From Kushneria konosiri (lineage in GTDB: Bacteria; Pseudomonadota; Gammaproteobacteria; Pseudomonadales; Halomonadaceae), in contig NZ_CP021323.1 of assembly GCF_002155145.1 (NCBI RefSeq), positions 434,001 to 498,000 of the forward strand: a stretch of 64,000 nucleotides of DNA, written 5' to 3'. This document shows, one piece after another, positions 1-64,000 of the stretch; within the stretch, counting starts at the first letter, position 1; each line of letters starts with the position of its first letter. The position numbers and the translations under genes are program-made. The notes below the pieces were generated by a model. That model was given only the letters and a program-made list of their open reading frames with translations, made no database searches and had not been told where the DNA came from.

Positions 1-722
1 GCATCACGGCGCCTGAGCCAGGCATGATCGTGCCAGCTGAAGGGACGATTGCCGGCCACCACGGAAACATCCGGGGTCGTCGCCTCGGTTCGACGCGCCA
101 GCGGATCGACCTTGTGACGAACCTGGCCATCCCGATCGATCAGCTCAAAGCGATAGCGCTCACCGGCCTTGAGATGCGGCACGAAAATGGCCCAGATGCC
201 ACTGCCCTCATGGCGCTGCATGGCATGACGGCGCCCGTCCCAGACATTGAAATCACCCACGACCGAAACGCGCCGGGCGTTGGGTGCCCAGAGCGTAAAG
301 CGCACGCCGTCGACACCATCAATGGCGGTCGGACAAGCGCCGAAGACACGGGCCAGCTCGCGGTGGCGGCCCTCACTGAACAGATGAAGGTCCAGCTCGC
401 CGGGCATGGGTGAAAATCGATAGGGGTCTTCGGTGATCTGTACGATGCCTTCAGGCCAGGTAATGCGAAGACGATAACGCGTCCCCTTCGGCAGGCAGGC
501 CTGATAAAGACCGCCTTCCCGGGGCTCGGCCACGGCCAGCACCTGGTGTGCCGCGTCGATCAACTCAACGGCTTCGGCGCCGGGCAACAGCAGACGAACC
601 AGCGTTTGGTCGCCCTGCTCATGCGGTCCCAGCCAGTGAAACGGGGCGTCATGCTGTGCCTGTACAAGGCGTGACAGGGCATCACGCTCACTTTGGCAAG
701 CGCTGGAAAATACTGTCGCCAT
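1..722 (-). CDS. glgB: 1,4-alpha-glucan branching enzyme, N-terminal part (cut by window edge)
   Basis: Branching enzyme makes alpha-1,6 branches in glycogen in the cytoplasm. Only about the first 240 residues lie in the window, and the reading frame runs open off the left edge. My translation of the minus strand shows the N-terminal modules: DPYRFSPM near residue 95, and then the CBM48-type stretch with GVRFTLWAPNARRVSVVGDF, which is typical of GlgB. The catalytic GH13 barrel lies outside. The start ATG at 722 overlaps the glgA stop codon in TAATG, so the two genes are translationally coupled. A trehalohydrolase (TreZ) has a similar N-terminal module, but the RRVSVVGDFNVWDGR spacing and the glgA neighbour favour GlgB. 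Confidence 0.88.
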   Translation of the reverse strand, partial: MATVFSSACQSERDALSRLVQAQHDAPFHWLGPHEQGDQTLVRLLLPGAEAVELIDAAHQVLAVAEPREGGLYQACLPKGTRYRLRITWPEGIVQITEDPYRFSPMPGELDLHLFSEGRHRELARVFGACPTAIDGVDGVRFTLWAPNARRVSVVGDFNVWDGRRHAMQRHEGSGIWAIFVPHLKAGERYRFELIDRDGQVRHKVDPLARRTEATTPDVSVVAGNRPFSWHDHAWLRRRD

Positions 723-2323
723 TATATGCTCACATGTCTTAACGAATGGGCCGTCACCCCTGCAGGAACCATCAGCTGATGATAGAGGCGTCGATAGGGT
801 GTCACTGACAGTCGCCACTGATAGTGGATGGCCATGGCGGCACGACGCATGGCATAAAAAAGCTCGGTACAGCCGAAGATGCGAAAGGCACGATCAATGG
901 CCTTCTGGAAATCCTGCTGCGAAAGTTCATCAAAGAGAAAGCCTGTTACGCCGTCCTCGATGGTATCGGCAAGACCGCCCGTGCGGTGGGCAATCGGCAG
1001 CGATCCAAAACGCTGGGCATACATCTGCGACAGTCCACAGGGCTCAAAGCGCGAAGGCATCAAAAGATAGTCACTACCGGCGAAAATGCAGCGGGCTTCT
1101 CGTTCACTAAAGCCGATGTGAACACCGATGGCACCGGGAAAGCGTGCTTCGAGATTGCGAAGCGCATTTTCGATGGCCGGCTCCCCACAGCCGATCACGA
1201 CCAGTTGACCGCCAGCACGCACGATGGACTCGGCGGCTGCAATGGTCAGATCCAGCCCCTTTTGATGTACCAGCCTGGACACCACCGCAAACAGCGGTCC
1301 GTGGCTGACGGCCAGTCGGAACATGCGGCGAACGTGATCGGTATTGGCACGCTTGCCGGCCCAGTCATTGGTGGCAAAGGCGCAGGCCAGATAGGCATCT
1401 GTCTGTGGGTCCCAGCTGTCATCAATGCCGTTGGCAATCCCGCTGAGTCGCTTGTCACGGGCACAGTCCGACAGGAGTCCCTCAAGGCCGCAGCCAAAGG
1501 CCGGGGTCGTGATTTCCCGGGCGTAGGTTTCGCTGACCGTGGTGATGTGATTGCTGTAGATGATGCCGGCCTTCATGAAGGAAAGCCGGTCGTAGAACTC
1601 GAGCCCCTGCGGAGTAAAGGCGCTTTCGGGAACGCCCAGTCGGCTCAGATATTCCGGCCCGTAAAGCCCCTGATACGCCAGGTTATGAATGGTATAGACG
1701 CAGGGCGTATCGTCGCCGTTCCAGCGCAGGTAACCCGCGGCCAGACCGGTCTGCCAGTCATGCAGGTGCAAAAGGTCCGGATGCCAGCCCTGATCCTCAA
1801 AGCGGGTTTGCGAGGACTCCATCGCCATCTGGGCGGCGGCCAGTGACAGTCGCCCAAAGCGAATGGCGTTGTCTTCCCACTCCTGTCCGCTTTCATCCAG
1901 ATAGGGACTGCCAGGACGGTCATAGAGCTCGGGACAGATCAGAACGTAGACGGTCAGCCCTTCAGGCAGTTCGATACGCCCCAGATCGCAGGCAGGAATA
2001 TCGGCAAGGCCGGGCAGATGATCGATGACATGGATCGGCCAGATGCTTTCGAGCACCTCGCGATAGGCCGGCATTAAAACACGCATGTCGTAGTGATTGA
2101 GCAGCGCGCGCGGCAGCGCGGCAGAGACGTCGCCCAAGCCGCCTACCTTGACGAAATCGGCAAGCTCTGACGTCACGAACAAAACAGGGTCTGCAGGTTC
2201 ACTTTGACCCGCGGAAATACTGCTGCGATGTGAAAGGGTGTCAGGTATCGGTGTAATGGATGCTGCGGGCTTTGCAGCATGAGTGGCGAGTGCCAAAGCG
2301 GCATCAACGGCTGAATGAGACAT
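722..2323 (-). CDS. glgA: glycogen synthase (ADP-glucose type, GT5)
   Basis: Transfers glucose from ADP-glucose to the growing alpha-1,4 glucan. The N-terminal nucleotide-sugar motif KVGGLGDV sits at about residues 59-66, and the C-terminal domain has SRFEPCGLSQMYAQRFG followed by RTGGLADTI, both typical of GlgA. I chose the ATG at 2323 because AGGAGG lies six bases upstream; an open frame continues to 2422 without a good ribosome site. With this start the protein is 533 aa, and about 45 residues precede the place where GlgA proteins usually begin. That extension is Ala/Ser rich and of unknown role. The gene precedes glgB and overlaps it by one base. Confidence 0.93.
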   Translation of the reverse strand: MSHSAVDAALALATHAAKPAASITPIPDTLSHRSSISAGQSEPADPVLFVTSELADFVKVGGLGDVSAALPRALLNHYDMRVLMPAYREVLESIWPIHVIDHLPGLADIPACDLGRIELPEGLTVYVLICPELYDRPGSPYLDESGQEWEDNAIRFGRLSLAAAQMAMESSQTRFEDQGWHPDLLHLHDWQTGLAAGYLRWNGDDTPCVYTIHNLAYQGLYGPEYLSRLGVPESAFTPQGLEFYDRLSFMKAGIIYSNHITTVSETYAREITTPAFGCGLEGLLSDCARDKRLSGIANGIDDSWDPQTDAYLACAFATNDWAGKRANTDHVRRMFRLAVSHGPLFAVVSRLVHQKGLDLTIAAAESIVRAGGQLVVIGCGEPAIENALRNLEARFPGAIGVHIGFSEREARCIFAGSDYLLMPSRFEPCGLSQMYAQRFGSLPIAHRTGGLADTIEDGVTGFLFDELSQQDFQKAIDRAFRIFGCTELFYAMRRAAMAIHYQWRLSVTPYRRLYHQLMVPAGVTAHSLRHVSI

Positions 2324-2865
2324 GCGCGACCTCCTCGCGAAGTGCGCTGACGCCGAAGTGTCTCGAGCCATGAAGCGGTACAGGGGGCAGCCCTCAAGGG
2401 TGCGAGCGCTCTCGAGCGGCACCTTTTGGACGCTGTACTGACATCGTAACTATCGACAATCCTTATCGATAAACGATCGCTTATGGTCGGCTGTGCATCC
2501 GGCACCACCGCTACCTGATAAATCCACCAGAAAAATGGTGCCGGTGCATCAAGACCGAGCCGGAACCATAAGCCAGATATAGCGTGAAACGGACGGCAGC
2601 GTCAAAGCCCTTTTAAAACCGCCGCCGGCAATTTTGTAACTTTTATAAACAAGTTAATCTGGATTAAAGATACTGACAAAAGAAACGCTGTTCAAGGGAA
2701 ATCGATGAACAATCATGGCATCTTTCAAGACAATCAGGATCTATTCATATACCACTTTGTAACATTTTGATCCTGTCACTACTACAGCCATGCCCGAGCT
2801 TGCTGACGCTCGGAAGGCCTCTTGAGGGCATGCAGGCGCACTCGAAAAATGCGCCGGATACGCTG
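2324..2865. other. intergenic region upstream of glgA and downstream of the metal ABC operon
   Basis: About 540 bases with no credible gene. It should hold the glgA promoter, reading leftward, and the 3' end of the metal-transport transcript. A short inverted repeat CCGAGC/GCTCGG (2794-2799 and 2808-2813) could be a weak transcript end, but it has no T-run. The stretch at 2630-2760 is clearly more AT rich than its surroundings. I see no confident promoter. Confidence 0.4.
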
Positions 2866-3759
2866 TTACTGTCGAAGGGCTTCGCGATCTGATCGGATGG
2901 CGCGATGGACACGCATCCTTTGAAACACCACCCCTCGTCCGGGCGCAAAAAGAAAGGACATCAAAAACAGGAACGCCTGAACAAGTACGATCACCGCGCC
3001 GGTTTCTACATCCATGTAAAAACTGATCATGACGCCTGAAACCACCGACAGCCAGGTGCTGACTGCAGCCACTGCCATCATCGGTGCAAGCCGGCGCGTC
3101 AGCAAAAAGGCCGTACTGCCGGGAGTGACCAGCATGGCAATGACCAGAACAACACCGACGGCCTGAAGCGCCATGACGCTTGCAAGCGTCAACAGCACTG
3201 TCAGCAAAAATTGCAGTCGGTGTGTATCGATCCCCATGACACTCGCCTGCTGAGGGTCAAAACAGTAAAGCCGAAGATCGCTGAATTTAAGCAGCACGAC
3301 CCCCAGCACCACTGCCCCGGTCACAATAAGCTGAAGGCGTGTCGACGCCTCGATGCCCAGCAGATTGCCCAACAGGATGTGCATGAAATGAACGTCGGAC
3401 GGGACTGCGGCCACCAGCACCATCCCCAGCGCCAAAAACCCCGTAAAGGTGATTCCCAGTACCGCATCGGAACGAATGCGACAATGGCGCTCGATCACGC
3501 CCGCTCCCATCAGACAGCTCAGCGCACTGATCAGCGCGCCAATCACCATGGGGATACCCAGAAGCCAGGCAAGGACTATGCCGGGAACGACCGCATGAGA
3601 GGCTGCGTCACCGACCAGTGACCATCCCTTTAATACCACCAGACACGACAACACGGCACAGACCGTGCCGACCAGCAGCCCCATCCACAGCGCCTGCTGC
3701 ATGAAATCCAGTGTCAGGGGCAACAGCAGTATGGCCAGCGTATCGCTCAAGGCGCTCAT
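2866..3759 (-). CDS. Mn/Fe-type metal ABC transporter permease (SitD/YfeD-like)
   Basis: Integral membrane subunit of a periplasmic-binding-protein-dependent metal importer of the ABC-3 family. The 297-aa sequence is almost entirely hydrophobic, with eight or nine likely membrane segments, and has the family stretch LVVLKGWSLVGDAASHAVVPG near residues 41-61. It starts at 3759 with GGAGG four bases upstream and overlaps the previous permease gene by four bases (ATGA). Two permease genes in series after an ATPase gene is the sitABCD/yfeABCD layout, so a heterodimeric channel for manganese or ferrous iron is likely. Metal specificity cannot be read from this subunit. Confidence 0.88.
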   Translation of the reverse strand: MSALSDTLAILLLPLTLDFMQQALWMGLLVGTVCAVLSCLVVLKGWSLVGDAASHAVVPGIVLAWLLGIPMVIGALISALSCLMGAGVIERHCRIRSDAVLGITFTGFLALGMVLVAAVPSDVHFMHILLGNLLGIEASTRLQLIVTGAVVLGVVLLKFSDLRLYCFDPQQASVMGIDTHRLQFLLTVLLTLASVMALQAVGVVLVIAMLVTPGSTAFLLTRRLAPMMAVAAVSTWLSVVSGVMISFYMDVETGAVIVLVQAFLFLMSFLFAPGRGVVFQRMRVHRAIRSDREALRQ

Positions 3760-4631
3760 GAGCCCTCCTCACCGACCACCTGCGACCCACGACGCCGACG
3801 AGCCAACACCCCATGTCGCGGTGCCAGCACAAAAATGACCAGAAAACAGAAGGTCTGCAGCAGCACAATGGTGCCGCCGACAGAACTGTCCATGAAGTAG
3901 CTCGCCCAGCTGCCCAGGAAGGCACACAGGCCACCGATCAGCGGGGCCAGCCACAGCATATGGCCGAAACGATCGGTTAAAAGCCAGGCGCAGGCACCGG
4001 GTGTAATCAGCATCGCCACCACCAGCAGCGCACCCACCGCCTGTAGGGCCGCGACAGTCATCAGGGAGAGCATCGACAACAACAGCACATTGAGCCAGGC
4101 AACGTTAAGCCCCATGACCCGGGCATGTCCTTCGTCAAAGCAGTACAGCATCAGATCCTTCCAGCGCAACGATAGTGCCACAAGGCAGATCAGCGAGATG
4201 ATCACCAGCTGAATGGTCTCACTGTCGCCAATGCCCAGCAGATTGCCGAAAAGAATCGTGGTGAGCTGCACGCCACCGGGGTTGAGCGAGATCAGTACCA
4301 GCCCGAGGGCCAGAAAGGCTGAAAAGACCACGCCAATGGCGGCATCACTTTTCAACGCGCCCTGCCCCTTGATCAGCCCGATACCACCCACCGCCAGCAA
4401 TGCACTGATAAAGGCTGCAGGGGCAAATGGCAGGCCAAGGGCGTAGGCGATCGCAATGCCCGGCACCACCGAGTGAGAGAGCGCATCCCCCAGCAAGGAC
4501 CAGCCCTTGAGCACCACATAGCAGGAGAGCCAGCCGCATACGGCACCGATCAGCGTGCCGACCCAGATACCGCGCGCCATGAACTGATAGTCAAACGGTG
4601 CCAGCAACAAGGCGACGGGATCACCGCTCAT
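3756..4631 (-). CDS. Mn/Fe-type metal ABC transporter permease (SitC/YfeC-like)
   Basis: First of two paralogous membrane subunits of the importer, 291 aa. It shares the VLKGWSLLGDALSHSVVPG motif with the downstream permease and has a similar pattern of eight or so hydrophobic segments. The start ATG at 4629-4631 overlaps the TGA of the ATPase gene, so translation is coupled. The C-terminus is short and basic (RHGVLARRRRGSQVV), consistent with the positive-inside rule. The two permeases are similar but clearly diverged, which fits a heterodimer rather than a recent duplication. Confidence 0.88.
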   Translation of the reverse strand: MSGDPVALLLAPFDYQFMARGIWVGTLIGAVCGWLSCYVVLKGWSLLGDALSHSVVPGIAIAYALGLPFAPAAFISALLAVGGIGLIKGQGALKSDAAIGVVFSAFLALGLVLISLNPGGVQLTTILFGNLLGIGDSETIQLVIISLICLVALSLRWKDLMLYCFDEGHARVMGLNVAWLNVLLLSMLSLMTVAALQAVGALLVVAMLITPGACAWLLTDRFGHMLWLAPLIGGLCAFLGSWASYFMDSSVGGTIVLLQTFCFLVIFVLAPRHGVLARRRRGSQVVGEEGS

Positions 4632-5437
4632 GACAGGCTCCAGGCCGAACTGCGATCACAAACGCCACGCTCGGTATCCGACAGGACCGTATCGGCCATG
4701 ACGTCGCCGAAGGTGGTGGCCAGATGAGGCTGGGTAAAGGTGGTCGCCACAGGCCCAAAGGCGACGAGCTTCCTTGAAACCATGGCGACGTGATCACAGT
4801 ACTGCGGCACGCTGGAAAGCGCATGCGTCACGATCAGAACGGTCACGCCTTCATCACGTAAATCGCGAATCAGCGACATGATGCTCTGTTCGGTATGCGC
4901 GTCCACGCCGGTGAAGGGCTCATCGAGTACCAGAATACGACTGCCCTGAGCCAGTGACCGAGCCAGAAACACACGTTTTTTCTGTCCCCCGGACAGCATG
5001 CCGATCTGACGGCGGGCCAGATCTTCGATTTCAAGGCGCGCCATGGCGGCCTTCACAAGACGGCGATCGTTCTCCGAGGGAATGCGCAGCCAGTTCATCT
5101 GCCCCTGACGCCCCATCATCACCACATCCCAGACAGAGACCGGAAACTGCCAGTCCACCTCTTCGGCCTGAGGCACATAGGCCACGAGATTGCGCTTCTG
5201 GGCCTGGCGCACCGCCATGCCCAGAAGCCTTGCTTTGCCACTGGTCGGGCGCGTAAACCCGAGAATGGTTCTGCAAAGGGTAGACTTGCCACTGCCATTG
5301 GGCCCGATCAGGGCACAGACACTGGCCCCCGGCAGGGACAGGGAAACGTCCTGAATCCCCAGATGGCCATCGGGATAGCGCACGCTGACGTGCGAAACAT
5401 CAATGACCGGCTCGTCATGTCGATTCAGGTTACTCAA
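4628..5437 (-). CDS. metal ABC transporter ATP-binding protein (SitB/YfeB-like)
   Basis: ATPase that powers the metal importer from the cytoplasmic side. Walker A is GPNGSGKST at about residue 45, the ABC signature is LSGGQKKR, and Walker B is ILVLDEP followed by the H-loop IVTHAL. There is no suitable ATG near the N-terminus. The best start is a TTG at 5437 with AGGGG seven bases upstream; another TTG two codons earlier (5443) is possible. The gene overlaps the stop of the substrate-binding-protein gene by eight bases. A rare start codon directly behind the binding-protein gene would keep ATPase synthesis below that of the binding protein, which is common in such operons. Confidence 0.9.
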   Translation of the reverse strand: MSNLNRHDEPVIDVSHVSVRYPDGHLGIQDVSLSLPGASVCALIGPNGSGKSTLCRTILGFTRPTSGKARLLGMAVRQAQKRNLVAYVPQAEEVDWQFPVSVWDVVMMGRQGQMNWLRIPSENDRRLVKAAMARLEIEDLARRQIGMLSGGQKKRVFLARSLAQGSRILVLDEPFTGVDAHTEQSIMSLIRDLRDEGVTVLIVTHALSSVPQYCDHVAMVSRKLVAFGPVATTFTQPHLATTFGDVMADTVLSDTERGVCDRSSAWSLS

Positions 5438-6374
5438 GATCAAACCCCTTTTTTATCTGCTCTGCGTTATAGCGCAAAAGGGTTTCGTAATCGGGCACCG
5501 GCCCTTCGGCACGCGTGAGGGAATCGACATATAACGTACCGCCATAGCGCGCACCGGTTTCGGAAGTCACCTGTTTCATGGCCCGGTCGTTGACCGTGCT
5601 TTCACAAAAGGTTACCGGTACGCGATCGGCATTGAGATCATCGATCAGGCGACGAACCTGCTGCGGCGTGCCTTCCTGTTCGGCATTGACGGCCCATAGA
5701 TAGCGCTCACGGAAGCTGTATTCACGGGCCAGATAGGAGAAGGCGCCTTCACAGGTGGCGAGAACGCGCTGCTTGTCGGGAATGTGTGCAAGGGCTGCCC
5801 TGAGCTCGCGATCCATGTGTTCAAGACGCTCACTGTAGGCCCGGGCATTGCGGTTGTAGGTGTCAGCATGATCCGGATCCAGCGACACCAGCGCCTGTCG
5901 AATGTTCTCGACATAGATCAGGCCGTTGACCGGTGTCATCCAGGCGTGCGGATTGGGACGCCCCTGGTAGGGTCCTTCGCCCAGGCCAATGGGCTCGACC
6001 CCCTCGGTCAGTACAGCAGCAGGGACATCATCCATACCCTCATAAAAGCGCTGAAACCAGCGCTCGAGTCCCATGCCGTTATAGAGTAAAAGATCCGCCT
6101 GACGCGCCTTGAGGATATCGCGTGGCGTCGGGGCGTATTCATGAATTTCCGCGCCGGCAGGGACAATCGAGATGACATCCAGCTCGTCTCCCGCCACCTG
6201 ACGAGCCATGTCCGCCACGATGGTAAAGCTTGCCACCACGGTCTTGCGTTCCTTCGCCAGCGCCGTACCGGCGATCAGCATGGATGCCGACAGGATCAAG
6301 ATCGTCATTGTGTGAATGATCCACAGGCGAGCCTTGAAAGGCGTCACCATGGCCGCTCCGAGCCGTAAAATCAT
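5430..6374 (-). CDS. periplasmic metal-binding protein (SitA/YfeA-like, cluster A-I)
   Basis: Captures the metal in the periplasm and hands it to the permeases. Metal ligands expected for the family are visible as His in AEIHEYAPTP, His in NPHAWMTP, Glu in AEQEGTPQQV and Asp in TLYVDSLT. A His-His-Glu-Asp set is the pattern of Mn/Fe-binding PsaA/SitA proteins; zinc-specific ZnuA proteins have a third His and usually a His-rich loop, which is missing here. An N-terminal signal sequence ends near ALAKER. The ATG at 6374 has AGAGG six bases upstream; an ATG at 6347 (GGAG, five-base spacing) is an alternative. It is the first gene of the sitABCD-like operon. Confidence 0.88.
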   Translation of the reverse strand: MILRLGAAMVTPFKARLWIIHTMTILILSASMLIAGTALAKERKTVVASFTIVADMARQVAGDELDVISIVPAGAEIHEYAPTPRDILKARQADLLLYNGMGLERWFQRFYEGMDDVPAAVLTEGVEPIGLGEGPYQGRPNPHAWMTPVNGLIYVENIRQALVSLDPDHADTYNRNARAYSERLEHMDRELRAALAHIPDKQRVLATCEGAFSYLAREYSFRERYLWAVNAEQEGTPQQVRRLIDDLNADRVPVTFCESTVNDRAMKQVTSETGARYGGTLYVDSLTRAEGPVPDYETLLRYNAEQIKKGFDLE

Positions 6375-6413
6375 GACCAACCTCTGCATGAAGATGTCGT
6401 CACAAGATGCTAA

Positions 6414-6427
6414 TTAACCTTGGTTAA
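6414..6427. promoter_or_regulatory. perfect palindrome, candidate metalloregulator operator
   Basis: TTAACC-TT-GGTTAA lies 40 bases upstream of the metal-importer operon and 120 bases upstream of the divergent DUF1007 gene. The two half-sites are exact inverted repeats in an AT-rich stretch, as expected for a dimeric repressor such as an MntR/DtxR- or Fur-type metal sensor. Its identity as an operator is an inference. Confidence 0.45.
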
Positions 6428-6546
6428 AAATTAAACCCCAAGTTGCTTAAGCAATCCTGATGACCATTCTCTCGGTGCGTTTATGGCTCGCACCCTGCAG
6501 GTTGCTGGGGCAACATGCCGTTTCGATGATATGAAGAGGCCATCAC

Positions 6547-7215
6547 GTGTCAGTACATTCGCGACGCTCGGGACGCGGCTCTGCCCTGCTGATCGGGCTT
6601 GCCCTGTCATGGCAGGCCATTCCGGCCATGGCGCACCCTCATGGCTGGGTGGATTACCGCATCACGGTCATGATCGATGACGATCAAAGGGTCACGGCGC
6701 TCAAGCAGTCATGGAAGATGGACCCGTTTCAGAGCCTGACCATGATCGAAGGACTGGAAAGCGCCGAAGGACAGGAGAGCATGCCCGAGCGCCTGGACGC
6801 GCTGGGTCACGAGATCGCCGCCAATCTGCCAACCCAGCATTACCTGACCCATGTCTACGATGGTGATCAGGAACTGGTGCTGGGCGGTATCGAGGACTAC
6901 ACCACCCAACTGCACAACGATCGGGTCGAATTTTCCTTCATTGTGACGCTGGCCAGCCCTCCCCCCTTGAGCGAGTCGCTTCACTGGCAGGTCTTTGATG
7001 ACAGCTATTTCATCGAATTCCTGTACGACGACCAGACTGAACACCCCATTGAGCTGGTCAATGCGCCCCCGCAGTGTCGTGGCGAAGTGATACATGCCGA
7101 TCCTGATCCGGCCGTCGTTGCCAGCGTGTCCGTTATCGATGTGACCGGCGATACGCCCGATGGGGTCGGCAGGCTTTTCTCGGATACCGGAGTGATCAAG
7201 TGCCACGATCCCTGA
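6547..7215 (+). CDS. DUF1007 family periplasmic protein
   Basis: A 222-aa protein with a signal peptide ending near AIPAMA-HPHGW. The mature N-terminus starts with His-Pro-His, a potential metal site, and the DUF1007 hallmarks HPHGWVDY and an acidic, aromatic C-terminal half are present. The start is GTG at 6547, with GAGG seven bases upstream. The gene overlaps the next one (NicO-type permease) by 16 bases; this pairing is common in proteobacteria and implies joint work in transition-metal (Zn, Ni or Co) transport. The exact biochemical role of the family is not established. It is divergent from the Mn/Fe ABC operon across a palindromic site. Confidence 0.8.
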   Translation: MSVHSRRSGRGSALLIGLALSWQAIPAMAHPHGWVDYRITVMIDDDQRVTALKQSWKMDPFQSLTMIEGLESAEGQESMPERLDALGHEIAANLPTQHYLTHVYDGDQELVLGGIEDYTTQLHNDRVEFSFIVTLASPPPLSESLHWQVFDDSYFIEFLYDDQTEHPIELVNAPPQCRGEVIHADPDPAVVASVSVIDVTGDTPDGVGRLFSDTGVIKCHDP

Positions 7216-8237
7216 GGCCCGTCTGGATAACGCTGGGCGTGATCGCAGTGACCATCCTGCTGCTTTCACCCTCTGTTCACCACCTGTGGTCAGCGCTGGT
7301 GGCAGACCTTATGGCCTGGCAGCGTACGCTGCATCGGGGCCTGGCGAGCGCCATGATGGCGCTTTCCCGCCGTGAGGAGGCAAGCGACTGGTGGGATTTG
7401 ATGGCGCTGAGCATGGGCTACGGTGTTTTTCACGCCCTGGGGCCCGGTCATGGCAAGGCCGTGGTTGCCGCCTATCTGATGACGCATCGCGCAGCCCTTA
7501 AACGCGGTCTGATCATGACCGCCAGCGCCGCCCTGCTTCAGGGCGTGGTCGCCATCATGATCGTCACGGTGCTGGTACTGGGATTTGGCTGGCTGACCCG
7601 CGAGGCCATGGCAAGCACCACCATGGTCGAGAAGGCAAGCTTTGTCGCCGTGACCGGGCTGGGTCTCTGGCTCATGGTTCGTGCCGGTCGCGGCCTCTAC
7701 AGACTCAGACAACAGACGTTCTCCTCAGGCGCGCCCATCAACAAGGCCCCGTCACCAGGCGCCATGGCGCTTACTTCGGTGCAGCCTTCCCGTGCCAGCG
7801 TCATGACGCCGTTGAACCATGTCAGCAGCGGGCCCTGTCACTGCGGTCGCACCCACCACATTGACCCCATGACCGGTGGCCGCCACTGGCGCGAAATGAC
7901 GGCCGCCGTCGTCTCGATCGGACTGCGACCATGCAGCGGCGCGGTCATGATACTGGGGGTAGCGGCCATGCTCGGCTTCTGGTGGGCAGGGGTACTGGCC
8001 GTGCTGGCGATGTCGACAGGCACGGCGCTATCGACCTCCCTGCTGGCCGCCCTCACGGTGCTGAGCCGCAGACACATGGCCCACCTATATCAGCACACCG
8101 GCCACCGACGCCTTCCAGGTCTGGGGTATCTCCTTGCCCTGCTGGGCGGCACGCTGATTGCGCTGCTGGGCATCGCGCTTTTGCTCAATGCGCCTGAGGC
8201 GGCCCTGTCACCGCTGATGCAGGGGCCGCTGCGCTGA
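7200..8237 (+). CDS. NicO/RcnA-type nickel/cobalt (or zinc) permease
   Basis: A 345-aa membrane protein with about six hydrophobic segments. The NicO family motif HALGPGHGKAVVAAYL is near residues 80-95, and a second half-motif reads SIGLRPCSGAVMIL near residue 242. Between them is a hydrophilic loop rich in Cys and His (HCGRTHHIDP), a probable metal-sensing or binding loop, as in RcnA-type proteins. The start is GTG at 7200 with GGAG seven bases upstream. Its partner is the DUF1007 gene just upstream. Whether it imports or exports is not decided by the sequence. It converges on the fasciclin gene with only nine bases between the stop codons. Confidence 0.82.
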   Translation: MPRSLRPVWITLGVIAVTILLLSPSVHHLWSALVADLMAWQRTLHRGLASAMMALSRREEASDWWDLMALSMGYGVFHALGPGHGKAVVAAYLMTHRAALKRGLIMTASAALLQGVVAIMIVTVLVLGFGWLTREAMASTTMVEKASFVAVTGLGLWLMVRAGRGLYRLRQQTFSSGAPINKAPSPGAMALTSVQPSRASVMTPLNHVSSGPCHCGRTHHIDPMTGGRHWREMTAAVVSIGLRPCSGAVMILGVAAMLGFWWAGVLAVLAMSTGTALSTSLLAALTVLSRRHMAHLYQHTGHRRLPGLGYLLALLGGTLIALLGIALLLNAPEAALSPLMQGPLR

Positions 8238-8246
8238 CAGAAGGCA

Positions 8247-8819
8247 TCAGGTGTCCGGACGCAGGCCGGTGGCATCCCAGGGGATCAGCACGCCCTCGAT
8301 GGGGTGAACGATGCCGTTGTGCGCCCGGATCTCCTGCGGGTCGACAGGCACATCATTGACGAAATAACGACCGTCCTGCGCCTTCAGCCCCAGCTGGCCC
8401 ACCAGTGCCTGGGGACGTCCCAGCACATTGAATTCGCTGGCCGGCACCATGCCCGGCAGCATGTGATACCTGAGCACCTTTTTGAGCCACTCTTCGTGCT
8501 CGCCCCCCAGTAGCGCTTCCCGCTCGCCCTGCGGCAACCGCGCGAAGGCTTCATCGGTCGGTGCAAAAACGGTGTAGGGCCCGTTGTCGTTGAGCATGTC
8601 ACTCATGCCGGCTTCATCGATGGCCTTGACCAGGGTGTTGAAATGCCCGCTGGCCTTTAGCGTCTCAAGAAGCGTCTGGTTCTCATGCTCGGTAATGTCG
8701 CCCGGCTGCTGTTGAGGGGCGCTTTGCGCCCCGGCCTGGGCCTGCACCATCGGTGCCATGCCGCCGCTTGCCAGCACCAGACAGGCCGCCACCCACACAC
8801 TGCGATACAAGGTTTTCAT
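8247..8819 (-). CDS. secreted fasciclin-domain protein
   Basis: A single FAS1 domain protein of 190 aa. After a signal peptide (cleavage near MVQAQA) and a Gln/Ala-rich linker, the domain shows both conserved boxes: YTVFAPTDEAFARLP (H1) and NGIVHPIEGVLIP near the C-terminus (H2, usually followed by hydrophobic residues). FAS1 domains mediate adhesion or matrix contacts; the bacterial function is poorly known. I chose the ATG at 8819 because GGAG precedes it by five bases and the signal peptide then starts correctly. The frame is open further upstream, but that part has no signal features. It is 46 bases downstream of the FemAB-like gene, possibly co-transcribed. Confidence 0.85.
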   Translation of the reverse strand: MKTLYRSVWVAACLVLASGGMAPMVQAQAGAQSAPQQQPGDITEHENQTLLETLKASGHFNTLVKAIDEAGMSDMLNDNGPYTVFAPTDEAFARLPQGEREALLGGEHEEWLKKVLRYHMLPGMVPASEFNVLGRPQALVGQLGLKAQDGRYFVNDVPVDPQEIRAHNGIVHPIEGVLIPWDATGLRPDT

Positions 8820-8865
8820 CGTTTCTCCATGACACGGATATAAAGCATCGGTCGCTACCGGCGCG

Positions 8866-10005
8866 TCAGGCCTCGCGTCGAAAGGGCAGCATGGCAGCTG
8901 CCTCAAGACGCATCTGCTGCATGACCGTCTCTTCACGACCCAAAAACTCGGCTACGGCGTCACGAAATCTGTCGTGAGCCAGCCAGTGCAATGAACGTGT
9001 CGCAATTGGCTCGAACCCTCGGGCAATCTTGTGCTCACCCTGGGTGCCCGGGTCAAAGCGTGAAAGGCCTGATGCCAGACAGTGCTCGATGCCCTGATAA
9101 TAGCAGGCTTCAAAATGCAGGCAGCTGGCGTCAACCTCGCTGCCCCAGTAGCGCCCATAGAGCGTAGTCGACCCACGCAGGCACAGGGCTGCGGCGACGG
9201 GTCGCGACGTCTCTTCCAGTGCCTGGATCAACACCAGGGCGTCGGGCATGTCCTTGAGTAGCTGATAAAAGAAATCGATATCCAGATAGCCGCGCTGACC
9301 ATGCTCCAGATAGGTGATCTGATAGCAGCGATAGAAATGCTCAATGGCCGTCCGGTCGATTTCACGACCGGTCAGACGGCGCATGACCAGCCCCTGTTCC
9401 GCCACACGGCGGCGCTCGCGACGTACTTCCTTGCGCCGTTTCGAGGTCATGGCGGCCAGAAAACCTTCAAAATCGCCATAGTCACGATCAAACCAGTGGT
9501 ACTGCATGCCGCTGCGTTCCAGCAGATCAGGCCAGCGCCGACGCCATTGCTCGGCAAGTCCGGCTTCCGGAAACAACAGATGCCATGACACCAGACCGGC
9601 GCTTTCCAGATGCTCTGCCATCATGGACAGCGCGTCATCGGCATCAATGTCACTCGATACCAGCAGGCGCGGCCCCGTAGCAGGCGTAAAGGGAATGGCG
9701 CTTAACTGCTTGGGATAGTACTGCCCACCGGCGCGCTCCCAGGCATCGGCCCACTGCCAGTCAAAGACATACTCGCCCCAGGAGTGATCCTTGAGATAGC
9801 GCGGCATGGCACCAACCAGTCGGTCATCCTGCCAGAGGGTCAGGTGGTGCGGGGTCCAGCCGGTGCGCGAACAGACCGCACCGGTTACTTCCAGGGCGTT
9901 GAGAAACTCATGACGAATGAAGGGATAGTCCGAACCTGCCAGCGCATTCCACTGCTGCGCATCGATATCGGCCATTGCACCGATATCGCGAATATCGAGA
10001 CTCAT
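8866..10005 (-). CDS. FemAB-like / GNAT-fold acyltransferase (PF04339 type)
   Basis: A 379-aa cytoplasmic protein resembling the family annotated as peptidoglycan biosynthesis/recognition protein. Features seen: a conserved start FIRHEFLNALE near residue 29, WGEYVFDWQWADAW near 81, the charged stretch SKRRKEVRRERRRV, and a C-terminal DPGTQGEHKIARGFEP that is very typical of this family. It probably transfers an acyl or aminoacyl group to an unknown acceptor; no substrate can be named. Length matches the family. The start ATG at 10005 is close to the divergent pncB promoter region. Confidence 0.78.
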   Translation of the reverse strand: MSLDIRDIGAMADIDAQQWNALAGSDYPFIRHEFLNALEVTGAVCSRTGWTPHHLTLWQDDRLVGAMPRYLKDHSWGEYVFDWQWADAWERAGGQYYPKQLSAIPFTPATGPRLLVSSDIDADDALSMMAEHLESAGLVSWHLLFPEAGLAEQWRRRWPDLLERSGMQYHWFDRDYGDFEGFLAAMTSKRRKEVRRERRRVAEQGLVMRRLTGREIDRTAIEHFYRCYQITYLEHGQRGYLDIDFFYQLLKDMPDALVLIQALEETSRPVAAALCLRGSTTLYGRYWGSEVDASCLHFEACYYQGIEHCLASGLSRFDPGTQGEHKIARGFEPIATRSLHWLAHDRFRDAVAEFLGREETVMQQMRLEAAAMLPFRREA

Positions 10006-10154
10006 GGCGCTTCTCCAGCCAGGTGCATGATAAGGGTACAGGATAGAAGGCTCTGACGTGCCGGGGTCAGGTCTTGCGTCAATGCTTCGGGATGGAGTCA
10101 GCGTATCGGCTGCGCTATGCTGTCAAGCTATCGTTTAAATGGCCATCAACAGAG

Positions 10155-11336
10155 ATGCCGACTCGCTCAATGCTGCATTCGATCCTTGATAATGACTTCT
10201 ACAAGTTCACCATGCAAAACGCCGTGGTGAAACTGTTTCCCAACGCTCATGCACGCTACAGCTTCATCAATCGTGGCGAGCATGCCTTCCCGCCCGGTTT
10301 TGGTGAACGGCTCAGGGAGCAGGTAGATGCCATGGCCGCGCTGCGGCTGACCAGCGAAGAGCGCCATTTTCTGGAGGTCACCTGCCCCTATCTCGACCCG
10401 ACCTATCATGATTTTCTGGAAGGCTTTCGCTACAAGCCTCATGAGGTCACCATCGAGCAGCACGGCGAGGTCCTCAGCGTCACCATCGAAGGACTGTGGT
10501 ATCGCACCATCCTCTGGGAAGTACCGCTGATGACGCTGATCAGCCAGATCTGGTATGAGATGCTCGACGAAAAGCGTGACAGCGATGAGCTGGTAGCTCA
10601 GCGCACACGCGAGAAAATCGAGCATTATGGCGAGCTGGGCGTGCGTATTGCCGAGTTCGGTACCCGCAGACGCCACTCCTACGAGGTCCATGACCTGGTG
10701 GTCAGCACCCTCAAACGCTATGGCGGCAGTACCTTTACCGGCACCAGCAACGTTCACATGGCGCATCGTCATGGGGTCAAGCCATTGGGCACGCACGCTC
10801 ATGAATGGTTCATGTTCCATGCTGCCCGTTTCGGCTTCAAGATGGCCAATACCCTGGCGCTGGAAAACTGGGTGGAGGTCTATCGCGGCGATCTGGGCAT
10901 CGCACTGTCGGATACCTTTACCACGCAGGTCTTTTTCGAAGGCTTCGACAAGATGTTCGCCAAGCTCTTTGATGGCATTCGCCACGACAGTGGTGACCCG
11001 ATCGAATTTGCCAAGGCAACCATCGATCACTACGAGCACTACGGCATCGACCCGCGCAGCAAGACCATCATCTTTTCCGACGCCCTCGATACCCACAAGG
11101 TGGAAAAGATTACCCGCTTCTGTGAAGGCCGTATCGGCATGTCGTTTGGCATCGGCACCAACTTCACCAACGATGTCGGTCTCAAGCCGATGAACATGGT
11201 GGTCAAGATGACCGAAACCCGACCCGAGGGCGATCAGTGGCTGCCGGTCGTCAAGCTTTCAGACATTCGTGCCAAAAACACCGGGGACCCGGGCATGATC
11301 CATCTGGCCCGCCGCATTCTATCCCTGCCTCACTAG
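10155..11336 (+). CDS. pncB: nicotinate phosphoribosyltransferase
   Basis: Makes nicotinate mononucleotide from nicotinate and PRPP (NAD salvage). Diagnostic segments are LHSILDNDFYKFTMQNAV at the N-terminus, GTSNVHMAHRHGVKPLGTHA, the latter before HEWF with the catalytic-loop His, RHDSGDP, and FSDALDTHKV near the C-terminus. The frame is open from a TTG at 10074, but homology to PncB starts only at MPTRSMLHS, so I use the ATG at 10155, giving 393 aa. No strong Shine-Dalgarno is visible before it, which leaves the start uncertain. It ends at a strong bidirectional terminator shared with the convergent hydrolase gene. Confidence 0.93.
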   Translation: MPTRSMLHSILDNDFYKFTMQNAVVKLFPNAHARYSFINRGEHAFPPGFGERLREQVDAMAALRLTSEERHFLEVTCPYLDPTYHDFLEGFRYKPHEVTIEQHGEVLSVTIEGLWYRTILWEVPLMTLISQIWYEMLDEKRDSDELVAQRTREKIEHYGELGVRIAEFGTRRRHSYEVHDLVVSTLKRYGGSTFTGTSNVHMAHRHGVKPLGTHAHEWFMFHAARFGFKMANTLALENWVEVYRGDLGIALSDTFTTQVFFEGFDKMFAKLFDGIRHDSGDPIEFAKATIDHYEHYGIDPRSKTIIFSDALDTHKVEKITRFCEGRIGMSFGIGTNFTNDVGLKPMNMVVKMTETRPEGDQWLPVVKLSDIRAKNTGDPGMIHLARRILSLPH

Positions 11337-11372
11337 ACGCCCTGCCCGCTCGCCCGAGCCATTGATGAAAGA

Positions 11373-11406
11373 GCGCCGGCACGATAACTCAATATCGTGC
11401 CGGCGC
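11373..11406. terminator. bidirectional terminator hairpin
   Basis: A perfect 14-bp stem (GCGCCGGCACGATA and its complement) with a six-base loop, between the convergent pncB and dienelactone hydrolase genes. The T-run is short on both sides, but the stem is very stable. Confidence 0.75.
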
Positions 11407-11444
11407 TTATTTGTGAATACACAATCCTGTCTGCCGGTGATCGC

Positions 11445-12284
11445 CTACTTGGCGCTGGGCTGTGGCGCGGCAAAGACCTTGTTGAACACGTTGAGCATGA
11501 CCTGCCAGCTGGCAGCATCAGCTGCGGCATTGTAAGCCAGCGGCAGATCGAATTCGCGGGCCTTTGCATCAACGTAGGGATTGGTAAAGGCATGCATGGC
11601 ATTGGGGTACTGAATCAGCGTGGCCTCGGTCTCCACCCCCTTGAAGGTATCCAGCAGGGACACCAGTGCCGACTGCTCGACCATCTGATCCTTCAAGCCA
11701 TTCTGGATGATCACACGTCCATCGAAATGGCTCGGGGTTTCAACGACCTGCCCCGGACTGCCGTGAAAGCTGACGGCCGCCTTGAAGGGCATACCATCCA
11801 GCGCTGCATTGAGAGCAACTCCCCCACCAAAACAGTAGCCGATAATGGCCATGCGCGAGGCATCCACACCCTGCATGTCCTTGAGCGCGTTGATGGCCGT
11901 CTCGAGATTGCTCCGAGCACCGGCCCAGTCACTCATGACGGCCTTTGAAAAGCTTCCGGCCTCATCAGGATGCGTGGCCGTCCTGCCGCTGCCATACATG
12001 TCGACAGCAAACGCCACATAGCCGAGTGCGGCCAGCTGCTCGGTCCGCTGTTGAATGTAGTCGCTCAGCCCCCACCACTCATGCACCACCAGTACGAGCG
12101 GGCGCTTGCCTTCCTTTTCGGTGTCCCGCGCCAGATAGCCGGTGTACTGCTCACCATCAACGCTATAGGTCAGCGTTTGCGTTTCAACCGTTGGCCCGAT
12201 TCGTCCCGGCGTTCCTTCATCACCCAGAGCACTGGCGCTGGCCAGCACCAGGCCCATACCAACTCCCAGAAACATGGTTCTCAT
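11445..12284 (-). CDS. secreted dienelactone hydrolase family protein
   Basis: An alpha/beta hydrolase of 279 aa with an N-terminal signal peptide (cleavage near ASALGDE). The DLH-type catalytic Cys is in IGYCFGGGVAL, and the Asp (GLKDQMV) and His (NAMHAFTNP) follow at the expected places. The oxyanion region is VVHEWWGLSDYI. Cys in place of Ser as nucleophile is characteristic of dienelactone hydrolases. Export to the periplasm suggests a role on an external ester rather than classical chlorocatechol degradation, and no aromatic-degradation genes are near. The start ATG at 12284 follows GGGGGA; an upstream frame to 12326 lacks a ribosome site. Confidence 0.85.
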   Translation of the reverse strand: MRTMFLGVGMGLVLASASALGDEGTPGRIGPTVETQTLTYSVDGEQYTGYLARDTEKEGKRPLVLVVHEWWGLSDYIQQRTEQLAALGYVAFAVDMYGSGRTATHPDEAGSFSKAVMSDWAGARSNLETAINALKDMQGVDASRMAIIGYCFGGGVALNAALDGMPFKAAVSFHGSPGQVVETPSHFDGRVIIQNGLKDQMVEQSALVSLLDTFKGVETEATLIQYPNAMHAFTNPYVDAKAREFDLPLAYNAAADAASWQVMLNVFNKVFAAPQPSAK

Positions 12285-12387
12285 GAAATCCCCCTGCGCT
12301 GTTGTAAGAGCGTTATGTGACATCATTGTTATTGGCAGTATAAGACAGGATACATAATGAGAGGGCCGCGCTGCCTGACATCATGAG

Positions 12388-12420
12388 AAAAGGGGCTTCG
12401 CCGGTCACGGCGAAGCCCCC
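12388..12420 (-). terminator. rho-independent terminator of the small unknown gene
   Basis: Stem GGGGCTTCGCCG/CGGCGAAGCCCC (12 bp), loop of four, followed by TTTT reading leftward. It lies 30 bases past the stop of the gene at 12449. Confidence 0.75.
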
Positions 12421-12448
12421 TTTCAGAAACACACCTGCAGTGAATAAC

Positions 12449-12829
12449 TCAGGCGCGGCGCTGCTCGGCAAGAAGCACGGGTTCCTTGTCAGACGTTTGT
12501 CCGGCATCGGCGTCCGTTACAGCAGCCCCTTTGGCCCGGGCTGCAGCATCCCTTGCAAGGCTTGCCCGAACCAGATCACGAAGCTGGTCACAGGTGATGA
12601 TAATGCGCTCTGCGCGGGGCTGCCCCTGCCAGATCACATCAATGACAGGATGCTCTCGCGTTTGATCGATACCCACAATACGCCCCTGCCGTTCCCGACG
12701 CGCATCCCTCAGTGTTGATCCCAGAAGCTGATGCACGCCGCTGACACATTGTTTCCTGGATACATATGGCATGGCTGGCTGACCTGTTGCTGCCATTGGA
12801 CGGCAGTCATTTCGGGTGCATTGCTGCAC
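12449..12829 (-). CDS. small protein of unknown function
   Basis: An open frame of 126 codons that I do not recognise. It has no signal peptide or membrane segment and is rich in Arg, Ala and Gln. The middle part (STLRDARRERQGRIVGID, then RIIITCDQLRDLVRASL) looks like a compact globular domain with a C-terminal helix, followed by an Ala- and charge-rich tail. A real gene is supported by a good terminator just downstream and by codon use like its neighbours. The N-terminus is uncertain: the ATG at 12772 (MPYVSRKQ) is a plausible start that would shorten the protein to 107 aa. It is transcribed alone. Confidence 0.5.
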   Translation of the reverse strand: MQQCTRNDCRPMAATGQPAMPYVSRKQCVSGVHQLLGSTLRDARRERQGRIVGIDQTREHPVIDVIWQGQPRAERIIITCDQLRDLVRASLARDAAARAKGAAVTDADAGQTSDKEPVLLAEQRRA

Positions 12830-13008
12830 GCAGAAAGCTAATTCAAGGTTGACAATTTATTCGAATTGGATAGCAACCCTAACATAACCAACTGATCAGA
12901 AGACAGGTTATTTGTCAATTAAATTGTCGCCATAATGCGACACCCTGACATTCCCGGCTTCATTGATGATCATCAGGGCATTCTTCATGCCCTGATGCTG
13001 GTTCGATA

Positions 13009-13689
13009 TCAGCGCACGTCTGCCATTCGATCAGCCAGTTCATCGAGGCGATTGACTTCAATATTGGGCGCCAGTGACGGGTCTTCTATCAGCGCGGTCG
13101 GATCGCGATGGATCCAGGCGGCGTTCAATCCCACGTGGCGCGCGCCCTGAATATCCCAGTTGTTGCTTGAAACAAGCCAGGTGTTGTCATGACTCACGTC
13201 CATTCGACGTACCAGATGGTGATACACCACCGGGTCGGGCTTGAAGCGCTTGATATCGTCGACGCTGACCATCGCTTCAAAATGACGAAAAATACCTGCA
13301 TTTTCGAGCACCTGTTGCATGGCCTTTTCAGTCCCGTTGGAAAACGCCACACAGCGATAGCCGGCGGCGACCAGTGACTTGAGCGCACCATCGACCTCTT
13401 CAAAGGCCGGAAGGCTGGCATAGGCATTCATCCAGTCATCGCGGGTGCTGGAGGCCACCTCGACACCCTGTGCGGCAATGGCCACATCCAGAGCATCACG
13501 CGTACAGACCGAAAATTCGACATAGCGCCCCATGAGGCCCCGACGAAAGGACAGCTGCAGCTGGCTGGCGCGCCACTGGGCTGCCACGCTTTCCGCCTGT
13601 TCGCCAAGCGTTGGGCGCAGGATGTCAGCCATGGCGTATGGATTGATCAATGTGCCGTAGACATCAAAGGCCAGTAGTGTTTGTGTCAT
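13009..13689 (-). CDS. haloacid dehalogenase, type II (HAD superfamily)
   Basis: A 226-aa HAD hydrolase. Motif I is FDVYGTL with the nucleophile Asp, motif II Ser/Asn in CVAFSNGT, motif III Lys in KRFKPDPVVY, and motif IV SSNNWDIQGA. The SSNNWD form and the FDVYGTL box are typical of L-2-haloacid dehalogenases, which hydrolyse 2-chloro- or bromo-acids to 2-hydroxy acids. The ATG at 13689 follows GGGAGGAG. Substrate range in vivo is unknown. It lies downstream of gap, after that gene's terminator, so it has its own transcript. Confidence 0.85.
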   Translation of the reverse strand: MTQTLLAFDVYGTLINPYAMADILRPTLGEQAESVAAQWRASQLQLSFRRGLMGRYVEFSVCTRDALDVAIAAQGVEVASSTRDDWMNAYASLPAFEEVDGALKSLVAAGYRCVAFSNGTEKAMQQVLENAGIFRHFEAMVSVDDIKRFKPDPVVYHHLVRRMDVSHDNTWLVSSNNWDIQGARHVGLNAAWIHRDPTALIEDPSLAPNIEVNRLDELADRMADVR

Positions 13690-13729
13690 GTCTCCTCCCT
13701 GAGAACGTGAGATCACAAAATGCGTTGTC

Positions 13730-13753
13730 AAAAAAGGACGCCCGGAGGCGTCC
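13730..13753 (-). terminator. rho-independent terminator of gap
   Basis: Stem GGACGCC/GGCGTCC with a four-base loop and six Ts, reading leftward, 40 bases after the gap stop codon. Confidence 0.8.
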
Positions 13754-13793
13754 TTCAGATCGATCATACAGCAATGATGCTGCAGGAAGCGGT

Positions 13794-14795
13794 TTAAAGC
13801 GTTTTACCCATGGCCAGCGCCGTGTCCAGCATACGGTTGGAAAAACCCCACTCGTTGTCGTACCAGGCCAGAACCTTGACCAGCTTGCCGTTGACACGTG
13901 TGTGATTGGTGTCAAAGGTCGAAGAACTGGGGTTATGGTTGAAATCGATCGACACCAGTGGCTTTTCGTTGATGTTGAGCACGCCCGATTTGGCAGCGGC
14001 ATCACGCATGATCTGATTGATCTCGTCACGGCTGGTCTCACGTGAAGCCGTGAAGGTCAGATCGACCACTGAAACATTGATGACCGGGACACGAATGGCA
14101 AAACCATCCAGCTTGCCATCCAGCTCGGGCAACACCTTCGCCACGGCAGAGGCTGCCCCGGTTTTGGTCGGGATCATCGACTGGGTGGCACTACGCGCAC
14201 GGAACGGGTCGGAATGATAGACATCCGAAAGGTTCTGATCGTTGGTATAGGCGTGAATGGTATTCATCAGGCCGGTTTCGATACCCACGGTATCGTTGAG
14301 GGCCTTGGCCACCGGCGCCAGGCAGTTGGTGGTGCAGGACGCATTGGAGACGACCGTGTGACCGGCTTCCAGTACCTGTTCGTTGACACCAAAAACGATG
14401 GTGGCATCGGCATCACCGCTCGGCCCGGAAATCAGGACACGCTTTGCACCTGCTTCGATGTGCTTGGCTGCAGCTTCGCGCTTGGTGAAGATACCCGTGC
14501 ATTCCATGACCAGATCAACGTTCAGATCGCCCCAGGGAAGTTTGGCCGGATCACGCTCGGAGAGAATGCGCACACGATCACCGTTGACGGTGAAACTTTC
14601 ATCGTCATGAGTGATTTCAGCATTGAAATGGCCATGCGTGGTGTCGTTTTCCAGCAATAGCGCATTCAGCGCAGGGTCGCCCAGATCATTGATGGCCACG
14701 ACTTCGATCCGGTCACGATAACCACTTTCGTAAAGCGCGCGAAAGGTGTTACGACCGATACGTCCGAACCCGTTGATTGCGACACGAAGCGTCAT
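13794..14795 (-). CDS. gap: glyceraldehyde-3-phosphate dehydrogenase, type I
   Basis: Oxidises and phosphorylates glyceraldehyde-3-phosphate. The 333-aa sequence has the NAD-binding start [17 protein letters not shown], the catalytic Cys in [13 protein letters not shown] near residue 155, the His in [10 protein letters not shown], and the C-terminal [13 protein letters not shown] strong site AGGAGGAG precedes the ATG. It sits beside glk and near eda/zwf, the usual neighbourhood for the gap copy that serves the Entner-Doudoroff pathway in pseudomonads and relatives. An erythrose-4-phosphate dehydrogenase (Epd) is a close relative, but the context favours Gap. Confidence 0.93.
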
Positions 14796-15282
14796 GTTTT
14801 CTCCTCCTGCGATTTTGGATAAAGCTCATCACCGACAGGTCAATGAGCCGCAATTCTCTCGGTTTTCGGCCCCCGGATGTCTAACGTGGGGTTGTTTTTT
14901 ATGACCTCAATGGCCCATTTCAGGAAATGGTTTGCCCGATTATCCATGATTGATCGAGCAGACACCTGCCTTTCAGCTTGCCACCATTTGATACCCGACC
15001 AGTCTGGCCCCGTATGACGGATTACGCCAGACTCCATCCAGGCGAGTCGCAGGTTATCTCCCCTTCCTGCTTCGAACAGAATACGTCAGCCCGGATAATT
15101 TCCAAAAAGAACGTGAATCGTGTCAAACAAGGCGCAACCCGGTAAAGTCCTGCCTATATGACATGCCTTATCCTGTGCAAACACCTCGCATCAGCATGTC
15201 GCCCTGATGACTGATATTCTGGCGGCATCGATGAGCAGGATTTGTTTCAAGGACTTACAGAAATTCAGGAGTACCATCCGCC
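14796..15282. other. divergent intergenic region between gap and glk
   Basis: 487 bases without a credible gene. It must hold the promoters for gap (leftward) and glk (rightward). On the minus strand TTGACC followed 16 bases later by TATCCA is a weak candidate promoter just before gap. I searched for the HexR-type palindrome known from this pathway in pseudomonads and did not find one. Confidence 0.4.
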
Positions 15283-16245
15283 ATGACACGCCCCGCCCTG
15301 GTCGGTGATATCGGTGGCACCAATGCCCGCTTCGCTCTGGTAACCCCCGGCGATTTCGATCTGCACGATATCCAGACGCTGGCCTGTGCCGACTACGCCA
15401 ATCTCGATGAGGCGGTCGACGCCTATCTTGCCGGCATTAACAGCGAGCGACCGAACGAAGCCTGTCTGGCCTTTGCCTGCCCGGTACATGATGATGAAAT
15501 CAAGATGACCAACAATCCATGGCGCTTCTCGAAAAGCGACATGAAGCAGCGGCTCAAGCTGGATAATTTCAAGGTCATCAACGACTTTACCGCCATGGCA
15601 CTGGGTCTTCCCCACATTCCTGATGAGGATCTGGTCAATCTGGGCGATGGACACAGCGAGCCCGGACGAGCACGTCTGGTCATCGGGCCCGGCACCGGCC
15701 TTGGCCTGGCAGGTCTGGCCCCCAGTCAGCGCTTCTGGATTCCTCTCTCTGCCGAAGGTGGCCATGCCAGCTTCGCACCGGTTGATGACTTCGAGATTCG
15801 TCTGCTGCAGTGGTTCCGGGGCCGTTACGGCCGCGTTTCGATCGAGCGCGTGCTGTGCGGCCAGGGGCTTTTGGACATCTATACGGCCATGTGCGAGTTT
15901 GAAGGTCATGAATGTACCCTCAGCACACCGGCCTGCGTCAGCGAGGCCGCTCGCGGTGAAGAAGACGCAGTGGCCCGACAGGCCGTTCTGCGCTTTTGCA
16001 AGATTCTTGGCGATGCCACCGGCGATGCAGCCCTGACACTGGGCGCTCGCGGCGGCGTTTATCTTTGCGGGGGGATTCTGCCCCGTATTCTTGATACGCT
16101 ACGGATCAGTGATTTTCGCAAGGCCTTTGCCGACAAGGGACGCATGAGCCCCTACAATGCCGATATCGCGACCTGGGTAGTGACCGCCAAATGGACCGGA
16201 CTGCTGGGCGCTGCCGAAGCACTGCACAACGAGGAGGTAACATGA
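15283..16245 (+). CDS. glk: glucokinase
   Basis: Phosphorylates glucose to glucose-6-phosphate with ATP, feeding zwf. The bacterial Glk family is recognised by the phosphate-1 motif GDIGGTNARFAL at residues 8-19, INDFTAMALGLP, the glucose-binding EGGHASFAP, and GPGTGLGLAGL. Length (320 aa) is normal. AGGAG lies 11 bases upstream of the ATG, a long spacing. The last codons overlap the mutarotase gene (ATGA), and the aldo/keto reductase homologue follows within six bases of that gene, so these three form an operon ended by a strong terminator at 18005. Confidence 0.93.
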   Translation: MTRPALVGDIGGTNARFALVTPGDFDLHDIQTLACADYANLDEAVDAYLAGINSERPNEACLAFACPVHDDEIKMTNNPWRFSKSDMKQRLKLDNFKVINDFTAMALGLPHIPDEDLVNLGDGHSEPGRARLVIGPGTGLGLAGLAPSQRFWIPLSAEGGHASFAPVDDFEIRLLQWFRGRYGRVSIERVLCGQGLLDIYTAMCEFEGHECTLSTPACVSEAARGEEDAVARQAVLRFCKILGDATGDAALTLGARGGVYLCGGILPRILDTLRISDFRKAFADKGRMSPYNADIATWVVTAKWTGLLGAAEALHNEEVT

Positions 16246-17111
16246 TCCCGGATGCACTGAGCGAGCTTTTATCGGCCACGCAGGGGCAGCGTGATGCGAC
16301 CTGGCAGGGCCGCTCGCTACTGGTCATCAACGATGACTGGGGAGAGCTCATCCTGTCCCGTCATGGTGGCCACCTGCTGCACTATGCACCGGCCGGGGAG
16401 CGGGGCTGGCTCTGGACGACATCAACGCCCAAGGCACCGCCGGAAGCCCTGCGCGGCGGTGTACCGTTGTGCTGGCCCTGGTTTGGTGAGCCCGAGGACG
16501 GCAATGGTCCGATGCATGGCCTTGCCCGTACCGCCCAATGGCGCATTGATGCCGTGGACGAGGACGTGGAAGGCGGTGTTGAAATCCACCTTTCTCCCGA
16601 AACGCAGCTGCATGACACGCTGGCGCCTCGACTGGTCATTCATGCCAACGCCCAGCGGCTGGCCATGGAGCTTGTTACCGAGCACATCGGTGAGACACCG
16701 ATACGTTTGACCCAGGCCCTGCACGCCTATTTTTCGGTACCGGACACCCATCAGTGTCGCATCGAGGGATTGGGCGGCGCCCGCTATCTGGACAAGCTGG
16801 CCGACTACGCCGAAGCTGAACAAAATGGCGTACTGGGCATTCGCGGTGCGCTGGACCGCATCCATCACTCCAGCCGACCGCTGGTGCTTGATGACGGTCA
16901 TAGACGACTGAGAATTGCCAAGCAGGGTAGCGACTCTACCGTGGTCTGGCATCCGGGTGACAAGCTTCCAAGCGATGTTCCGGAACGCGAACGCCTGAAC
17001 TTCATCTGCATCGAACCGGCCTGCACCCGGCTGGACCCGGTCTGGCTTGCCCCCGGGGCACAGCACGTCCTGTCGATGCACATAAGTCCTGAATCCCCCG
17101 CTCAGGAATAA
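16242..17111 (+). CDS. D-hexose-6-phosphate mutarotase (YeaD-like aldose-1-epimerase family)
   Basis: Interconverts the alpha and beta anomers of glucose-6-phosphate, which helps supply the beta form that Zwf uses. The 289-aa protein shows LRGGVPLCWPWFG near residue 70, HGLARTAQW (His of the active site), and QALHAYFSV with the second conserved His. The start ATG at 16242 is preceded by GGAGG and overlaps the glk stop, so the frame that opens earlier (16191) is not used. Coupling with glk fits a role directly after glucose phosphorylation. Confidence 0.87.
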   Translation: MIPDALSELLSATQGQRDATWQGRSLLVINDDWGELILSRHGGHLLHYAPAGERGWLWTTSTPKAPPEALRGGVPLCWPWFGEPEDGNGPMHGLARTAQWRIDAVDEDVEGGVEIHLSPETQLHDTLAPRLVIHANAQRLAMELVTEHIGETPIRLTQALHAYFSVPDTHQCRIEGLGGARYLDKLADYAEAEQNGVLGIRGALDRIHHSSRPLVLDDGHRRLRIAKQGSDSTVVWHPGDKLPSDVPERERLNFICIEPACTRLDPVWLAPGAQHVLSMHISPESPAQE

Positions 17112-17116
17112 GCCTG

Positions 17117-17980
17117 ATGAGCATGACAGCCGCGCCCTTTGTGATCGGCCTGCGCCAGCTTCCGTACTACGATAGCCTGCAAACGCCCGAAGCGTTGGCA
17201 GGCTGGTTCCAGCAACGCCTTGAAGAAGGGCTCTGCGAATTCGGCCACAGCGATCTCGAGAAAGGCCATGAAGGCCTGCTGGGGCAGGCCATCAGGCAGC
17301 TCCCGTCAGATCAGGCCCGAAAGCTCTGCTTCGACATGAGCGCCGGCGTAGTGCCGGCCCGCCAGAACGATGACCGCTTTGGTGCCAAATATTACGATAC
17401 TCGGCCCGAGTATCTTGACGGGATCGTGAATCGCACGCTGAAGCAGCTGGGCATCGAGCAGCTCAATACCTTCATGCTCATGCGCCCCGACCCCTTGATG
17501 GATGTCGAGGCCACCGGACGTGCGCTGGATGCCATCGTTGAAAGCGGACGCGCTCGCCAGATTGGCGTGGCCAACTTTCTGCCCGCCCAGTGGCGACATC
17601 TTCAGGCCGCCATGAAGACGCCGCTGGCCTGTCAGTACATGGAGATGTCGATCGCCCGTAGCCAGATGCTCTTTGATGGCATGTGGGACAGCATGCGGCG
17701 CGACAACATGTCGGGTCTTGCCGGCTCTCCGCTATGGGGCGGTCGCATTTTTGAAAACCAGCTGGGACAGATGCTCAAGACCATGGCCGATACTCACCGG
17801 GTCAGCCCTGCCGGTATCGCCCTTGCCTGGCTTCATACCATCCCGGGACAGCCCAGAGCCGTAGTGGGGACGCTGCGCTCGGTTCGACTGCAGGCACTGG
17901 CGCACGATGCCGGCCTGACGCTGAGTCGACCGGAGTGGTTCGCTCTACTGGAAGCCGTACGCGCCTATCGCGTGCCCTGA
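17117..17980 (+). CDS. aldo/keto reductase homologue without the catalytic tetrad (YdhF-like)
   Basis: An AKR-fold protein of 287 aa, similar along its length to YdhF-type reductases: RPDPLMD, IGVANFLPAQW and a C-terminal AWLHTIPGQPRAVVGT are well kept. The four residues that do chemistry in AKRs are not. The Asp and Tyr of the D-x4-Y-G element correspond to Gly and Glu in EFGHSDLEKGH; the Lys region reads CFDMSAGV; and the His expected before RPDP is Met (FMLMRPDP). Reduction by the usual mechanism therefore seems impossible. It is the last gene of the glk operon and might bind a nucleotide or sugar as a regulator. The fold assignment is firm; the role is unknown. Confidence 0.75.
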   Translation: MSMTAAPFVIGLRQLPYYDSLQTPEALAGWFQQRLEEGLCEFGHSDLEKGHEGLLGQAIRQLPSDQARKLCFDMSAGVVPARQNDDRFGAKYYDTRPEYLDGIVNRTLKQLGIEQLNTFMLMRPDPLMDVEATGRALDAIVESGRARQIGVANFLPAQWRHLQAAMKTPLACQYMEMSIARSQMLFDGMWDSMRRDNMSGLAGSPLWGGRIFENQLGQMLKTMADTHRVSPAGIALAWLHTIPGQPRAVVGTLRSVRLQALAHDAGLTLSRPEWFALLEAVRAYRVP

Positions 17981-18004
17981 CACCTTCTTTTCTCGAGCTT
18001 ATTC

Positions 18005-18038
18005 AAGGCTGCCCGTTTCGCGACGGACAGCCTTTTTT
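18005..18038 (+). terminator. rho-independent terminator of the glk operon
   Basis: Stem AAGGCTG-CCGT/ACGG-CAGCCTT with one internal mismatch and loop TTCGCG, followed by six Ts. Confidence 0.85.
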
Positions 18039-18068
18039 ATCGACTCACGCCAGCGCAACGTCATGACC

Positions 18069-18099
18069 AAAAAAAGCCCGCCTCAAAAGTGAGACGGGC
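18069..18099 (-). terminator. rho-independent terminator of eda
   Basis: Stem GCCCGTCTCA/TGAGGCGGGC with one mismatch and loop CTTT, then seven Ts, reading leftward. It lies about 75 bases past the eda stop. Confidence 0.75.
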
Positions 18100-18176
18100 A
18101 AAACAACAGCCGAGGCTGCCGAGAGAGCCGGTAGCAGCAGGGTCATGAGTGCTCTGCCGTCTGATGTTTGGTGTCT

Positions 18177-18839
18177 TTAGTGCGTGATGGTAGACACGGT
18201 TTCGCGAGCGATGGCGCGAATGCCGTCCCAGTCCTCATTTTCAATCAATTCCTTTGGCGTGACCCAAGTGCCGCCCACGCACATGACATTGCGAAGCTTC
18301 AGGTAGTTGGCCGCATTATCAGGGGTAATACCACCGGTAGGACAGAACTGTACGTCCCCCAGCGGGCCAGCCAGCGCCTTGAGCGCGGCAACACCACCGC
18401 TGGCCTCGGCCGGGAAGAACTTGAAGCGGCGATAGCCGTACTGCCAGCCGGTCAGAAGTTCAGTGGCCGTCGAGATTCCTGGCAGCAGCGGCACCGGGCT
18501 CTGGATGCCGTACTCATAGAGTCGATCAGTGGTGCCGGGCGTGACCACAAAATCAACACCGGCATCTTCGGCACGGCGATACTGTGCGGGAGTCAGTACC
18601 GTTCCGGCGCCGATGCTGGCTTCGGGCAACTCATCACGCAGGCGATAAAGCGCTTCCATGGCACAGTCCGTGCGCAGGGTAACTTCCAGCACCGTCAAAC
18701 CACCTTCGTAGAGCGCGCGACACAATGGCACGGCATCTTCGATGCGATGAATGGTCAACACCGGGATTACCGTGGTCCGCTGACAGATACTGTCAATTTC
18801 AGTCGTACGTGTGGACGGTAGCTGCTTGTCCGATGCCAT
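18177..18839 (-). CDS. eda: KDPG aldolase (2-keto-3-deoxy-6-phosphogluconate aldolase)
   Basis: Cleaves KDPG to pyruvate and glyceraldehyde-3-phosphate, the last Entner-Doudoroff step. The 220-aa sequence has the catalytic Glu in VLEVTLRT, the Schiff-base Lys in FKFFPAEASGG, the GAGTVLTP strand and the phosphate-binding PTGGI. The ATG at 18839 has AGGAGG upstream. It lies behind zwf-pgl, 122 bases from pgl. It serves both glucose (through 6-phosphogluconate) and hexuronates (through the kdgK encoded at 57 kb). No edd gene is in the window. Confidence 0.94.
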   Translation of the reverse strand: MASDKQLPSTRTTEIDSICQRTTVIPVLTIHRIEDAVPLCRALYEGGLTVLEVTLRTDCAMEALYRLRDELPEASIGAGTVLTPAQYRRAEDAGVDFVVTPGTTDRLYEYGIQSPVPLLPGISTATELLTGWQYGYRRFKFFPAEASGGVAALKALAGPLGDVQFCPTGGITPDNAANYLKLRNVMCVGGTWVTPKELIENEDWDGIRAIARETVSTITH

Positions 18840-18961
18840 GAAGCCTCCTGATCATCACCCCGGCGTTATACGCCATGCTAAACAGACCGAAAAAAGACGC
18901 TTTCGACCTGACTTGTTTCCTGCCCGACATCACCTGACCTGCCGGAGCAGGCTTTATCGTG

Positions 18962-19639
18962 TCATGGTGCCCAGTAAAGTGCCAGCGGCGCATCAAGAAA
19001 AGCCCGGATCGGCAATTCATGCTGATCACTACCTGCCATGGCACTGGCAAGCACTGCCTTTTTATCTGCACCGTTAAGATGCAGATAACGACGGCGTGAC
19101 TGCATGAGTCGATTGCGCGTCAGGGAAATGCGGGGCTGACCCACACTGGGGGCATGTGCCGCAACGACCAGCGCATCGCTTTCGAGCCCCTTGCCAAGCT
19201 CGGGGCTATCCGGGAAAAGCGACGCCGTATGCCCGTCACCGCCCATCCCCAGTACCACAACGCTGGCAGGCCAGGTCAGGGCAGCAAGGCGTTGGGCAAC
19301 TTCCTCGACACCGGCTTCGGGTGTTGTCTCATCATTGACGAGCGGCTGAAAACGGGCCTCGGCCGCTGCATTGATCAACATATGAGCTCGAACGAAGCGA
19401 TCATTGCTGTCGTCGTGATCGGTCGGCACCCAGCGCTCATCGGCCAGCGTAATATCTACCCGGGACCATGGCAATTCCATCCGGCTCAGCGCCTGCATGA
19501 AAGGTTTGGGGGTGCTGCCACCCGAAAGCACCAGCGTCACCCGCGCCTGCTGCGCCAGATCTTCCCTGAGCGCACCGGCCACGCTGATCGCCAGATCATG
19601 GGCCACCCGGGTACGTGCATCTGCATCAATCGTTTGCAT
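18962..19639 (-). CDS. pgl: 6-phosphogluconolactonase
   Basis: Hydrolyses 6-phosphogluconolactone, the second oxidative step after Zwf. DevB/Pgl-type motifs are LVLSGGSTPKPFM, ITLADERWVPTDHDDSN and LGMGGDGHTASLFP. The ATG at 19639 starts two bases after the zwf stop codon; the long upstream frame lies inside zwf and is not used. At 225 aa the length is typical. Confidence 0.92.
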   Translation of the reverse strand: MQTIDADARTRVAHDLAISVAGALREDLAQQARVTLVLSGGSTPKPFMQALSRMELPWSRVDITLADERWVPTDHDDSNDRFVRAHMLINAAAEARFQPLVNDETTPEAGVEEVAQRLAALTWPASVVVLGMGGDGHTASLFPDSPELGKGLESDALVVAAHAPSVGQPRISLTRNRLMQSRRRYLHLNGADKKAVLASAMAGSDQHELPIRAFLDAPLALYWAP

Positions 19640-19641
19640 AA

Positions 19642-21123
19642 TCAATAGTCTTCGTACCAGCTGCGTCCGTCCTGAGTGATCATGCCGATGGAAGAGACCG
19701 GCCCCCACGAACCTGCCGGATAGCGCTTGGGTACGATATCTCGCGCTTCCCAACCCTGGATAAGACGATCAATCCAGCGCCATGAGTGTTCGATCTCGTC
19801 ACGACGCACAAACAGGTACTGCTGACCCTTCATGACTTCAAGCAGCAACCGTTCATAGGCATCGGGAATGCGTGCAGAGGGAAAGGCCTGGTGAAAGTCC
19901 AGATGAAGAGGCCCTGTGCGCAAACGCATGCCCTTGTCCAGCCCGCTGTCCTTGGTCAGAACCTGCAGGGCAATACCCTCGTCAGGCTGCAGCCGAATGA
20001 TCAGCTTGTTGGCCGCCATGTTGCGCTGATCATTATCAAAGATGTAGTGCGACTGCGGGCGGAAGTGAATCACGATCTGCGAGAGTTTTTCCGGCATGCG
20101 CTTGCCGGTCCGCAGATAAAAGGGAACGCCCGCCCAGCGCCAGTTCTGGATCTCGGTCTTGAAGGCAACGAAGGTTTCGGTACGCGAATCGACGTTGGCG
20201 CCCTCTTCCTCGAGATAGCCCGGCACTGACTTGCCGTTGATGGTACCGGCAATGTATTGCCCCCTGACCACATCGGTGTCGAGACGTGCGCCCTCAAAGG
20301 GACGAAGCGCCTTGAGCACCTTGACCTTCTCGTCACGAATGCTGTCGGCATCCAGGTTGGAGGGCGGGTCCATGGCGATCATGCAAAGAAGCTGCATCAG
20401 ATGGTTTTGCACCATGTCGCGCAGCTGGCCTGCCTGGTCAAAATAGCCCCAGCGCCCCTCGATCCCGACCGTTTCTGCCACGGTGATCTCAACGTGCGAG
20501 ATGTGGCTCTGATTCCACTGACTGCCAAACAGCGGGTTGGCAAAGCGCAGGGCCAGCAGGTTCTGCACCGTTTCCTTGCCCAGATAATGGTCGATGCGAT
20601 AGATGCGGCTTTCATCGAAGACAGCGCCGATGGCGTCGTTGATCTCTTCGGAGGTCTGCAACGAATAGCCGATCGGCTTTTCAACCACCACGCGGGATTC
20701 ATCATCAAGACAACCGGCGCTGGACAGATTGGCGCAGATGTCGCCATACAGGCGTGCCGGCACCGACAGGTAGATGGTCAGCGGTCGTGCGCTGCTACCA
20801 TGCCACTGGGCGATCTGGTTGTAACTCTCGGGGGAGGCAAAGTCGATTTCAATATAATCAAGACGTGCCAGAAACCGATTCATGCTCTCCTCGGTGCGCT
20901 CATCGGCGCGAACCCGGGTTTCCAGCGCATCACGTACGCGTGCGCGGAAGGCATCATTATCGTATTCCTGACGAGCCAGCCCCAGAATGCGGGTCTCCGG
21001 CGCCATCAATTCTTCACGATCCAGATGGTAAAGCGCGACATAAAGCTTGCGCAGGGCCAGATCACCCAGCGCACCAAAAAGCGCCAGATCGACAGCAGTA
21101 CTGTTGTCGTCGTTCACACTCAT
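19642..21123 (-). CDS. zwf: glucose-6-phosphate 1-dehydrogenase
   Basis: Oxidises glucose-6-phosphate to 6-phosphogluconolactone with NAD(P)+. The 493-aa protein has an N-terminal [17 protein letters not shown] (in place of the usual FGATGDLA/ GASGDLA), the active-site [26 protein letters not shown] and [13 protein letters not shown]. The Gly-x-Leu-Gly in the coenzyme loop is a mild variation whose cofactor effect I cannot predict. GGGAG lies six bases before the ATG. First gene of zwf-pgl, probably with eda. Confidence 0.94.
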
Positions 21124-21719
21124 GCCGTGCTCCCTTCCCGGTTTGGTAGATTTCCGACAACGTTAGACATCAGGACATTATCCTCGCAACACATTGCTTC
21201 ACTTCCATCAGGGCAGCCAATAGCAGCCCCGTCATCTGCCCTTGCGGGTACAGACACTGTCGAACCGATACATCTGACATGGCTGGCAAACCGTTGATGC
21301 GCTGACATGGCTGCGCGCAACCCTGGTCATGCGTCGTTTGACAGGGACAGGATAGTTCGGTGGTCTCGAGGCTGCATGAAGATCCAATGATATCAGCACT
21401 CTTTTGCCTTGGGGATGAGATTTTCAGAACATCCCGATTGCGAAAGCCATCACTTCAGCGCCCGGACATAAGCCTTTGGTCTAAAAAAGGACGATAATGG
21501 CTGGCCTTACCCGGGCTTAACAACTTTATTATGGTGCGCACGATTTATGGGACAAGTGCCTTTGTTCATGAATGAAGGCACGGTCCCTTTATATCGACAC
21601 CGGCCCTTGAACATGAGCGCAAATGCCCGCAATGGCGCAGCACCTGAAAAACGGTACTGCTAATCTGGTGCTGACACGATTAAGCAACCCCCTCACCCTT
21701 GCAGTACAAGGAAAATGAT
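21124..21719. other. divergent intergenic region between zwf and the sugar symporter
   Basis: About 600 bases without a credible gene. It contains promoters for both sides and a long interrupted hairpin at 21549-21587, described separately. The segment 21380-21540 is AT richer. No HexR-type palindrome was seen. Confidence 0.4.
21549..21587. repeat. long interrupted hairpin upstream of the sugar symporter
   Basis: Nested inverted repeats: GGGAC/GTCCC outside, GTGCCTT/AAGGCAC inside, and the palindrome TTCATGAA at the tip. On the plus strand it is followed by TTTATAT. It could act as an attenuator or operator in the leader of the transporter gene, 133 bases before the start codon. Function is an inference. 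Confidence 0.45.
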
Positions 21720-23162
21720 ATGGTAGGTCACTCGGGCAGCAGCTCAAGCGCTGCACAAAATCAACAGGCAAAACCGGACGCTGTCAGAAATGCCGACATT
21801 GTCCCCATGGTATGGCTGAGCTGCGGTCTGGCCGCGCTGGCCGGCCTGCTGTTCGGCATGGACATCGGTGTTATTTCGGGTGCACTGCCCTTTATCGTCA
21901 ACGAGTTTCATGTCTCCACCCTGATGGAAGGCTGGATCGTCAGCTCCATGATGGTCGGTGCCGCTCTGGGTGCCATGGGGGCAGGTGCCATCTCGCAGCG
22001 CTTTGGACGCAAGAAGGCACTTCTCTACAGCTCGCTGCTCTTTTTTGTCGGGGCGCTTGTCGCTGTCGTCTCCACCAGTCCAAACACTCTGGTCATTGCC
22101 CGGATTCTGCTGGGACTGGCCGTGGGTGTGGCTTCCTTTACCGCGCCGCTTTATCTCTCGGAAGTCGCCCCGGAAAGAATTCGCGGTACGACCATTTCCT
22201 TTTATCAGCTGATGGTGACCATCGGTATTCTGGCTGCCTTCATGTCCAATCTGGCCTTTAGCTACATTGAAAGCTGGCGCTGGATGTTTGGCGTGCTGAT
22301 GATTCCGGCCGCGATGCTGTTCATCGGTGTGCTCATGGTTCCCAATAGCCCGCGCTGGCTGGCCTCACGCGACCGCTTTGATGAAGCGCGCGCGGTACTT
22401 AACAAGCTGCGCAGCAGCAAGACCGAAATCGACTATGAGATGGGCGAAATCGAGGAGAGCATCAACGCCGAGCAGAAAAGCCGCGGCTTCCAGATGTTCA
22501 AGGAAAACCCCAATTTCCGCCGCTCCGTGATGCTGGGCGTCTGTCTGCAACTGGTACAGCAGTTCACCGGCATGAACGCAATCATGTATTTCGCGCCCCA
22601 GATCTTCCAGATGTCAGGGTTTGAAGGTACTGCCGCTCAGCTCTGGAGCACGGTGGCGACCGGTCTGGTCAACGTACTGGCGACCTTTATTGCCATCGGT
22701 TTTGTTGATCGTCTGGGCCGCAAGCCCATCCTGTATGCAGGCTTTGCCGTCATGGCCGCCAGCATGGCCGTTCTGGCCTCGATTCTGGTCATTGGCCCGA
22801 CAACCACCTTCCTGCAGTACACCGGCATGGCGTCGCTTCTGATCTTTGTGGCCGGCTTTGCCATGTCGGCAGGCCCGCTGATCTGGACCCTGTGTGCCGA
22901 GATCCAACCGCTCAATGGCCGCGATTTCGGCCTGAGCTGCTCAACGGTCGCCAACTGGGTAGGCAACTTTGCCATCGGCCAGTTCTTCCCGGTCATGATT
23001 GCGGCCATCGGCGGCGCCATGACCTTCGGCATCCTGTCGGTTCTCAACGTGGTCTTTATCATCTTCACCCTGCTGTTGATCCCGGAAACCAAGGGCATCT
23101 CGCTTGAGAAGATCGAAAAGAACCTGATGAGCGGCAAACCGCTGAAGGACATCGGCAGCTGA
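21720..23162 (+). CDS. sugar/H+ symporter, MFS sugar porter family (GalP/XylE-like)
   Basis: A 480-aa, 12-segment transporter of the inner membrane. Family signatures: GMDIGVISGALPFI in TM1, RFGRKKALL in the loop 2-3, VPNSPRWLASR in mid-protein, LVQQFTGMNAIMYFAPQIF in TM7, DRLGRKPIL in loop 8-9, and PETKGISLEKIE at the C-terminus. I use the ATG at 21720 because AAGGA precedes it; the TTG at 21699 is inside that ribosome site region. The substrate is probably glucose or another hexose, since the neighbours are zwf-pgl-eda and glk, but the sequence does not fix it. Confidence 0.88.
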   Translation: MVGHSGSSSSAAQNQQAKPDAVRNADIVPMVWLSCGLAALAGLLFGMDIGVISGALPFIVNEFHVSTLMEGWIVSSMMVGAALGAMGAGAISQRFGRKKALLYSSLLFFVGALVAVVSTSPNTLVIARILLGLAVGVASFTAPLYLSEVAPERIRGTTISFYQLMVTIGILAAFMSNLAFSYIESWRWMFGVLMIPAAMLFIGVLMVPNSPRWLASRDRFDEARAVLNKLRSSKTEIDYEMGEIEESINAEQKSRGFQMFKENPNFRRSVMLGVCLQLVQQFTGMNAIMYFAPQIFQMSGFEGTAAQLWSTVATGLVNVLATFIAIGFVDRLGRKPILYAGFAVMAASMAVLASILVIGPTTTFLQYTGMASLLIFVAGFAMSAGPLIWTLCAEIQPLNGRDFGLSCSTVANWVGNFAIGQFFPVMIAAIGGAMTFGILSVLNVVFIIFTLLLIPETKGISLEKIEKNLMSGKPLKDIGS

Positions 23163-23189
23163 GCTTTTGGTGCCCTTGTGCTCGAAAGG

Positions 23190-23215
23190 CCCCTCTCTTA
23201 TGAGAGGGGTTTTTT
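23190..23215 (+). terminator. rho-independent terminator of the sugar symporter
   Basis: Stem CCCCTCTC/GAGAGGGG, loop TTAT, six Ts. It lies 28 bases after the stop codon. Confidence 0.92.
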
Positions 23216-23339
23216 CTATTCGCCTGACCGTCACAACGTGTCAGAGCACACAAAAATATCAGCAGTAGCGTATATAGCCCTCATGGCGTGCTAGCATGCA
23301 CGCTTCCTACCTACTCGACGCTTCTGAGGAGTTTCCCCG

Positions 23340-24191
23340 ATGCGCAGGCTCGTTGCCCTTTCTCTTATCATGCTGAGCACTTCAGCACTCGCCGACACCT
23401 TCCGTTTTACGGCCATTCCCGATGAGGATGAAGCAAGGCTGGTGGAGCGCTTTGACAAGGTGGCCGACTATCTGTCCGAGAAAACGGGGCTGGATGTCGA
23501 GTATGTTCCGGTCAAATCCTACGCCGCGGCGGTCAGCGCCTTTCGAAACGACCAGGTTCAGCTGGCCTGGTTTGGTGGGCTGACCGGCGTTCAGGCACGC
23601 CAGATCGTGCCCGGCTCAAAAGCCATTGCGCAGGGCAAGGAAGACGCCGAATTCAAGACCTATTTCATTGCCAACGCCGATACGGGGCTGAAGGCCGATC
23701 AATCCGAACTGCCGGATGATATTCGCGGCAAGACCTTTACCTTCGGTGCCAAGACTTCAACATCCGGCCGTCTGATGCCTGACTACTATCTGCGTGAGCG
23801 CTTTGATGAAGCCCCTGACAAGGTCTTTTCCCACGTGGGGTACTCGGGCGATCACACCCGGACCATGGCACTGGTCGAGTCGGGCGCCTTTGATATTGGT
23901 GCGCTCAACTACACGGTGTGGGACGCCGCCGTGGCCGATGGCCGCGTCGATACCGACAAGGTACACGTGATCTGGTCCACGCCAACCTATCCGGATTACC
24001 AGTGGACCATTCGTGGCGATGTCGATGACCACTACGGCGCCGATACGACGCAGCATGTTCAAAAGGCACTGCTGGACATGACCGACCCCGACCTGTTGTC
24101 GAGCTTCCCCCGTGAAGGCTTTATCCCCGCTTCCAACGAGGATTACGCCCCCATCGAAAAGGTCGGCAAGGAGCTGGGGCTGCTGCGATAA
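23340..24191 (+). CDS. phosphonate/selenate-type ABC transporter substrate-binding protein (PhnD family)
   Basis: A periplasmic binding protein of 283 aa with a signal peptide ending near STSALADT. It belongs to the PhnD superfamily: the LAWFGGLTGVQAR element near residue 80 and SGDHTRTMALVESGAFDIGALN near 180 (split here as TMALVESGAFDIGALNY) are characteristic. The AIPDEDEARL start and the segment EYVPVKSYAAAVSAFRNDQ resemble the subgroup annotated as putative selenate binders. Phosphonate, phosphite or selenate are all possible, and no phn catabolic or selenium genes lie nearby to decide. It heads a three-gene operon with ATPase and permease. Confidence 0.82.
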   Translation: MRRLVALSLIMLSTSALADTFRFTAIPDEDEARLVERFDKVADYLSEKTGLDVEYVPVKSYAAAVSAFRNDQVQLAWFGGLTGVQARQIVPGSKAIAQGKEDAEFKTYFIANADTGLKADQSELPDDIRGKTFTFGAKTSTSGRLMPDYYLRERFDEAPDKVFSHVGYSGDHTRTMALVESGAFDIGALNYTVWDAAVADGRVDTDKVHVIWSTPTYPDYQWTIRGDVDDHYGADTTQHVQKALLDMTDPDLLSSFPREGFIPASNEDYAPIEKVGKELGLLR

Positions 24192-24195
24192 GGCC

Positions 24196-24891
24196 ATGCT
24201 GGAAACTGCTACTGTCGGGTCGAACGCCGCGAACGTACTTGCCGGGTTTGACCACGCCCGTCTCGGTCACGACGATCATGTTGTTTTCCCTGACCTGACG
24301 CTGCGCATCTCGCAGGGCGATCGTATCGCCCTGCTGGGTCGCAGCGGTGTGGGCAAGTCGACCCTGCTCGACGCGCTGCGCGTTCGGCTCGGCGACCAGG
24401 CCGCCTGGTGTCCACAGGCCAATGCTCTGGTGCCGACGCTTTCGGCCTATCACAACATTTACATGGGCCGCCTGGCCCATTACTCACGCTGGCAAAACCT
24501 GATCAATCTTTTGCGCCCCAGGCCAACCTGCTGGCAGGAGATCGGCGAGCTTGCTGGCACCCTGGGGCTGGACGGACTGCTCCGGCGCCAGGTCGATCAG
24601 CTCTCCGGCGGTCAGCAGCAGCGTGTCGCCATTGCGCGAGCGCTGTATCAAAGGCGTCCGGTCTTTATCGGAGATGAACCGGTGGCCAGCGTCGACCCCC
24701 GTCAGGGTGTTCGACTGCTGGAGATGATCAACGCCTGCCATCAGACCTGCGTGGTCGCCCTGCACCAGCGCGAACTGGCACTGGCTCATTTTGATCGCAT
24801 CATCGGTCTGGATGACGGGCACATCATCATTGATGCCCCGGCCAGCGAGCTTTCGTCACACGATCTTGACGTGCTCTATGCCACGAACTGA
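24196..24891 (+). CDS. ABC transporter ATP-binding protein (PhnC-like)
   Basis: ATPase of the importer, 231 aa. Walker A is LGRSGVGKST near residue 52, the signature is LSGGQQQRVAIARAL, and Walker B is rendered VFIGDEPVASVDP, with the H-loop in VVALHQRELAL. The ATG at 24196 begins four bases after the binding-protein stop, with AAGG just before it. Walker B ends in GDEP instead of the usual DEP after four hydrophobics, as in PhnC proteins. It overlaps the permease gene by 14 bases. Confidence 0.88.
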   Translation: MLETATVGSNAANVLAGFDHARLGHDDHVVFPDLTLRISQGDRIALLGRSGVGKSTLLDALRVRLGDQAAWCPQANALVPTLSAYHNIYMGRLAHYSRWQNLINLLRPRPTCWQEIGELAGTLGLDGLLRRQVDQLSGGQQQRVAIARALYQRRPVFIGDEPVASVDPRQGVRLLEMINACHQTCVVALHQRELALAHFDRIIGLDDGHIIIDAPASELSSHDLDVLYATN

Positions 24892-26416
24892 GAGGCCTCC
24901 CGGCGGATTCAGCTGGCTGCGCGGCGACAATATGGGCGCCAGACTCTTGCGTCTGACCCTGATCATGCTGGCCATCACTCTGACACTGCTGCCGCTGGCA
25001 GATCTGTCGATCACCACCAGTGATCCGTGGAAGGAACTGGGGCGCATGCTTCAGGGAATGATCCTGCCGGACATCACTGCGACCGAATCCCCCCTGCACG
25101 CCCTGATTCTGACCATTGCCTTTGCGCTGTGGGGCGTAGTGCTGGGCATGGTACTCGGATTTCCACTGGCACTGATTTTCATGCGTTCTCGCCTGGTGAG
25201 AAGCCTGTGCGCCTTTGTGCGAGCCATCCACGAGATTTTCTGGGCCCTGCTGTTTCTTCAGGTTTTCGGGCTGTCTGCCATTACGGCGTTGACCGCCATT
25301 GCCTTGCCCTATGCCGCAACGTTTGCCAAGGTCTATGCCGAAATTCTGGCCCAGATCGATCGAAGCGCCTCGCGGACGCTATCGCCTCGCACCGACAGGC
25401 TATCGCGCTTTGTGTATACCGAACTCCCGCTGGCCTGGCAGCGGCTGTCCGGATATACCCGCTACCGTTTTGAATGCGCCTTGCGCGCCAGCGTCCTGCT
25501 GGGGTTTGTGGGGCTGCCAACGCTGGGCTATTACATGGAAAGCGCCTTTCGCCAGGGGCGATATCACGAAGGAGGCGCCTTGCTGTGGGCCTTTTACCTC
25601 TTGATTGCCCTGCTGCCGTGGTGGGCACACCGCCGCCTGTTGCTGCCCTGGCTGCTGGGCACGGCGTTCTTGCTGGGGCCCTGGCCCAGCGTCAATCCGA
25701 CGCTTTTGTGGCAGTTTTTAAGCCATGACATCTGGCCGCAGCCGCTACTGGAAGGCGATCTCGCCGCCATGCCGCAGTGGCTTGCCCGGCTGCCGGATAT
25801 TTTACCCGCCGTTGGCAATACGCTGCTGCTGGGGCTGATGAGCACCGTGGGGTCCCTGATGGTCTGCCTGCTGGCCTGGCCACTGGTCAGCCGTCATTTT
25901 GGCAACCAGACCACGCGCACCGTGGGACGCGGCGCGCTGATCATCATGCGCTCGACCCCGGAGCTGCTGCTGGCCTTTATTCTGCTACTGCTGACCGGCC
26001 CGTCCCTGCTGCCGGCGTGGATAGCGCTGTCGCTGCATAACGGCGCTCTGATCGCCTTTCTGGCGGCGCGACATGCCGATGAGATCACCCCCGGTCTGCC
26101 CGGCATTCGCGGAATCAATCTATACAGCCATGAGCTTCTGCCGCGCATCTATCCCGGCATTCTGGCGCTTTTGTTTTACCGCGCCGAGGTCATCATGCGC
26201 GAGACGGCGCTACTGGGGATGCTGGGTGTGGTAACGCTGGGCTTTCATATCGACTCAAGCTTTGAGTATCTGATGTTCGATCAGGCCGTCGCCCTTTTGA
26301 TGGTGACGGCCGTCATCAATATGGCCGTGGACGTACTGTCGCGGCGACTGCGTCCGGACGCCCTGCCAGAGCGCCGCGACGAACCCCGACCGACCCCGGT
26401 CGGCGAAAGCGTTTAG
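24878..26416 (+). CDS. ABC transporter permease with two fused permease domains (PhnE-like)
   Basis: A 512-aa inner-membrane protein that holds two complete BPD-type permease modules in one chain. The first, at about residues 20-240, has six hydrophobic segments, with RASVLLGFVGLPTLGYYMES as EAA-like loop region; the second, at about 290-490, has YRAEVIMRETALLGMLGVV and then TLGFHID. In most PhnE-type systems the permease is a homodimer of one module, so this is a natural tandem fusion. The ATG at 24878 is inside the ATPase gene, which gives translational coupling. An earlier in-frame start (24791) is unlikely because it would add a non-hydrophobic leader. Confidence 0.83.
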   Translation: MPRTERPPGGFSWLRGDNMGARLLRLTLIMLAITLTLLPLADLSITTSDPWKELGRMLQGMILPDITATESPLHALILTIAFALWGVVLGMVLGFPLALIFMRSRLVRSLCAFVRAIHEIFWALLFLQVFGLSAITALTAIALPYAATFAKVYAEILAQIDRSASRTLSPRTDRLSRFVYTELPLAWQRLSGYTRYRFECALRASVLLGFVGLPTLGYYMESAFRQGRYHEGGALLWAFYLLIALLPWWAHRRLLLPWLLGTAFLLGPWPSVNPTLLWQFLSHDIWPQPLLEGDLAAMPQWLARLPDILPAVGNTLLLGLMSTVGSLMVCLLAWPLVSRHFGNQTTRTVGRGALIIMRSTPELLLAFILLLLTGPSLLPAWIALSLHNGALIAFLAARHADEITPGLPGIRGINLYSHELLPRIYPGILALLFYRAEVIMRETALLGMLGVVTLGFHIDSSFEYLMFDQAVALLMVTAVINMAVDVLSRRLRPDALPERRDEPRPTPVGESV

Positions 26417-26438
26417 CGACGCCTGACAAGGCCTGCTT

Positions 26439-28094
26439 TCACCCAGGGTAAAAGATCGAGAGATTGAAGCTCTCCGGCAGGGTCGGCTGCCCGCTCTTGC
26501 GATCAACGAAGCGGACTCGAAAGCCTTTCCATGCCTGGTATTTCACCGAGCCCGAGTAGGCCGAGAGATACTCGATACCATCGTGGATGATGCCGGCATC
26601 GTCTACCGTGACCGTGATGATCGGATCACGCAGTTCCACTTCTCCCTCCGGGAAGGAGAATTCGACCTTCCCCTTGTCGACGGCCTCACAGCGCGCGAAG
26701 AAGTCGCAGCCCGGCCCATCGCCACCCTTGCGCCATTTGACGAACTGAGGGATGCCGGTCAGGGCATGACGCACCGTGCCCTTTTTATCCACCAGCGACG
26801 TCTCGCCCACTACGCCGGGGCGCCCCCGGTTCACCCGGTAATCGTCATACAATACCTTGTCATCGCCGCCGACCTGAGAAGCAAAGCGCAGGCGGCCATC
26901 CCAGACCCCCTTGTTGCCCGACTCCGTGTCGGTATCGAACACCACGTCGCCTCCAGGGCCGCTATGGCGCAGGACGATCGGGTTGGTCTGACGGGTCTTT
27001 TCGGAGCGGCTTGACTGGATCACCAGCGGTGTGGCTTCCTTCCAGGCATCCGCCTCGGCACGTATCGAGTCCGGCGACAGGCGCAACGCATTACCGGTTG
27101 AATTACGAATGACGACCTCGCCACCGTCCAGTGACACACCGCCCATGCTGCCACTGTGCTTGTCACTGGCGAAAACGTTGGTCCAGCCATAAACGCAGGT
27201 ATTGGAAGTGGCAAAGCAATCCATGAACTGCTGCCCCTTGGTTGTCCGAACACAGGGCCATGGGGACTCACCATTGTTGCGGCCTTCCCACCAGTTGCCG
27301 ATAAAGCTCGAGCGATAAATTAAACCGGCGCGAATGGCATCGCCCTTCAGAGCCTCGAAAATATTATCCTGAAAGGTCGCCCCGTAGACATCCTTATCGA
27401 AGATGATCGCATTGTCGGTATAGTTAAACTCGTTTCCAACAAAACGTGCTGTTGTGGAATTTCCCTTCTTTCTATCTTCAACCTTGACTCCGGTACGCAT
27501 GCCAACAAAGGTACAGCGCAGCAGGCTGTAATTGACCATGATTTCTTTAACAAGAATGGCCGTATTGGCAGAAGAAAAGTGGACGTTTTCCACCACAGTA
27601 TTGTAGCCATGGCTATCGATATAGATGCCTTCCCATTTTCTTTTGGCTTCACTGTTTGAGAAGCTGAGATCGCGTATTACCGGGCCATGACCGGTAAACA
27701 TGGCGTTATTACCCAGCGAATGAAAAGGAATCAGCATGGCATTGGTTTCGCGCTTGTTGCGCTGACGGCCGGGTCCAATGAGGTTCTTGCCGTTAAGATC
27801 GACCGTCTGTCCGATCGCATAGCGCCCGGGCGGTACATAAAGACTATTGACGATGCTGGAGCGCGCCGCTTTTACAAAGGCTGCCGAGCTGTCGCGCTTG
27901 CCGGTCGGGTCGGCCCCCCAGTAAATCACGTTGTTGCGGGCGGTCATGTCGAGCGCATCGGATCGCTCACGTGACTCGCTGGCCTGCGCACGCTCAGGGG
28001 CAGCCATGGCTCCCGCCATGCCTGCAACAGGCAGCAGGGCCAGTGCACGACGCATGAAGCGCCGGCGGTTGCGATCATCTGTAGAAAGCGCCAT
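26439..28094 (-). CDS. Tat-exported right-handed beta-helix protein (pectate-lyase-3 superfamily)
   Basis: A 551-aa protein with a twin-arginine-type leader (NRRRFMRRALALLPVAG), cleaved near ERAQASE. The mature part begins with NVIYWGADPTGKRDSSAAF, the classic start of the Pectate_lyase_3 (PF12708) beta-helix, followed by repeated short strands with Asn and Phe ladders. The family includes polysaccharide lyases, phage tailspikes and epimerases, so substrate and even activity are open. GGAG precedes the ATG by six bases. The core at 27340-27660 is lower in GC than its surroundings, which may mark a horizontally acquired part. It is convergent with the ABC permease and divergent from the aryl-polyene cluster. 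Confidence 0.72.
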   Translation of the reverse strand: MALSTDDRNRRRFMRRALALLPVAGMAGAMAAPERAQASESRERSDALDMTARNNVIYWGADPTGKRDSSAAFVKAARSSIVNSLYVPPGRYAIGQTVDLNGKNLIGPGRQRNKRETNAMLIPFHSLGNNAMFTGHGPVIRDLSFSNSEAKRKWEGIYIDSHGYNTVVENVHFSSANTAILVKEIMVNYSLLRCTFVGMRTGVKVEDRKKGNSTTARFVGNEFNYTDNAIIFDKDVYGATFQDNIFEALKGDAIRAGLIYRSSFIGNWWEGRNNGESPWPCVRTTKGQQFMDCFATSNTCVYGWTNVFASDKHSGSMGGVSLDGGEVVIRNSTGNALRLSPDSIRAEADAWKEATPLVIQSSRSEKTRQTNPIVLRHSGPGGDVVFDTDTESGNKGVWDGRLRFASQVGGDDKVLYDDYRVNRGRPGVVGETSLVDKKGTVRHALTGIPQFVKWRKGGDGPGCDFFARCEAVDKGKVEFSFPEGEVELRDPIITVTVDDAGIIHDGIEYLSAYSGSVKYQAWKGFRVRFVDRKSGQPTLPESFNLSIFYPG

Positions 28095-28290
28095 TCCAAA
28101 CTCCGTATAAAGCCATAAAAGGCCTGAATCAGGGGACTATCACACCTGTTTTGGACAGATACTGCCATGCCATTGTGGCGATCATCGGCTGAAGTCCTTC
28201 ACCATACACATCTGTCACGTTTGTCATACTCAAGGTTTATGAAACCACGCCTGCCGCTTACAATCAGATGTCATTTTTCGGGAGGCTCGC

Positions 28291-29019
28291 ATGGCCTGCT
28301 TATCCCATGCTGATACAGCACCACCTTTACTCTATCTCCATCGCTGGCGCGCCTGGCTGCCCGAACGCGATGGTCAGGACATGCCAGCCTGTGTGATCAC
28401 CGATGAAAAGCCTGCCGCGGCAAGCGTGCCGGCCCTGCTGCGACGACGGCTGACACCTCTGGGACGCGCCGTGTGCACGCTGCTCGGTGACATGGGCACC
28501 CATGAACGTACATCCATGCCGGTGCTGCATGCCTCACGCCACGGGGACGGCCATCGTCCACTGGACATGCTTGATACGCTTTTTGAAGGAGAGCCGCTGT
28601 CGCCTGCCCGTTTTGGCCTGTCGGTCCACAACGCCGTGCTTGGCGTCTACTCGATTGCCTTTGGCAATTACGCCTCGATGGCCGCACTGGCTGCTGCCGG
28701 TGAAGAATTCGAGGCGCTTTTAAGCGAAGCTCGAGGCTATCTGGCGGAGGGACATGACAGCGTCATGCTGGTGCTGACCGACTCACCGGTTCCCGATCGT
28801 TACCGTATTCAGACCCAGGCGCCGCAGTCGCCCTCCGCCATGCTGATGGAACTGTCGCTCTCGCCTGCTGCCGGTGCCATCGGCCTGCAGGCAACGCCTG
28901 TCGAATCCTCTGCCGACCTGCTTCCGACCGTGACACCGCCGCTGCTGGTTGACTGGCTGATGGGACGGCATGAGCTGACGACACGCGCCCCTCGGCTTGG
29001 CTGGCAGATCAACGCGTGA
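28291..29019 (+). CDS. apeC: ketosynthase-like chain-length factor of the aryl-polyene cluster (ApeC-like)
   Basis: A 242-aa protein of the Ketoacyl-synth_2 family (half the size of a normal ketosynthase). It keeps the ketosynthase-like SVHNAVLGVYSIAFGN segment, in which the active-site Cys position is not a Cys (AVLGVYS). Related proteins act in aryl-polyene assembly as partner of a full ketosynthase and set chain length. GGGAGG precedes the ATG by five bases. It opens the pigment operon. After its stop a 143-base non-coding stretch precedes the ACP gene, although all later genes in the operon are tightly packed. Confidence 0.75.
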   Translation: MACLSHADTAPPLLYLHRWRAWLPERDGQDMPACVITDEKPAAASVPALLRRRLTPLGRAVCTLLGDMGTHERTSMPVLHASRHGDGHRPLDMLDTLFEGEPLSPARFGLSVHNAVLGVYSIAFGNYASMAALAAAGEEFEALLSEARGYLAEGHDSVMLVLTDSPVPDRYRIQTQAPQSPSAMLMELSLSPAAGAIGLQATPVESSADLLPTVTPPLLVDWLMGRHELTTRAPRLGWQINA

Positions 29020-29162
29020 AGCCGGACATCACACGGCGGATAGCGCCCCAAACCATGCCCGGTTCTGGCATCATATGCCGCCCGAACATACCAGGCAGAT
29101 GACGCTCCAGCGGCGTATTCATCGTCTCGAACACGACAACAGGGACTTGAGGAGAACACCAC

Positions 29163-29438
29163 ATGGCCAATACGGCATTGACCGATCTTGAACGCGATGT
29201 TGCCAACATGATCATCGAAGCGCTGGAGCTTGAAGACATTACAGCCGACGACATCGAGCCCGAAGCGCCCCTGTTTGGCGACGGGCTGGGGCTGGACTCG
29301 ATCGATGCACTGGAGCTGGGTCTGGCGCTGCAAAAGCGTTACGGCATCCGACTGGACAGCGATGCCGAGGAAAACCGCGAGCACTTTGCCAGCCTCAGAC
29401 AGCTCAGCGCGCTGGTCGCCGAGCGTCGCAACGACTGA
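29163..29438 (+). CDS. acyl carrier protein (aryl-polyene cluster)
   Basis: A 91-aa acidic carrier protein. The phosphopantetheine-attachment Ser is in GDGLGLDSIDALELGLAL, near residue 46. GAGGAG lies eight bases before the ATG. In aryl-polyene synthesis the carrier holds the growing polyene chain for ketosynthase, ketoreductase and dehydratase. Known clusters of this kind often encode two carrier proteins in tandem; only this one is present here. Confidence 0.88.
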   Translation: MANTALTDLERDVANMIIEALELEDITADDIEPEAPLFGDGLGLDSIDALELGLALQKRYGIRLDSDAEENREHFASLRQLSALVAERRND

Positions 29439-29443
29439 GGTTC

Positions 29444-30010
29444 ATGATGGGAGCCATGCCTGCCGGACGCCCCGGAACACGTCACTGGTCATCGTCGCTT
29501 TCGATGGTGCTGTTTCCGGTGGCCCTCTGGATCGTTCTGCCGCTATGGGGTACCCGGGCCCTGCTGATCACCTTTGTCCTTCTTGCAGGCCTTCAATGGC
29601 TAGCGGGGCTTCATCGCCTGCGCTGGGCGACGGTGTTGATAATCCTGCTGGCCCTGCTGCTGGGCGGGCAGGCAGAACTGGGCATTCGGCTTTATCCGGT
29701 CATCATCAATGTCTCGCTGGCACTGGTCTTTCTGGGCAGCCTGCGCACCACGCCCCTGATCGAGCGCCTGGCGCGCCTGTCAGAGCCCGACCTGCCACCC
29801 GCAGGGGTGCGCTACACCCGTCGTGTGACCTGGGTGTGGGGCATTTTCATGACGATCAACGCCCTCGTGGCCCTGGCGCTGGCGCTTTGGGCGCCCCTGC
29901 AGGTCTGGCAGATCTACACCGGTGCCATCAGCTATCTGCTCGCGGCCCTGCTGATGGCCGGTGAATGGCTGGTGCGTCAGCGCGTTCGGCGCACAACGGT
30001 GCACGCATGA
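29444..30010 (+). CDS. membrane protein of the aryl-polyene cluster (COG4648-like)
   Basis: A 188-aa protein with about five hydrophobic segments and a conserved C-terminal half that includes RRVTWVWGIFMTINALVALA, typical of the small membrane protein that accompanies APE clusters. Its function is unknown. Several start codons are close together (29444, 29447, 29456); GGGAG precedes the last one but at only two bases, so I keep the first. The stop overlaps the next gene (ATGA). Confidence 0.75.
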   Translation: MMGAMPAGRPGTRHWSSSLSMVLFPVALWIVLPLWGTRALLITFVLLAGLQWLAGLHRLRWATVLIILLALLLGGQAELGIRLYPVIINVSLALVFLGSLRTTPLIERLARLSEPDLPPAGVRYTRRVTWVWGIFMTINALVALALALWAPLQVWQIYTGAISYLLAALLMAGEWLVRQRVRRTTVHA

Positions 30011-31728
30011 CTCATCATTTCTTCTGCGCGCCGTCACTGATCCGCTGCCCGTGGTTATCGGGTGAAGCCGACGATATCGTCGCCCAATCAGGACAGCGGG
30101 TACGCACTCGCGGTGAACTGCGCAAGGCCATTACGGCCTGGGCCAACACGCCGCTGCCGGCAGGCCGGGATGTCGCTCTTTATGACAGCGATCCCTGGCG
30201 GTTTACGACGGCTCTGCTCGGCCTCTGGCACGCCGGCCATCGGGTCTGGCTGCCCGGCGACAACCTGCCCGAAACCGTGGATCATCTGCGCCGGCGCCAT
30301 CTGACCCTGCTGGGCGAGTTTGTCGATGCGCGGGTGCCCACGGCACCGGTGACACAGACGCCGCCCGTTGCCGAACTGTCGCCCGATCAGGACGCCGTGG
30401 TGCTGTTCACCTCAGGCTCAAGCGGCGACCCTACCCCGATCTTTCGCACTCTGGGCCAGCTCGAGGCCGAGGTTGCCGCCTTTGAACGACACTGGCCGCT
30501 CGCGCAGGGGGTGGTCATCAGTCAGGTCAGTCACCAGCACACCTGGGGGCTCACCGCCGGACTTTTACGCGCGATTGCTACCTCGCACCCCTTCGGGCTC
30601 GAGATCGTGACATGGCCCGAAACGCTGGCCGAGTGGCTCACTCATCTGCCGGTCAGCGCCCTGATCAGCTCGCCGCCTCAACTTTCCCGTCTGCCGGACA
30701 GTACGACCGGCATGCCGAAGCGCGCCCCCGGTCGCATCTTCAGCGCCGCCGCCCCCTTGCCACATGACGCTGCCATGCAGGCCGAGGCATTGATGGGCAG
30801 CGAGCTCATCGAGATCTACGGCAGCTCGGAAAGTGGTGCCATTGCCTGGCGCAGGCCCTGTCGTGATACGACCTGGCAGGCCCTTGATGATGTCATGCTG
30901 CGCCGCGACAGTGGACGTATCCTTTTGCGATCAGGACGTCTGCCCGAGCCGGAGCGCTGGCACGAGCAGGCCGACCACATTGAACTGCTCGACGAGCACC
31001 CTGCCCGCTTTACCCTTCACGGGCGCGCCGACCGCATCGTCAAGGTGGCCGGCAAGCGCGTCTCACTGGAGGGGCTAGCCCGGCATATCGAGCGTTTTTC
31101 TGGCGTTACAAGCGCCCGCTGTCTGACCATCGATCACTCGGGCGGCCGCATTGGCGCCGTCGTTGCCATGACCGAAGAGAGTATTGCCCATGATCATGAC
31201 ATGCGCAGAGCCCTCATCAGCGCCCTGCGACAGCATCTGGCCAATGCCTTCGAGCCGGTGGTGCTGCCGCGCTTCTGGCGCTTTGTTCACCGTTTGCCGG
31301 TCAACGCACAGGGCAAGCTGACCCAGGCCATGGCACGCCATCTTTTTGATGATCTGGACGATCGACGGCAGCCACGCTGGCTGGACATCGAGTCCCCGAC
31401 GCTTGATCAGCGCCGGATCACGCTTGAGATCCCGGAGCGGCTGGCGGCACTAGAAGGCCACTTCCCGGGTCGCCCGATCGTGCCCGGCATTGCCCTGATT
31501 CACTGGGCGCGCCAGCAGGCCGAGCGCCTGTTCGGCGAACCGGATCGGTGGCGGGACATGCGCCGAGTACGCTTTCCCGCACCGCTGTTGCCGGGCGATC
31601 GCGCCGTCATGACCCTGACCCGTCAGCGTGATGACCTGAATATCACCGTGGCATCGCATCGGGGTCAGCATCTGCAACTGCGCCTGCTTGGTGTCGATCC
31701 GCCCACCGGCGACCGGGAGCCTTCATGA
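30007..31728 (+). CDS. fused AMP-dependent ligase and hot-dog dehydratase (ApeH-ApeI type)
   Basis: Two activities in one 573-aa chain. Residues 1-440 form an adenylating ligase: phosphate loop LFTSGSSGDPTPI, EIYGSSESGA, GRADRIVKVAGKRVSLEGL and the catalytic Lys in NAQGKLTQAM. It probably activates an aromatic starter acid such as 4-hydroxybenzoate or coumarate-like acids. Residues 460-573 form a FabA/FabZ-like hot-dog domain with GHFPGRPIVPGIALIHWA, probably a 3-hydroxyacyl-ACP dehydratase or thioesterase. In many relatives these are separate genes. The ATG at 30007 overlaps the previous stop (ATGA), and the stop overlaps the glycosyltransferase start (ATGA). Confidence 0.82.
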   Translation: MTHHFFCAPSLIRCPWLSGEADDIVAQSGQRVRTRGELRKAITAWANTPLPAGRDVALYDSDPWRFTTALLGLWHAGHRVWLPGDNLPETVDHLRRRHLTLLGEFVDARVPTAPVTQTPPVAELSPDQDAVVLFTSGSSGDPTPIFRTLGQLEAEVAAFERHWPLAQGVVISQVSHQHTWGLTAGLLRAIATSHPFGLEIVTWPETLAEWLTHLPVSALISSPPQLSRLPDSTTGMPKRAPGRIFSAAAPLPHDAAMQAEALMGSELIEIYGSSESGAIAWRRPCRDTTWQALDDVMLRRDSGRILLRSGRLPEPERWHEQADHIELLDEHPARFTLHGRADRIVKVAGKRVSLEGLARHIERFSGVTSARCLTIDHSGGRIGAVVAMTEESIAHDHDMRRALISALRQHLANAFEPVVLPRFWRFVHRLPVNAQGKLTQAMARHLFDDLDDRRQPRWLDIESPTLDQRRITLEIPERLAALEGHFPGRPIVPGIALIHWARQQAERLFGEPDRWRDMRRVRFPAPLLPGDRAVMTLTRQRDDLNITVASHRGQHLQLRLLGVDPPTGDREPS

Positions 31729-32513
31729 ATCGTCCCTCTGACCGTGCAGCGTTTACGCCCTGCGTGCTGATACCCGTCTACAACCACGAGCATGCCATCG
31801 TGGCCACCTGTGAAGGTCTGGCCGACCTGCAGCTGCCTATCGTGCTGATCGACGATGGCAGCAACGCGGCCTGCGCCGCTGTACTCGATCATCTGGCACA
31901 GGCAAGCGATGTACACCTGCTGCGCCTGCCGCACAATCGCGGCAAGGGATACGCCGTCCGCCATGGTCTTGCGCATGCTCAAGGCCTCGGGTTTACCCAT
32001 GCGCTTCAGGTCGATGCCGATGGCCAGCATGATCACGCCAGTCTGCCGCCCTTTATCGAAGCGGCCAGACAGGCCCCCGAACGGCTTTTGATCGGCTATC
32101 CGCGCTTTGACCACAGCGTGCCGCTTCACCGTTTTATCAGCCGCTACATCACCCATGTGTGGGTCTGGTTCAACACACTGTCGACGACACTGCGCGATAC
32201 GATGTGCGGCGTGCGTCTTTATCCGCTGGTTCCGCTCAATGCCATGCTCTCGCGTCGCGGCTGCGGCAATCGCATGGAATTTGATACCGAGGTGCTGGTG
32301 CGCTGGTTCTGGGCCGGTCATCCGGTCGACAACCTGCCGGTGCGGGTGACCTATCCCACCGATGGCGTGTCCCACTTTCGCCTGTTTCGGGATAACGTTT
32401 TGATGGCGCGCATGCACCTGCGCCTGACGCTGGGCATGCTGATACGACTGCCGATGCTGCTCCTCAGGCGCTGTCGGTACCGGCGCGAGGCGCAACACAA
32501 GAGCTCTTCATGA
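31725..32513 (+). CDS. family 2 glycosyltransferase of the aryl-polyene cluster
   Basis: A 262-aa GT-A glycosyltransferase: nucleotide-sugar part CVLIPVYNHEHAI near residue 12, LIDDGSNAA, and the metal-binding LQVDADGQHDHAS. The C-terminus is hydrophobic and basic (RLPMLLLRRCRYRR), which suggests membrane attachment. In APE-type clusters a GT2 of this kind is thought to link the polyene to a membrane anchor. The start overlaps the ligase stop by four bases, and its own stop overlaps the acyltransferase gene. Confidence 0.82.
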   Translation: MNRPSDRAAFTPCVLIPVYNHEHAIVATCEGLADLQLPIVLIDDGSNAACAAVLDHLAQASDVHLLRLPHNRGKGYAVRHGLAHAQGLGFTHALQVDADGQHDHASLPPFIEAARQAPERLLIGYPRFDHSVPLHRFISRYITHVWVWFNTLSTTLRDTMCGVRLYPLVPLNAMLSRRGCGNRMEFDTEVLVRWFWAGHPVDNLPVRVTYPTDGVSHFRLFRDNVLMARMHLRLTLGMLIRLPMLLLRRCRYRREAQHKSSS

Positions 32514-33472
32514 CATCATCACAACGCAAACGCACGCCGCGCCACTGGTCGGCCATCAGGGAGTCCGGCTCGCTGGGGGGCATCAAACTGATGCTCGCCA
32601 TTTACGACCGCTTCGGCGCGCGTGCCTATCAGGGCGTCCTGTTTCTGGTCGGGGTCTATTACTGGCTGCGCCGCCCGATCGCCCGACGCGCCTCACGTGA
32701 ATACCAAAAGCGTCTCAAGGCCTTTTATCCCTCGGTATCGCTGCCGCGTCTGACCACCGTGCGCCATTTCACTACCTTCGGCACGGCCATTCTGGACAAG
32801 GTGCTGGCGCTTTACGGTCGCATCGCCCCCGAGTCCATTCATATCGAGCAACGTGAAACGCTCCGGGCCGCCATCGACTCCGGTCAGGGCGGCATCATCG
32901 TGGTCACGCATCTGGGCAGCCATGAAGTCTGTCAGGCGCTGGGGCGACTGCGTCGCGACCTGAAGATGAGCGTGGTCATGCATACCCAACACGCCCAGCG
33001 CTTCAACTCCCTGTTCAACGACATCGACCGCCCCCTGTCAGTAGAGATCATCGAGGTCAGTGACATGGGGCCCGGCACGGCCCAGCGACTTCAGGCCCGC
33101 GTCACCGAGGGGGGCTTTGTGGTCATCGCCGCCGACCGCGACCCCATCGACTCAGGTGCCCGACGTCGATGGATCGATTTTCTCGGCCGACCGGCCCCTT
33201 TCCCCGAAGGGGCCTTCTGGCTGGCCATGCTGTTGCGCTGCCCGCTGTATCTGCTGGTCTGTGCCCGCCAGGGTCAATCGCATCACGTACACTTTGAATC
33301 GCTGGGGGATGCCACAAGCCTTTCACGGCGGACGCGTGAGGCCTGGATGGACAGCACCATGAAACACTTTGTCTCGCGGCTGGAACACTTCTGCTGTCGC
33401 TATCCGCTACAGTGGTTCAACTTTTACCCGTTCTGGCAGTCCGAAAAGCAAAACGCTCGTCCACCCCGTTAA
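32510..33472 (+). CDS. lysophospholipid/lipid A-type acyltransferase (LPLAT superfamily)
   Basis: A 320-aa acyltransferase related to the LpxL/LpxM branch. The catalytic box is VVTHLGSHEVCQALGRL near residue 130 (His...Glu), and an arginine-rich phosphate pocket VIAADRDPIDSGARRRW with FLGRPAPFPEGAFWLA follows. It has one N-terminal membrane segment (YQGVLFLVGVYYWLRR). In the pigment pathway it would attach acyl groups or the polyene to the lipid anchor. The ATG at 32510 overlaps the previous stop by four bases. 44 bases separate it from the LolA-like gene. Confidence 0.82.
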   Translation: MTSSQRKRTPRHWSAIRESGSLGGIKLMLAIYDRFGARAYQGVLFLVGVYYWLRRPIARRASREYQKRLKAFYPSVSLPRLTTVRHFTTFGTAILDKVLALYGRIAPESIHIEQRETLRAAIDSGQGGIIVVTHLGSHEVCQALGRLRRDLKMSVVMHTQHAQRFNSLFNDIDRPLSVEIIEVSDMGPGTAQRLQARVTEGGFVVIAADRDPIDSGARRRWIDFLGRPAPFPEGAFWLAMLLRCPLYLLVCARQGQSHHVHFESLGDATSLSRRTREAWMDSTMKHFVSRLEHFCCRYPLQWFNFYPFWQSEKQNARPPR

Positions 33473-33516
33473 ACCTCGGACACCCGCTGTCCTGAAGGCC
33501 CAGGAGCTTGAGTTAC

Positions 33517-34122
33517 ATGTCTTGTCGCACGCGTTTACGATCGCTGAGTCTTCTCGCTGTTACCCTTCCACTGTGGATGGTCGCTCTGCCGGCCAGTGCC
33601 ATGAGCCTTGAGACCCTGGCAGACCATCTGGCCACTCAGGGCGACGTCTCCGGGCGTTTCGAGCAGACCCGTTACCTGGCCGACCTGGATACCCGGATCG
33701 ATGGTCATGGTCACTACCGCTTTGAACAAAGCGATCGCGTGATCTGGTCACTGGAGTCACCGGTAGAAGAGACCATGGAGCTTTCAGGTTCAGGCATCGA
33801 GCGTAACGGTGAACACATCAACGATGATCCGGCCGGCGTGGCGACGCTGATCATGCAACTGCTCAATGGCCAGTTCTCGGCGCTGGCAGACCGCTTTGAC
33901 ATCACCCTTGAAGGCGATCAGGCGAACTGGCACGCCACGCTGGTACCAAGACAGCAGGGTCTGGCGAACTATCTCCATACCATTGACATGCACGGTGATG
34001 CGCGCCTTGAGCAGATCGACATGGCCATGGCCGACGGCGATCGCCTCGACATTCACCTGCTACCGCCGGAAGAGAGCCCCGGCACTTCTGAAACCGATGC
34101 GCAACAGGCGCCTTCATCGTAA
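33517..34122 (+). CDS. LolA-like periplasmic lipid carrier of the aryl-polyene cluster
   Basis: A 201-aa exported protein with a signal peptide ending near LPASAMS. The LolA fold is indicated by VSGRFEQTRYLADLDTRIDG, then GHYRFEQSDRVIWSLESP and a chain of alternating beta-strand residues. It would chaperone the lipid-linked pigment through the periplasm, in partnership with the MMPL exporter next door. The ATG at 33517 lies ten bases after AGGAG; the TTG at 33508 is too close to that site. The stop overlaps the exporter start (TAATG). Confidence 0.8.
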   Translation: MSCRTRLRSLSLLAVTLPLWMVALPASAMSLETLADHLATQGDVSGRFEQTRYLADLDTRIDGHGHYRFEQSDRVIWSLESPVEETMELSGSGIERNGEHINDDPAGVATLIMQLLNGQFSALADRFDITLEGDQANWHATLVPRQQGLANYLHTIDMHGDARLEQIDMAMADGDRLDIHLLPPEESPGTSETDAQQAPSS

Positions 34123-36440
34123 TGCGTCGGCTGCGACTACCGGCACTGTTATGGGGACTGGTGCTGACGACCTGTCTGATCTTCAGTATCTGGCAGCTGC
34201 TGCGCGGGGCGAGTCTTGATACCCGCATCACGGCGCTGCTGCCCGAGACCCACCAGTCTCCCGGAGTAGACCGCGCCAACGATCAGCTCAGCGCGCCCTT
34301 TACGCACCGCTTTGTGCTGCTGCTCGATGCCGAACAACCCGGCGAGGCGGCAACCCGGCTGGCAAGGGATCTTGAGGCGGCAGGCGTTGTCAGCGAACTT
34401 CGCTATCGCCCGGGTGACTATCAGCTCGACAGTTTGCTGGAAGTGCTGGGGCCGTCGCGCTATCGGCTGCTCAGCGATGATCTGCGTGCAACCATCGACA
34501 GCGGCGACACCGACGACCTGCGTCGTCAGGCGCTCGCCTCGCTGGTCATGCCGACCGGGATCGACCAGCACCCGGTGCGTGATCCCTTCGGATTGCTTAA
34601 CCGCTGGCTCGACAGCCAGCTCTCGGCCCGCTTTGATACACGAGGCGATCTGGTCACGCTCAGAGTCGATGACCGCGACCTTGTCGTCATGACCGGAACG
34701 CTTGCAGGCAACGCCTGGGATACAGGGCTGCAGGATCGTCTCACCGATGCCATCACAGGGTTTCAAAAGGCACATCCTGGGGTGCATCTATGGCGCTCCG
34801 GCATGGTCTTTCACGCAGCCGATGGCGCTCATCAGGCCAGAAGTGAAATCGGCACCATCGGGCTGGGCTCGCTGATCGGCGTCCTGCTCATTTTGCTGGT
34901 GGTGTTTCGTTCCCCGATCACGATTGCCACCCTGCTGCTGCCGCTGGCGACCGGCGGGGTGTTTGCACTGGCGATCACGCTGTGGTGGTTTCAGGGCATT
35001 CACCTGCTGACCATCGCCTTTGGCAGCAGCCTGATCGGTGTGGCCATCGATTACGCCCTGCATCTTCAGTGCGCCCGCGTACTGGCCGGCCGAACATTTC
35101 GACTGCGTACCATGTTGCCCGGGCTGGCACTCGGACTGGTCACCAGCGTCATGGCCTACGTGGTCCAGGCCTTTACGCCCATGCCCGGGCTTCGCCAGAT
35201 GGCGGTGTTTGCCGGCTGTGGTCTGATCGGTGCCTGGCTGACGGTAGTGCTATGGCTGCCCATGACGCGCGTGCGCACCACGCCTGGCACTCAAAAACTG
35301 GCGGGGCGGCTCTGGCAGGTGCTCGAACGACTTCGCGGTCGGCTCGGCCCGCGCCTGGCACTGATACTGGCCGTGATCGCCGTGACCATTGCCGGCGTTC
35401 GCCTGCAGGGCGATGACAGTCTGCGCTTGCTCAATACCTCGTCACAGCAGCTTCTCGGCGATGAAGCGCTGATTCAGCGCGAGCTCGGACGGGATACCGG
35501 CACGGTCTATCTGCTGATCACGGCCCACGACAGTGAAGGCTTTCTCGGCCGGGTGGAATCGCTTGATCCGATGCTGGATGAGCTAGTAGAGGAAGGTCAT
35601 CTGGGCGGTCATGCCAGCCTGGCCGACCATGTCCCATCCGGGTCGCGCCAGAGTGCCAACCTTGAACGCAGCCGCATGCTCTACCAGCAGCAGCTTGATC
35701 ACGTCTACACCTCGGCAGGGCTGCCGCCGGCACTTTATGAGCGCGCCATGGCCATGCTTGAACAGTCGCCGCCGCTGACGCTGGATCGATGGCTTGCAAG
35801 CCCACTGGGCGAGAGTGATCAGCGCCTGTGGCTGGGCGATATCGACAAGGGTCAGGTCGCCGGCATGATCACGCTCAATGGCGGTCTCGACAGGAGTGCG
35901 CGTCAGCGGCTGGAGAGTCTGGCACGCGGCGATGAACACATCGAACTGGTCGACCGGGTCGAGCAGATCAGCAACGTATTGGGCAAGCTGCGCCGCCAGA
36001 TTGCACAGTGGGTCGCCGGTTCCCTTGTGGTGCTGACCCTGATGCTTGCATTGCGCTACCGCTGGCGCACCTGGCGCGTCATCGCCCCGGCCGGCGGCGC
36101 CATCCTGACCGTGTTGACGCTCTATGCCCTGCTGGGCGTGCCGCTCAATCTGTTCCATCAGCTGGCGCTGCTGCTGGTGCTGGGGATCGGACTGGACGCC
36201 GGCATCTTCATGCAGGAACATCCCAGAGCGCATCATGCCTGGCTTGCGATTACGCTATCGATCGTCTCAAGCCTTCTGGCCTTTGGTCTGCTGGCCTTTA
36301 GTGCCACGCCGGCGCTGCATCATATCGGCATGACCACGCTGATCGGCCTTGCCAGTGTCTGGCTGCTCGCAGCACTGGTGCAGCCTCCCCTGTCCGGGAA
36401 TCAGACAACGACCTTCGACCATGAACATGACCATGGATAA
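34122..36440 (+). CDS. MMPL/RND-type exporter of the aryl-polyene cluster
   Basis: A 772-aa inner-membrane protein with the two-repeat RND layout. TM1 is at the N-terminus, then a periplasmic domain (about residues 30-230), five hydrophobic segments (about 240-410), a second periplasmic domain (430-620) and a last membrane bundle. The signature GSSLIGVAIDYALHL near 300 and its counterpart LVLGIGLDAGIFM near 685 each carry the membrane Asp expected to move protons. It probably extracts the finished lipid from the inner membrane for handover to the LolA-like protein. Coupled to that gene by TAATG. Confidence 0.85.
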   Translation: MRRLRLPALLWGLVLTTCLIFSIWQLLRGASLDTRITALLPETHQSPGVDRANDQLSAPFTHRFVLLLDAEQPGEAATRLARDLEAAGVVSELRYRPGDYQLDSLLEVLGPSRYRLLSDDLRATIDSGDTDDLRRQALASLVMPTGIDQHPVRDPFGLLNRWLDSQLSARFDTRGDLVTLRVDDRDLVVMTGTLAGNAWDTGLQDRLTDAITGFQKAHPGVHLWRSGMVFHAADGAHQARSEIGTIGLGSLIGVLLILLVVFRSPITIATLLLPLATGGVFALAITLWWFQGIHLLTIAFGSSLIGVAIDYALHLQCARVLAGRTFRLRTMLPGLALGLVTSVMAYVVQAFTPMPGLRQMAVFAGCGLIGAWLTVVLWLPMTRVRTTPGTQKLAGRLWQVLERLRGRLGPRLALILAVIAVTIAGVRLQGDDSLRLLNTSSQQLLGDEALIQRELGRDTGTVYLLITAHDSEGFLGRVESLDPMLDELVEEGHLGGHASLADHVPSGSRQSANLERSRMLYQQQLDHVYTSAGLPPALYERAMAMLEQSPPLTLDRWLASPLGESDQRLWLGDIDKGQVAGMITLNGGLDRSARQRLESLARGDEHIELVDRVEQISNVLGKLRRQIAQWVAGSLVVLTLMLALRYRWRTWRVIAPAGGAILTVLTLYALLGVPLNLFHQLALLLVLGIGLDAGIFMQEHPRAHHAWLAITLSIVSSLLAFGLLAFSATPALHHIGMTTLIGLASVWLLAALVQPPLSGNQTTTFDHEHDHG

Positions 36441-36444
36441 CGCC

Positions 36445-37731
36445 ATGACCACTTTCCCGTGCCGCCCTGTCGAGACCGAAATGCCGCTGCATGACACCGA
36501 GGTGGCCATCATCGGGGCAGGTCCTGCCGGCGCCGTGGCAGCCGCCATGCTGGCCGAGGCCGGCCATCGCGTCGTCGTGATCGAGGCGGCGCACTTCCCC
36601 CGTTTTTCCATCGGCGAAAGTCTGTTGCCGCAGTGTCTGATGGACCTTGAAACGGCAGGGCTGGCCGATGTGGTCTCGGATGCCGGCTATCAGATGAAAA
36701 ATGGCGCCCGTTTTGTTCGAGGCGATGCGAGGGTCGACATCGATTTTCAGGACAAGTCGAGCGAGGGGACCGGGCAGGCCTGGCAGGTCGAGCGGGCCGA
36801 CTTCGATCAGCGTCTGATCGAGGCTGCCTGTGAGCGCGGTGCCGAGGTGCATTTTGGTCAGCGGGTCACGGCTTTTGACCGTCAAACCGGGGTTCCGGTA
36901 CTGACCATTTGCAATGAGCAGGATCACTACTGGCGGCTCAGAGCCCGCTTTGTGCTCGATGCCAGCGGTCTGGCCCAGGTGCTGGGACGGCTTGAGAACA
37001 CCCTGGAAGAGACGCATCTCACACCGCGTCAGGCCTTGTTCACCCATCTATCGCTGACGCCCGAGGCCTGTCGCGAGCACGGTTTTGACCGCACCAAGAT
37101 TCAGATCGGGCTGCATCCGAAGGCCAATGTCTGGTACTGGGTGATTCCCTTTGCCAACGGCCGGGCCTCGACCGGTTTTGTGGGCGCATCTGAAGAGCTT
37201 TCACAACTGACGACTTCGGCGACCGACGTCTCCCAGCGCTTTCAGGCGTGCTTCAATGCCTTTAATGAACTGGGCGACTGGCTTGATCCCGCCACGCCTC
37301 ATCGCGATGTGGCAGCACTTGGCGGTTACAGTCGCAATGTCACCACGCTCACCGGTCCGGGGTATGCCATTCTGGGCAACGCCGGCGAGTTCCTCGACCC
37401 CATTTTTTCTTCAGGCGTCACTATCGCCGTGCGCTCGGCCTGTCTGGCCGTGCCGCTGGTCAGGGCACAGCTGGAGGGCCGGGTCGTGGACTGGCAGGAA
37501 GAGTTCGAACGCCCGCTGCGCCACGGCATCGACACCTTTCGCGCCTTTGTGGACGCCTGGTACGACGGCCGACTGCCGGCCATCATCTTTCATCCCGAGC
37601 CGCCGGCCTACCTGCGGCGCATGATCAGCGCCGTGCTGGCAGGCTACGCCTGGGATGACGACAACCCCTTCGTCAACCAGCCGCGTCAACATCTCGACAC
37701 GCTGGCCCAACTGTGTGGACACGCCGCATGA
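36445..37731 (+). CDS. flavin-dependent halogenase-like oxidoreductase (aryl-polyene cluster)
   Basis: An FAD protein of about 428 aa. The dinucleotide loop is IIGAGPAGAVAA near residue 17. The sequence then follows phenolic halogenases: FSIGESLLPQCL, GYQMKNGARFVRG (with the Lys at the place of the catalytic Lys), NVWYWVIPFANG, which fits the halogenase WxWxIP signature, and GNAGEFLDPIFSSGV. If active, it would put Br or Cl on the aryl end of the polyene, as in brominated xanthomonadins, with a partner flavin reductase that is not in the window. A monooxygenase is the alternative. The start is uncertain (36421, 36445 or 36481); I took the ATG five bases past the exporter stop. Confidence 0.75.
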   Translation: MTTFPCRPVETEMPLHDTEVAIIGAGPAGAVAAAMLAEAGHRVVVIEAAHFPRFSIGESLLPQCLMDLETAGLADVVSDAGYQMKNGARFVRGDARVDIDFQDKSSEGTGQAWQVERADFDQRLIEAACERGAEVHFGQRVTAFDRQTGVPVLTICNEQDHYWRLRARFVLDASGLAQVLGRLENTLEETHLTPRQALFTHLSLTPEACREHGFDRTKIQIGLHPKANVWYWVIPFANGRASTGFVGASEELSQLTTSATDVSQRFQACFNAFNELGDWLDPATPHRDVAALGGYSRNVTTLTGPGYAILGNAGEFLDPIFSSGVTIAVRSACLAVPLVRAQLEGRVVDWQEEFERPLRHGIDTFRAFVDAWYDGRLPAIIFHPEPPAYLRRMISAVLAGYAWDDDNPFVNQPRQHLDTLAQLCGHAA

Positions 37732-38327
37732 CCCCCACTTTTCTGCCCCGACGCCTCTGGAGCGCCGCGCTCCTGTTGATGCTGACTCTGCTGGCCGGCT
37801 GTAGTGCGCCCGCCATGGCCCCTCAATCGGCGCCCGGCTGGCAGGGTGAGACGCAAACGCTCAAGCGCAAGCTGGCCATCACGCCCTTTGATGCCTCACG
37901 CCCCGAGCAGACGCTTTTGTCGGTCATTCGCCTCTCCGAGGAAGGAATGCGCGTGGTCATCGCCACCCCCACCGGTCAAAGACTGTTCACGCTGGTGCGT
38001 GACGAGCAGGGCGCGCGCTACACCCAATCGATCATGGATGAGCCCCCCTTCCCGGCCAAATGGTTCGCCCAGCGTCTGGAATGGAGCCTGCGACCTGAAT
38101 CCGAGCTGACGGCAGCCTTCAAGGACAGTGCCTGGCGAGTGCAGGATCAGCGCTTTGAACACGGTCGGGTTCGCAAGATCCTTGACGGCGACACGCTCAT
38201 GGCTCGCATCGATACCATTGACCACCCCGTCGATCAGGCCCATGACGTGTTGACCGACTTTCAGATTGGCTATCGCATGGTCATCACGCCCTTCGGTGAC
38301 GCTCAAGACGCCGGAGGGATGCCATGA
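37728..38327 (+). CDS. DUF3261 outer-membrane-type lipoprotein (aryl-polyene cluster)
   Basis: A 199-aa lipoprotein with a clear signal and lipobox LTLLAGCS (lipidated Cys near residue 25). The rest follows the DUF3261 pattern of beta strands (LLSVIRLSEEGMRVVIAT, then GQRLFTLVRDEQ). Such lipoproteins occur in APE clusters and may receive the pigment at the outer membrane, much as LolB does for lipoproteins; that role is an inference. The ATG at 37728 overlaps the previous stop (ATGA), and the stop overlaps the ketosynthase start (ATGA). Confidence 0.82.
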   Translation: MTPTFLPRRLWSAALLLMLTLLAGCSAPAMAPQSAPGWQGETQTLKRKLAITPFDASRPEQTLLSVIRLSEEGMRVVIATPTGQRLFTLVRDEQGARYTQSIMDEPPFPAKWFAQRLEWSLRPESELTAAFKDSAWRVQDQRFEHGRVRKILDGDTLMARIDTIDHPVDQAHDVLTDFQIGYRMVITPFGDAQDAGGMP

Positions 38328-39502
38328 CGCGTGTCGACTGCCGACTCTCCTCACCGGCCGTGATCTGCAGCCTTGGCGGAGATCACGAGACCATTGTGAC
38401 GGCGCTGGCCACGGGACAGCGCGGGCTCACCGACAGCGACCGCTATACGCCCGGACGCGTGCTGGCACTCGGTGATGTCACGATGCCGCTGGTCTCCTCC
38501 GAGGGCTGGCCGGCCGAGCATGCCAGCCGCAACAACCGCCTCATTGCCACGGCGCTGAAGGCGCTTGGACCGCAGCTGGATGAGGCGCTCAAGCGCCACG
38601 CGCCGGATCGTATCGCAGTGGTCATGGGCACCAGTACCTCGGGCATATCGGAAACCGAGGCGGCCATTGCCCGCACCGGGCCCGGCAATGACTTTGACGA
38701 ACGCTATCGCTATGCCCATCAGGAGCTTGGCGCGCCGGCTCACTTCATTCGCGCACACCTTGGGCTCTCGGGGCCGGCCTGGACCCTCTCCACGGCCTGC
38801 AGTTCCGGCGCCCGTGCGCTGAGCGCGGCAAGACGCCTGCTGCTCTCCGGTCAGGCGGACGCCGTGATTGCCGGTGGTGCCGACACCCTGTGTCATCTGA
38901 CCGTGCATGGCTTTGACGCACTGGGGGCAATCAGCGATGCACCGTGTCAGCCTTTCACGGCAGATCGATGCGGCATCAACATCGGTGAGGCGGCGGCGCT
39001 CTTTATCGTGACCCGGGAGCCTGGCGGCGTTCAGCTGACCGGCTACGGAGAAAGTTCGGATGCCCATCACATTTCGGCACCGGCGCCGGATGGACATGGC
39101 GCCATCAAGGCCATCCGCCAGGCGCTCGACATGGCCGGCCGCACGCCGGAGGAGATTGACTATCTCAATCTGCACGGCACGGCGACTCCGCATAACGATG
39201 CGATGGAAGCGCTGGCCCTTCATGACGTCTTTGGCAGCCGCCAGCCGCCGGCGAGTTCGACCAAGGCGCTGACCGGCCATACGCTGGGCGCGGCAGGGGC
39301 GCTTGAAGCCGCCTTTTGCTGGCTGGCGCTGGAACACGGCTTTCTGCCGCGTCATGTCCATGATCAGCCCCTTGATCCGTCACTGATGCCACTGGCGCTG
39401 GTAAATGCCGAGACAACCGGACAACCGCGCGTGGCGCTTTCCAACGCCTTTGCCTTTGGTGGCAACAATGCCGCTCTGGTGCTGGAGCGTCACGATGGCT
39501 GA
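38324..39502 (+). CDS. apeO: 3-oxoacyl-ACP synthase of the aryl-polyene cluster (ApeO-like)
   Basis: A full-length ketosynthase of 392 aa, FabB/FabF fold. The catalytic Cys is in WTLSTACSSGARAL, the two His are in LNLHGTATPHND and TKALTGHTLGAAGAL, and the C-terminal SNAFAFGGNNAALVLER is intact. It would elongate the polyene with malonyl-ACP, as partner of the chain-length factor encoded at 28291. It overlaps the lipoprotein gene by four bases and the dehydratase gene by eight. It is the only full ketosynthase of the cluster. Confidence 0.87.
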   Translation: MTRVDCRLSSPAVICSLGGDHETIVTALATGQRGLTDSDRYTPGRVLALGDVTMPLVSSEGWPAEHASRNNRLIATALKALGPQLDEALKRHAPDRIAVVMGTSTSGISETEAAIARTGPGNDFDERYRYAHQELGAPAHFIRAHLGLSGPAWTLSTACSSGARALSAARRLLLSGQADAVIAGGADTLCHLTVHGFDALGAISDAPCQPFTADRCGINIGEAAALFIVTREPGGVQLTGYGESSDAHHISAPAPDGHGAIKAIRQALDMAGRTPEEIDYLNLHGTATPHNDAMEALALHDVFGSRQPPASSTKALTGHTLGAAGALEAAFCWLALEHGFLPRHVHDQPLDPSLMPLALVNAETTGQPRVALSNAFAFGGNNAALVLERHDG

Positions 39503-39956
39503 ATCCGGCTCAGGATCTGACTGGCCGCCCATGGCCTCACTGGTGCCACACCAGGGGCCGATGTGTTTGCTCGATCACGTCGTGAATGCCGATGAGCGCC
39601 ACATCGTGGCGGCGGTCATCTCCTCATCCAACAGCCTGTTTGCCGATGAAAGGGGGATTCCGGTACAGGTGGCACTGGAGTGGATGGCCCAGGCCTCGGC
39701 GGCCTGGTCAACCCTGCAGCCCCGTGAGGGCGGCACGCCCAGACAGGGCATGCTGCTGGGCGCCCGTCGGTTCGAGGCCAATATTGATCACCTGGCCCTT
39801 GATCAGCCTCTGGAGGTCAGGGTCAGTGTGGATACCGTCGCCGACAGTGGCCTGGGGACCTTTGAAGGGGTGCTCTACCGAGCCGGTAATACCTGCGAAA
39901 ACGACTGGCTGGCCAAAGCGACGCTGAGCGTTTTACAGACTCCGACCGACGCCTGA
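39495..39956 (+). CDS. apeP: hot-dog fold 3-hydroxyacyl-ACP dehydratase (ApeP-like)
   Basis: A 153-aa single hot-dog domain. It shows LVPHQGPMCLLDHVV near residue 14 and VALEWMAQASAAW near 60, the pattern of FabA-like ApeP proteins, in which the His after Pro is catalytic. It removes water after the ketoreductase step, so that each cycle adds one conjugated double bond. The ATG at 39495 lies inside the ketosynthase gene (eight-base overlap). Confidence 0.82.
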   Translation: MAESGSGSDWPPMASLVPHQGPMCLLDHVVNADERHIVAAVISSSNSLFADERGIPVQVALEWMAQASAAWSTLQPREGGTPRQGMLLGARRFEANIDHLALDQPLEVRVSVDTVADSGLGTFEGVLYRAGNTCENDWLAKATLSVLQTPTDA

Positions 39957-40010
39957 TCGCTTTTCCTTCACCGCCTACGAACATACTTTCCAACGCTATC
40001 GGAAGATGAC

Positions 40011-40733
40011 ATGCCACAGACCATCCTGATTACGGGCGCCAGTCGGGGCATCGGCCGGGCAGCCGCCCTGCGCCTGGCGCGTGACGGCTTTGATATCGTC
40101 GTGCACTACCGCCACAGCGAGGCCCAGGCTCGCGCCGTTGTCGATGAGATTACGGCCATGGGACGCCAGGCGCGCCTGCTGTCGTTCGATGTCGGAGACC
40201 GCGATGAAGCGCGCGCATCTCTTGAGGCCGATATCGCCGAGCACGGGGCCTACCATGGCGTAATACTCAACGCCGGCTTTCATCAGGATGCGCCCTTTCC
40301 CGGCATGTCCGATGAACAGTGGGACAGCGTGCTCAACGTGGATCTGGGCGGGTTTTACAATGTCCTCAGGCCGCTGGTGATGCCCATGATTCAGCGCCGA
40401 AAGCCCGGGCGCATCGTGGTACTCTCCTCCGCCGCCGGCGTGATCGGCAATCGCGGCCAGGTCAACTATGGCGCGGCCAAGGGCGGCCTGATTGCCGCCA
40501 GCAAGTCCCTGGCGCTTGAGCTGGCCAAAAGAAGGATCACGGTGAACTGTATTGCGCCGGGCTGGGTCAATACCGACATGACCGATGACATCGATGTGGA
40601 CATCAAAAAAATCGTCCCGATGCAGCGCATGGGGGACGCCGAGGAGGTAGCCGGCGTCATCAGCTTTTTATGTTCGGATGACAGCAGCTACGTGACTCGC
40701 CAGGTCATTGCCGTCAACGGTGGACTGTTCTGA
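40011..40733 (+). CDS. apeQ: 3-oxoacyl-ACP reductase (FabG-like, ApeQ-like)
   Basis: A 240-aa short-chain dehydrogenase. Cofactor motif ITGASRGIGRAAA at residues 7-19, NAG in ILNAGFHQD, catalytic Ser in VVLSSAAGVIGN and YGAAKGG with the Tyr-x3-Lys pair, and C-terminal ITVNCIAPGWVNTDM. It reduces the beta-keto group after each condensation. 54 bases separate it from the dehydratase gene. Confidence 0.87.
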   Translation: MPQTILITGASRGIGRAAALRLARDGFDIVVHYRHSEAQARAVVDEITAMGRQARLLSFDVGDRDEARASLEADIAEHGAYHGVILNAGFHQDAPFPGMSDEQWDSVLNVDLGGFYNVLRPLVMPMIQRRKPGRIVVLSSAAGVIGNRGQVNYGAAKGGLIAASKSLALELAKRRITVNCIAPGWVNTDMTDDIDVDIKKIVPMQRMGDAEEVAGVISFLCSDDSSYVTRQVIAVNGGLF

Positions 40734-40816
40734 TCGCGCCTTTTCAGGCCAGCCTCAGGCAGGGCGCCCTTCTCCCATGTTTCGTAGCACAATACGATAA
40801 CAATGAGAGGCGACAC

Positions 40817-41416
40817 ATGACGTTCAAGGCAGCATTGTATGGCTGGACGGCCACGACCCTTCGCACGCTGGATCATCACGGTGTCCGACTGCGTTATCCC
40901 TACCGTGATCGCATCATGTTCGAAAACCACATTCTGCCGGCCATCGCCGGCGATGACAGCATTAGACGAGTGCTGATGGTGGGTTGCGGCTGGTATACCC
41001 ACCACTATCCGGCGCTGCTTGGGGATACGGAGGTCACCACCATCGACCTGGACGCCGCCAAGCGACCCTTTGGCGGCGACAGCCATATCGTGGGCAACCT
41101 GACCACACTTGGCGATCATATCCCTGACGAAGGGCTCGACGCCGTACTGTGCAACGGTGTGCTGGGCTGGGGGCTGAACGAGCCGGCCGATGTCGAACAG
41201 GCCTTTACCGCCTGCATCGACTGCCTGCGTCCCGGTGGATTACTGCTGTTGGGCTGGAATAACCACCCCCCTTATAACCGGGTCAGCCCCGAAGATATTC
41301 CGGCATTTGCCGGCCTTGAGCCCGTCAGGGTGCCGGGACTTGATGCGCACCGGATTGTGGCCCTGCCGCGAAACCAGCACTGTTTTCAGGCCTTTCAAAA
41401 ACCGTTTTCAGACTGA
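40817..41416 (+). CDS. small SAM-dependent methyltransferase-like protein
   Basis: A 199-aa protein with a class I methyltransferase core: motif I as VLMVGCGWYTHHYPALL, an acidic residue after beta 2 in TTIDLDAA, and LDAVLCNGVLGWGLN, with CLRPGGLLLLGWNNHPPY as the motif III region. GAGG precedes the ATG by six bases. Its position directly behind the ketoreductase gene suggests a methyl-transfer step on the aryl head group, since aryl polyenes are often O- or C-methylated. The sequence is unlike the larger methyltransferase usual in these clusters. The link to the pigment is an inference from position. Confidence 0.65.
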   Translation: MTFKAALYGWTATTLRTLDHHGVRLRYPYRDRIMFENHILPAIAGDDSIRRVLMVGCGWYTHHYPALLGDTEVTTIDLDAAKRPFGGDSHIVGNLTTLGDHIPDEGLDAVLCNGVLGWGLNEPADVEQAFTACIDCLRPGGLLLLGWNNHPPYNRVSPEDIPAFAGLEPVRVPGLDAHRIVALPRNQHCFQAFQKPFSD

Positions 41417-41500
41417 GTCCCGCGCAGTGGCCTTTCGCAAACGTGTGTGAAAGGCTACATTGTGCACCCTGCCTTTTTGATACCTCCCGGAGGACGTTCG

Positions 41501-41968
41501 ATGACCTTCCACCTGCCCTTTAAAGTCTCACTGGCTGCCGCCATGACGGGCGCCCTGATCATGCTGGCCACGGCAGGCCCTGCACAGGCACGCAACACCT
41601 TTCTGATGCAGCCGCTGTCCGAGGTCATGACGCAGCCCGAGGCGCAGGAAAAGCTCGACCCCTCGATCCGGCTCTATTTTGCCGACCAGCAGCATCCGGC
41701 CATTCAGACACGTCGCGGCGGCTTTTATAGCTCCAACAAGGTACGCGCAGCCCTGCGTACCGATGATGAATCCTGTCGTCTGGCGGCACTTCAGTCGCTT
41801 CTGGCACTGCAGGAACGCGCCCGTCAGGTCGGCGCCAACGCCATCGTCAACATCACCAGTTACTACGAACAGCGCGCCAACCCGGACAGTCAGCGTTATG
41901 AGTGCCGTGCCGGCAACGTGGTGACCGAGGTGGCCTTCAAGGGCGACATGGTCACTCTGGGGCAGTAA
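41501..41968 (+). CDS. exported protein of unknown function (RcsF/YbjQ-like fold suspected)
   Basis: A 155-aa exported protein with a signal peptide ending near AGPAQARN. The C-terminal part, with RARQVGANAIVNITSYYE and then YECRAGNVVTEVAFKGDMV, resembles exported proteins often labelled "excinuclease ATPase subunit" without evidence for that function. Two Cys residues (SCRLAAL and YECRAG) could form a disulfide. GGAGG precedes the ATG at 41501 by seven bases; the frame from 41447 is not needed. A strong terminator follows. Confidence 0.6.
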   Translation: MTFHLPFKVSLAAAMTGALIMLATAGPAQARNTFLMQPLSEVMTQPEAQEKLDPSIRLYFADQQHPAIQTRRGGFYSSNKVRAALRTDDESCRLAALQSLLALQERARQVGANAIVNITSYYEQRANPDSQRYECRAGNVVTEVAFKGDMVTLGQ

Positions 41969-41990
41969 CGCCTCTCGTAAAGACGATCAA

Positions 41991-42021
41991 AAAAGGGGCG
42001 CCCGACCGGGCGCCCCTTTTT
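41991..42021. terminator. bidirectional rho-independent terminator
   Basis: Stem GGGGCGCCC/GGGCGCCCC, loop GACC, with A-run on the left and T-run on the right. It serves the exported protein gene and the convergent universal stress gene. Confidence 0.9.
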
Positions 42022-42041
42022 GCTGGCATTCAAGGAGTTAA

Positions 42042-42893
42042 TCAACGCATCAAAAGAATGGCACCCGGCATGGCCTCCAGCAGCTTGTGGGTCGTACTGC
42101 CCATCAAAAAGCGCCGCAGCGAACTGTGTCCGTAAGCGCCCATGGCGACAAAATCAACGCCATGTTCATGAGCATAGGCCGGCAGCTTGCGCCCGGCATC
42201 CCCCTCCAGAGTAACGGGCTGCGCGTCGATACCGGCCGCCCTCAGCAGTTCGGCACCACGCTCGGCCGGCGCCCTGTCAGCAGGCTCGCCGACATGCACC
42301 ACATGCGTTTCGAGCCCTTCAAGCCAGCCCCATCTGACCAGTCGCGAAAGCTGCTCAAGCCCACGCTCGCTGCCATCAAAGGCGACCATGGCCCGGACCG
42401 GCACCTGAAAGCGGGTCGGGGCAATCAGCATGGGCACTTCCAGATGCTGCGCCAGATCTTCCAGATGCGCGCCCAGTGAGGTGTCTTCGCCCCCATGATC
42501 GTGCTGATGGCCACACCGTCCCAGCACCAGTAGATCATCGCTCTGGCACTGTTCACGCAGGCTCTCAGCCAGCACGCCGTGGCGCTGCTGCACATCCAGC
42601 ATCAACGTGTCATCTGCAAGGCGCGCCTTGAGCGCCTCGAGCATGCGCTTGCCCTCTTCACGCGCCTGACGGGCGGCCCGCCCCTCCTCTTCGGTGCGCT
42701 CTTCCAGCATTCGCTCGCGGGTGCCCAGCCCGATCTGGCCGGAATAGTCCTCATGCGTCATGGCGCGATGCTCCAGCACATGCAAAAGACACAGCGGTGC
42801 CTCGATCCGGCGAGCCGCCCAGGCCGCATAGTCACCGATGGCGCTGTCGGCGCGCGCCTGATCATCGAAGCAGGCAATGATGGTTCTGCTCAT
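42042..42893 (-). CDS. universal stress protein with two UspA domains
   Basis: A 283-aa tandem UspA protein. The second half shows the ATP-binding pattern of the family, MGAYGHSSLRRFLMGSTTHK (G-x2-G-x9-G-S type), near residues 250-270; in the first half, LVLGRCGHQHDHGGEDTSLG is a degenerate copy. Such tandem Usp proteins protect against stress. The ATG at 42893 has GGGAGA upstream. It lies 82 bases past the SulP transporter gene on the same strand; the Usp/SulP pair is recurrent in marine bacteria and they may form one transcript. Confidence 0.85.
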   Translation of the reverse strand: MSRTIIACFDDQARADSAIGDYAAWAARRIEAPLCLLHVLEHRAMTHEDYSGQIGLGTRERMLEERTEEEGRAARQAREEGKRMLEALKARLADDTLMLDVQQRHGVLAESLREQCQSDDLLVLGRCGHQHDHGGEDTSLGAHLEDLAQHLEVPMLIAPTRFQVPVRAMVAFDGSERGLEQLSRLVRWGWLEGLETHVVHVGEPADRAPAERGAELLRAAGIDAQPVTLEGDAGRKLPAYAHEHGVDFVAMGAYGHSSLRRFLMGSTTHKLLEAMPGAILLMR

Positions 42894-42975
42894 GGAAATC
42901 TCCCGAAACGCGAGTCTTTGTTCGAGTGTGGCTCATACCGGGCGACCATGCCGCCGCCCGGGAACGTGATGATGC

Positions 42976-44475
42976 TCAGTGACCGCCCGGTTCTATAATG
43001 CCATCGGTCTTGTCGTGTACCCCGAAGCGGTCGACCATGGTCTGACTGGCTTCATTGAGCCCGATCACCTCGACATCGGTGCCTTCTCGACGAAATTTCA
43101 TGACGATTCGGTCCAGTACTTCCACCGCCGTGACGTCCCAGAAATGGGCGTGCGTCACGTTGATGCAGACCCGATCAACCCCTTCCTTGACGTCAAAGGC
43201 ATCGGCAAAGCGGGTCGTCGAGGCGAAAAAGACCTGACCGCGCACGTGATAATCACGTTGCCGAGAGCCTTCCTGTTCGGTCATCACGCTGTCGACCTGC
43301 AGAATGCGACCGATCTTGTTGGCAAAGAAAAGGGCCGCCAGCAGCACACCGACCAGCACGCCCATGGCCAGATTATGGGTGGCCACGGTCACGGCCACTG
43401 TCGCCAGCATGACGATGTTGGTGGTCAGCGGCTTTTTGGGCAGATCACGAATCGACCCCCAGTCAAAGGTACCGATCGAAACCATGATCATGACCGCCAC
43501 CAGCGCGGCCATCGGAATCTGCGCCACCCAGGGGCCCAGAAAGACCACCAGAATCAAAAGCCCCACACCGGCTGTCATGGTCGAAAGCCTTGTCCGGCCG
43601 CCGGATTTTACGTTGATGACGGTCTGGCCGATCATGGCACAGCCGGCCATGCCACCCAGAAAACCGGTCGCCACATTGGCAATCCCCTGGCCTCGGCATT
43701 CACGATTCTTGTCGCTGGACGTATCGGTCAGATCATCGACAATCGTGGCGGTCATCATCGACTCCAGAAGCCCGACCATCGACAGGGTCAGGGCATAGGG
43801 GAAGATGATCATGAGCGTGTCGAGGTTGAGCGGAATATCAGGAATCAGAAAGACCGGCAGGCTGTCCGGCAGATTGCCCATGTCGCCCACGGTGCGCACA
43901 TCAAGACCAAAGATCATCGCCACGGCCGTCATCAGCACAATACAGACCATCGGCGAGGGGATAACCTTGCCCATTTTCGGCACATACGGAAAAAGATAAA
44001 TGATGCCCAGGCCCCCCAGCATGATGGCATAGACCGTCAGCGTGGCATTGGCGCCCGTAATCTCTGGCAGCTGCGCCATGAAGATCAAAATGGCGAGCGC
44101 GTTGACGAAGCCGACCACCACCGAGCGGGAGACAAAGCGCATCAGATTGGCCAGTTTCAGATAGCCCCAGAGGATCTGCAAAAGTCCGGTCAGGATGGTC
44201 GCCGCCAGCAGATATTCAAGGCCGTGATCCCGCACCAGGGTCACCATCAAAAGTGCCATGGCACCGGTGGCCGCCGAAATCATCGCCGGCCGGCCACCGG
44301 TAATCGAGATCACCACCGCCATCGAAAAGGACGCATACAGCCCGACCTGAGGGTCAACGCCTGCGATGATCGAAAAGGCGATCGCCTCGGGGATCAGCGC
44401 CAGCGCCACCACCAGCCCCGACAACACATCAGGACGTATATTGGACAACCAGTTTTGTTTTATTGAGCCTCTCAT
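42976..44475 (-). CDS. SulP family anion transporter with STAS domain
   Basis: A 499-aa inner-membrane transporter. The SulP signature region [21 protein letters not shown] starts near residue 22 (quoted here in part as [17 protein letters not shown]), about 10-14 hydrophobic segments follow, with [20 protein letters not shown] in the middle, and a short C-terminal STAS domain ([20 protein letters not shown]). Sulfate and bicarbonate (BicA-like) are both possible substrates. The ATG at 44475 is preceded by AGGGA at nine bases; a GTG two codons earlier is an alternative. A 650-base non-coding region lies upstream. Confidence 0.85.
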
Positions 44476-44481
44476 GCTCAC

Positions 44482-45038
44482 TCTTCCCTTTCACGGTTAA
44501 AAATTCATGATGCCCCCATGGGGCAAGCGAGTGCTGCCGGCGCTCAAACATCGCGCGCCGGGCGAAAAAACGGATGACCTGTCATGTCACGATGGTTGTC
44601 TACATACCATGAACATGTCTGGCGACTTGCGCCGAAAAACGATCAGTGACTGCATCGATACCATGCTCCCTTTTGAATCAGGACATGACAGGCCGGCCAC
44701 GGGTAACGGACGAGCCTCTAGCGACACCATCATTTCATTTAAAACGACATACGGGGGTTTGACGCCGGAGACGTCACGACAAAAGCACTCGTGCGAGCGC
44801 ACCGCTCGGGTGAGCGGAGATCCCTGAAAGGCTCAGGGCGGCGTGGAACGCCAGGGGGTCGTGACAGGCATCGAGATCATTGCTGCAACTCATCAAGAAG
44901 GTCGTTGATTGCGGCGCAGTTTAACAGCCGAAGCGTCATCATGCATCCCGCAATGGGCATGTTATGCTGCAGGCATTTGTCTTCAAGAAGATGACGGCGG
45001 CTGGACATCCGGACCTTGCATCACGCCCCCAATGTCAC
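44482..45038. other. long non-coding region upstream of the SulP gene
   Basis: About 560 bases with no credible gene; short open frames lack ribosome sites and family features. It contains the putative structured RNA at 44773-44865 and a small hairpin TGCCCC/GGGGCA (44511-44525) just before the SulP gene, with an A-run on the proximal side (TTTTTAA when read leftward). Confidence 0.4.
44773..44865. ncRNA. candidate structured RNA upstream of the SulP gene
   Basis: GTCACGAC at 44773 pairs perfectly with GTCGTGAC at 44858. Inside this closing stem are GCAC-TC-GTGC, CCGCTC-GGGT-GAGCGG, CCCTGA-5-TCAGGG and GGCGT-3-ACGCC. CGAGCG/CGCTCG (44794-44808) competes with the CCGCTC/GAGCGG hairpin (44802-44817), so two exclusive folds are possible. 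I do not recognise a known riboswitch or sRNA. Strand is not determined; leftward it would be in a long SulP leader. Confidence 0.35.
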
Positions 45039-45071
45039 AAAAAGGGCCGCGAACTGCAGGGTTCGCGGCCC
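45039..45071 (-). terminator. rho-independent terminator of the YceI gene
   Basis: Stem GGGCCGCGAAC/GTTCGCGGCCC (11 bp), six-base loop, five Ts reading leftward, 55 bases past the stop. Confidence 0.85.
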
Positions 45072-45125
45072 AAAGGATCAGACGTCACGGACGTCATATT
45101 CCCGATGGCAGGAAAGTAGCCGGTC

Positions 45126-45755
45126 TTATTCGGGGACGAATTCCGCCTCGATCTGCAGCTTGACCTCGTCACTGATGCCCTGCTGATCACCTTCCGGCAT
45201 CAGGTAATTGATGGCAAAGTCGCTGCGCTTGATGGTGGCTTCGCCGTTGAAACCGATATGGTATTTCTTGTCGAAGGCGTAAACGCCCCCTCGATTGAAC
45301 TCGGCCTCGATCTCGACCGGATGGGTCTGACCGTTGAGGGAAAGATCACCGATGATGGTGGCCTCATCATCGCCGTCAAGCTCGATGTTTGTGGAGGTAA
45401 AGGTCGCCGTAGGATGCTTGCTGCTATTAAAGAATTTCTCGCCCTGAAGGTGCTCGCTCAAATCACTGCCGGTCAGCACCCTGTTCAGCGGTATCTCGAT
45501 TTTCAGGTTGCTGTCGGCCGGATCCTCACCGAGTCTGAGTGAGCCGGACAGATCCACGAACTGGCCTTCATAGTGTGAAAAGCCGTAATGATCCACACCC
45601 CAGGTGATCTTGGAATGCAGCGGATCAATGGTGTAATTGCCGGCCGGAACATCGTTGATGTTGTCGGTTTCAGGCGTCTGCTGATCCGCCATGGCCGGTG
45701 CGATGTTCAGCATCCCTGCCAGCACGGCAGCACTCAATGCGGTCTTCTTTAGCAC
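45126..45755 (-). CDS. YceI family periplasmic lipid-binding protein
   Basis: A 209-aa exported lipocalin-like protein with a signal peptide ending near IAPAMADQ. YceI features: YTIDPLHSKITWGVDHYGFS after the signal, LKIEIPLNRVLTGSD, FFNSSKHPTATFTS, and GDLSLNGQTHPVEIEAEF. Family members bind isoprenoid or fatty amide lipids in a beta-barrel. The start is GTG at 45755, with GGGAG eight bases upstream. Likely monocistronic. Confidence 0.9.
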   Translation of the reverse strand: MLKKTALSAAVLAGMLNIAPAMADQQTPETDNINDVPAGNYTIDPLHSKITWGVDHYGFSHYEGQFVDLSGSLRLGEDPADSNLKIEIPLNRVLTGSDLSEHLQGEKFFNSSKHPTATFTSTNIELDGDDEATIIGDLSLNGQTHPVEIEAEFNRGGVYAFDKKYHIGFNGEATIKRSDFAINYLMPEGDQQGISDEVKLQIEAEFVPE

Positions 45756-45850
45756 GTGACACTCTCCCTGGATAATCCTTGAAACGACGTTTCACAGCAT
45801 AGGTTAAACCGGACATTCCTGCGGCCTGATTTCAGATTTGACACAGACGA

Positions 45851-46606
45851 TCATGAGCCCGAGTGATGACGCATCTGCTCAAAGATTTTGGTGATCTCCA
45901 GCGGCAGTGGAAACACGATGGTCGAGGCATTCTTGTTGCTCATGTCGCTCATGGTCTGCAGATAGCGAAGCTGCAGGGCGGCCGGGTTTTTGGACATGAT
46001 CTCGGCGGCTTCCACCAGCTTTTCGGAAGCCTGCATCTCCCCTTCTGCCGCGATGATCTTGGCCCGACGCTCGCGTTCTGCCTCGGCCTGTCGTGCGATG
46101 GCGCGCACCATATCCTCGCTGATGTCGACCTGTTTGATCTCGACGTTGGAGACCTTGATCCCCCAGGCTTCCGTCTGCTGATCGAGAATGGTCTGAATAT
46201 CATCATTAAGACGATCCCGCTCGGAAAGCATCTCGTCGAGATCGTGCTTGCCCAGTACCGAACGCAGCGTGGTCTGGGCGATCTGACTGGTGGCCATGCC
46301 GTAGTTTTCGATCTGGATAATGGCACGCTCGGGATCAACCACCTTGAAATAGACGACCGCGTTGACCCGCACCGTGACATTGTCGCGCGAGATGACGTCC
46401 TGCCCCGGCACATCCAGCGTCACCGTACGTAGATCCACAATCTCCATTTTCTGAATCACGGGAATAATGAAGAAGAGCCCGGGCCCCTTGACGCCCTGAA
46501 AGCGTCCCAGAAAGAACACCACCCCGCGCTTGTATTCCGGCAGCACCTTCACCGAGGCGGCAAGAATGAAAACAACAACAACAATGGGAATCAGATAGGT
46601 GAGCAT
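45851..46606 (-). CDS. slipin (stomatin-like SPFH protein)
   Basis: A 251-aa membrane-anchored SPFH protein. One N-terminal membrane helix ([16 protein letters not shown]) precedes [20 protein letters not shown] and the prohibitin-homology domain; a coiled coil rich in Glu, Ala and Arg ([20 protein letters not shown]) is near residue 175. Such proteins form membrane microdomain scaffolds. It is the second gene after an NfeD-type gene with 30 bases between, the conserved slipin-NfeD pair. Confidence 0.9.
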
Positions 46607-46636
46607 GCGACGTCTCCCTGACAGGGCCTGATAGGC

Positions 46637-47215
46637 TTATTCATGCGTGGATGTTGCATCGTTTGTGGTGGCCGGCGCCTCGTGCTCGAGGACCAGCACA
46701 AGGCCATGCACGTCGCTGACGCGGCGACGCTCTCCTTCTGCCACGGGGGTAGTGCTGCGCGCCTGCCACCGCTCGCCCTTCACTCGGGCATAGCCGTGAT
46801 AGTCACCCTGATGGTGTTCGGTGAACTGACGAGTAGCTTCGGCCACGGCGCCGATGACCTCCTCGCGCCCGCCCATCGGCGTGATATGTCGAAAGCGCAA
46901 AAAGCGCATCACGACCCATAGCAAAAAGCCCCCCAGCAGCAGGGCCGCCGCGATGACCATGGCCATTCCCAGCACGCTGTCGCCTCCGGGCAAAAGGCCT
47001 GCGTTGACCATCATCGACGCCCCGATAACAAAGACCAGAAGCCCAAGAAGGCCCACGACACCAAAGGTTGGGGTCACGGCCTCAATGCCGATCAGCAAAA
47101 GACCCAGCAACACGATTAAAACCCCGTCCTCGACGGCCAGCGGTGTCGCCGCCCAGGCAGGCAATGCGACCAGCGACAGTGAAAGAAACATCAGTATGCG
47201 GGATGAAGGAGTCAT
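46637..47215 (-). CDS. NfeD-type membrane protein
   Basis: A 192-aa protein: signal/TM1, then three more hydrophobic segments (VLIVLLGLLLIGIEAVTPTF, then LLGLLVFVIGASMMV and MAMVIAAALLLGGFLLWVVM), then a C-terminal OB-fold (GYARVKGERWQARS) as in short NfeD proteins. It lacks the serine-protease domain of long NfeD. It works with the slipin next door, probably in membrane-domain quality control. The ATG at 47215 follows GGGGGA. Confidence 0.83.
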   Translation of the reverse strand: MTPSSRILMFLSLSLVALPAWAATPLAVEDGVLIVLLGLLLIGIEAVTPTFGVVGLLGLLVFVIGASMMVNAGLLPGGDSVLGMAMVIAAALLLGGFLLWVVMRFLRFRHITPMGGREEVIGAVAEATRQFTEHHQGDYHGYARVKGERWQARSTTPVAEGERRRVSDVHGLVLVLEHEAPATTNDATSTHE

Positions 47216-47442
47216 AAAATCCCCCGGCAGACGCGCTGCATCAGACATCATTGATTAGCAGGATACACCCGCTATCGTCCGCCCGCCTGAACGAATGCCC
47301 GCGGTCTGGGCATTGTGCAGACACGACCGGATCGAAGCGCAGCGGCCTTGCACGCCTGAGACGCGCGAATCGGCCTAATCAGCAGAGCACCAAATGCGCT
47401 AGCGTCCGTCCCACTCCATTAAACCTGAATTATGGAAAGCTT

Positions 47443-48195
47443 ATGCAACCGCGGATAGATGTACTGTGGACAGGCGGCTGGGATTCAACCTATCGGGTGC
47501 TTTCGGCGGCGATGGTCGATCAAAGGACGGTTGTCCCACATTACATCGTCGACCTGGGACGCGGCTCCAGTCTGCGCGAACTGCAGGCCATTTCAGAGGT
47601 ACGCGCGGCGCTGAACAGTATCGATCCGGAAGCCGCCGCCCGAATCGAGCCGCTGCGGATCACGCCGGTCACCGAAATTGTGGAGGATCATGAGCTGAGC
47701 GCGGCGTATCACCGGCTAACGCAGCAGGCCCATCTGGGCAGTCAGTATGACTGGCTGGCCCGCTATGCCAAAAGCGAAGACCTTCATCATCTGGAGCTGA
47801 GCGTCCACGTCGATGACAAGGCCTATCACTTTTTGAAGGGCCGAGTGGTCGCTACCGAAGAAGGCAGCTGGACCTTCGATGAACGCGTCGATACCGATGA
47901 GGCCATTTTCCGCTTTTTCGACTTCCCGCTGCTGGAGATTTCCAAGACGCAGATGAAAGCCGAGGCCGAACGCTACGGTTTTATCGAGGCACTGGAGAAG
48001 TCCTGGTTCTGCTATAGCCCGATCGATCAGGCGCCCTGCGGACTCTGTAACCCGTGCCGCTATACCATCGAGGAAGGCATGGAATACCGCCTGCCGACAA
48101 AGGCGCTGCGCCGCCATCGCACCCGACACCTGCGACGTGTCGCCAGAGCGCCAAGAGCCCTATGGCGCCGGGCAGCGCGTGCCCTCTCATCCTGA
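47443..48195 (+). CDS. QueC-like PP-loop ATPase with zinc-binding Cys cluster
   Basis: A 250-aa protein of the 7-cyano-7-deazaguanine synthase (QueC) superfamily. The PP-loop is VLWTGGWDSTYRVL at the N-terminus (SGGxDS with Thr for Ser). The zinc site CYSPIDQAPCGLCNPC has exactly the C-x8-C-x2-C-x2-C spacing of QueC, near residue 198. The C-terminal 35 residues are extremely rich in Arg and Ala (RHRTRHLRRVARAPRALWRR), unlike QueC. No queD, queE, queF or modification genes are near, so its substrate is unknown. The ATG at 47443 is preceded by GGAAA; a longer frame to 47251 lacks support. Confidence 0.75.
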   Translation: MQPRIDVLWTGGWDSTYRVLSAAMVDQRTVVPHYIVDLGRGSSLRELQAISEVRAALNSIDPEAAARIEPLRITPVTEIVEDHELSAAYHRLTQQAHLGSQYDWLARYAKSEDLHHLELSVHVDDKAYHFLKGRVVATEEGSWTFDERVDTDEAIFRFFDFPLLEISKTQMKAEAERYGFIEALEKSWFCYSPIDQAPCGLCNPCRYTIEEGMEYRLPTKALRRHRTRHLRRVARAPRALWRRAARALSS

Positions 48196-48232
48196 CAAGC
48201 CCTGCGCCGGTACGATCCGGCAGTAGCATCGG

Positions 48233-49414
48233 CTAGATCAGCGCCTTCACGGCACGCTCCACTCCGCGCAGCTCGGCCAGTCCCTTGAGCCGTCCGATCA
48301 GCGGATAGCCGGGGTTGGTCTGTCGTGCCCTGTCGTCACAGAGCTGGTGGCCGTGGTCGGGCCGCATCGGCAGTCGGGCGCCACCGTTTTCGGCGCGGCG
48401 GCGCTCCTCGCTCACCAGCTCGCGTATCACCCCAACCATGTCGACATCGCCGTCCAGATGCTCCGCCTCGATAAAGCTTGAAGGGTCGTGGGCATCACGC
48501 CGTGTGGCGCGCAGATGAATGAAGTGAATGTGCGGGGCAAACTCGCGCGCCATGGCCACAAGGTCGTTATCTTCACGCACCCCATAGGAGCCGGTGCAAA
48601 AGGTCAGGCCGTTGGCCGGACTTCGCACCTGCTCCAGCACCCAGCGGGCATCCTCGGCGGTCGAGACAATCCGTGGCAGCCCCAGCAGCGGGCGCGGCGG
48701 GTCATCCGGATGCACCGCCAGGCGTATCCCCAGCCGCTCGGCTACCGGCACGACCTGCTGCAGGAAATGACGATAGTTGTCCCGCAGCCGGTTTTCATCG
48801 ATGGCCTCATAGGCCTTTAAATGCTCGAGAAACTGCGACAGCGTGTAGTGCTGGTCTGCCCCCGGTAGCCCGGCAATCAGGGTATCGACCAGCCGTGCGC
48901 GCTCGGTGTCATCCATGCCCTCAAAGCATTGGCGCGCCGCCTCGATCTCGGCCTCGCTATAAAGCGCCTGCGCCCCCGGGCGTTCAAGAATGAACAGCTC
49001 AAAGGCGGCAAAGGCGGTCTGATCAAAGCGCAGGGCGCGCCCGCCGGTGGCGGTGGGCCATTCAAGCTCGGTGCGCGTCCAGTCCAGAATCGGCATGAAG
49101 TTGTAGCACACCGTGTCGATGCCGCAGGCGGCCAGATGTTCAAGCGTTTTGCAGAATACCTTGATGGCGCGGTCGCGGGCTTCGAGGTCCAGCGCCTGCT
49201 TGATCGTCTCCGGCACCGGCACACTTTCCACCACCGACCAGGACAGTCCTGCCGCCTCGATCAGCGCCTTTCGCTCGGCGATTTCCTCGACCGACCAGGG
49301 CGCATCCGGCGCGTGTCCGTGCAGGGCCGTGACAATACCGGTGGCACCAGCCTGACGGATCTCGGGTAGCGTCACCGGGTCATTGGGGCCGAACCAGCGC
49401 CAGGTATGTTCCAT
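48233..49414 (-). CDS. uxuA: mannonate dehydratase (UxuA type)
   Basis: Converts D-mannonate to 2-keto-3-deoxygluconate (KDG). The 393-aa sequence shows [20 protein letters not shown] at the N-terminus, [22 protein letters not shown] (here in two parts: [11 protein letters not shown] and ILDWTRT), [28 protein letters not shown], and MRPDHGHQL with metal-binding His residues. It is the last gene of the manD-dctPQM-uxuB-uxuA operon, 32 bases after uxuB. A second, unrelated mannonate dehydratase (ManD) is encoded at the head of the same operon. Confidence 0.95.
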
Positions 49415-49446
49415 GCCTCTCTCCTGTCCCGAATCCTGAAGGTCTG

Positions 49447-50946
49447 TTAGATGGTTGCCAGATGCTGCTCGAGGGCGGCGCGCATACCGAGCTGTTCGAT
49501 GGATGAAAGCGCCTTTTGTACCTGCTCTCCAAAACGCGGCGCACTGACCAGCGATGGTGAAAAGATCGCCTCGATGCCCATGACGGCCGCCGCTCGATCA
49601 ACGCTTTTTTCATGGGCATGGCACTGCGCCAATTGATCCGCCATCGGGTCGCTGACCGGATAGGCCCGGCCCTGCTCGTCCACGCCGCGGGTGTAACGAA
49701 TCCAGGCCGCCACGCCGAATACGGTGGCCTTGAGCGCCTGCTCGTCATCGCTGGCGGCCAGGCGCGCCTCGCCACCACGCAGCCAGCGCTGGGGCAGTTT
49801 CTGAGAGCCGTCCATGGCGATCTGATGCAGCCGGTGGCGCAGACTGTCGTTGCCAAAGCGCGCCATGAGGTCGCGGGCATAATCTTCCAGCGAGACACTT
49901 TCCGGCATCGACAGGGTCGGCGCCGCTTCTTCGAGCATGTAGCGGCGCAGGAGCTTTTGCATCAACGGGTCGGTGACCGCCTCAGCCACCGTTTCCAGCC
50001 CCATCAGCGGGCCGGTGTAGGCCAGCAGTGAATGCGCGCCGTTGAGCATGCGAAGCTTCATGGTCTCAAAGGGCGCAACGTCCTCGACCATTTCGACCCC
50101 GGCGTGAGACCAGTCGGGACGCCCCTGCGGGAAATGATCCTCGATCACCCACTGCAGAAAGGCCTCGCTGACCACCGCAGCCGGATCCTCACAGCCAAAC
50201 CGCTGCAAACGACCGAAGGCGTCTTCATCCATCGCCGGCACGATGCGATCCACCATGCTGGAGGGAAAGGCCACCTGCGACTCGATCCACTCGGCAAGCG
50301 CTACATCACGCCGTCTGGCCAGCGCCACCACGGCGCGCCGGGTGCGCTCGCCGTTGTCCGGCATGTTGTCACAGGAGAGCACCGTAAAGGGCGCAAGGCC
50401 GGCCTGGCGGCGCCGGGCGAGCGCCTCGACCAGAATCCCCGGTGCCGTCCGGGGCGCATCATGGTGGGCGATGTCGGCAGCAATGGCCGGATTATCGATC
50501 AACAGCGTGCCTTCACCGGGGCTCAGGTAATAGCCCTTCTCGGTGACGGTCAGGGTCACGATACGGGTATCCGGATCGCTCAGGCGGGCCAGCAGCGCCG
50601 GTAGATCCTCCCCCTGGCGGCCCTGAGCGTCCGTACCGGTAAACAGCGCCTCGCTGATGGCCCGAACCTCGCGCAGGGTGACATGGGCGCGATCGGTATA
50701 TTCGGCCAGATGGTAACGAAAGCCCTGATCACGAAGCGTCTCCCCCAGCGCACGATTACTGCGGAGATTAACGCTGCAGATGCCCCACTCCTGCTCGCCA
50801 CGGGCGATGCACTGCTCCACCACCCGGGCCTGATGCGCCCGATGAAAGGCACCCAGCCCAAAATGCACGATGCCGATGCGCTCGGGCGCGTTGTTTGATG
50901 CGATGTGGACGACATCGATGGCGTCCTGATGGTCGGATGAGCCCAT
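49447..50946 (-). CDS. uxuB: D-mannonate oxidoreductase (fructuronate reductase)
   Basis: Interconverts fructuronate and D-mannonate with NADH. It is a 499-aa member of the mannitol dehydrogenase family: N-terminal [35 protein letters not shown] and, in the C-terminal domain, [18 protein letters not shown] with the catalytic Lys-x4-Asn-x2-His. The ATG at 50946 follows AGGAG. It sits between the TRAP permease gene (46 bases) and uxuA (32 bases). Confidence 0.93.
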
Positions 50947-50991
50947 CACTGTCTCCTTGGTCGTGGCGTCTTTTTGATAGCAGGCGTCACA

Positions 50992-52278
50992 TTACCCTGC
51001 CGGCCCCATCACCAGATTGGGCAGCCACAGCGAAATGGCCGGGATATACATCACCAGCACCAGTACCGCCAGGTTGCACAAAAGAAACGGGATGATGGCG
51101 CGCGCGACCTGACTCATGCGGATCTCGCCGATCCCCGATACCACAAACAGACAAATGCCTACCGGCGGTGTGGTCAGACCGATCATCAGATTCAGGACCG
51201 CCATGATGCCAAAGTGCACCGGATCAACGCCGACGCCGGTCGCCACGCCCAGCAGTGCCGGGAAAAGGATGATCAGCGCTGCGATGGTCTCCATGAAGGT
51301 GCCGACAAACAGCAGGATCAGATTGAGGATCAAGATGACCACCAGCGGGTTGTCGCTGATGCCCAGGATGCCATCGGCAATCATCTGTGGAATGCGTTCG
51401 CTGGTCAGAATCCAGCCAAACAGATTGGCAAGCCCGACCAGCATCATCAGGGCCGCCGAGGTCAGAGCCGCATCGACAAAAAGCCCGGGCAGGTTGCGCC
51501 AGTTCAGCCCCTTGTAAACGAATAGCCCCACCACCAGCGCATAGAGACAGGCCACGATCGAGGCCTCGGTGGGCGTGAAAAAGCCGCCGATGATGCCGTA
51601 GAGGATGATAAACGTCATCAACAGCGCCCAGAACGCGCTCTTGCCCTCGATCAGGATCTCCTTGAGCGTGGCACGCTTTTCCTTGGGATAGCCCCTTTTA
51701 ACCGCCAGCACATAGACGGTAATCATCATCCCCAGCGCCAACAGAATGCCGGGGACGACGCCTGCCATGAACATGCGCCCGACCGAGATACCGGACAGCG
51801 AGCCCACAATGATCATCGGCACGCTGGGGGGAATGATCGGGCCAATCGTTGAAGACGCCGCCGTGACGGCCGCCGCGAAGGGCTTGTCATAGCCGGACTT
51901 CGCCATGCCCGGAATCATGACCGCGCCCACGCTTGCCGCATCGGCCACGGCGGTGCCGGAAATGCCGCCAAAGATCATCGACCCGCCCACGTTGGCCAGT
52001 CCCAGCCCCCCACGAATGTGACCGACCACCGCGTTGGAAAAGCGCACAATGTGCTCGGTGATATTGCCCACGTTCATCAGGTTGCCGGCCAGAATGAAAC
52101 CGGGAATACACAGCAGCACGAACGAGTCCATGCCGGCAAACATGCGCTGGGGCACGATGGTCAGCGGGATGCCGGCGGTAAAGAGATAGGCCGCCGAGGA
52201 GATGCCAAGTGCAAAGGCAATCGGAATACCGGCAAACAGCAGGACAAAAAATACGGCAAACAGCATTAACACTTCCAT
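50992..52278 (-). CDS. TRAP transporter large permease (DctM type)
   Basis: A 428-aa inner-membrane protein with about 12 hydrophobic segments. DctM signature stretches: FGGISGTAVADAASVGAVMI near residue 95, TAASSTIGPIIPPSVPMIIV near 130 and LNLMIGLTTPPVGICLFVVS near the C-terminus. It forms the sodium-driven channel with the small DctQ subunit. GGAGG lies seven bases before the ATG at 52278, and only four bases separate it from dctQ. The substrate is probably a hexuronate or mannonate, judging from the operon. Confidence 0.9.
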   Translation of the reverse strand: MEVLMLFAVFFVLLFAGIPIAFALGISSAAYLFTAGIPLTIVPQRMFAGMDSFVLLCIPGFILAGNLMNVGNITEHIVRFSNAVVGHIRGGLGLANVGGSMIFGGISGTAVADAASVGAVMIPGMAKSGYDKPFAAAVTAASSTIGPIIPPSVPMIIVGSLSGISVGRMFMAGVVPGILLALGMMITVYVLAVKRGYPKEKRATLKEILIEGKSAFWALLMTFIILYGIIGGFFTPTEASIVACLYALVVGLFVYKGLNWRNLPGLFVDAALTSAALMMLVGLANLFGWILTSERIPQMIADGILGISDNPLVVILILNLILLFVGTFMETIAALIILFPALLGVATGVGVDPVHFGIMAVLNLMIGLTTPPVGICLFVVSGIGEIRMSQVARAIIPFLLCNLAVLVLVMYIPAISLWLPNLVMGPAG

Positions 52279-52282
52279 GGTG

Positions 52283-52876
52283 CTACCTCCGCTCGCCGCC
52301 AGGCGCTGCTTTATCGTGACGAGACAGGCCCAAAAGTCCGGCCACGGCTTCAATTGCCCCGATCACGCCGTACAAAATGACCATGCCAAACAGCACCACG
52401 GTGGCGCCGAAGACCCACTGCATCGATACCTTGAGCGCCGGAGACGTCTGAAAGGCGCCGATGCTTGAGTACTGCCAGGCATAAGGCAGGATCAGCCAGG
52501 CAAAGCCGACAAGCACGACGCTGATCAACAGCTGATAAAAGCACGCCCCCCTGACGCCGAAGCGATGATGAAAGAGTTCCAGACTGATGTGCTTGCCACG
52601 GCGCATGACCAGCCCCGCGCTGACGGCAATCATCATGATAAACAGATAGCGCGACAGCTCCTCGGTCCATACCGGCGCTGCTGGCAGAATCAGACGCCCG
52701 AGAATCTGCACGATCACCACGCCGGCAATCGAGATCAGTGTCAGACCGGCGATGGTGGCCAGCAGCCGATCCAGCAGGTTGACCAGGGCACCAAACACGC
52801 CGCCCAATCGCGGCACGCGCCCCAGAACATCAAGCGCCTCCAGTGCATCGCTGGCTCGCTTTTCAGTGTCGCTCAC
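52283..52876 (-). CDS. TRAP transporter small permease (DctQ type)
   Basis: A 197-aa protein with four membrane segments after a 35-residue polar N-terminus. Features: LISIAGVVIVQILGRLI, the conserved VWTEELSRYLFIMMIAVSAG and MRRGKHISLELF, all typical of DctQ. The start is GTG at 52876 with AGGGAG nine bases upstream; the upstream ATG at 52939 begins too early and lacks a site. It bridges binding protein and large permease. Confidence 0.88.
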   Translation of the reverse strand: MSDTEKRASDALEALDVLGRVPRLGGVFGALVNLLDRLLATIAGLTLISIAGVVIVQILGRLILPAAPVWTEELSRYLFIMMIAVSAGLVMRRGKHISLELFHHRFGVRGACFYQLLISVVLVGFAWLILPYAWQYSSIGAFQTSPALKVSMQWVFGATVVLFGMVILYGVIGAIEAVAGLLGLSRHDKAAPGGERR

Positions 52877-52960
52877 GTGGTATGTCTCCCTGCTGCCGTG
52901 CCCCTTTGGCGTTTGCCAAAAGGGCACCAAGGTCATCATTCAAGCCGTGACTGGCGGGGT

Positions 52961-53959
52961 TCAGAGCTTTTCGATGCGCTCGAGAAGCTCGGTCTGCTCG
53001 GGATTGAGCGCTTTCTTGATGGCCGGCATGGCTTTCTCGGCGAAGGCTTTTTTGTCGACCTCGACAAAGGTCATGCCCTTGTCCTTGAGGGCCTGTTCCA
53101 AGCGCTTCTGATCCTGGGCGAACAGCTCGCGCTCGTAACTTTGCATGTCGCCGGCGGCGTCACGCACCACCTTTTGAAGATCATCCGGCATGCTGTCGAG
53201 CTTGCGCTTGCCAATGACCACATAGATCCAGCTTCTGACGTGATCGGTCATGTTGACGTATTTCTGCACCTCGGAGAGGCTCGCGCTTTCGATCAGAGAC
53301 AGCGGGTTTTCCTGCGCATCGATGGTGCCCTGCTGAAGTGAGGTAAACACTTCACTGAAGGCCATGGGCGTGGGCCGTGCGCCCAGCGCCTGCCAGGTAT
53401 CGACAAACAGCGGAACGTTGGGCACACGCAGACGCAGACCATCCAGATCATCCGGGGTCTTGATCTCGCGGTTGGAGGTCAGCTCGCGCGGTCCGCGCTC
53501 AAACCAGGTCAGCGGGACCAGCCCGGTGCGTTCGGTGATCTGGGCCTCGATTTCGCTGCCGATATCGCCATCGACGGCCTTTTCAAGCTGCTTGCTGTCT
53601 TCAAAGGCATAGGGCACGGCCATCATGGCGGCCTTGGGCGCCCAGTTCTGGAGGCTTTCACCGGTAATGGTCATGTCGGCCGTCCCCAGCTGGATGGAGT
53701 TGATCATGTCCATCTCGTTACCCAGCTGCTCGTTGGGATAGACCTGTACTTCGATACGACCGTCGGAGTTTTTCTCGACCGCCTCCTTGAAGTGCATGGC
53801 AGCCTTGTTCCAGATGTTCTGGTCGTTGGCCAGATGGCCGAATTTCAGCGTGTAATCAGCGGCCTGTACCGGTGTGGCCAGAGCCATGACGCCAGCGGCC
53901 AGCATCCCGGCCCCGATCAGCTGTGACAGACGCAAACGTGACATTTGACGCATCGACAT
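52961..53959 (-). CDS. TRAP transporter substrate-binding protein (DctP type)
   Basis: A 332-aa periplasmic protein with a Sec signal ending near TPVQAADY. DctP features: FGHLANDQNIWNKAAMHF, VQVYPNEQLGNEMDMINSIQ, and the specificity helix region with DGLRLRVPNVPLFVDTWQAL including the Arg that grips the substrate carboxylate. AAGGAG precedes the ATG at 53959. As uronate TRAP binders cluster with uxu genes, glucuronate, galacturonate or mannonate are likely ligands. First transporter gene behind manD. Confidence 0.9.
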   Translation of the reverse strand: MSMRQMSRLRLSQLIGAGMLAAGVMALATPVQAADYTLKFGHLANDQNIWNKAAMHFKEAVEKNSDGRIEVQVYPNEQLGNEMDMINSIQLGTADMTITGESLQNWAPKAAMMAVPYAFEDSKQLEKAVDGDIGSEIEAQITERTGLVPLTWFERGPRELTSNREIKTPDDLDGLRLRVPNVPLFVDTWQALGARPTPMAFSEVFTSLQQGTIDAQENPLSLIESASLSEVQKYVNMTDHVRSWIYVVIGKRKLDSMPDDLQKVVRDAAGDMQSYERELFAQDQKRLEQALKDKGMTFVEVDKKAFAEKAMPAIKKALNPEQTELLERIEKL

Positions 53960-54058
53960 ACCTTGCTCCTTCAGGGCCTGCGCCCTGATCAAATCAAGCG
54001 GTGGGATCATCCATGGCCCGAGAGGGCGTTATTGATCGTTTTGCCTCTTTTTATCGAC

Positions 54059-55270
54059 CTACCAGTGCCAGAGCGTGCCATCCTCGAGGCGGTTGACCGG
54101 CAGACTGGCGCGCCTGTAGGGGTACTTGCCCGCCAGCGCCTCATCGATGTCCACGCCATGCCCGGGCGTCTCGCCCGGCGTGAAGTGGCCATCCTCGAAG
54201 CGATAGGCGTGCGGGAAGACGGCTTCGATTTCCTCGCTGTGCGGCATGTGCTCCTGAATGCCGAAGTTGGGCACCCAGGTATCGAAATGCAGCGCCGCCC
54301 CCATGCAGACCGGAGAAAGGTCGGTCGGGCCATGAAAGCCGGTGCGCACGTGATACAGCTCGGCCAGCGCCGCGATCCGACGCATGTGCGTAATCCCGCC
54401 GGCGTGGGTCAGGGTGGCGCGGATATAATCGATCGACTGCGACTCGATCAGCTCACGGCAGTCGTGAATCGAGTTGAAGACTTCCCCAACGGCCAGCGGC
54501 GTGGTGGTGTGCTGGCGAATCAGTCGGAAGGCGCTCTGGTTTTCGGCCGGCACGCAGTCTTCGAGCCAGAACAGGTGATAGGGCTCGACCTCCTTGCCCA
54601 GTCGCGCCGCCTCGATGGGAGTCAGGCGATGGTGGACGTCGTGCAGCACGTGCAGGTCGTCACCGAAGCGCTCGCGCACGGCCTGGAAGAGCTTGGGCAC
54701 ATGATTGAGATACTTCGACGTGCTCCAGACGTTTTCGCTCGGCAGGCTCGAATCGGCCGGTTCATAGCGCTCACCGGCCTTTTTGGCGACGCCGTAGGTG
54801 GAAGCAATGCCGGGAATGCCGCACTGGACGCGCACCGCGCGATAACCCTGCTCCACGTGACGGGCCACCTCTTCAAGACAGCCTTCGATGTCATGGCCGG
54901 TGGCGTGACCATAAACCATGACCCGATCGCGACTCTTGCCGCCGAGCAGCTTGTAAAGCGGCATGCCGGCCGCCTTGCCCATGATGTCCCACAGCGCCAT
55001 GTCAACGGCCCCGATCGCGGACATGGTGACCGGACCACGACGCCAGTAGGCACCGCGGTAGAAGAACTGCCAGATGTCCTCGATACTGGAGGGATCACGT
55101 CCGATCAGTGCGGGGGCCACGTGCTCTTCGAGATAGGCCACGACCGCCAGCTCACGACCATTGAGCGTCGCGTCACCAATACCGTAGATCCCTTCATCGG
55201 TTTCAATCTTCAGGGTCACCAGGTTACGACCCGGGCAGGTCACGATGACACGTGCATCTACAATCTTCAT
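54059..55270 (-). CDS. manD: D-mannonate dehydratase, enolase superfamily (ManD/RspA type)
   Basis: An enolase-superfamily acid-sugar dehydratase of 403 aa. ManD marks: [19 protein letters not shown] at the N-terminus, [19 protein letters not shown], the metal ligands in [10 protein letters not shown] (Asp) and [10 protein letters not shown] (Glu) and [10 protein letters not shown] (Glu), then [18 protein letters not shown] with the active-site His. It is the promoter-proximal gene of the operon. Some ManD proteins use D-mannonate well, others D-gluconate weakly; the operon favours D-mannonate. No strong Shine-Dalgarno is seen. Confidence 0.9.
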
Positions 55271-55319
55271 GGAAGTTCTCTGCCTGTGTGCTCCAATGAC
55301 GCCAGGCTACCTGCATTAC

Positions 55320-55353
55320 GATTGGCATACCAAATAGACATTGGTATACAAGT
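55320..55353. promoter_or_regulatory. two GntR/UxuR-type operators upstream of manD
   Basis: TTGGCATACCAA (55322-55333) is a near-perfect palindrome, and TTGGTATACAA (55341-55351) is a second copy nineteen bases on. Both resemble the TTGGTATACCAA site of UxuR/ExuR-family regulators. They lie 50-80 bases before manD, where a repressor would block the promoter. Confidence 0.65.
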
Positions 55354-55420
55354 AGTTCGCAGGGCTTCAAAACAGGTCTTAAAGTGTTGTTATATGGGCT
55401 TTATGAGCATACCTCGGTAG

Positions 55421-55434
55421 AATTGGCATGCCAC
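55421..55434. promoter_or_regulatory. third GntR/UxuR-type operator before the regulator gene
   Basis: AATTGGCATGCCAC carries the same TTGG-CATG-CCA(a) form as the two sites near manD and lies about 70 bases before the GntR gene. It would allow autoregulation. Inference from similarity. Confidence 0.5.
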
Positions 55435-55501
55435 AACAGGCCACCAAAAAACCAGAGGGCATGGGGTCTCATGCGGCTCTGGAGCCATCAGGGAGATCGG
55501 G

Positions 55502-56281
55502 ATGCGCCGACAGTATCAGATCATTGGCGAGCAGATTGGTCAGCAGATCGACCGTGACGGCTATCGTCCCGGCGAAAGACTGCCCACGGAGCGCGAATAC
55601 GCCGAGCGCTTTGATGTCAGCCGTACGGTGGTCCGTGAAGCCTTTATCATGCTGGAGCTGGCCGGACGCGTAGAAGTCCGCAAGGGATCAGGCACCTATG
55701 TCCGTGATGCCGGTGACAGTGTCGAATCTGCCTCGACAGTCGCCCTGAACATGTCTGCCCCCACCGAGGATATCGGCCCGTTCGAGCTCTTGAAGGCACG
55801 TCAGGTGGTGGAAAGCGCCGTGGCCTCGGCCGCGGCCGAGCTGGTGACGCCAGGCGACATCCGAGCCCTGTCGGCGCTTCTGGCCGAGGAACGCTGGGCG
55901 CTGGAAACTTCTCTCGGCGGGCAGGAGCTGAGCAATGCCCCCGACCAAGCCGACCGCGCCTTTCACCTGCTGATTGCGCGCGCCAGTCAAAACACGCTGC
56001 TGGAAGATGCCGTCAACCGGCTCTGGGAGCAGCGAGATCGCAGCCCCATGTGGCGACGCCTGCACGGTCGCATCATGGATTTCTCCTATCGCCGCAGCTG
56101 GCTGGACGATCATGATTGCATCCTGGCCTGTCTCAAAAAACGCGACAGCACCGGTGCCCATGACGCGATGTGGGCGCACATCGAGCACGTGATGCACACA
56201 CTGTTCACTCATTCCGATACCGATGATCCGGCCTTTGACGGCTATCTCTTTACCCGCGGCATCAAGCGTTCCTCTTCCTGA
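55502..56281 (+). CDS. GntR family regulator, FadR/UxuR subgroup
   Basis: A 259-aa DNA-binding repressor. The winged helix-turn-helix GERLPTEREYAERFDVSRTV (residues about 24-43) continues as REAFIMLELAGRVEVRKGSGT; the FCD effector domain follows with the metal-type residues Asp (FELLKARQVVES region), His in DRAFHLLIARAS and His in WLDDHDCIL. UxuR-type proteins respond to fructuronate or mannonate. It is divergent from the manD operon, with three likely binding sites between. The start ATG at 55502 has GGGAGATCGGG upstream. Confidence 0.85.
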   Translation: MRRQYQIIGEQIGQQIDRDGYRPGERLPTEREYAERFDVSRTVVREAFIMLELAGRVEVRKGSGTYVRDAGDSVESASTVALNMSAPTEDIGPFELLKARQVVESAVASAAAELVTPGDIRALSALLAEERWALETSLGGQELSNAPDQADRAFHLLIARASQNTLLEDAVNRLWEQRDRSPMWRRLHGRIMDFSYRRSWLDDHDCILACLKKRDSTGAHDAMWAHIEHVMHTLFTHSDTDDPAFDGYLFTRGIKRSSS

Positions 56282-56562
56282 TCTCCCCTGCCGGTTCCTC
56301 TTGCGCGGTCGCCGGCGTTGGCCTCAATGCCTTTTTGTGGCTGTTCGTACCGGAGCTTTTCTGGTTCTGGTGGAACGTGACCGGCGCCGTCACCATGCTG
56401 GTCGTTGCGCTGGCCACCAGTGCCGTGACACATCGCCGCACGCATGTTGATGTCATGCCCCGACCCGTTCTGGACGTACATATACCCACGATCGCGGTAC
56501 TGGGCGTTTTCTTTGTGGCCATTGTCGCGTTCAGCGTATGGCTGCCGACGCTTTTGACCTGA
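56282..56562 (+). pseudogene. C-terminal remnant of a sodium/solute symporter (SSS family)
   Basis: In a frame that opens only at 56239 (overlapping the end of the regulator gene), the sequence from about 56290 encodes CAVAGVGLNAFLWLFVPE, WFWWNVTGAVTMLVVALATS and, at the end, MPRPVLDVHIPTIAVLG followed by FVAIVAFSVWLP. This is the pattern of the last two or three membrane segments of SSS-type transporters. There is no start codon with a ribosome site and the other ten or so segments are missing. Most likely a deletion removed the rest of a transporter gene. Expression of a short membrane peptide cannot be excluded. Confidence 0.6.
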
Positions 56563-56663
56563 GCGTTGTATGGAGGTTTCTGAAGCAGACCTTGATATCG
56601 AGGAAGAACGTACCAAAATTCATGGGAAGGACGTCATGGCAAGTCCTGGGTAACACGCCATGA

Positions 56664-56681
56664 TGCTCGCAGGAGCGAGCA
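56664..56681. repeat. hairpin upstream of dps
   Basis: TGCTCGC-AGGA-GCGAGCA, a 7-bp stem without T-run, 35 bases before the dps start. It may be an mRNA leader element or an incomplete terminator of the symporter remnant. Confidence 0.4.
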
Positions 56682-56715
56682 GTATTTAACTGGTCTCGAC
56701 AAAAGGATGTGATTC

Positions 56716-57255
56716 ATGAGCAGTGCCAACACACGCAACATCAAGGATGCCAACCAGAAAGCCGCCACAAGGCTCTATCCGACGCGCAATGATCTCCCGG
56801 AAGAGACGCGCGCAAAGGTAGTAGCGGTCATGAACGAGCGTCTGGCCGAGCTGATCGATCTGGCGCTGGTGATCAAGCAGGCACACTGGAACCTCAAGGG
56901 CCCGCAATTCATCGCCGTTCATGAAATGCTTGATGGTTTCAGAAGCGGCATCGATGCACACGTCGATGAAGTGGCCGAGCGCCTGGTCCAGCTGGGCGGC
57001 ACCGCGATGGGCACGGTACAACAGGTTTCCAAAAACACCAGCCTTGAGACCTACCCGGGCGATATCCATCGCATCGAGGACCACCTCAAGGCTCTGGCCG
57101 ACCATTACGCCGGCGCCGGTGCGAGAGTGCGCAAGTCCATTGATCAGACCGATGAACTGGGGGATGCCGACTCCTCCGACCTGCTGACCGGAGTATCCCG
57201 CACGCTCGACAGCAACCTGTGGTTCATCGAGGCTCATCTGCAGGAAGGCGCCTGA
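56716..57255 (+). CDS. dps: Dps family DNA-protecting ferritin-like protein
   Basis: A 179-aa dodecameric ferritin-like protein that binds iron and DNA in stress. Ferroxidase-site residues are visible in KQAHWNLKGPQFIAVHEML (His), and DAHVDEVAERLVQLGG (Asp, Glu). The N-terminus (about 25 residues with several Lys and Arg) could bind DNA. AAGGA precedes the ATG by eight bases. A strong terminator follows, so it is transcribed alone. Confidence 0.93.
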   Translation: MSSANTRNIKDANQKAATRLYPTRNDLPEETRAKVVAVMNERLAELIDLALVIKQAHWNLKGPQFIAVHEMLDGFRSGIDAHVDEVAERLVQLGGTAMGTVQQVSKNTSLETYPGDIHRIEDHLKALADHYAGAGARVRKSIDQTDELGDADSSDLLTGVSRTLDSNLWFIEAHLQEGA

Positions 57256-57303
57256 GCCATCCTCTAGCGCACCCGGCCACAGCGCCGGCTACTGCAATAT
57301 CAC

Positions 57304-57338
57304 AACGGGAGTGCCCTGACGGGGCACTCCCGTTTTTT
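57304..57338 (+). terminator. rho-independent terminator of dps
   Basis: Stem AACGGGAGTGCCC/GGGCACTCCCGTT (13 bp), loop TGACG, T-run. It lies between the convergent dps and kdgK genes. Confidence 0.93.
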
Positions 57339-57357
57339 ATCCATGCGTTCAGAGACG

Positions 57358-58284
57358 TCAGGGCATTTCGGGCATGTGCTCAGGATCGATGATCGCGCCA
57401 CGATGCTTGATCACGGTCGAGGCCAGACGGTGCCCCCAGCGCGCTGCCTGCTCGACGTTGCCACCGGTAAGACGACAGGCCAGATAGCCGGCACTGAAGG
57501 AATCTCCTGCCGCGGTGGTATCCACAACCTTCTCGACGCGTTCACCGGCCACTTCGTGGCGCATGCCCTCACACTCGATCAGACAGCTCTCGGCCCCGCG
57601 CTTGATCACGATCTCGCCTACCCCCAGCTCGCGGTAGAACGCAAATAGCGCCTCGGGCGTTTCAACGCCGAACAGGGCCTGATCGTCTTCAAAGGTGACG
57701 ATGGCCAGATCCACCTGCGCCAGCAGCGCCTGATGCGCCTGACGAGCCGTTTCCACGTTCTGCCAGAGCCTGGGGCGATAGTTGTTATCGAATACAACCC
57801 TGACACCGCGCGCGCGCAGCCCCGGGAGCCCGGAAAGCAGTCGCGCACGCCCTTCCGCGGTCAGAATGGCCAGACTGATACCGCTGAGATAGAGCGTATC
57901 GCAGTCCGCCAACCGCTCGAGCAGCTGCTCGCCCTCCTCGCCATCGAGCATGAAACGGGCTGCCGCTTCACTTCGCCAGTAGTGGAAGCGCCGCTCCCCG
58001 GCGTCATCGGTTTCGATGAAATAAAGGCCTGGCAGGCGCGACTCCAGAGTCCTGACGTTATCGACACCAACGCCTTCACGGACAAAGCGTTCGCGCATGG
58101 CCTGACTAAATCCATCCGTCCCCAGCGCCGTGACATATTCCACGTTCAGGGCATCGCCTGTCAGACGCGCCAGGTAGGCCGCCGTATTAAAGCTGTCGCC
58201 GCCGAAGGTCTGATGGACGGACTGTCCGGGCCGGCCATGCATTTCAATCATGCATTCGCCCATGAGCGCGATGGTGGATGACAA
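57358..58284 (-). CDS. kdgK: 2-keto-3-deoxygluconate kinase (PfkB family)
   Basis: Phosphorylates KDG to KDPG, linking the uxu/manD pathway to Eda. The 308-aa PfkB protein begins IALMGECMIEMHG, has the substrate-binding FGGDSFNTAAYLARL, VVFDNNYRPRLW, and the catalytic VDTTAAGDSFSAGYL. There is no good ATG; the best start is TTG at 58284, with AGGGAG seven bases upstream. KdgK rather than another sugar kinase is supported by DNNYRPRLW and the neighbouring mannonate operon. Confidence 0.88.
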   Translation of the reverse strand: MSSTIALMGECMIEMHGRPGQSVHQTFGGDSFNTAAYLARLTGDALNVEYVTALGTDGFSQAMRERFVREGVGVDNVRTLESRLPGLYFIETDDAGERRFHYWRSEAAARFMLDGEEGEQLLERLADCDTLYLSGISLAILTAEGRARLLSGLPGLRARGVRVVFDNNYRPRLWQNVETARQAHQALLAQVDLAIVTFEDDQALFGVETPEALFAFYRELGVGEIVIKRGAESCLIECEGMRHEVAGERVEKVVDTTAAGDSFSAGYLACRLTGGNVEQAARWGHRLASTVIKHRGAIIDPEHMPEMP

Positions 58285-58420
58285 GATGGTTCTCCCTTTT
58301 CCGGCATTGTGTTTTGCGACGATGCACCTGAAGCTGTCAGGACTCAAGCCACACCGATACTTTTCAAACGATACTTTCAAACGTCACGACGTTCCCGAGA
58401 GAACAAGTTCAGGAGACCCC

Positions 58421-59086
58421 ATGGCACGTATTAAATGTCTGATCTTTGACTGCGACGGCACCCTGGTCGACAGCGAACCCCTGCTTGCCGAGGTACTGGC
58501 GCAGACCCTGCCCGAAGCCGGCCTGCCCTTTCGTGCCAGCGACTATATGAACGAATTTCGCGGCGTGGTCTATGGCCATATCGTGGCGGAACTCGAGCAG
58601 CGCCATGGCAGCGTTGACGAAACAGTCAAAAGGGAGGCCGAAACACGTATGCGGGCCCGCCTGATGGCAGGGCTCAAGGATAGCCTGATCGTGATCGAGG
58701 GCATCGAGGCTTCACTCGAGACCCTGATGCCCGATTATCTCTGCTGCGTGGCCTCCAACGGACCGCTCAACAAGATTCGCCAATCCATGGAAGTCTCCGG
58801 ATTGGGTCGCTTTTTTGGCGATCATCTCTTTTCAGCCTATGAAGTAGGCCATTTCAAGCCGGATCCTGGTCTCTTCCTGCATGCCGCTCGCGCCATGGGT
58901 GTCGCCCCCAAGGAGTGTCTGGTCATCGATGACGCCCCGGTAGGAGTGACGGCGGCACTGGCAGCCGGCATGCAGGTGGCGCACATCAACCACTTCCCCG
59001 ATGAAGAACAGACGCCGGAACGAGCGCATGAACTCCTTCACATGAAGGATCTGCCCGCGCTGGTGCGCGCACTCGATCGGGCCTGA
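58421..59086 (+). CDS. HAD family phosphatase (beta-phosphoglucomutase-like subgroup)
   Basis: A 221-aa HAD hydrolase: motif I FDCDGTLVDSEPLL with the nucleophile Asp, motif II CVASNGP (Ser position is in ASNGP), motif III Lys in GHFKPDPGLFL and motif IV VIDDAPVGVTAA. Such enzymes hydrolyse sugar phosphates, for example 6-phosphogluconate (YieH-type). It is divergent from kdgK, and a role in removing excess sugar-acid phosphates is possible but not shown. AGGAG precedes the ATG at 58421 by five bases. Confidence 0.83.
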   Translation: MARIKCLIFDCDGTLVDSEPLLAEVLAQTLPEAGLPFRASDYMNEFRGVVYGHIVAELEQRHGSVDETVKREAETRMRARLMAGLKDSLIVIEGIEASLETLMPDYLCCVASNGPLNKIRQSMEVSGLGRFFGDHLFSAYEVGHFKPDPGLFLHAARAMGVAPKECLVIDDAPVGVTAALAAGMQVAHINHFPDEEQTPERAHELLHMKDLPALVRALDRA

Positions 59087-59157
59087 GCGGGGCACCATGA
59101 CGCCAGACGATGGTCAAAGCAGTGACGGTTTTCATGCCTCGCACCAGGAGAGATTCC

Positions 59158-59874
59158 ATGGCACGCAGTGAACAGGAAGTGATCGACGGTCTGTTTTCCC
59201 GCCTGAAGGATACCGAGGCTCAGACCGGAGAGCGGGATGCACAGGCCCAGGCGCGCATCGATGCCCACGTGCGTGACCAGCCAGGTGCGCCCTACTACAT
59301 GGCGCAGACCATTGTGGTCCAGGAGGCGGCCATCAAGCGGCTCAACGCTCGCATTGAGGCGCTGGAAAAGCAAAAGAGCGAAAAACGCAGCAGCGGCGGC
59401 TTTCTGGCCGGTATTTTCGGCGCCGATCAGCGAGAAGAACCTGCTGCCGAGCGGCGCCAGACATCCGGTGCGTCAGGGCGACCGACCGGCAGTGGCCCGA
59501 GCCAGAACTGGCAGACCAATGGTCCGGCCCAGGCGCCCGGCAACGCCATGCGCGGCGGCGGCTTTCTGGGCGGCGCCCTGCAAACGGCGGCCGGGGTGGC
59601 CGGCGGCATGATGCTGGGCAACATGCTGATGGGCATGTTTGGGCATCACAACAGTGAAGAGATTGTCGATGTCATCGACGACCCGGTCGGCACCGATCAT
59701 CAGGACGATCAGAGCGGTATGGACAGCGGTGACCCCGGCATGGATCAGGGTAATTTTGCACAAACCGATTACGATCCACAGTCCGACGCACCTTACGACG
59801 ATGGCGGCTTTCAGGACGATAGTTCCTTTTTCGGTGGCGACGCTGGTGGATTCGATGATTTCGATGAAATCTAG
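59158..59874 (+). CDS. DUF2076 domain protein
   Basis: A 238-aa protein of the DUF2076 family. The N-terminal MARSEQEVIDGLFSRLKDTE is followed by a coiled-coil-like segment that ends NARIEALEKQKSE near residue 75. Then come a Gly/Ser/Gln-rich linker, one hydrophobic Gly- and Met-rich segment (AAGVAGGMMLGNMLMGMFGH), and an extremely acidic tail with many Asp and Gly. Such proteins are of unknown function and possibly peripheral to the membrane. AGGAG lies seven bases before the ATG at 59158. Confidence 0.82.
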   Translation: MARSEQEVIDGLFSRLKDTEAQTGERDAQAQARIDAHVRDQPGAPYYMAQTIVVQEAAIKRLNARIEALEKQKSEKRSSGGFLAGIFGADQREEPAAERRQTSGASGRPTGSGPSQNWQTNGPAQAPGNAMRGGGFLGGALQTAAGVAGGMMLGNMLMGMFGHHNSEEIVDVIDDPVGTDHQDDQSGMDSGDPGMDQGNFAQTDYDPQSDAPYDDGGFQDDSSFFGGDAGGFDDFDEI

Positions 59875-59906
59875 CCGGCACTGACCGACGCTACGGATCC
59901 ATCCGA

Positions 59907-59933
59907 CCATGCCCGCAAGGTTTTCGGGCATGG
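59907..59933. repeat. hairpin downstream of the DUF2076 gene
   Basis: A perfect 9-bp stem CCATGCCCG/CGGGCATGG with a nine-base loop that contains TTTT. There is no T-run behind it; it may still end transcription before the tRNA gene. Confidence 0.4.
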
Positions 59934-59970
59934 ACATACTGCCCTGACATCAGTACCATATGGCGCCTTC

Positions 59971-60060
<90 letters not shown>

Positions 60061-60069
60061 GATATGGAA

Positions 60070-60096
60070 AAGCCGGCCCTGGTGGCCGGCTTTTTT
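60070..60096 (+). terminator. rho-independent terminator of the tRNA-Ser gene
   Basis: Stem GCCGGCC/GGCCGGC, loop CTGGT, six Ts, ten bases after the tRNA. Confidence 0.9.
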
Positions 60097-60126
60097 GTGC
60101 CTGATCCTCGGCTTGAAAGCCGGCCT

Positions 60127-60633
60127 CTATCCGCTGTAGGGCATCGACTGTGCCGCTGTTCCCGACGCAGGCTGTACCGGCTGGGCCACATGACGCAGCT
60201 CGATGTTTTGCGTGGTATTGATGGGCTGACCGTTGCAGTTGAGCTGACGCAGGCGGTCATTGCCGATGACCTGAAAGCTCATGCAGCTGTCGCTGCTTTC
60301 CGGGTCGAGGCGATAAATCACTGCCTGTGGGTCGACCTGATTGCCGCGCGTGACCACCCAGTCACCCGAGCGCGTCTGCACCTCCTGCGCCCGGTCGGTC
60401 CCCAGATAGCGCTGCTTGAGCGTATAGGTCGAGGCAAAACCGGTCATGCCGGAAGACACCAGCGTAAGTTCGGTATCAATCCCCTCGCAGTCTGCACATG
60501 GCAACACGCCCTGCCAGCTTTCAGCCACGGACATGACCTGAGGTGCCGACGACACTGCCGGCTGCTGACTGCAGCCGGCCAGTGCCAGACCTGCGGTGAC
60601 CAGCAGGATACCGCTGGAAAAAGCTTTTTTCAT
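60127..60633 (-). CDS. NlpE-like copper/stress lipoprotein
   Basis: A 168-aa lipoprotein with lipobox LALAGCS. The NlpE N-terminal domain is recognised by WQGVLPCADCEGIDTELTL, in which CADC is the characteristic Cys pair. The remainder, with VTRGNQVDPQAVIYRLDP, completes the small beta-barrel; the second NlpE domain (OB fold) of E. coli is absent. NlpE reports surface contact and lipoprotein defects in E. coli; here the short form might only bind metal or sense redox. A second Cys pair (SDSCMSF and QLNCNGQ) could form a disulfide. Confidence 0.83.
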   Translation of the reverse strand: MKKAFSSGILLVTAGLALAGCSQQPAVSSAPQVMSVAESWQGVLPCADCEGIDTELTLVSSGMTGFASTYTLKQRYLGTDRAQEVQTRSGDWVVTRGNQVDPQAVIYRLDPESSDSCMSFQVIGNDRLRQLNCNGQPINTTQNIELRHVAQPVQPASGTAAQSMPYSG

Positions 60634-60730
60634 GACACACCCTCGTTTGCCGTTAATTGCCCGAACCCCTGTCGTGTCCTGGCATGACTATAGGCAAACG
60701 TAGTCGAGTCGCTTCAAACTGTCCCGGCCT

Positions 60731-62026
60731 TCACGAGACGATTCGATCGCGGCCGCGTCCCTTGGCCTGATAAAGCTTCTGATCCACGCTTTCGACCAGA
60801 TCATGGCTGCTCATGCCGCGAGCATTGATGATGCCGGCCGAAAAGGTGACCTGAAGCCCGCGCGGGCTGAGATATTCAAGCGTCAGAGAATGACGCAAAC
60901 GCTCAAGGGCCTGAAAGGCGCCATTAACGTCGATCCCGGGCAGGATCAGCATGAACTCTTCCCCTCCCCACCGCACCAGAATATCGCTGGCCCGCAACTG
61001 GCGTGACAGTACCTCGGCAAACTGCTGGAGCACCTGATCGCCGACGGTGTGTCCATAGTCATCGTTGACACGCTTGAAGTGGTCGATATCCAGCAGGGCA
61101 ACGCTGATATCCAGCCCCTGGCGCTCGGCCTGCTCAAGCGCCGCCTCAAGGCTGCTGATGCCGAACCGACGATTGCGAATGCCGGTCAGCTCATCATGGG
61201 TGGCAAGATATTCAAGGCGCACGTTTTTCTCTTCCAGCGCCATCTCGAGCTTTTTTCGCTCGCTGATATCGACCAGAAAGACCACATCCCGCGGCCGACC
61301 GTCCTCCCCCAGGATACGCACGCTCTCGACGATCACCGTATGACGCTCACCGTGACGCGCCACCAGTTCACATTCTCCAAAATGCTGGGCATGACCATGA
61401 TGTTTGCCCATCGCACCCTGTTGCTGGCGCCGGAGATACTGATGGCTGCTATAGGGCACCACCACCGAGAAGGCGCGACCAATCAGCTCGTGCTCGTCAT
61501 AACCGTGAAAGCGACAGTAGGCCGGATTAACCATTTCAAAGCGGCCATCTTCGGTCAGCACGCAAATGCCCATGGGGGTGGCATTAATGATGCTGGAAAT
61601 GCACTCCTGACTGCGTTTGAGCTCTTCATGCTGAAGGATCTGTCGAGTGCAGTCCTGCACCACAAGCATGACTCGAGTGACCTTTTCCGCAGCTTTCAGG
61701 CGGCAACCGGTGATGTTCAACGCCAGGCGTCGCCCGCACCCATTGAAGCGTATCCAGCGAACGCGCGGCGTTTGCCCGTATTGGGAAGTGGTGTCATCAA
61801 CACACCAGTCACGGGCCGGGTGATGCCCCGTGGCGTCAGGAGTCCATTGCCATGGTTCAGCCTGTTCGATGGGGTCGAAATGGTTCAGCAGGGTTCGAGC
61901 CGAATGATTGAGACCTTCAAGCGTAATGCGCTCGCCGCACTGGTAGACCAGCGCTGCAATGTTCAGCTTGTCGAGTGCCTCGATGGACGGGCAGTCGTCA
62001 GCAGGCGGCGGCAGACAATGACTCAT
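60731..62026 (-). CDS. PAS-domain diguanylate cyclase
   Basis: Makes the second messenger cyclic di-GMP. After an N-terminal part that may be a degenerate PAS (residues 1-120), a PAS domain follows with SIINATPMGICVLTEDGRFE and CRFHGYDEHELIGRAF, then a PAC-like VVFLVDISERKKLE, and a GGDEF domain: DELTGIRNRRFG, ALLDIDHFKRVNDDYGH and the active-site RWGGEEFML. The Gly-Gly-Glu-Glu-Phe form is catalytically competent. No membrane segment is seen, so the sensor is cytoplasmic. The start is uncertain: the frame is open to 62194, with ATGs at 62125, 62047 and 62026, none with a good ribosome site. Confidence 0.85.
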   Translation of the reverse strand: MSHCLPPPADDCPSIEALDKLNIAALVYQCGERITLEGLNHSARTLLNHFDPIEQAEPWQWTPDATGHHPARDWCVDDTTSQYGQTPRVRWIRFNGCGRRLALNITGCRLKAAEKVTRVMLVVQDCTRQILQHEELKRSQECISSIINATPMGICVLTEDGRFEMVNPAYCRFHGYDEHELIGRAFSVVVPYSSHQYLRRQQQGAMGKHHGHAQHFGECELVARHGERHTVIVESVRILGEDGRPRDVVFLVDISERKKLEMALEEKNVRLEYLATHDELTGIRNRRFGISSLEAALEQAERQGLDISVALLDIDHFKRVNDDYGHTVGDQVLQQFAEVLSRQLRASDILVRWGGEEFMLILPGIDVNGAFQALERLRHSLTLEYLSPRGLQVTFSAGIINARGMSSHDLVESVDQKLYQAKGRGRDRIVS

Positions 62027-62194
62027 CTCGTGATAATTACCCTTCATTACGTTATCACTACCAATAATCACATTATGGACATCAGTATCTGTCACTTCCT
62101 GTTTGATTAACGCATTAGCCTTCATCACTGCGAAAACGCACCGCAAAGGGTTCGAATGGCACAACTCGCATGAGCCAGAGACGTACAAAGGCAT

Positions 62195-62751
62195 GAAGGA
62201 TGCTGAATGAAAGACGTGACCGGGGAGGACAACTGGCAGTGTTTTTTACCAGTCAAAGGGGGAAATACAAGGACATTCAAATCCGTCGCTGACCTTTCTG
62301 TTTACAAATGAGTGACAATGCGTCCGGCGCCATCGCGCTGACACGTCCTTGCGCCATCTCTCCTGACACCGACATCGACTCAAGGTGCCCTGCTGTCACC
62401 GGGAAAGTGCTCCCCGGGCCTCTGCCCTCATGACCATGAGGACAGAGGCCGAGCATGAACGGGATCATTTTCTCACATCCATGCTTCTGCAGACCCGGGT
62501 CATGGCAATGACTGCACAAGGTCGCTCGGATACGTCTGCATTCGCGTCCAAAGGACCAGTTGCCTGATCCGGTATACACATTGAATCAGGCCTGCCCGGT
62601 TGCACCACGAATTGGCGCAGGCCTATGCTCGCTCCATGGTGATTCATTGACGCCCTGTTCGAGAGCGCCTGCCCGGGTGCACGCATGCCTTGAAGGCGTA
62701 CAATGAGATCAAACAGCAGATTCGATTCATCATTCCAACGCGAGGTAGACC
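62195..62751. other. intergenic region between the diguanylate cyclase gene and argC
   Basis: About 560 bases without a credible gene. It contains promoters for the flanking divergent genes and a long near-perfect hairpin at 62417-62450. Short open frames on both strands have neither ribosome sites nor family features. Confidence 0.4.
62417..62450. repeat. long near-perfect hairpin
   Basis: GGCCTCTG-C-CCTCATG pairs with CATGAGG-A-CAGAGGCC around a two-base loop, with one internal mismatch. No T-run follows on either strand. The hairpin could be an operator, an sRNA element or a cruciform-like site. Confidence 0.5.
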
Positions 62752-63708
62752 ATGACATCCAGGGTATTCGTGGATGGCCAGGAAGGCACAACGGGCCTGA
62801 GAATTTTTGACTATCTACAGGCACGCGATGACATCGAGCTTCTACGCATCGACAGTGAGCGTCGCAAGGATCGTGATGAGCGTGCGCGCCTGATCAACCA
62901 GGCCGATGTCGTCTTTCTCTGCCTGCCGGACGAAGCCTCGCGGGAAGCAGCTTCTCTGGTCGACAATCCCGATACCTGTCTGATTGATGCCAGCACCGCC
63001 TTTCGTACCGACCCCACGTGGACCTATGGCCTGCCGGAACTGACGCCGGGTCAGCGAACACGCATTCGCGAAAGCAAGCGCATTGCCAACGTGGGCTGTC
63101 ACGCCAGCGCCTTCATCATGCTGGTGCGTCCGCTGATCGATGCCGGGCTGCTGCCGCCGGACTACCCCTATTCCGCCTTTTCACTGACCGGCTACAGCGG
63201 TGGTGGCAAAAGGATGATTGCCGACTATGAAGCCGCAACGGATGGATCGCTGGATGCGCCGCGTCCCTACGCGCTGACGCTTGCCCACAAGCATCTGCCG
63301 GAAATGCGCATTCATGGCGGTCTTGATCGTGACCCGGTATTTACCCCGATCGTGGGTCACTTCCTGAAAGGGCTGTCGGTCAACATTCCTCTTCAACGCT
63401 CACACCTGCCCGAGGGCACCAGTGCCGAGGCCATCACCCGCGCCTGGCAGGCGCATTACGAAGGCGCTCCCTTTGTGAACGTCATGTCGGCGCAGGACAG
63501 TGAGGTCCTCGATGGCGGCTTTTTCGATGTCACGGCCTGCAATGACACTAACCGTGTCGATTTATGTGTCTTTGGCAACGAAGAGAGAATGGCACTGGTC
63601 GCCCGCCTGGACAACCTGGGCAAGGGCGCTGCCGGGGCTGCCGTCCAGAACATGAATATTCATCTGGGACTTGAAGAGACTACCGGCCTGACCTGCCGAC
63701 TCGATTGA
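62752..63708 (+). CDS. argC: N-acetyl-gamma-glutamyl-phosphate reductase, class 2
   Basis: Third step of arginine synthesis. The 318-aa size is typical of the short class 2 form (the E. coli class 1 enzyme is similar in size but different in sequence). [17 protein letters not shown] is the NADP-binding start, the catalytic Cys is in [14 protein letters not shown], the His in LAHKHLPEM, and [15 protein letters not shown] is conserved. GAGGT precedes the ATG by five bases. No other arg gene is near. Confidence 0.93.
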
Positions 63709-63778
63709 CCCCTGCCTCCTGACGCGGGAGCCGTGCGTCAGGAGATCCCCTGCGTTATTGCTGTAACGGATCCTGTCG

Positions 63779-64000
63779 ATGAAAGAGCGCGTCACGCCCT
63801 TCCAGCTGTTTATCCTGGTGCTGTCGATCTATGTGATCAGCGCCATGGCCGCGAGCCTGCTGCTGACGCTACCACCGGAGCTCAACCGGCTGCTGCAGTA
63901 CATGGACTACATTGTCTGCTTTTTCTTTTTCATCGACTTCTGTCAGCGCTTCATGCGCGCCGAAAGCAAGCTGGCCTACATGCGCTGGGGCTGGATTGAC
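63779..64000 (+). CDS. voltage-gated type ion channel, N-terminal part (cut by window edge)
   Basis: The first 74 codons of a membrane protein with two hydrophobic segments: FILVLSIYVISAMAASLLL and DYIVCFFFFIDFCQRFMRAE. The short segment after S2 with YMRWGWID matches the start of bacterial six-helix ion transporters (potassium channel type). The ATG at 63779 lies 70 bases behind argC. The pore is outside the window, so ion selectivity is unknown. Confidence 0.7.
   Translation, partial: MKERVTPFQLFILVLSIYVISAMAASLLLTLPPELNRLLQYMDYIVCFFFFIDFCQRFMRAESKLAYMRWGWID

What the first reader, a model, noticed from the sequence alone, without database searches (positions are those of the whole stretch)
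36445..37731. Halogenase-like flavoenzyme inside an aryl-polyene cluster of a likely halophile
The protein carries WYWVIP (fits WxWxIP of flavin-dependent halogenases), a Lys at the expected catalytic place (GYQMKNGA), GESLLP and GNAGEFLDPIFSSGV. Xanthomonadins, relatives of aryl polyenes, are brominated. A saline habitat rich in bromide would make a brominated or chlorinated pigment plausible. Halogenase activity itself is an inference, because monooxygenases of the same fold exist.
Basis: partly seen in the sequence, partly recalled or inferred. Interest (0 to 1): 0.72.

Follow-up and report, generated by a model that had tools for sequence, protein, structure and literature searches.

The report
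Halogenase-like tailoring enzyme of pigment cluster
A halophilic bacterium's pigment gene cluster carries an untested enzyme with the hallmarks of enzymes that attach chlorine or bromine, and close relatives of it sit in the same kind of cluster in many other bacteria, including ones from soil.

Summary
Window 36445-37731 encodes a 428-aa flavoprotein with GxGxxG, GESLLP, Lys85, WYWVIP and FLDPIFSSG. Lys85 aligns with the catalytic-Lys column of five solved halogenases. Lys85, WxWxIP and FxxPxxSxG are invariant in 45 of 45 aryl-polyene-type rows (42 distinct) and are lost or changed in related QhpG and LodB/GoxB-like oxygenases. The AlphaFold model (pLDDT 91) matches uncharacterised 3nix, then halogenases at ranks 7-40, before any monooxygenase. 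The gene follows exporter ApeM in an aryl-polyene cluster; 76 of 76 family genomes with the gene also have ApeM, 74 within 409 bp.

'Halogenase-like tailoring enzyme' is well supported; activity, halide and substrate are untested. The saline/bromide argument fails: close relatives sit in Cupriavidus, Caballeronia and a soil Acinetobacter. It is also not in the clade (29-35% identical) whose gene order resembles the arcuflavin/xanthomonadin clusters. Its own clade, with 3nix, has no characterised member that I found and carries Asn where every compared halogenase has Asp (GN for GD). Cautions: curated CmlS (halogenase) and QhpG (oxygenase) profiles score it almost equally, and arcuflavin is reported non-brominated despite a 'halogenase' gene in its cluster.

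The parts
36445..37731 (+). halogenase-like flavoprotein P0001 (428 aa), the finding
36514..36531 (+). GAGPAG, FAD-binding GxGxxG
36613..36630 (+). GESLLP
36697..36699 (+). codon of Lys85, candidate catalytic lysine
   Evidence: invariant in 45 of 45 APE-type rows; aligned with Lys of five solved halogenases
37132..37149 (+). WYWVIP (WxWxIP)
   Evidence: 45 of 45 rows
37375..37419 (+). GNAGEFLDPIFSSGV: GN in place of GD, and FxxPxxSxG
   Evidence: Asn in 45 of 45 APE-type rows, Asp in 14 of 14 other rows and in the five halogenases
28291..29019 (+). ApeC-like ketosynthase / chain length factor
   Evidence: Pfam Ketoacyl-synt_2 1.5e-43
29163..29438 (+). acyl carrier protein
   Evidence: Pfam PP-binding 2.1e-09, NF006617 over cut-off
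29444..30010 (+). COG4648-type membrane protein, ApeG-like
   Evidence: no Pfam or NCBIfam hit; by position, and relatives of it sit at the same place in other APE clusters
29965..31728 (+). fused AMP-ligase (ApeH-like) and ApeI-like dehydratase
   Evidence: Pfam AMP-binding 1.2e-14 and ApeI-like 2.3e-07
31725..32513 (+). glycosyltransferase family 2, ApeJ-like
32510..33472 (+). LpxL-type acyltransferase
33508..34122 (+). LolA-like carrier, ApeL-like
34122..36440 (+). MMPL/RND exporter, ApeM-like
   Evidence: Pfam MMPL 2.4e-06; present in 77 of 151 family genomes
37713..38327 (+). DUF3261, ApeN-like
38324..39502 (+). ketosynthase, ApeO-like
39405..39956 (+). dehydratase, ApeP-like
40011..40733 (+). 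ketoreductase, ApeQ-like
   Evidence: TIGR01831 over cut-off
40817..41416 (+). class I methyltransferase, perhaps part of the cluster
   Evidence: Pfam Methyltransf_11 1.1e-06; at the same place in Kushneria loci L045 and L046 only, of 30 loci examined

Best explanation
The protein is a two-component-type, FADH2-dependent halogenase-like enzyme that tailors the aryl polyene. Inferred mechanism: reduced flavin supplied by a separate reductase reacts with O2 to the C4a-hydroperoxide; chloride or bromide attacks it to give HOX; HOX travels through the tunnel lined by WxWxIP and FxxPxxSxG to Lys85, which holds it for attack by an electron-rich ring. The ring is most likely the 4-hydroxyphenyl head group (or an adjacent polyene carbon) while bound to the cluster's acyl carrier protein. 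Shown: fold, motifs, invariance of Lys85, place in the cluster, that it is an accessory gene and not a core gene. Inferred: FADH2 use, halide, substrate, timing.
For: Lys85, WxWxIP, FxxPxxSxG invariant in 45 of 45 APE-type rows, 42 distinct; Lys85 is the only one of the protein's four lysines that is invariant. Same residues in five solved halogenases; in 4 of 4 proteins over the QhpG cut-off and 3 of 3 LodB/GoxB-like ones the Lys and the IP of WxWxIP are missing. Foldseek: 3nix ranks 1-6, halogenases 7-40, first monooxygenase 41, of the 50 rows shown. After 3nix the nearest sequences are ChlB4, Mpy16, PltA, CndH; that PltA and Mpy16 act on carrier-bound pyrrole is recalled. Co-occurrence: 76 of 76 family genomes with the gene have ApeM, 74 within 409 bp, 2 at about 7 kb. 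Accessory: absent from the E. coli cluster table of 18 genes, from otherwise canonical clusters L088 and L094 and from L084, where ApeM directly adjoins ApeN. One flavin reductase gene (PF01613) elsewhere in the genome. Literature: clusters with a 'halogenase' gene in Xanthomonas make brominated pigment; Lysobacter without one makes none (PMC3691225 passages).
Against: No member of its own clade has a known activity that I found. NCBIfam profiles hardly choose: CmlS 128.9 bits, QhpG 119.3, geranylgeranyl-reductase superfamily 102.9, all below their cut-offs. Asn312 replaces the Asp that every compared halogenase has. Arcuflavin is reported as a non-brominated aryl heptaene although arcA is annotated a halogenase (PMC3949708 passages); arcA is probably of the other clade. 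No flavin reductase in the cluster. One QhpG-search hit, L064, turned out to be a Lys/WxWxIP protein of the other clade, so the QhpG model does not by itself separate the two kinds.
Confidence: 0.55

Rival explanations
1. It is a flavin monooxygenase of halogenase ancestry that hydroxylates the aryl head group or its precursor.
For: QhpG, a dihydroxylase, has the same fold and a WxW in the same channel (PMC7876137 passages), and its profile scores P0001 within 10 bits of CmlS. The GN-for-GD change is fixed in the clade.
Against: QhpG and LodB/GoxB-like rows lack the Lys and the IP of WxWxIP; a review proposes that WxWxIP screens the substrate from the flavin and so prevents hydroxylation (PMC10696468 passages). 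Tree: APE clade on the halogenase side of a 99% split, though long branches meet there.
Confidence: 0.22
2. It is a redox enzyme acting on the polyene chain, such as a C=C reductase or isomerase of the geranylgeranyl-reductase superfamily kind.
For: TIGR02032 GG-red-SF 2.6e-29 and MenJ 1.3e-22 hits; the substrate is a conjugated polyene.
Against: GGR is far behind halogenases in sequence (3oz2 E 1.7e-9 against 1.2e-37 for Mpy16) and absent from the 50 best structure matches shown; no role for an invariant Lys.
Confidence: 0.1
3. It is a halogenase descendant without present halogenating activity, kept as a structural or redox partner of the exporter or synthase.
For: Tight adjacency to ApeM; arcuflavin non-brominated.
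Against: Catalytic-type residues are invariant across clades separated by long branches and dN/dS is low, which speaks for selection on catalysis.
Confidence: 0.08

Closest known systems
3nix, flavoprotein/dehydrogenase of Cytophaga hutchinsonii (structural genomics)
   Same: Same clade (SH-aLRT 100), about 38% identity, TM 0.90, same Lys, WxWxIP, GN and FxxPxxSxG
   Different: No function assigned; other phylum
Carrier-protein halogenases PltA, Mpy16, ChlB4 (5dbj, 5buk, 7fco)
   Same: Next nearest in sequence and fold; Lys, WxWxIP, FVDPIFSSG; related C-terminal segment
   Different: About 25-27% identity; GD not GN; different pathway
CndH, CmlS, RadH, 8zop (FasV)
   Same: Fold and, where aligned (CndH, 8zop), motifs
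   Different: 22-25% identity; other substrates
ArcA / xanthomonadin-cluster halogenase genes
   Same: Halogenase-like flavoprotein in an aryl-polyene-type cluster
   Different: Rows with arcuflavin-like surroundings (L057 and kin) form another clade, 29-35% identical, with GD; the named proteins themselves were not compared
QhpG, LodB, GoxB
   Same: Halogenase-like fold (QhpG); weak profile hits
   Different: No Lys, no IP of WxWxIP, altered FxxPxxSxG

Membership tests
Flavin-dependent halogenases | GR2-type FAD fold with GxGxxG | tested here: met
Flavin-dependent halogenases | WxWxIP | tested here: met
   residues 230-235; 45 of 45 APE-type rows
Flavin-dependent halogenases | catalytic Lys | tested here: met
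   Lys85 by alignment with five solved halogenases; its role was not tested
Flavin-dependent halogenases | FxxPxxSxG | tested here: met
   316-324, 45 of 45 rows
Flavin-dependent halogenases | falls inside a clade of proven halogenases | tested here: inconclusive
   own clade with 3nix, on the halogenase side of the QhpG/LodB split; quick tree with long branches
Flavin-dependent halogenases | passes a curated halogenase model | tested here: not met
   CmlS model 128.9 bits, cut-off 900, a single-enzyme equivalog; Pfam Trp_halogenase is passed, 82.2 bits against 21
Flavin-dependent halogenases | FADH2- and halide-dependent C-X bond formation | not testable with these tools
   needs assay or mass spectrometry
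Arcuflavin/xanthomonadin-cluster halogenase type | same clade as rows with MipA, acyltransferase, GT2 neighbours | tested here: not met
   Xanthomonas and Azoarcus proteins not in hand
QhpG/LodB/GoxB oxygenases | passes curated cut-off; lacks Lys and IP of WxWxIP | tested here: not met
   QhpG 119.3 of 240, LodB 70.4 and GoxB 80.4 of 400; has Lys and WxWxIP
Aryl-polyene cluster component | lies among ape genes, conserved across lineages | tested here: met
   24 of 26 close-type loci hold five or more core gene kinds, 18 have ApeM within 500 bp

The most novel reading that the evidence does not exclude
The APE-type clade is an unrecognised family of carrier-protein-dependent phenol halogenases with a GN signature, and halogenation of the aryl head group is a widespread alternative to its methylation, so that many aryl polyenes from ordinary, non-saline habitats are in fact chlorinated.
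Probability: 0.28. Interest if true: 0.68.

Novelty: new member of a known kind. Interest (0 to 1): 0.42.

Why it matters
Aryl-polyene clusters are described as one of the most widespread families of bacterial biosynthetic clusters (PMC8253772, passages and section 5 seen). If this clade halogenates, the published picture of plain or methylated head groups is incomplete for many lineages, and a simple isotope-pattern measurement would show it. The clade also offers a natural experiment: sister clusters with and without the gene (L084, L088, L094 against L048, L049).

Tried and rejected
Habitat explanation (bromide-rich saline niche): rejected, because close-type hits include non-saline organisms. 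Kinship with the xanthomonadin type: rejected for the rows examined. Flavin reductase in the cluster as support: none among the cluster genes annotated; one PF01613 gene elsewhere, which 13 of 14 control genomes also have, so it says little. Aromatic ammonia-lyase: not found in the genome (the same query finds L048, L049 and L084 at 57-58%), so a 4-hydroxybenzoate start is likelier than a cinnamate-type one (inference). ApeR: no copy above 40% identity in the genome, while relatives carry it at 49-66%.

Literature: 10 searches. 'aryl polyene'+'halogenase' 11 papers, 'xanthomonadin'+'halogenase' 4, 'flexirubin'+'halogenase' 2, '3NIX' 11 (the listing shows battery and ceramics papers). None listed gave an activity for this clade; subscription papers are not held. 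Whether the Vibrio fischeri cluster carries the gene could not be checked. QhpG search in the class at 1e-60 found nothing, in the phylum at 1e-30 it did. In one search I took wrong frames for five control rows and corrected them. Rows left out of the tree: L001, L004, L005, L006, L012, L015, L027, L031, L045, L046 (near copies or truncated); L051 matched over 84 residues only and was not aligned. Foldseek libraries 'viral' and a second AlphaFold job were not used. No model coordinates were available, so Lys-to-tunnel distances were not measured.

Full report
What is there. The ORF 36445-37731 (+) encodes a 428-aa protein with Pfam Trp_halogenase and FAD_binding_3 matches. It is a single-copy gene in its genome (one match), conserved in 10 of 10 genomes of the genus and under purifying selection.

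Where it sits. The gene lies 4 bases after the stop of an MMPL/RND exporter (ApeM-like) and overlaps a DUF3261 gene (ApeN-like), in a collinear block from 28291 to 40733 that holds chain length factor, ACP, a fused AMP-ligase/dehydratase, glycosyltransferase, acyltransferase, LolA, exporter, the flavoprotein, DUF3261, ketosynthase, dehydratase and ketoreductase. That is an aryl-polyene cluster by comparison with the E. coli table (PMC8253772 section 5) and with annotated Pseudoalteromonas clusters, where an 'NAD(P)/FAD-dependent oxidoreductase' lies between the exporter and DUF3261. The window's cluster is reduced: no ammonia-lyase, thioesterase, lysophospholipid acyltransferase, second ACP or ApeR was seen in it, and the genome search found no ammonia-lyase and no ApeR-like protein above 40%.

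How tightly the gene goes with the cluster. In a family sample of 151 genomes, 76 have the flavoprotein and 77 have ApeM. The 76 are a subset of the 77; 74 have the two genes within 409 bp, two at about 7 kb. The one exception, G091 (L084), has ApeM directly followed by DUF3261 and no flavoprotein. In the class sample 17 of 369 genomes, own included, carry the close type; of the other 16, 12 also have an ApeM match at 1e-30. Of 30 loci read for context, 26 hold the close type; 24 of these 26 have five or more core gene kinds and 18 have ApeM within 500 bp. The two without a recognisable cluster are Aureispira (L056) and a short contig (L086). Of 12 loci fetched because they have ApeM but no close-type flavoprotein, two (L088, L094) are otherwise canonical aryl-polyene clusters and three carry a 23-31% flavoprotein. 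So the gene is an accessory, tailoring-type member of these clusters and not part of the core.

What kind of protein. By sequence the best solved relative is 3nix (E 3.9e-86), then Mpy16, ChlB4, 8zop, PltA, CndH, RadH, CmlS (profile search). The AlphaFold model (35 sequences, mean pLDDT 91.3, pTM 0.92) gives 3nix at Foldseek ranks 1-6 and only halogenases at ranks 7-40; monooxygenases start at rank 41 of the 50 rows shown, 1981 matches in all. The tree of 63 rows puts 36 close-type rows with 3nix in one clade (SH-aLRT 100), 13 rows of arcuflavin-like kind in another (99), and QhpG and LodB/GoxB-like rows beyond a 99 split. It is a quick tree, drawn with a midpoint root, and the program warns that long branches meet there.

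The discriminating residues. A review names the strictly conserved Lys and WxWxIP as halogenase features and proposes that WxWxIP prevents hydroxylation (PMC10696468, passages); a RadH paper adds the Fx.Px.Sx.G element (PMC10377541, passages). In the close type Lys85, W230, W232, I234, P235, F316, P319, S322 and G324 are invariant in 45 of 45 rows, of which 42 are distinct; the 14 other rows share them. The control: 4 of 4 proteins over the QhpG cut-off and 3 of 3 proteins whose best NCBIfam models are LodB/GoxB (below the curated cut-offs) lack the Lys and the IP, and have F316 or S322 changed. An eighth control row, L064, proved to be of the arcuflavin-like kind and has the halogenase residues. 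Against this, curated profiles score P0001 almost equally as CmlS (128.9 bits) and QhpG (119.3 bits), none over its cut-off, and Asn312 stands where all 14 other rows and the five halogenases have Asp. I do not know what that change does.

What the literature allows. Passages of PMC3691225: xanthomonadin clusters of two Xanthomonas species have a halogenase gene and the pigments are brominated; Lysobacter has no such gene and no bromine pattern. The E. coli cluster has no flavoprotein, and its head group is described as methylated. Passages of PMC3949708: Azoarcus has arcA, annotated halogenase, and its pigment is proposed to be a non-brominated aryl heptaene. Three of these four fit 'gene means halogen', one does not; whether bromide was present in the Azoarcus medium I did not see. 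All of these concern genes of the other clade or absence of a gene, so none tests this protein.

Judgement. The halogenase-like reading is the best supported (0.55), a hydroxylase of halogenase ancestry is the main rival (0.22). The individual gene is a new member of a known kind; the clade to which it belongs is widespread, unnamed in NCBIfam release 20 among the best 25 of 99 matches shown, and uncharacterised as far as my searches go.

Noticed in passing
window 28291-40733: Reduced aryl-polyene cluster: ammonia-lyase, thioesterase, ApeD, second ACP and ApeR not seen in the cluster; same in Kushneria loci L045 and L046. How the chain is started without ApeR is open.
   Followed up: partly
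window 29965-31728: AMP-ligase (ApeH) and ApeI dehydratase are fused in one ORF.
   Followed up: no
window 40817-41416: Small methyltransferase after the ketoreductase, kept in two Kushneria loci (85-88%) and not detected in the other 28 loci examined.
   Followed up: partly
L084 (G091 C1 562010-582000): Same-family aryl-polyene cluster that lacks the flavoprotein, ApeM adjoining ApeN: a natural knock-out.
   Followed up: partly
L014 (G082): Same-genus copy reported with one in-frame TGA in the flavoprotein match.
   Followed up: no
   Followed up: no
window 23340-24888: Phosphonate-type ABC transporter: binding protein and ATPase next to the cluster.
   Followed up: no
window 26439-28094, minus strand: Pectate-lyase-like, probably exported protein just upstream of the cluster.
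   Followed up: no
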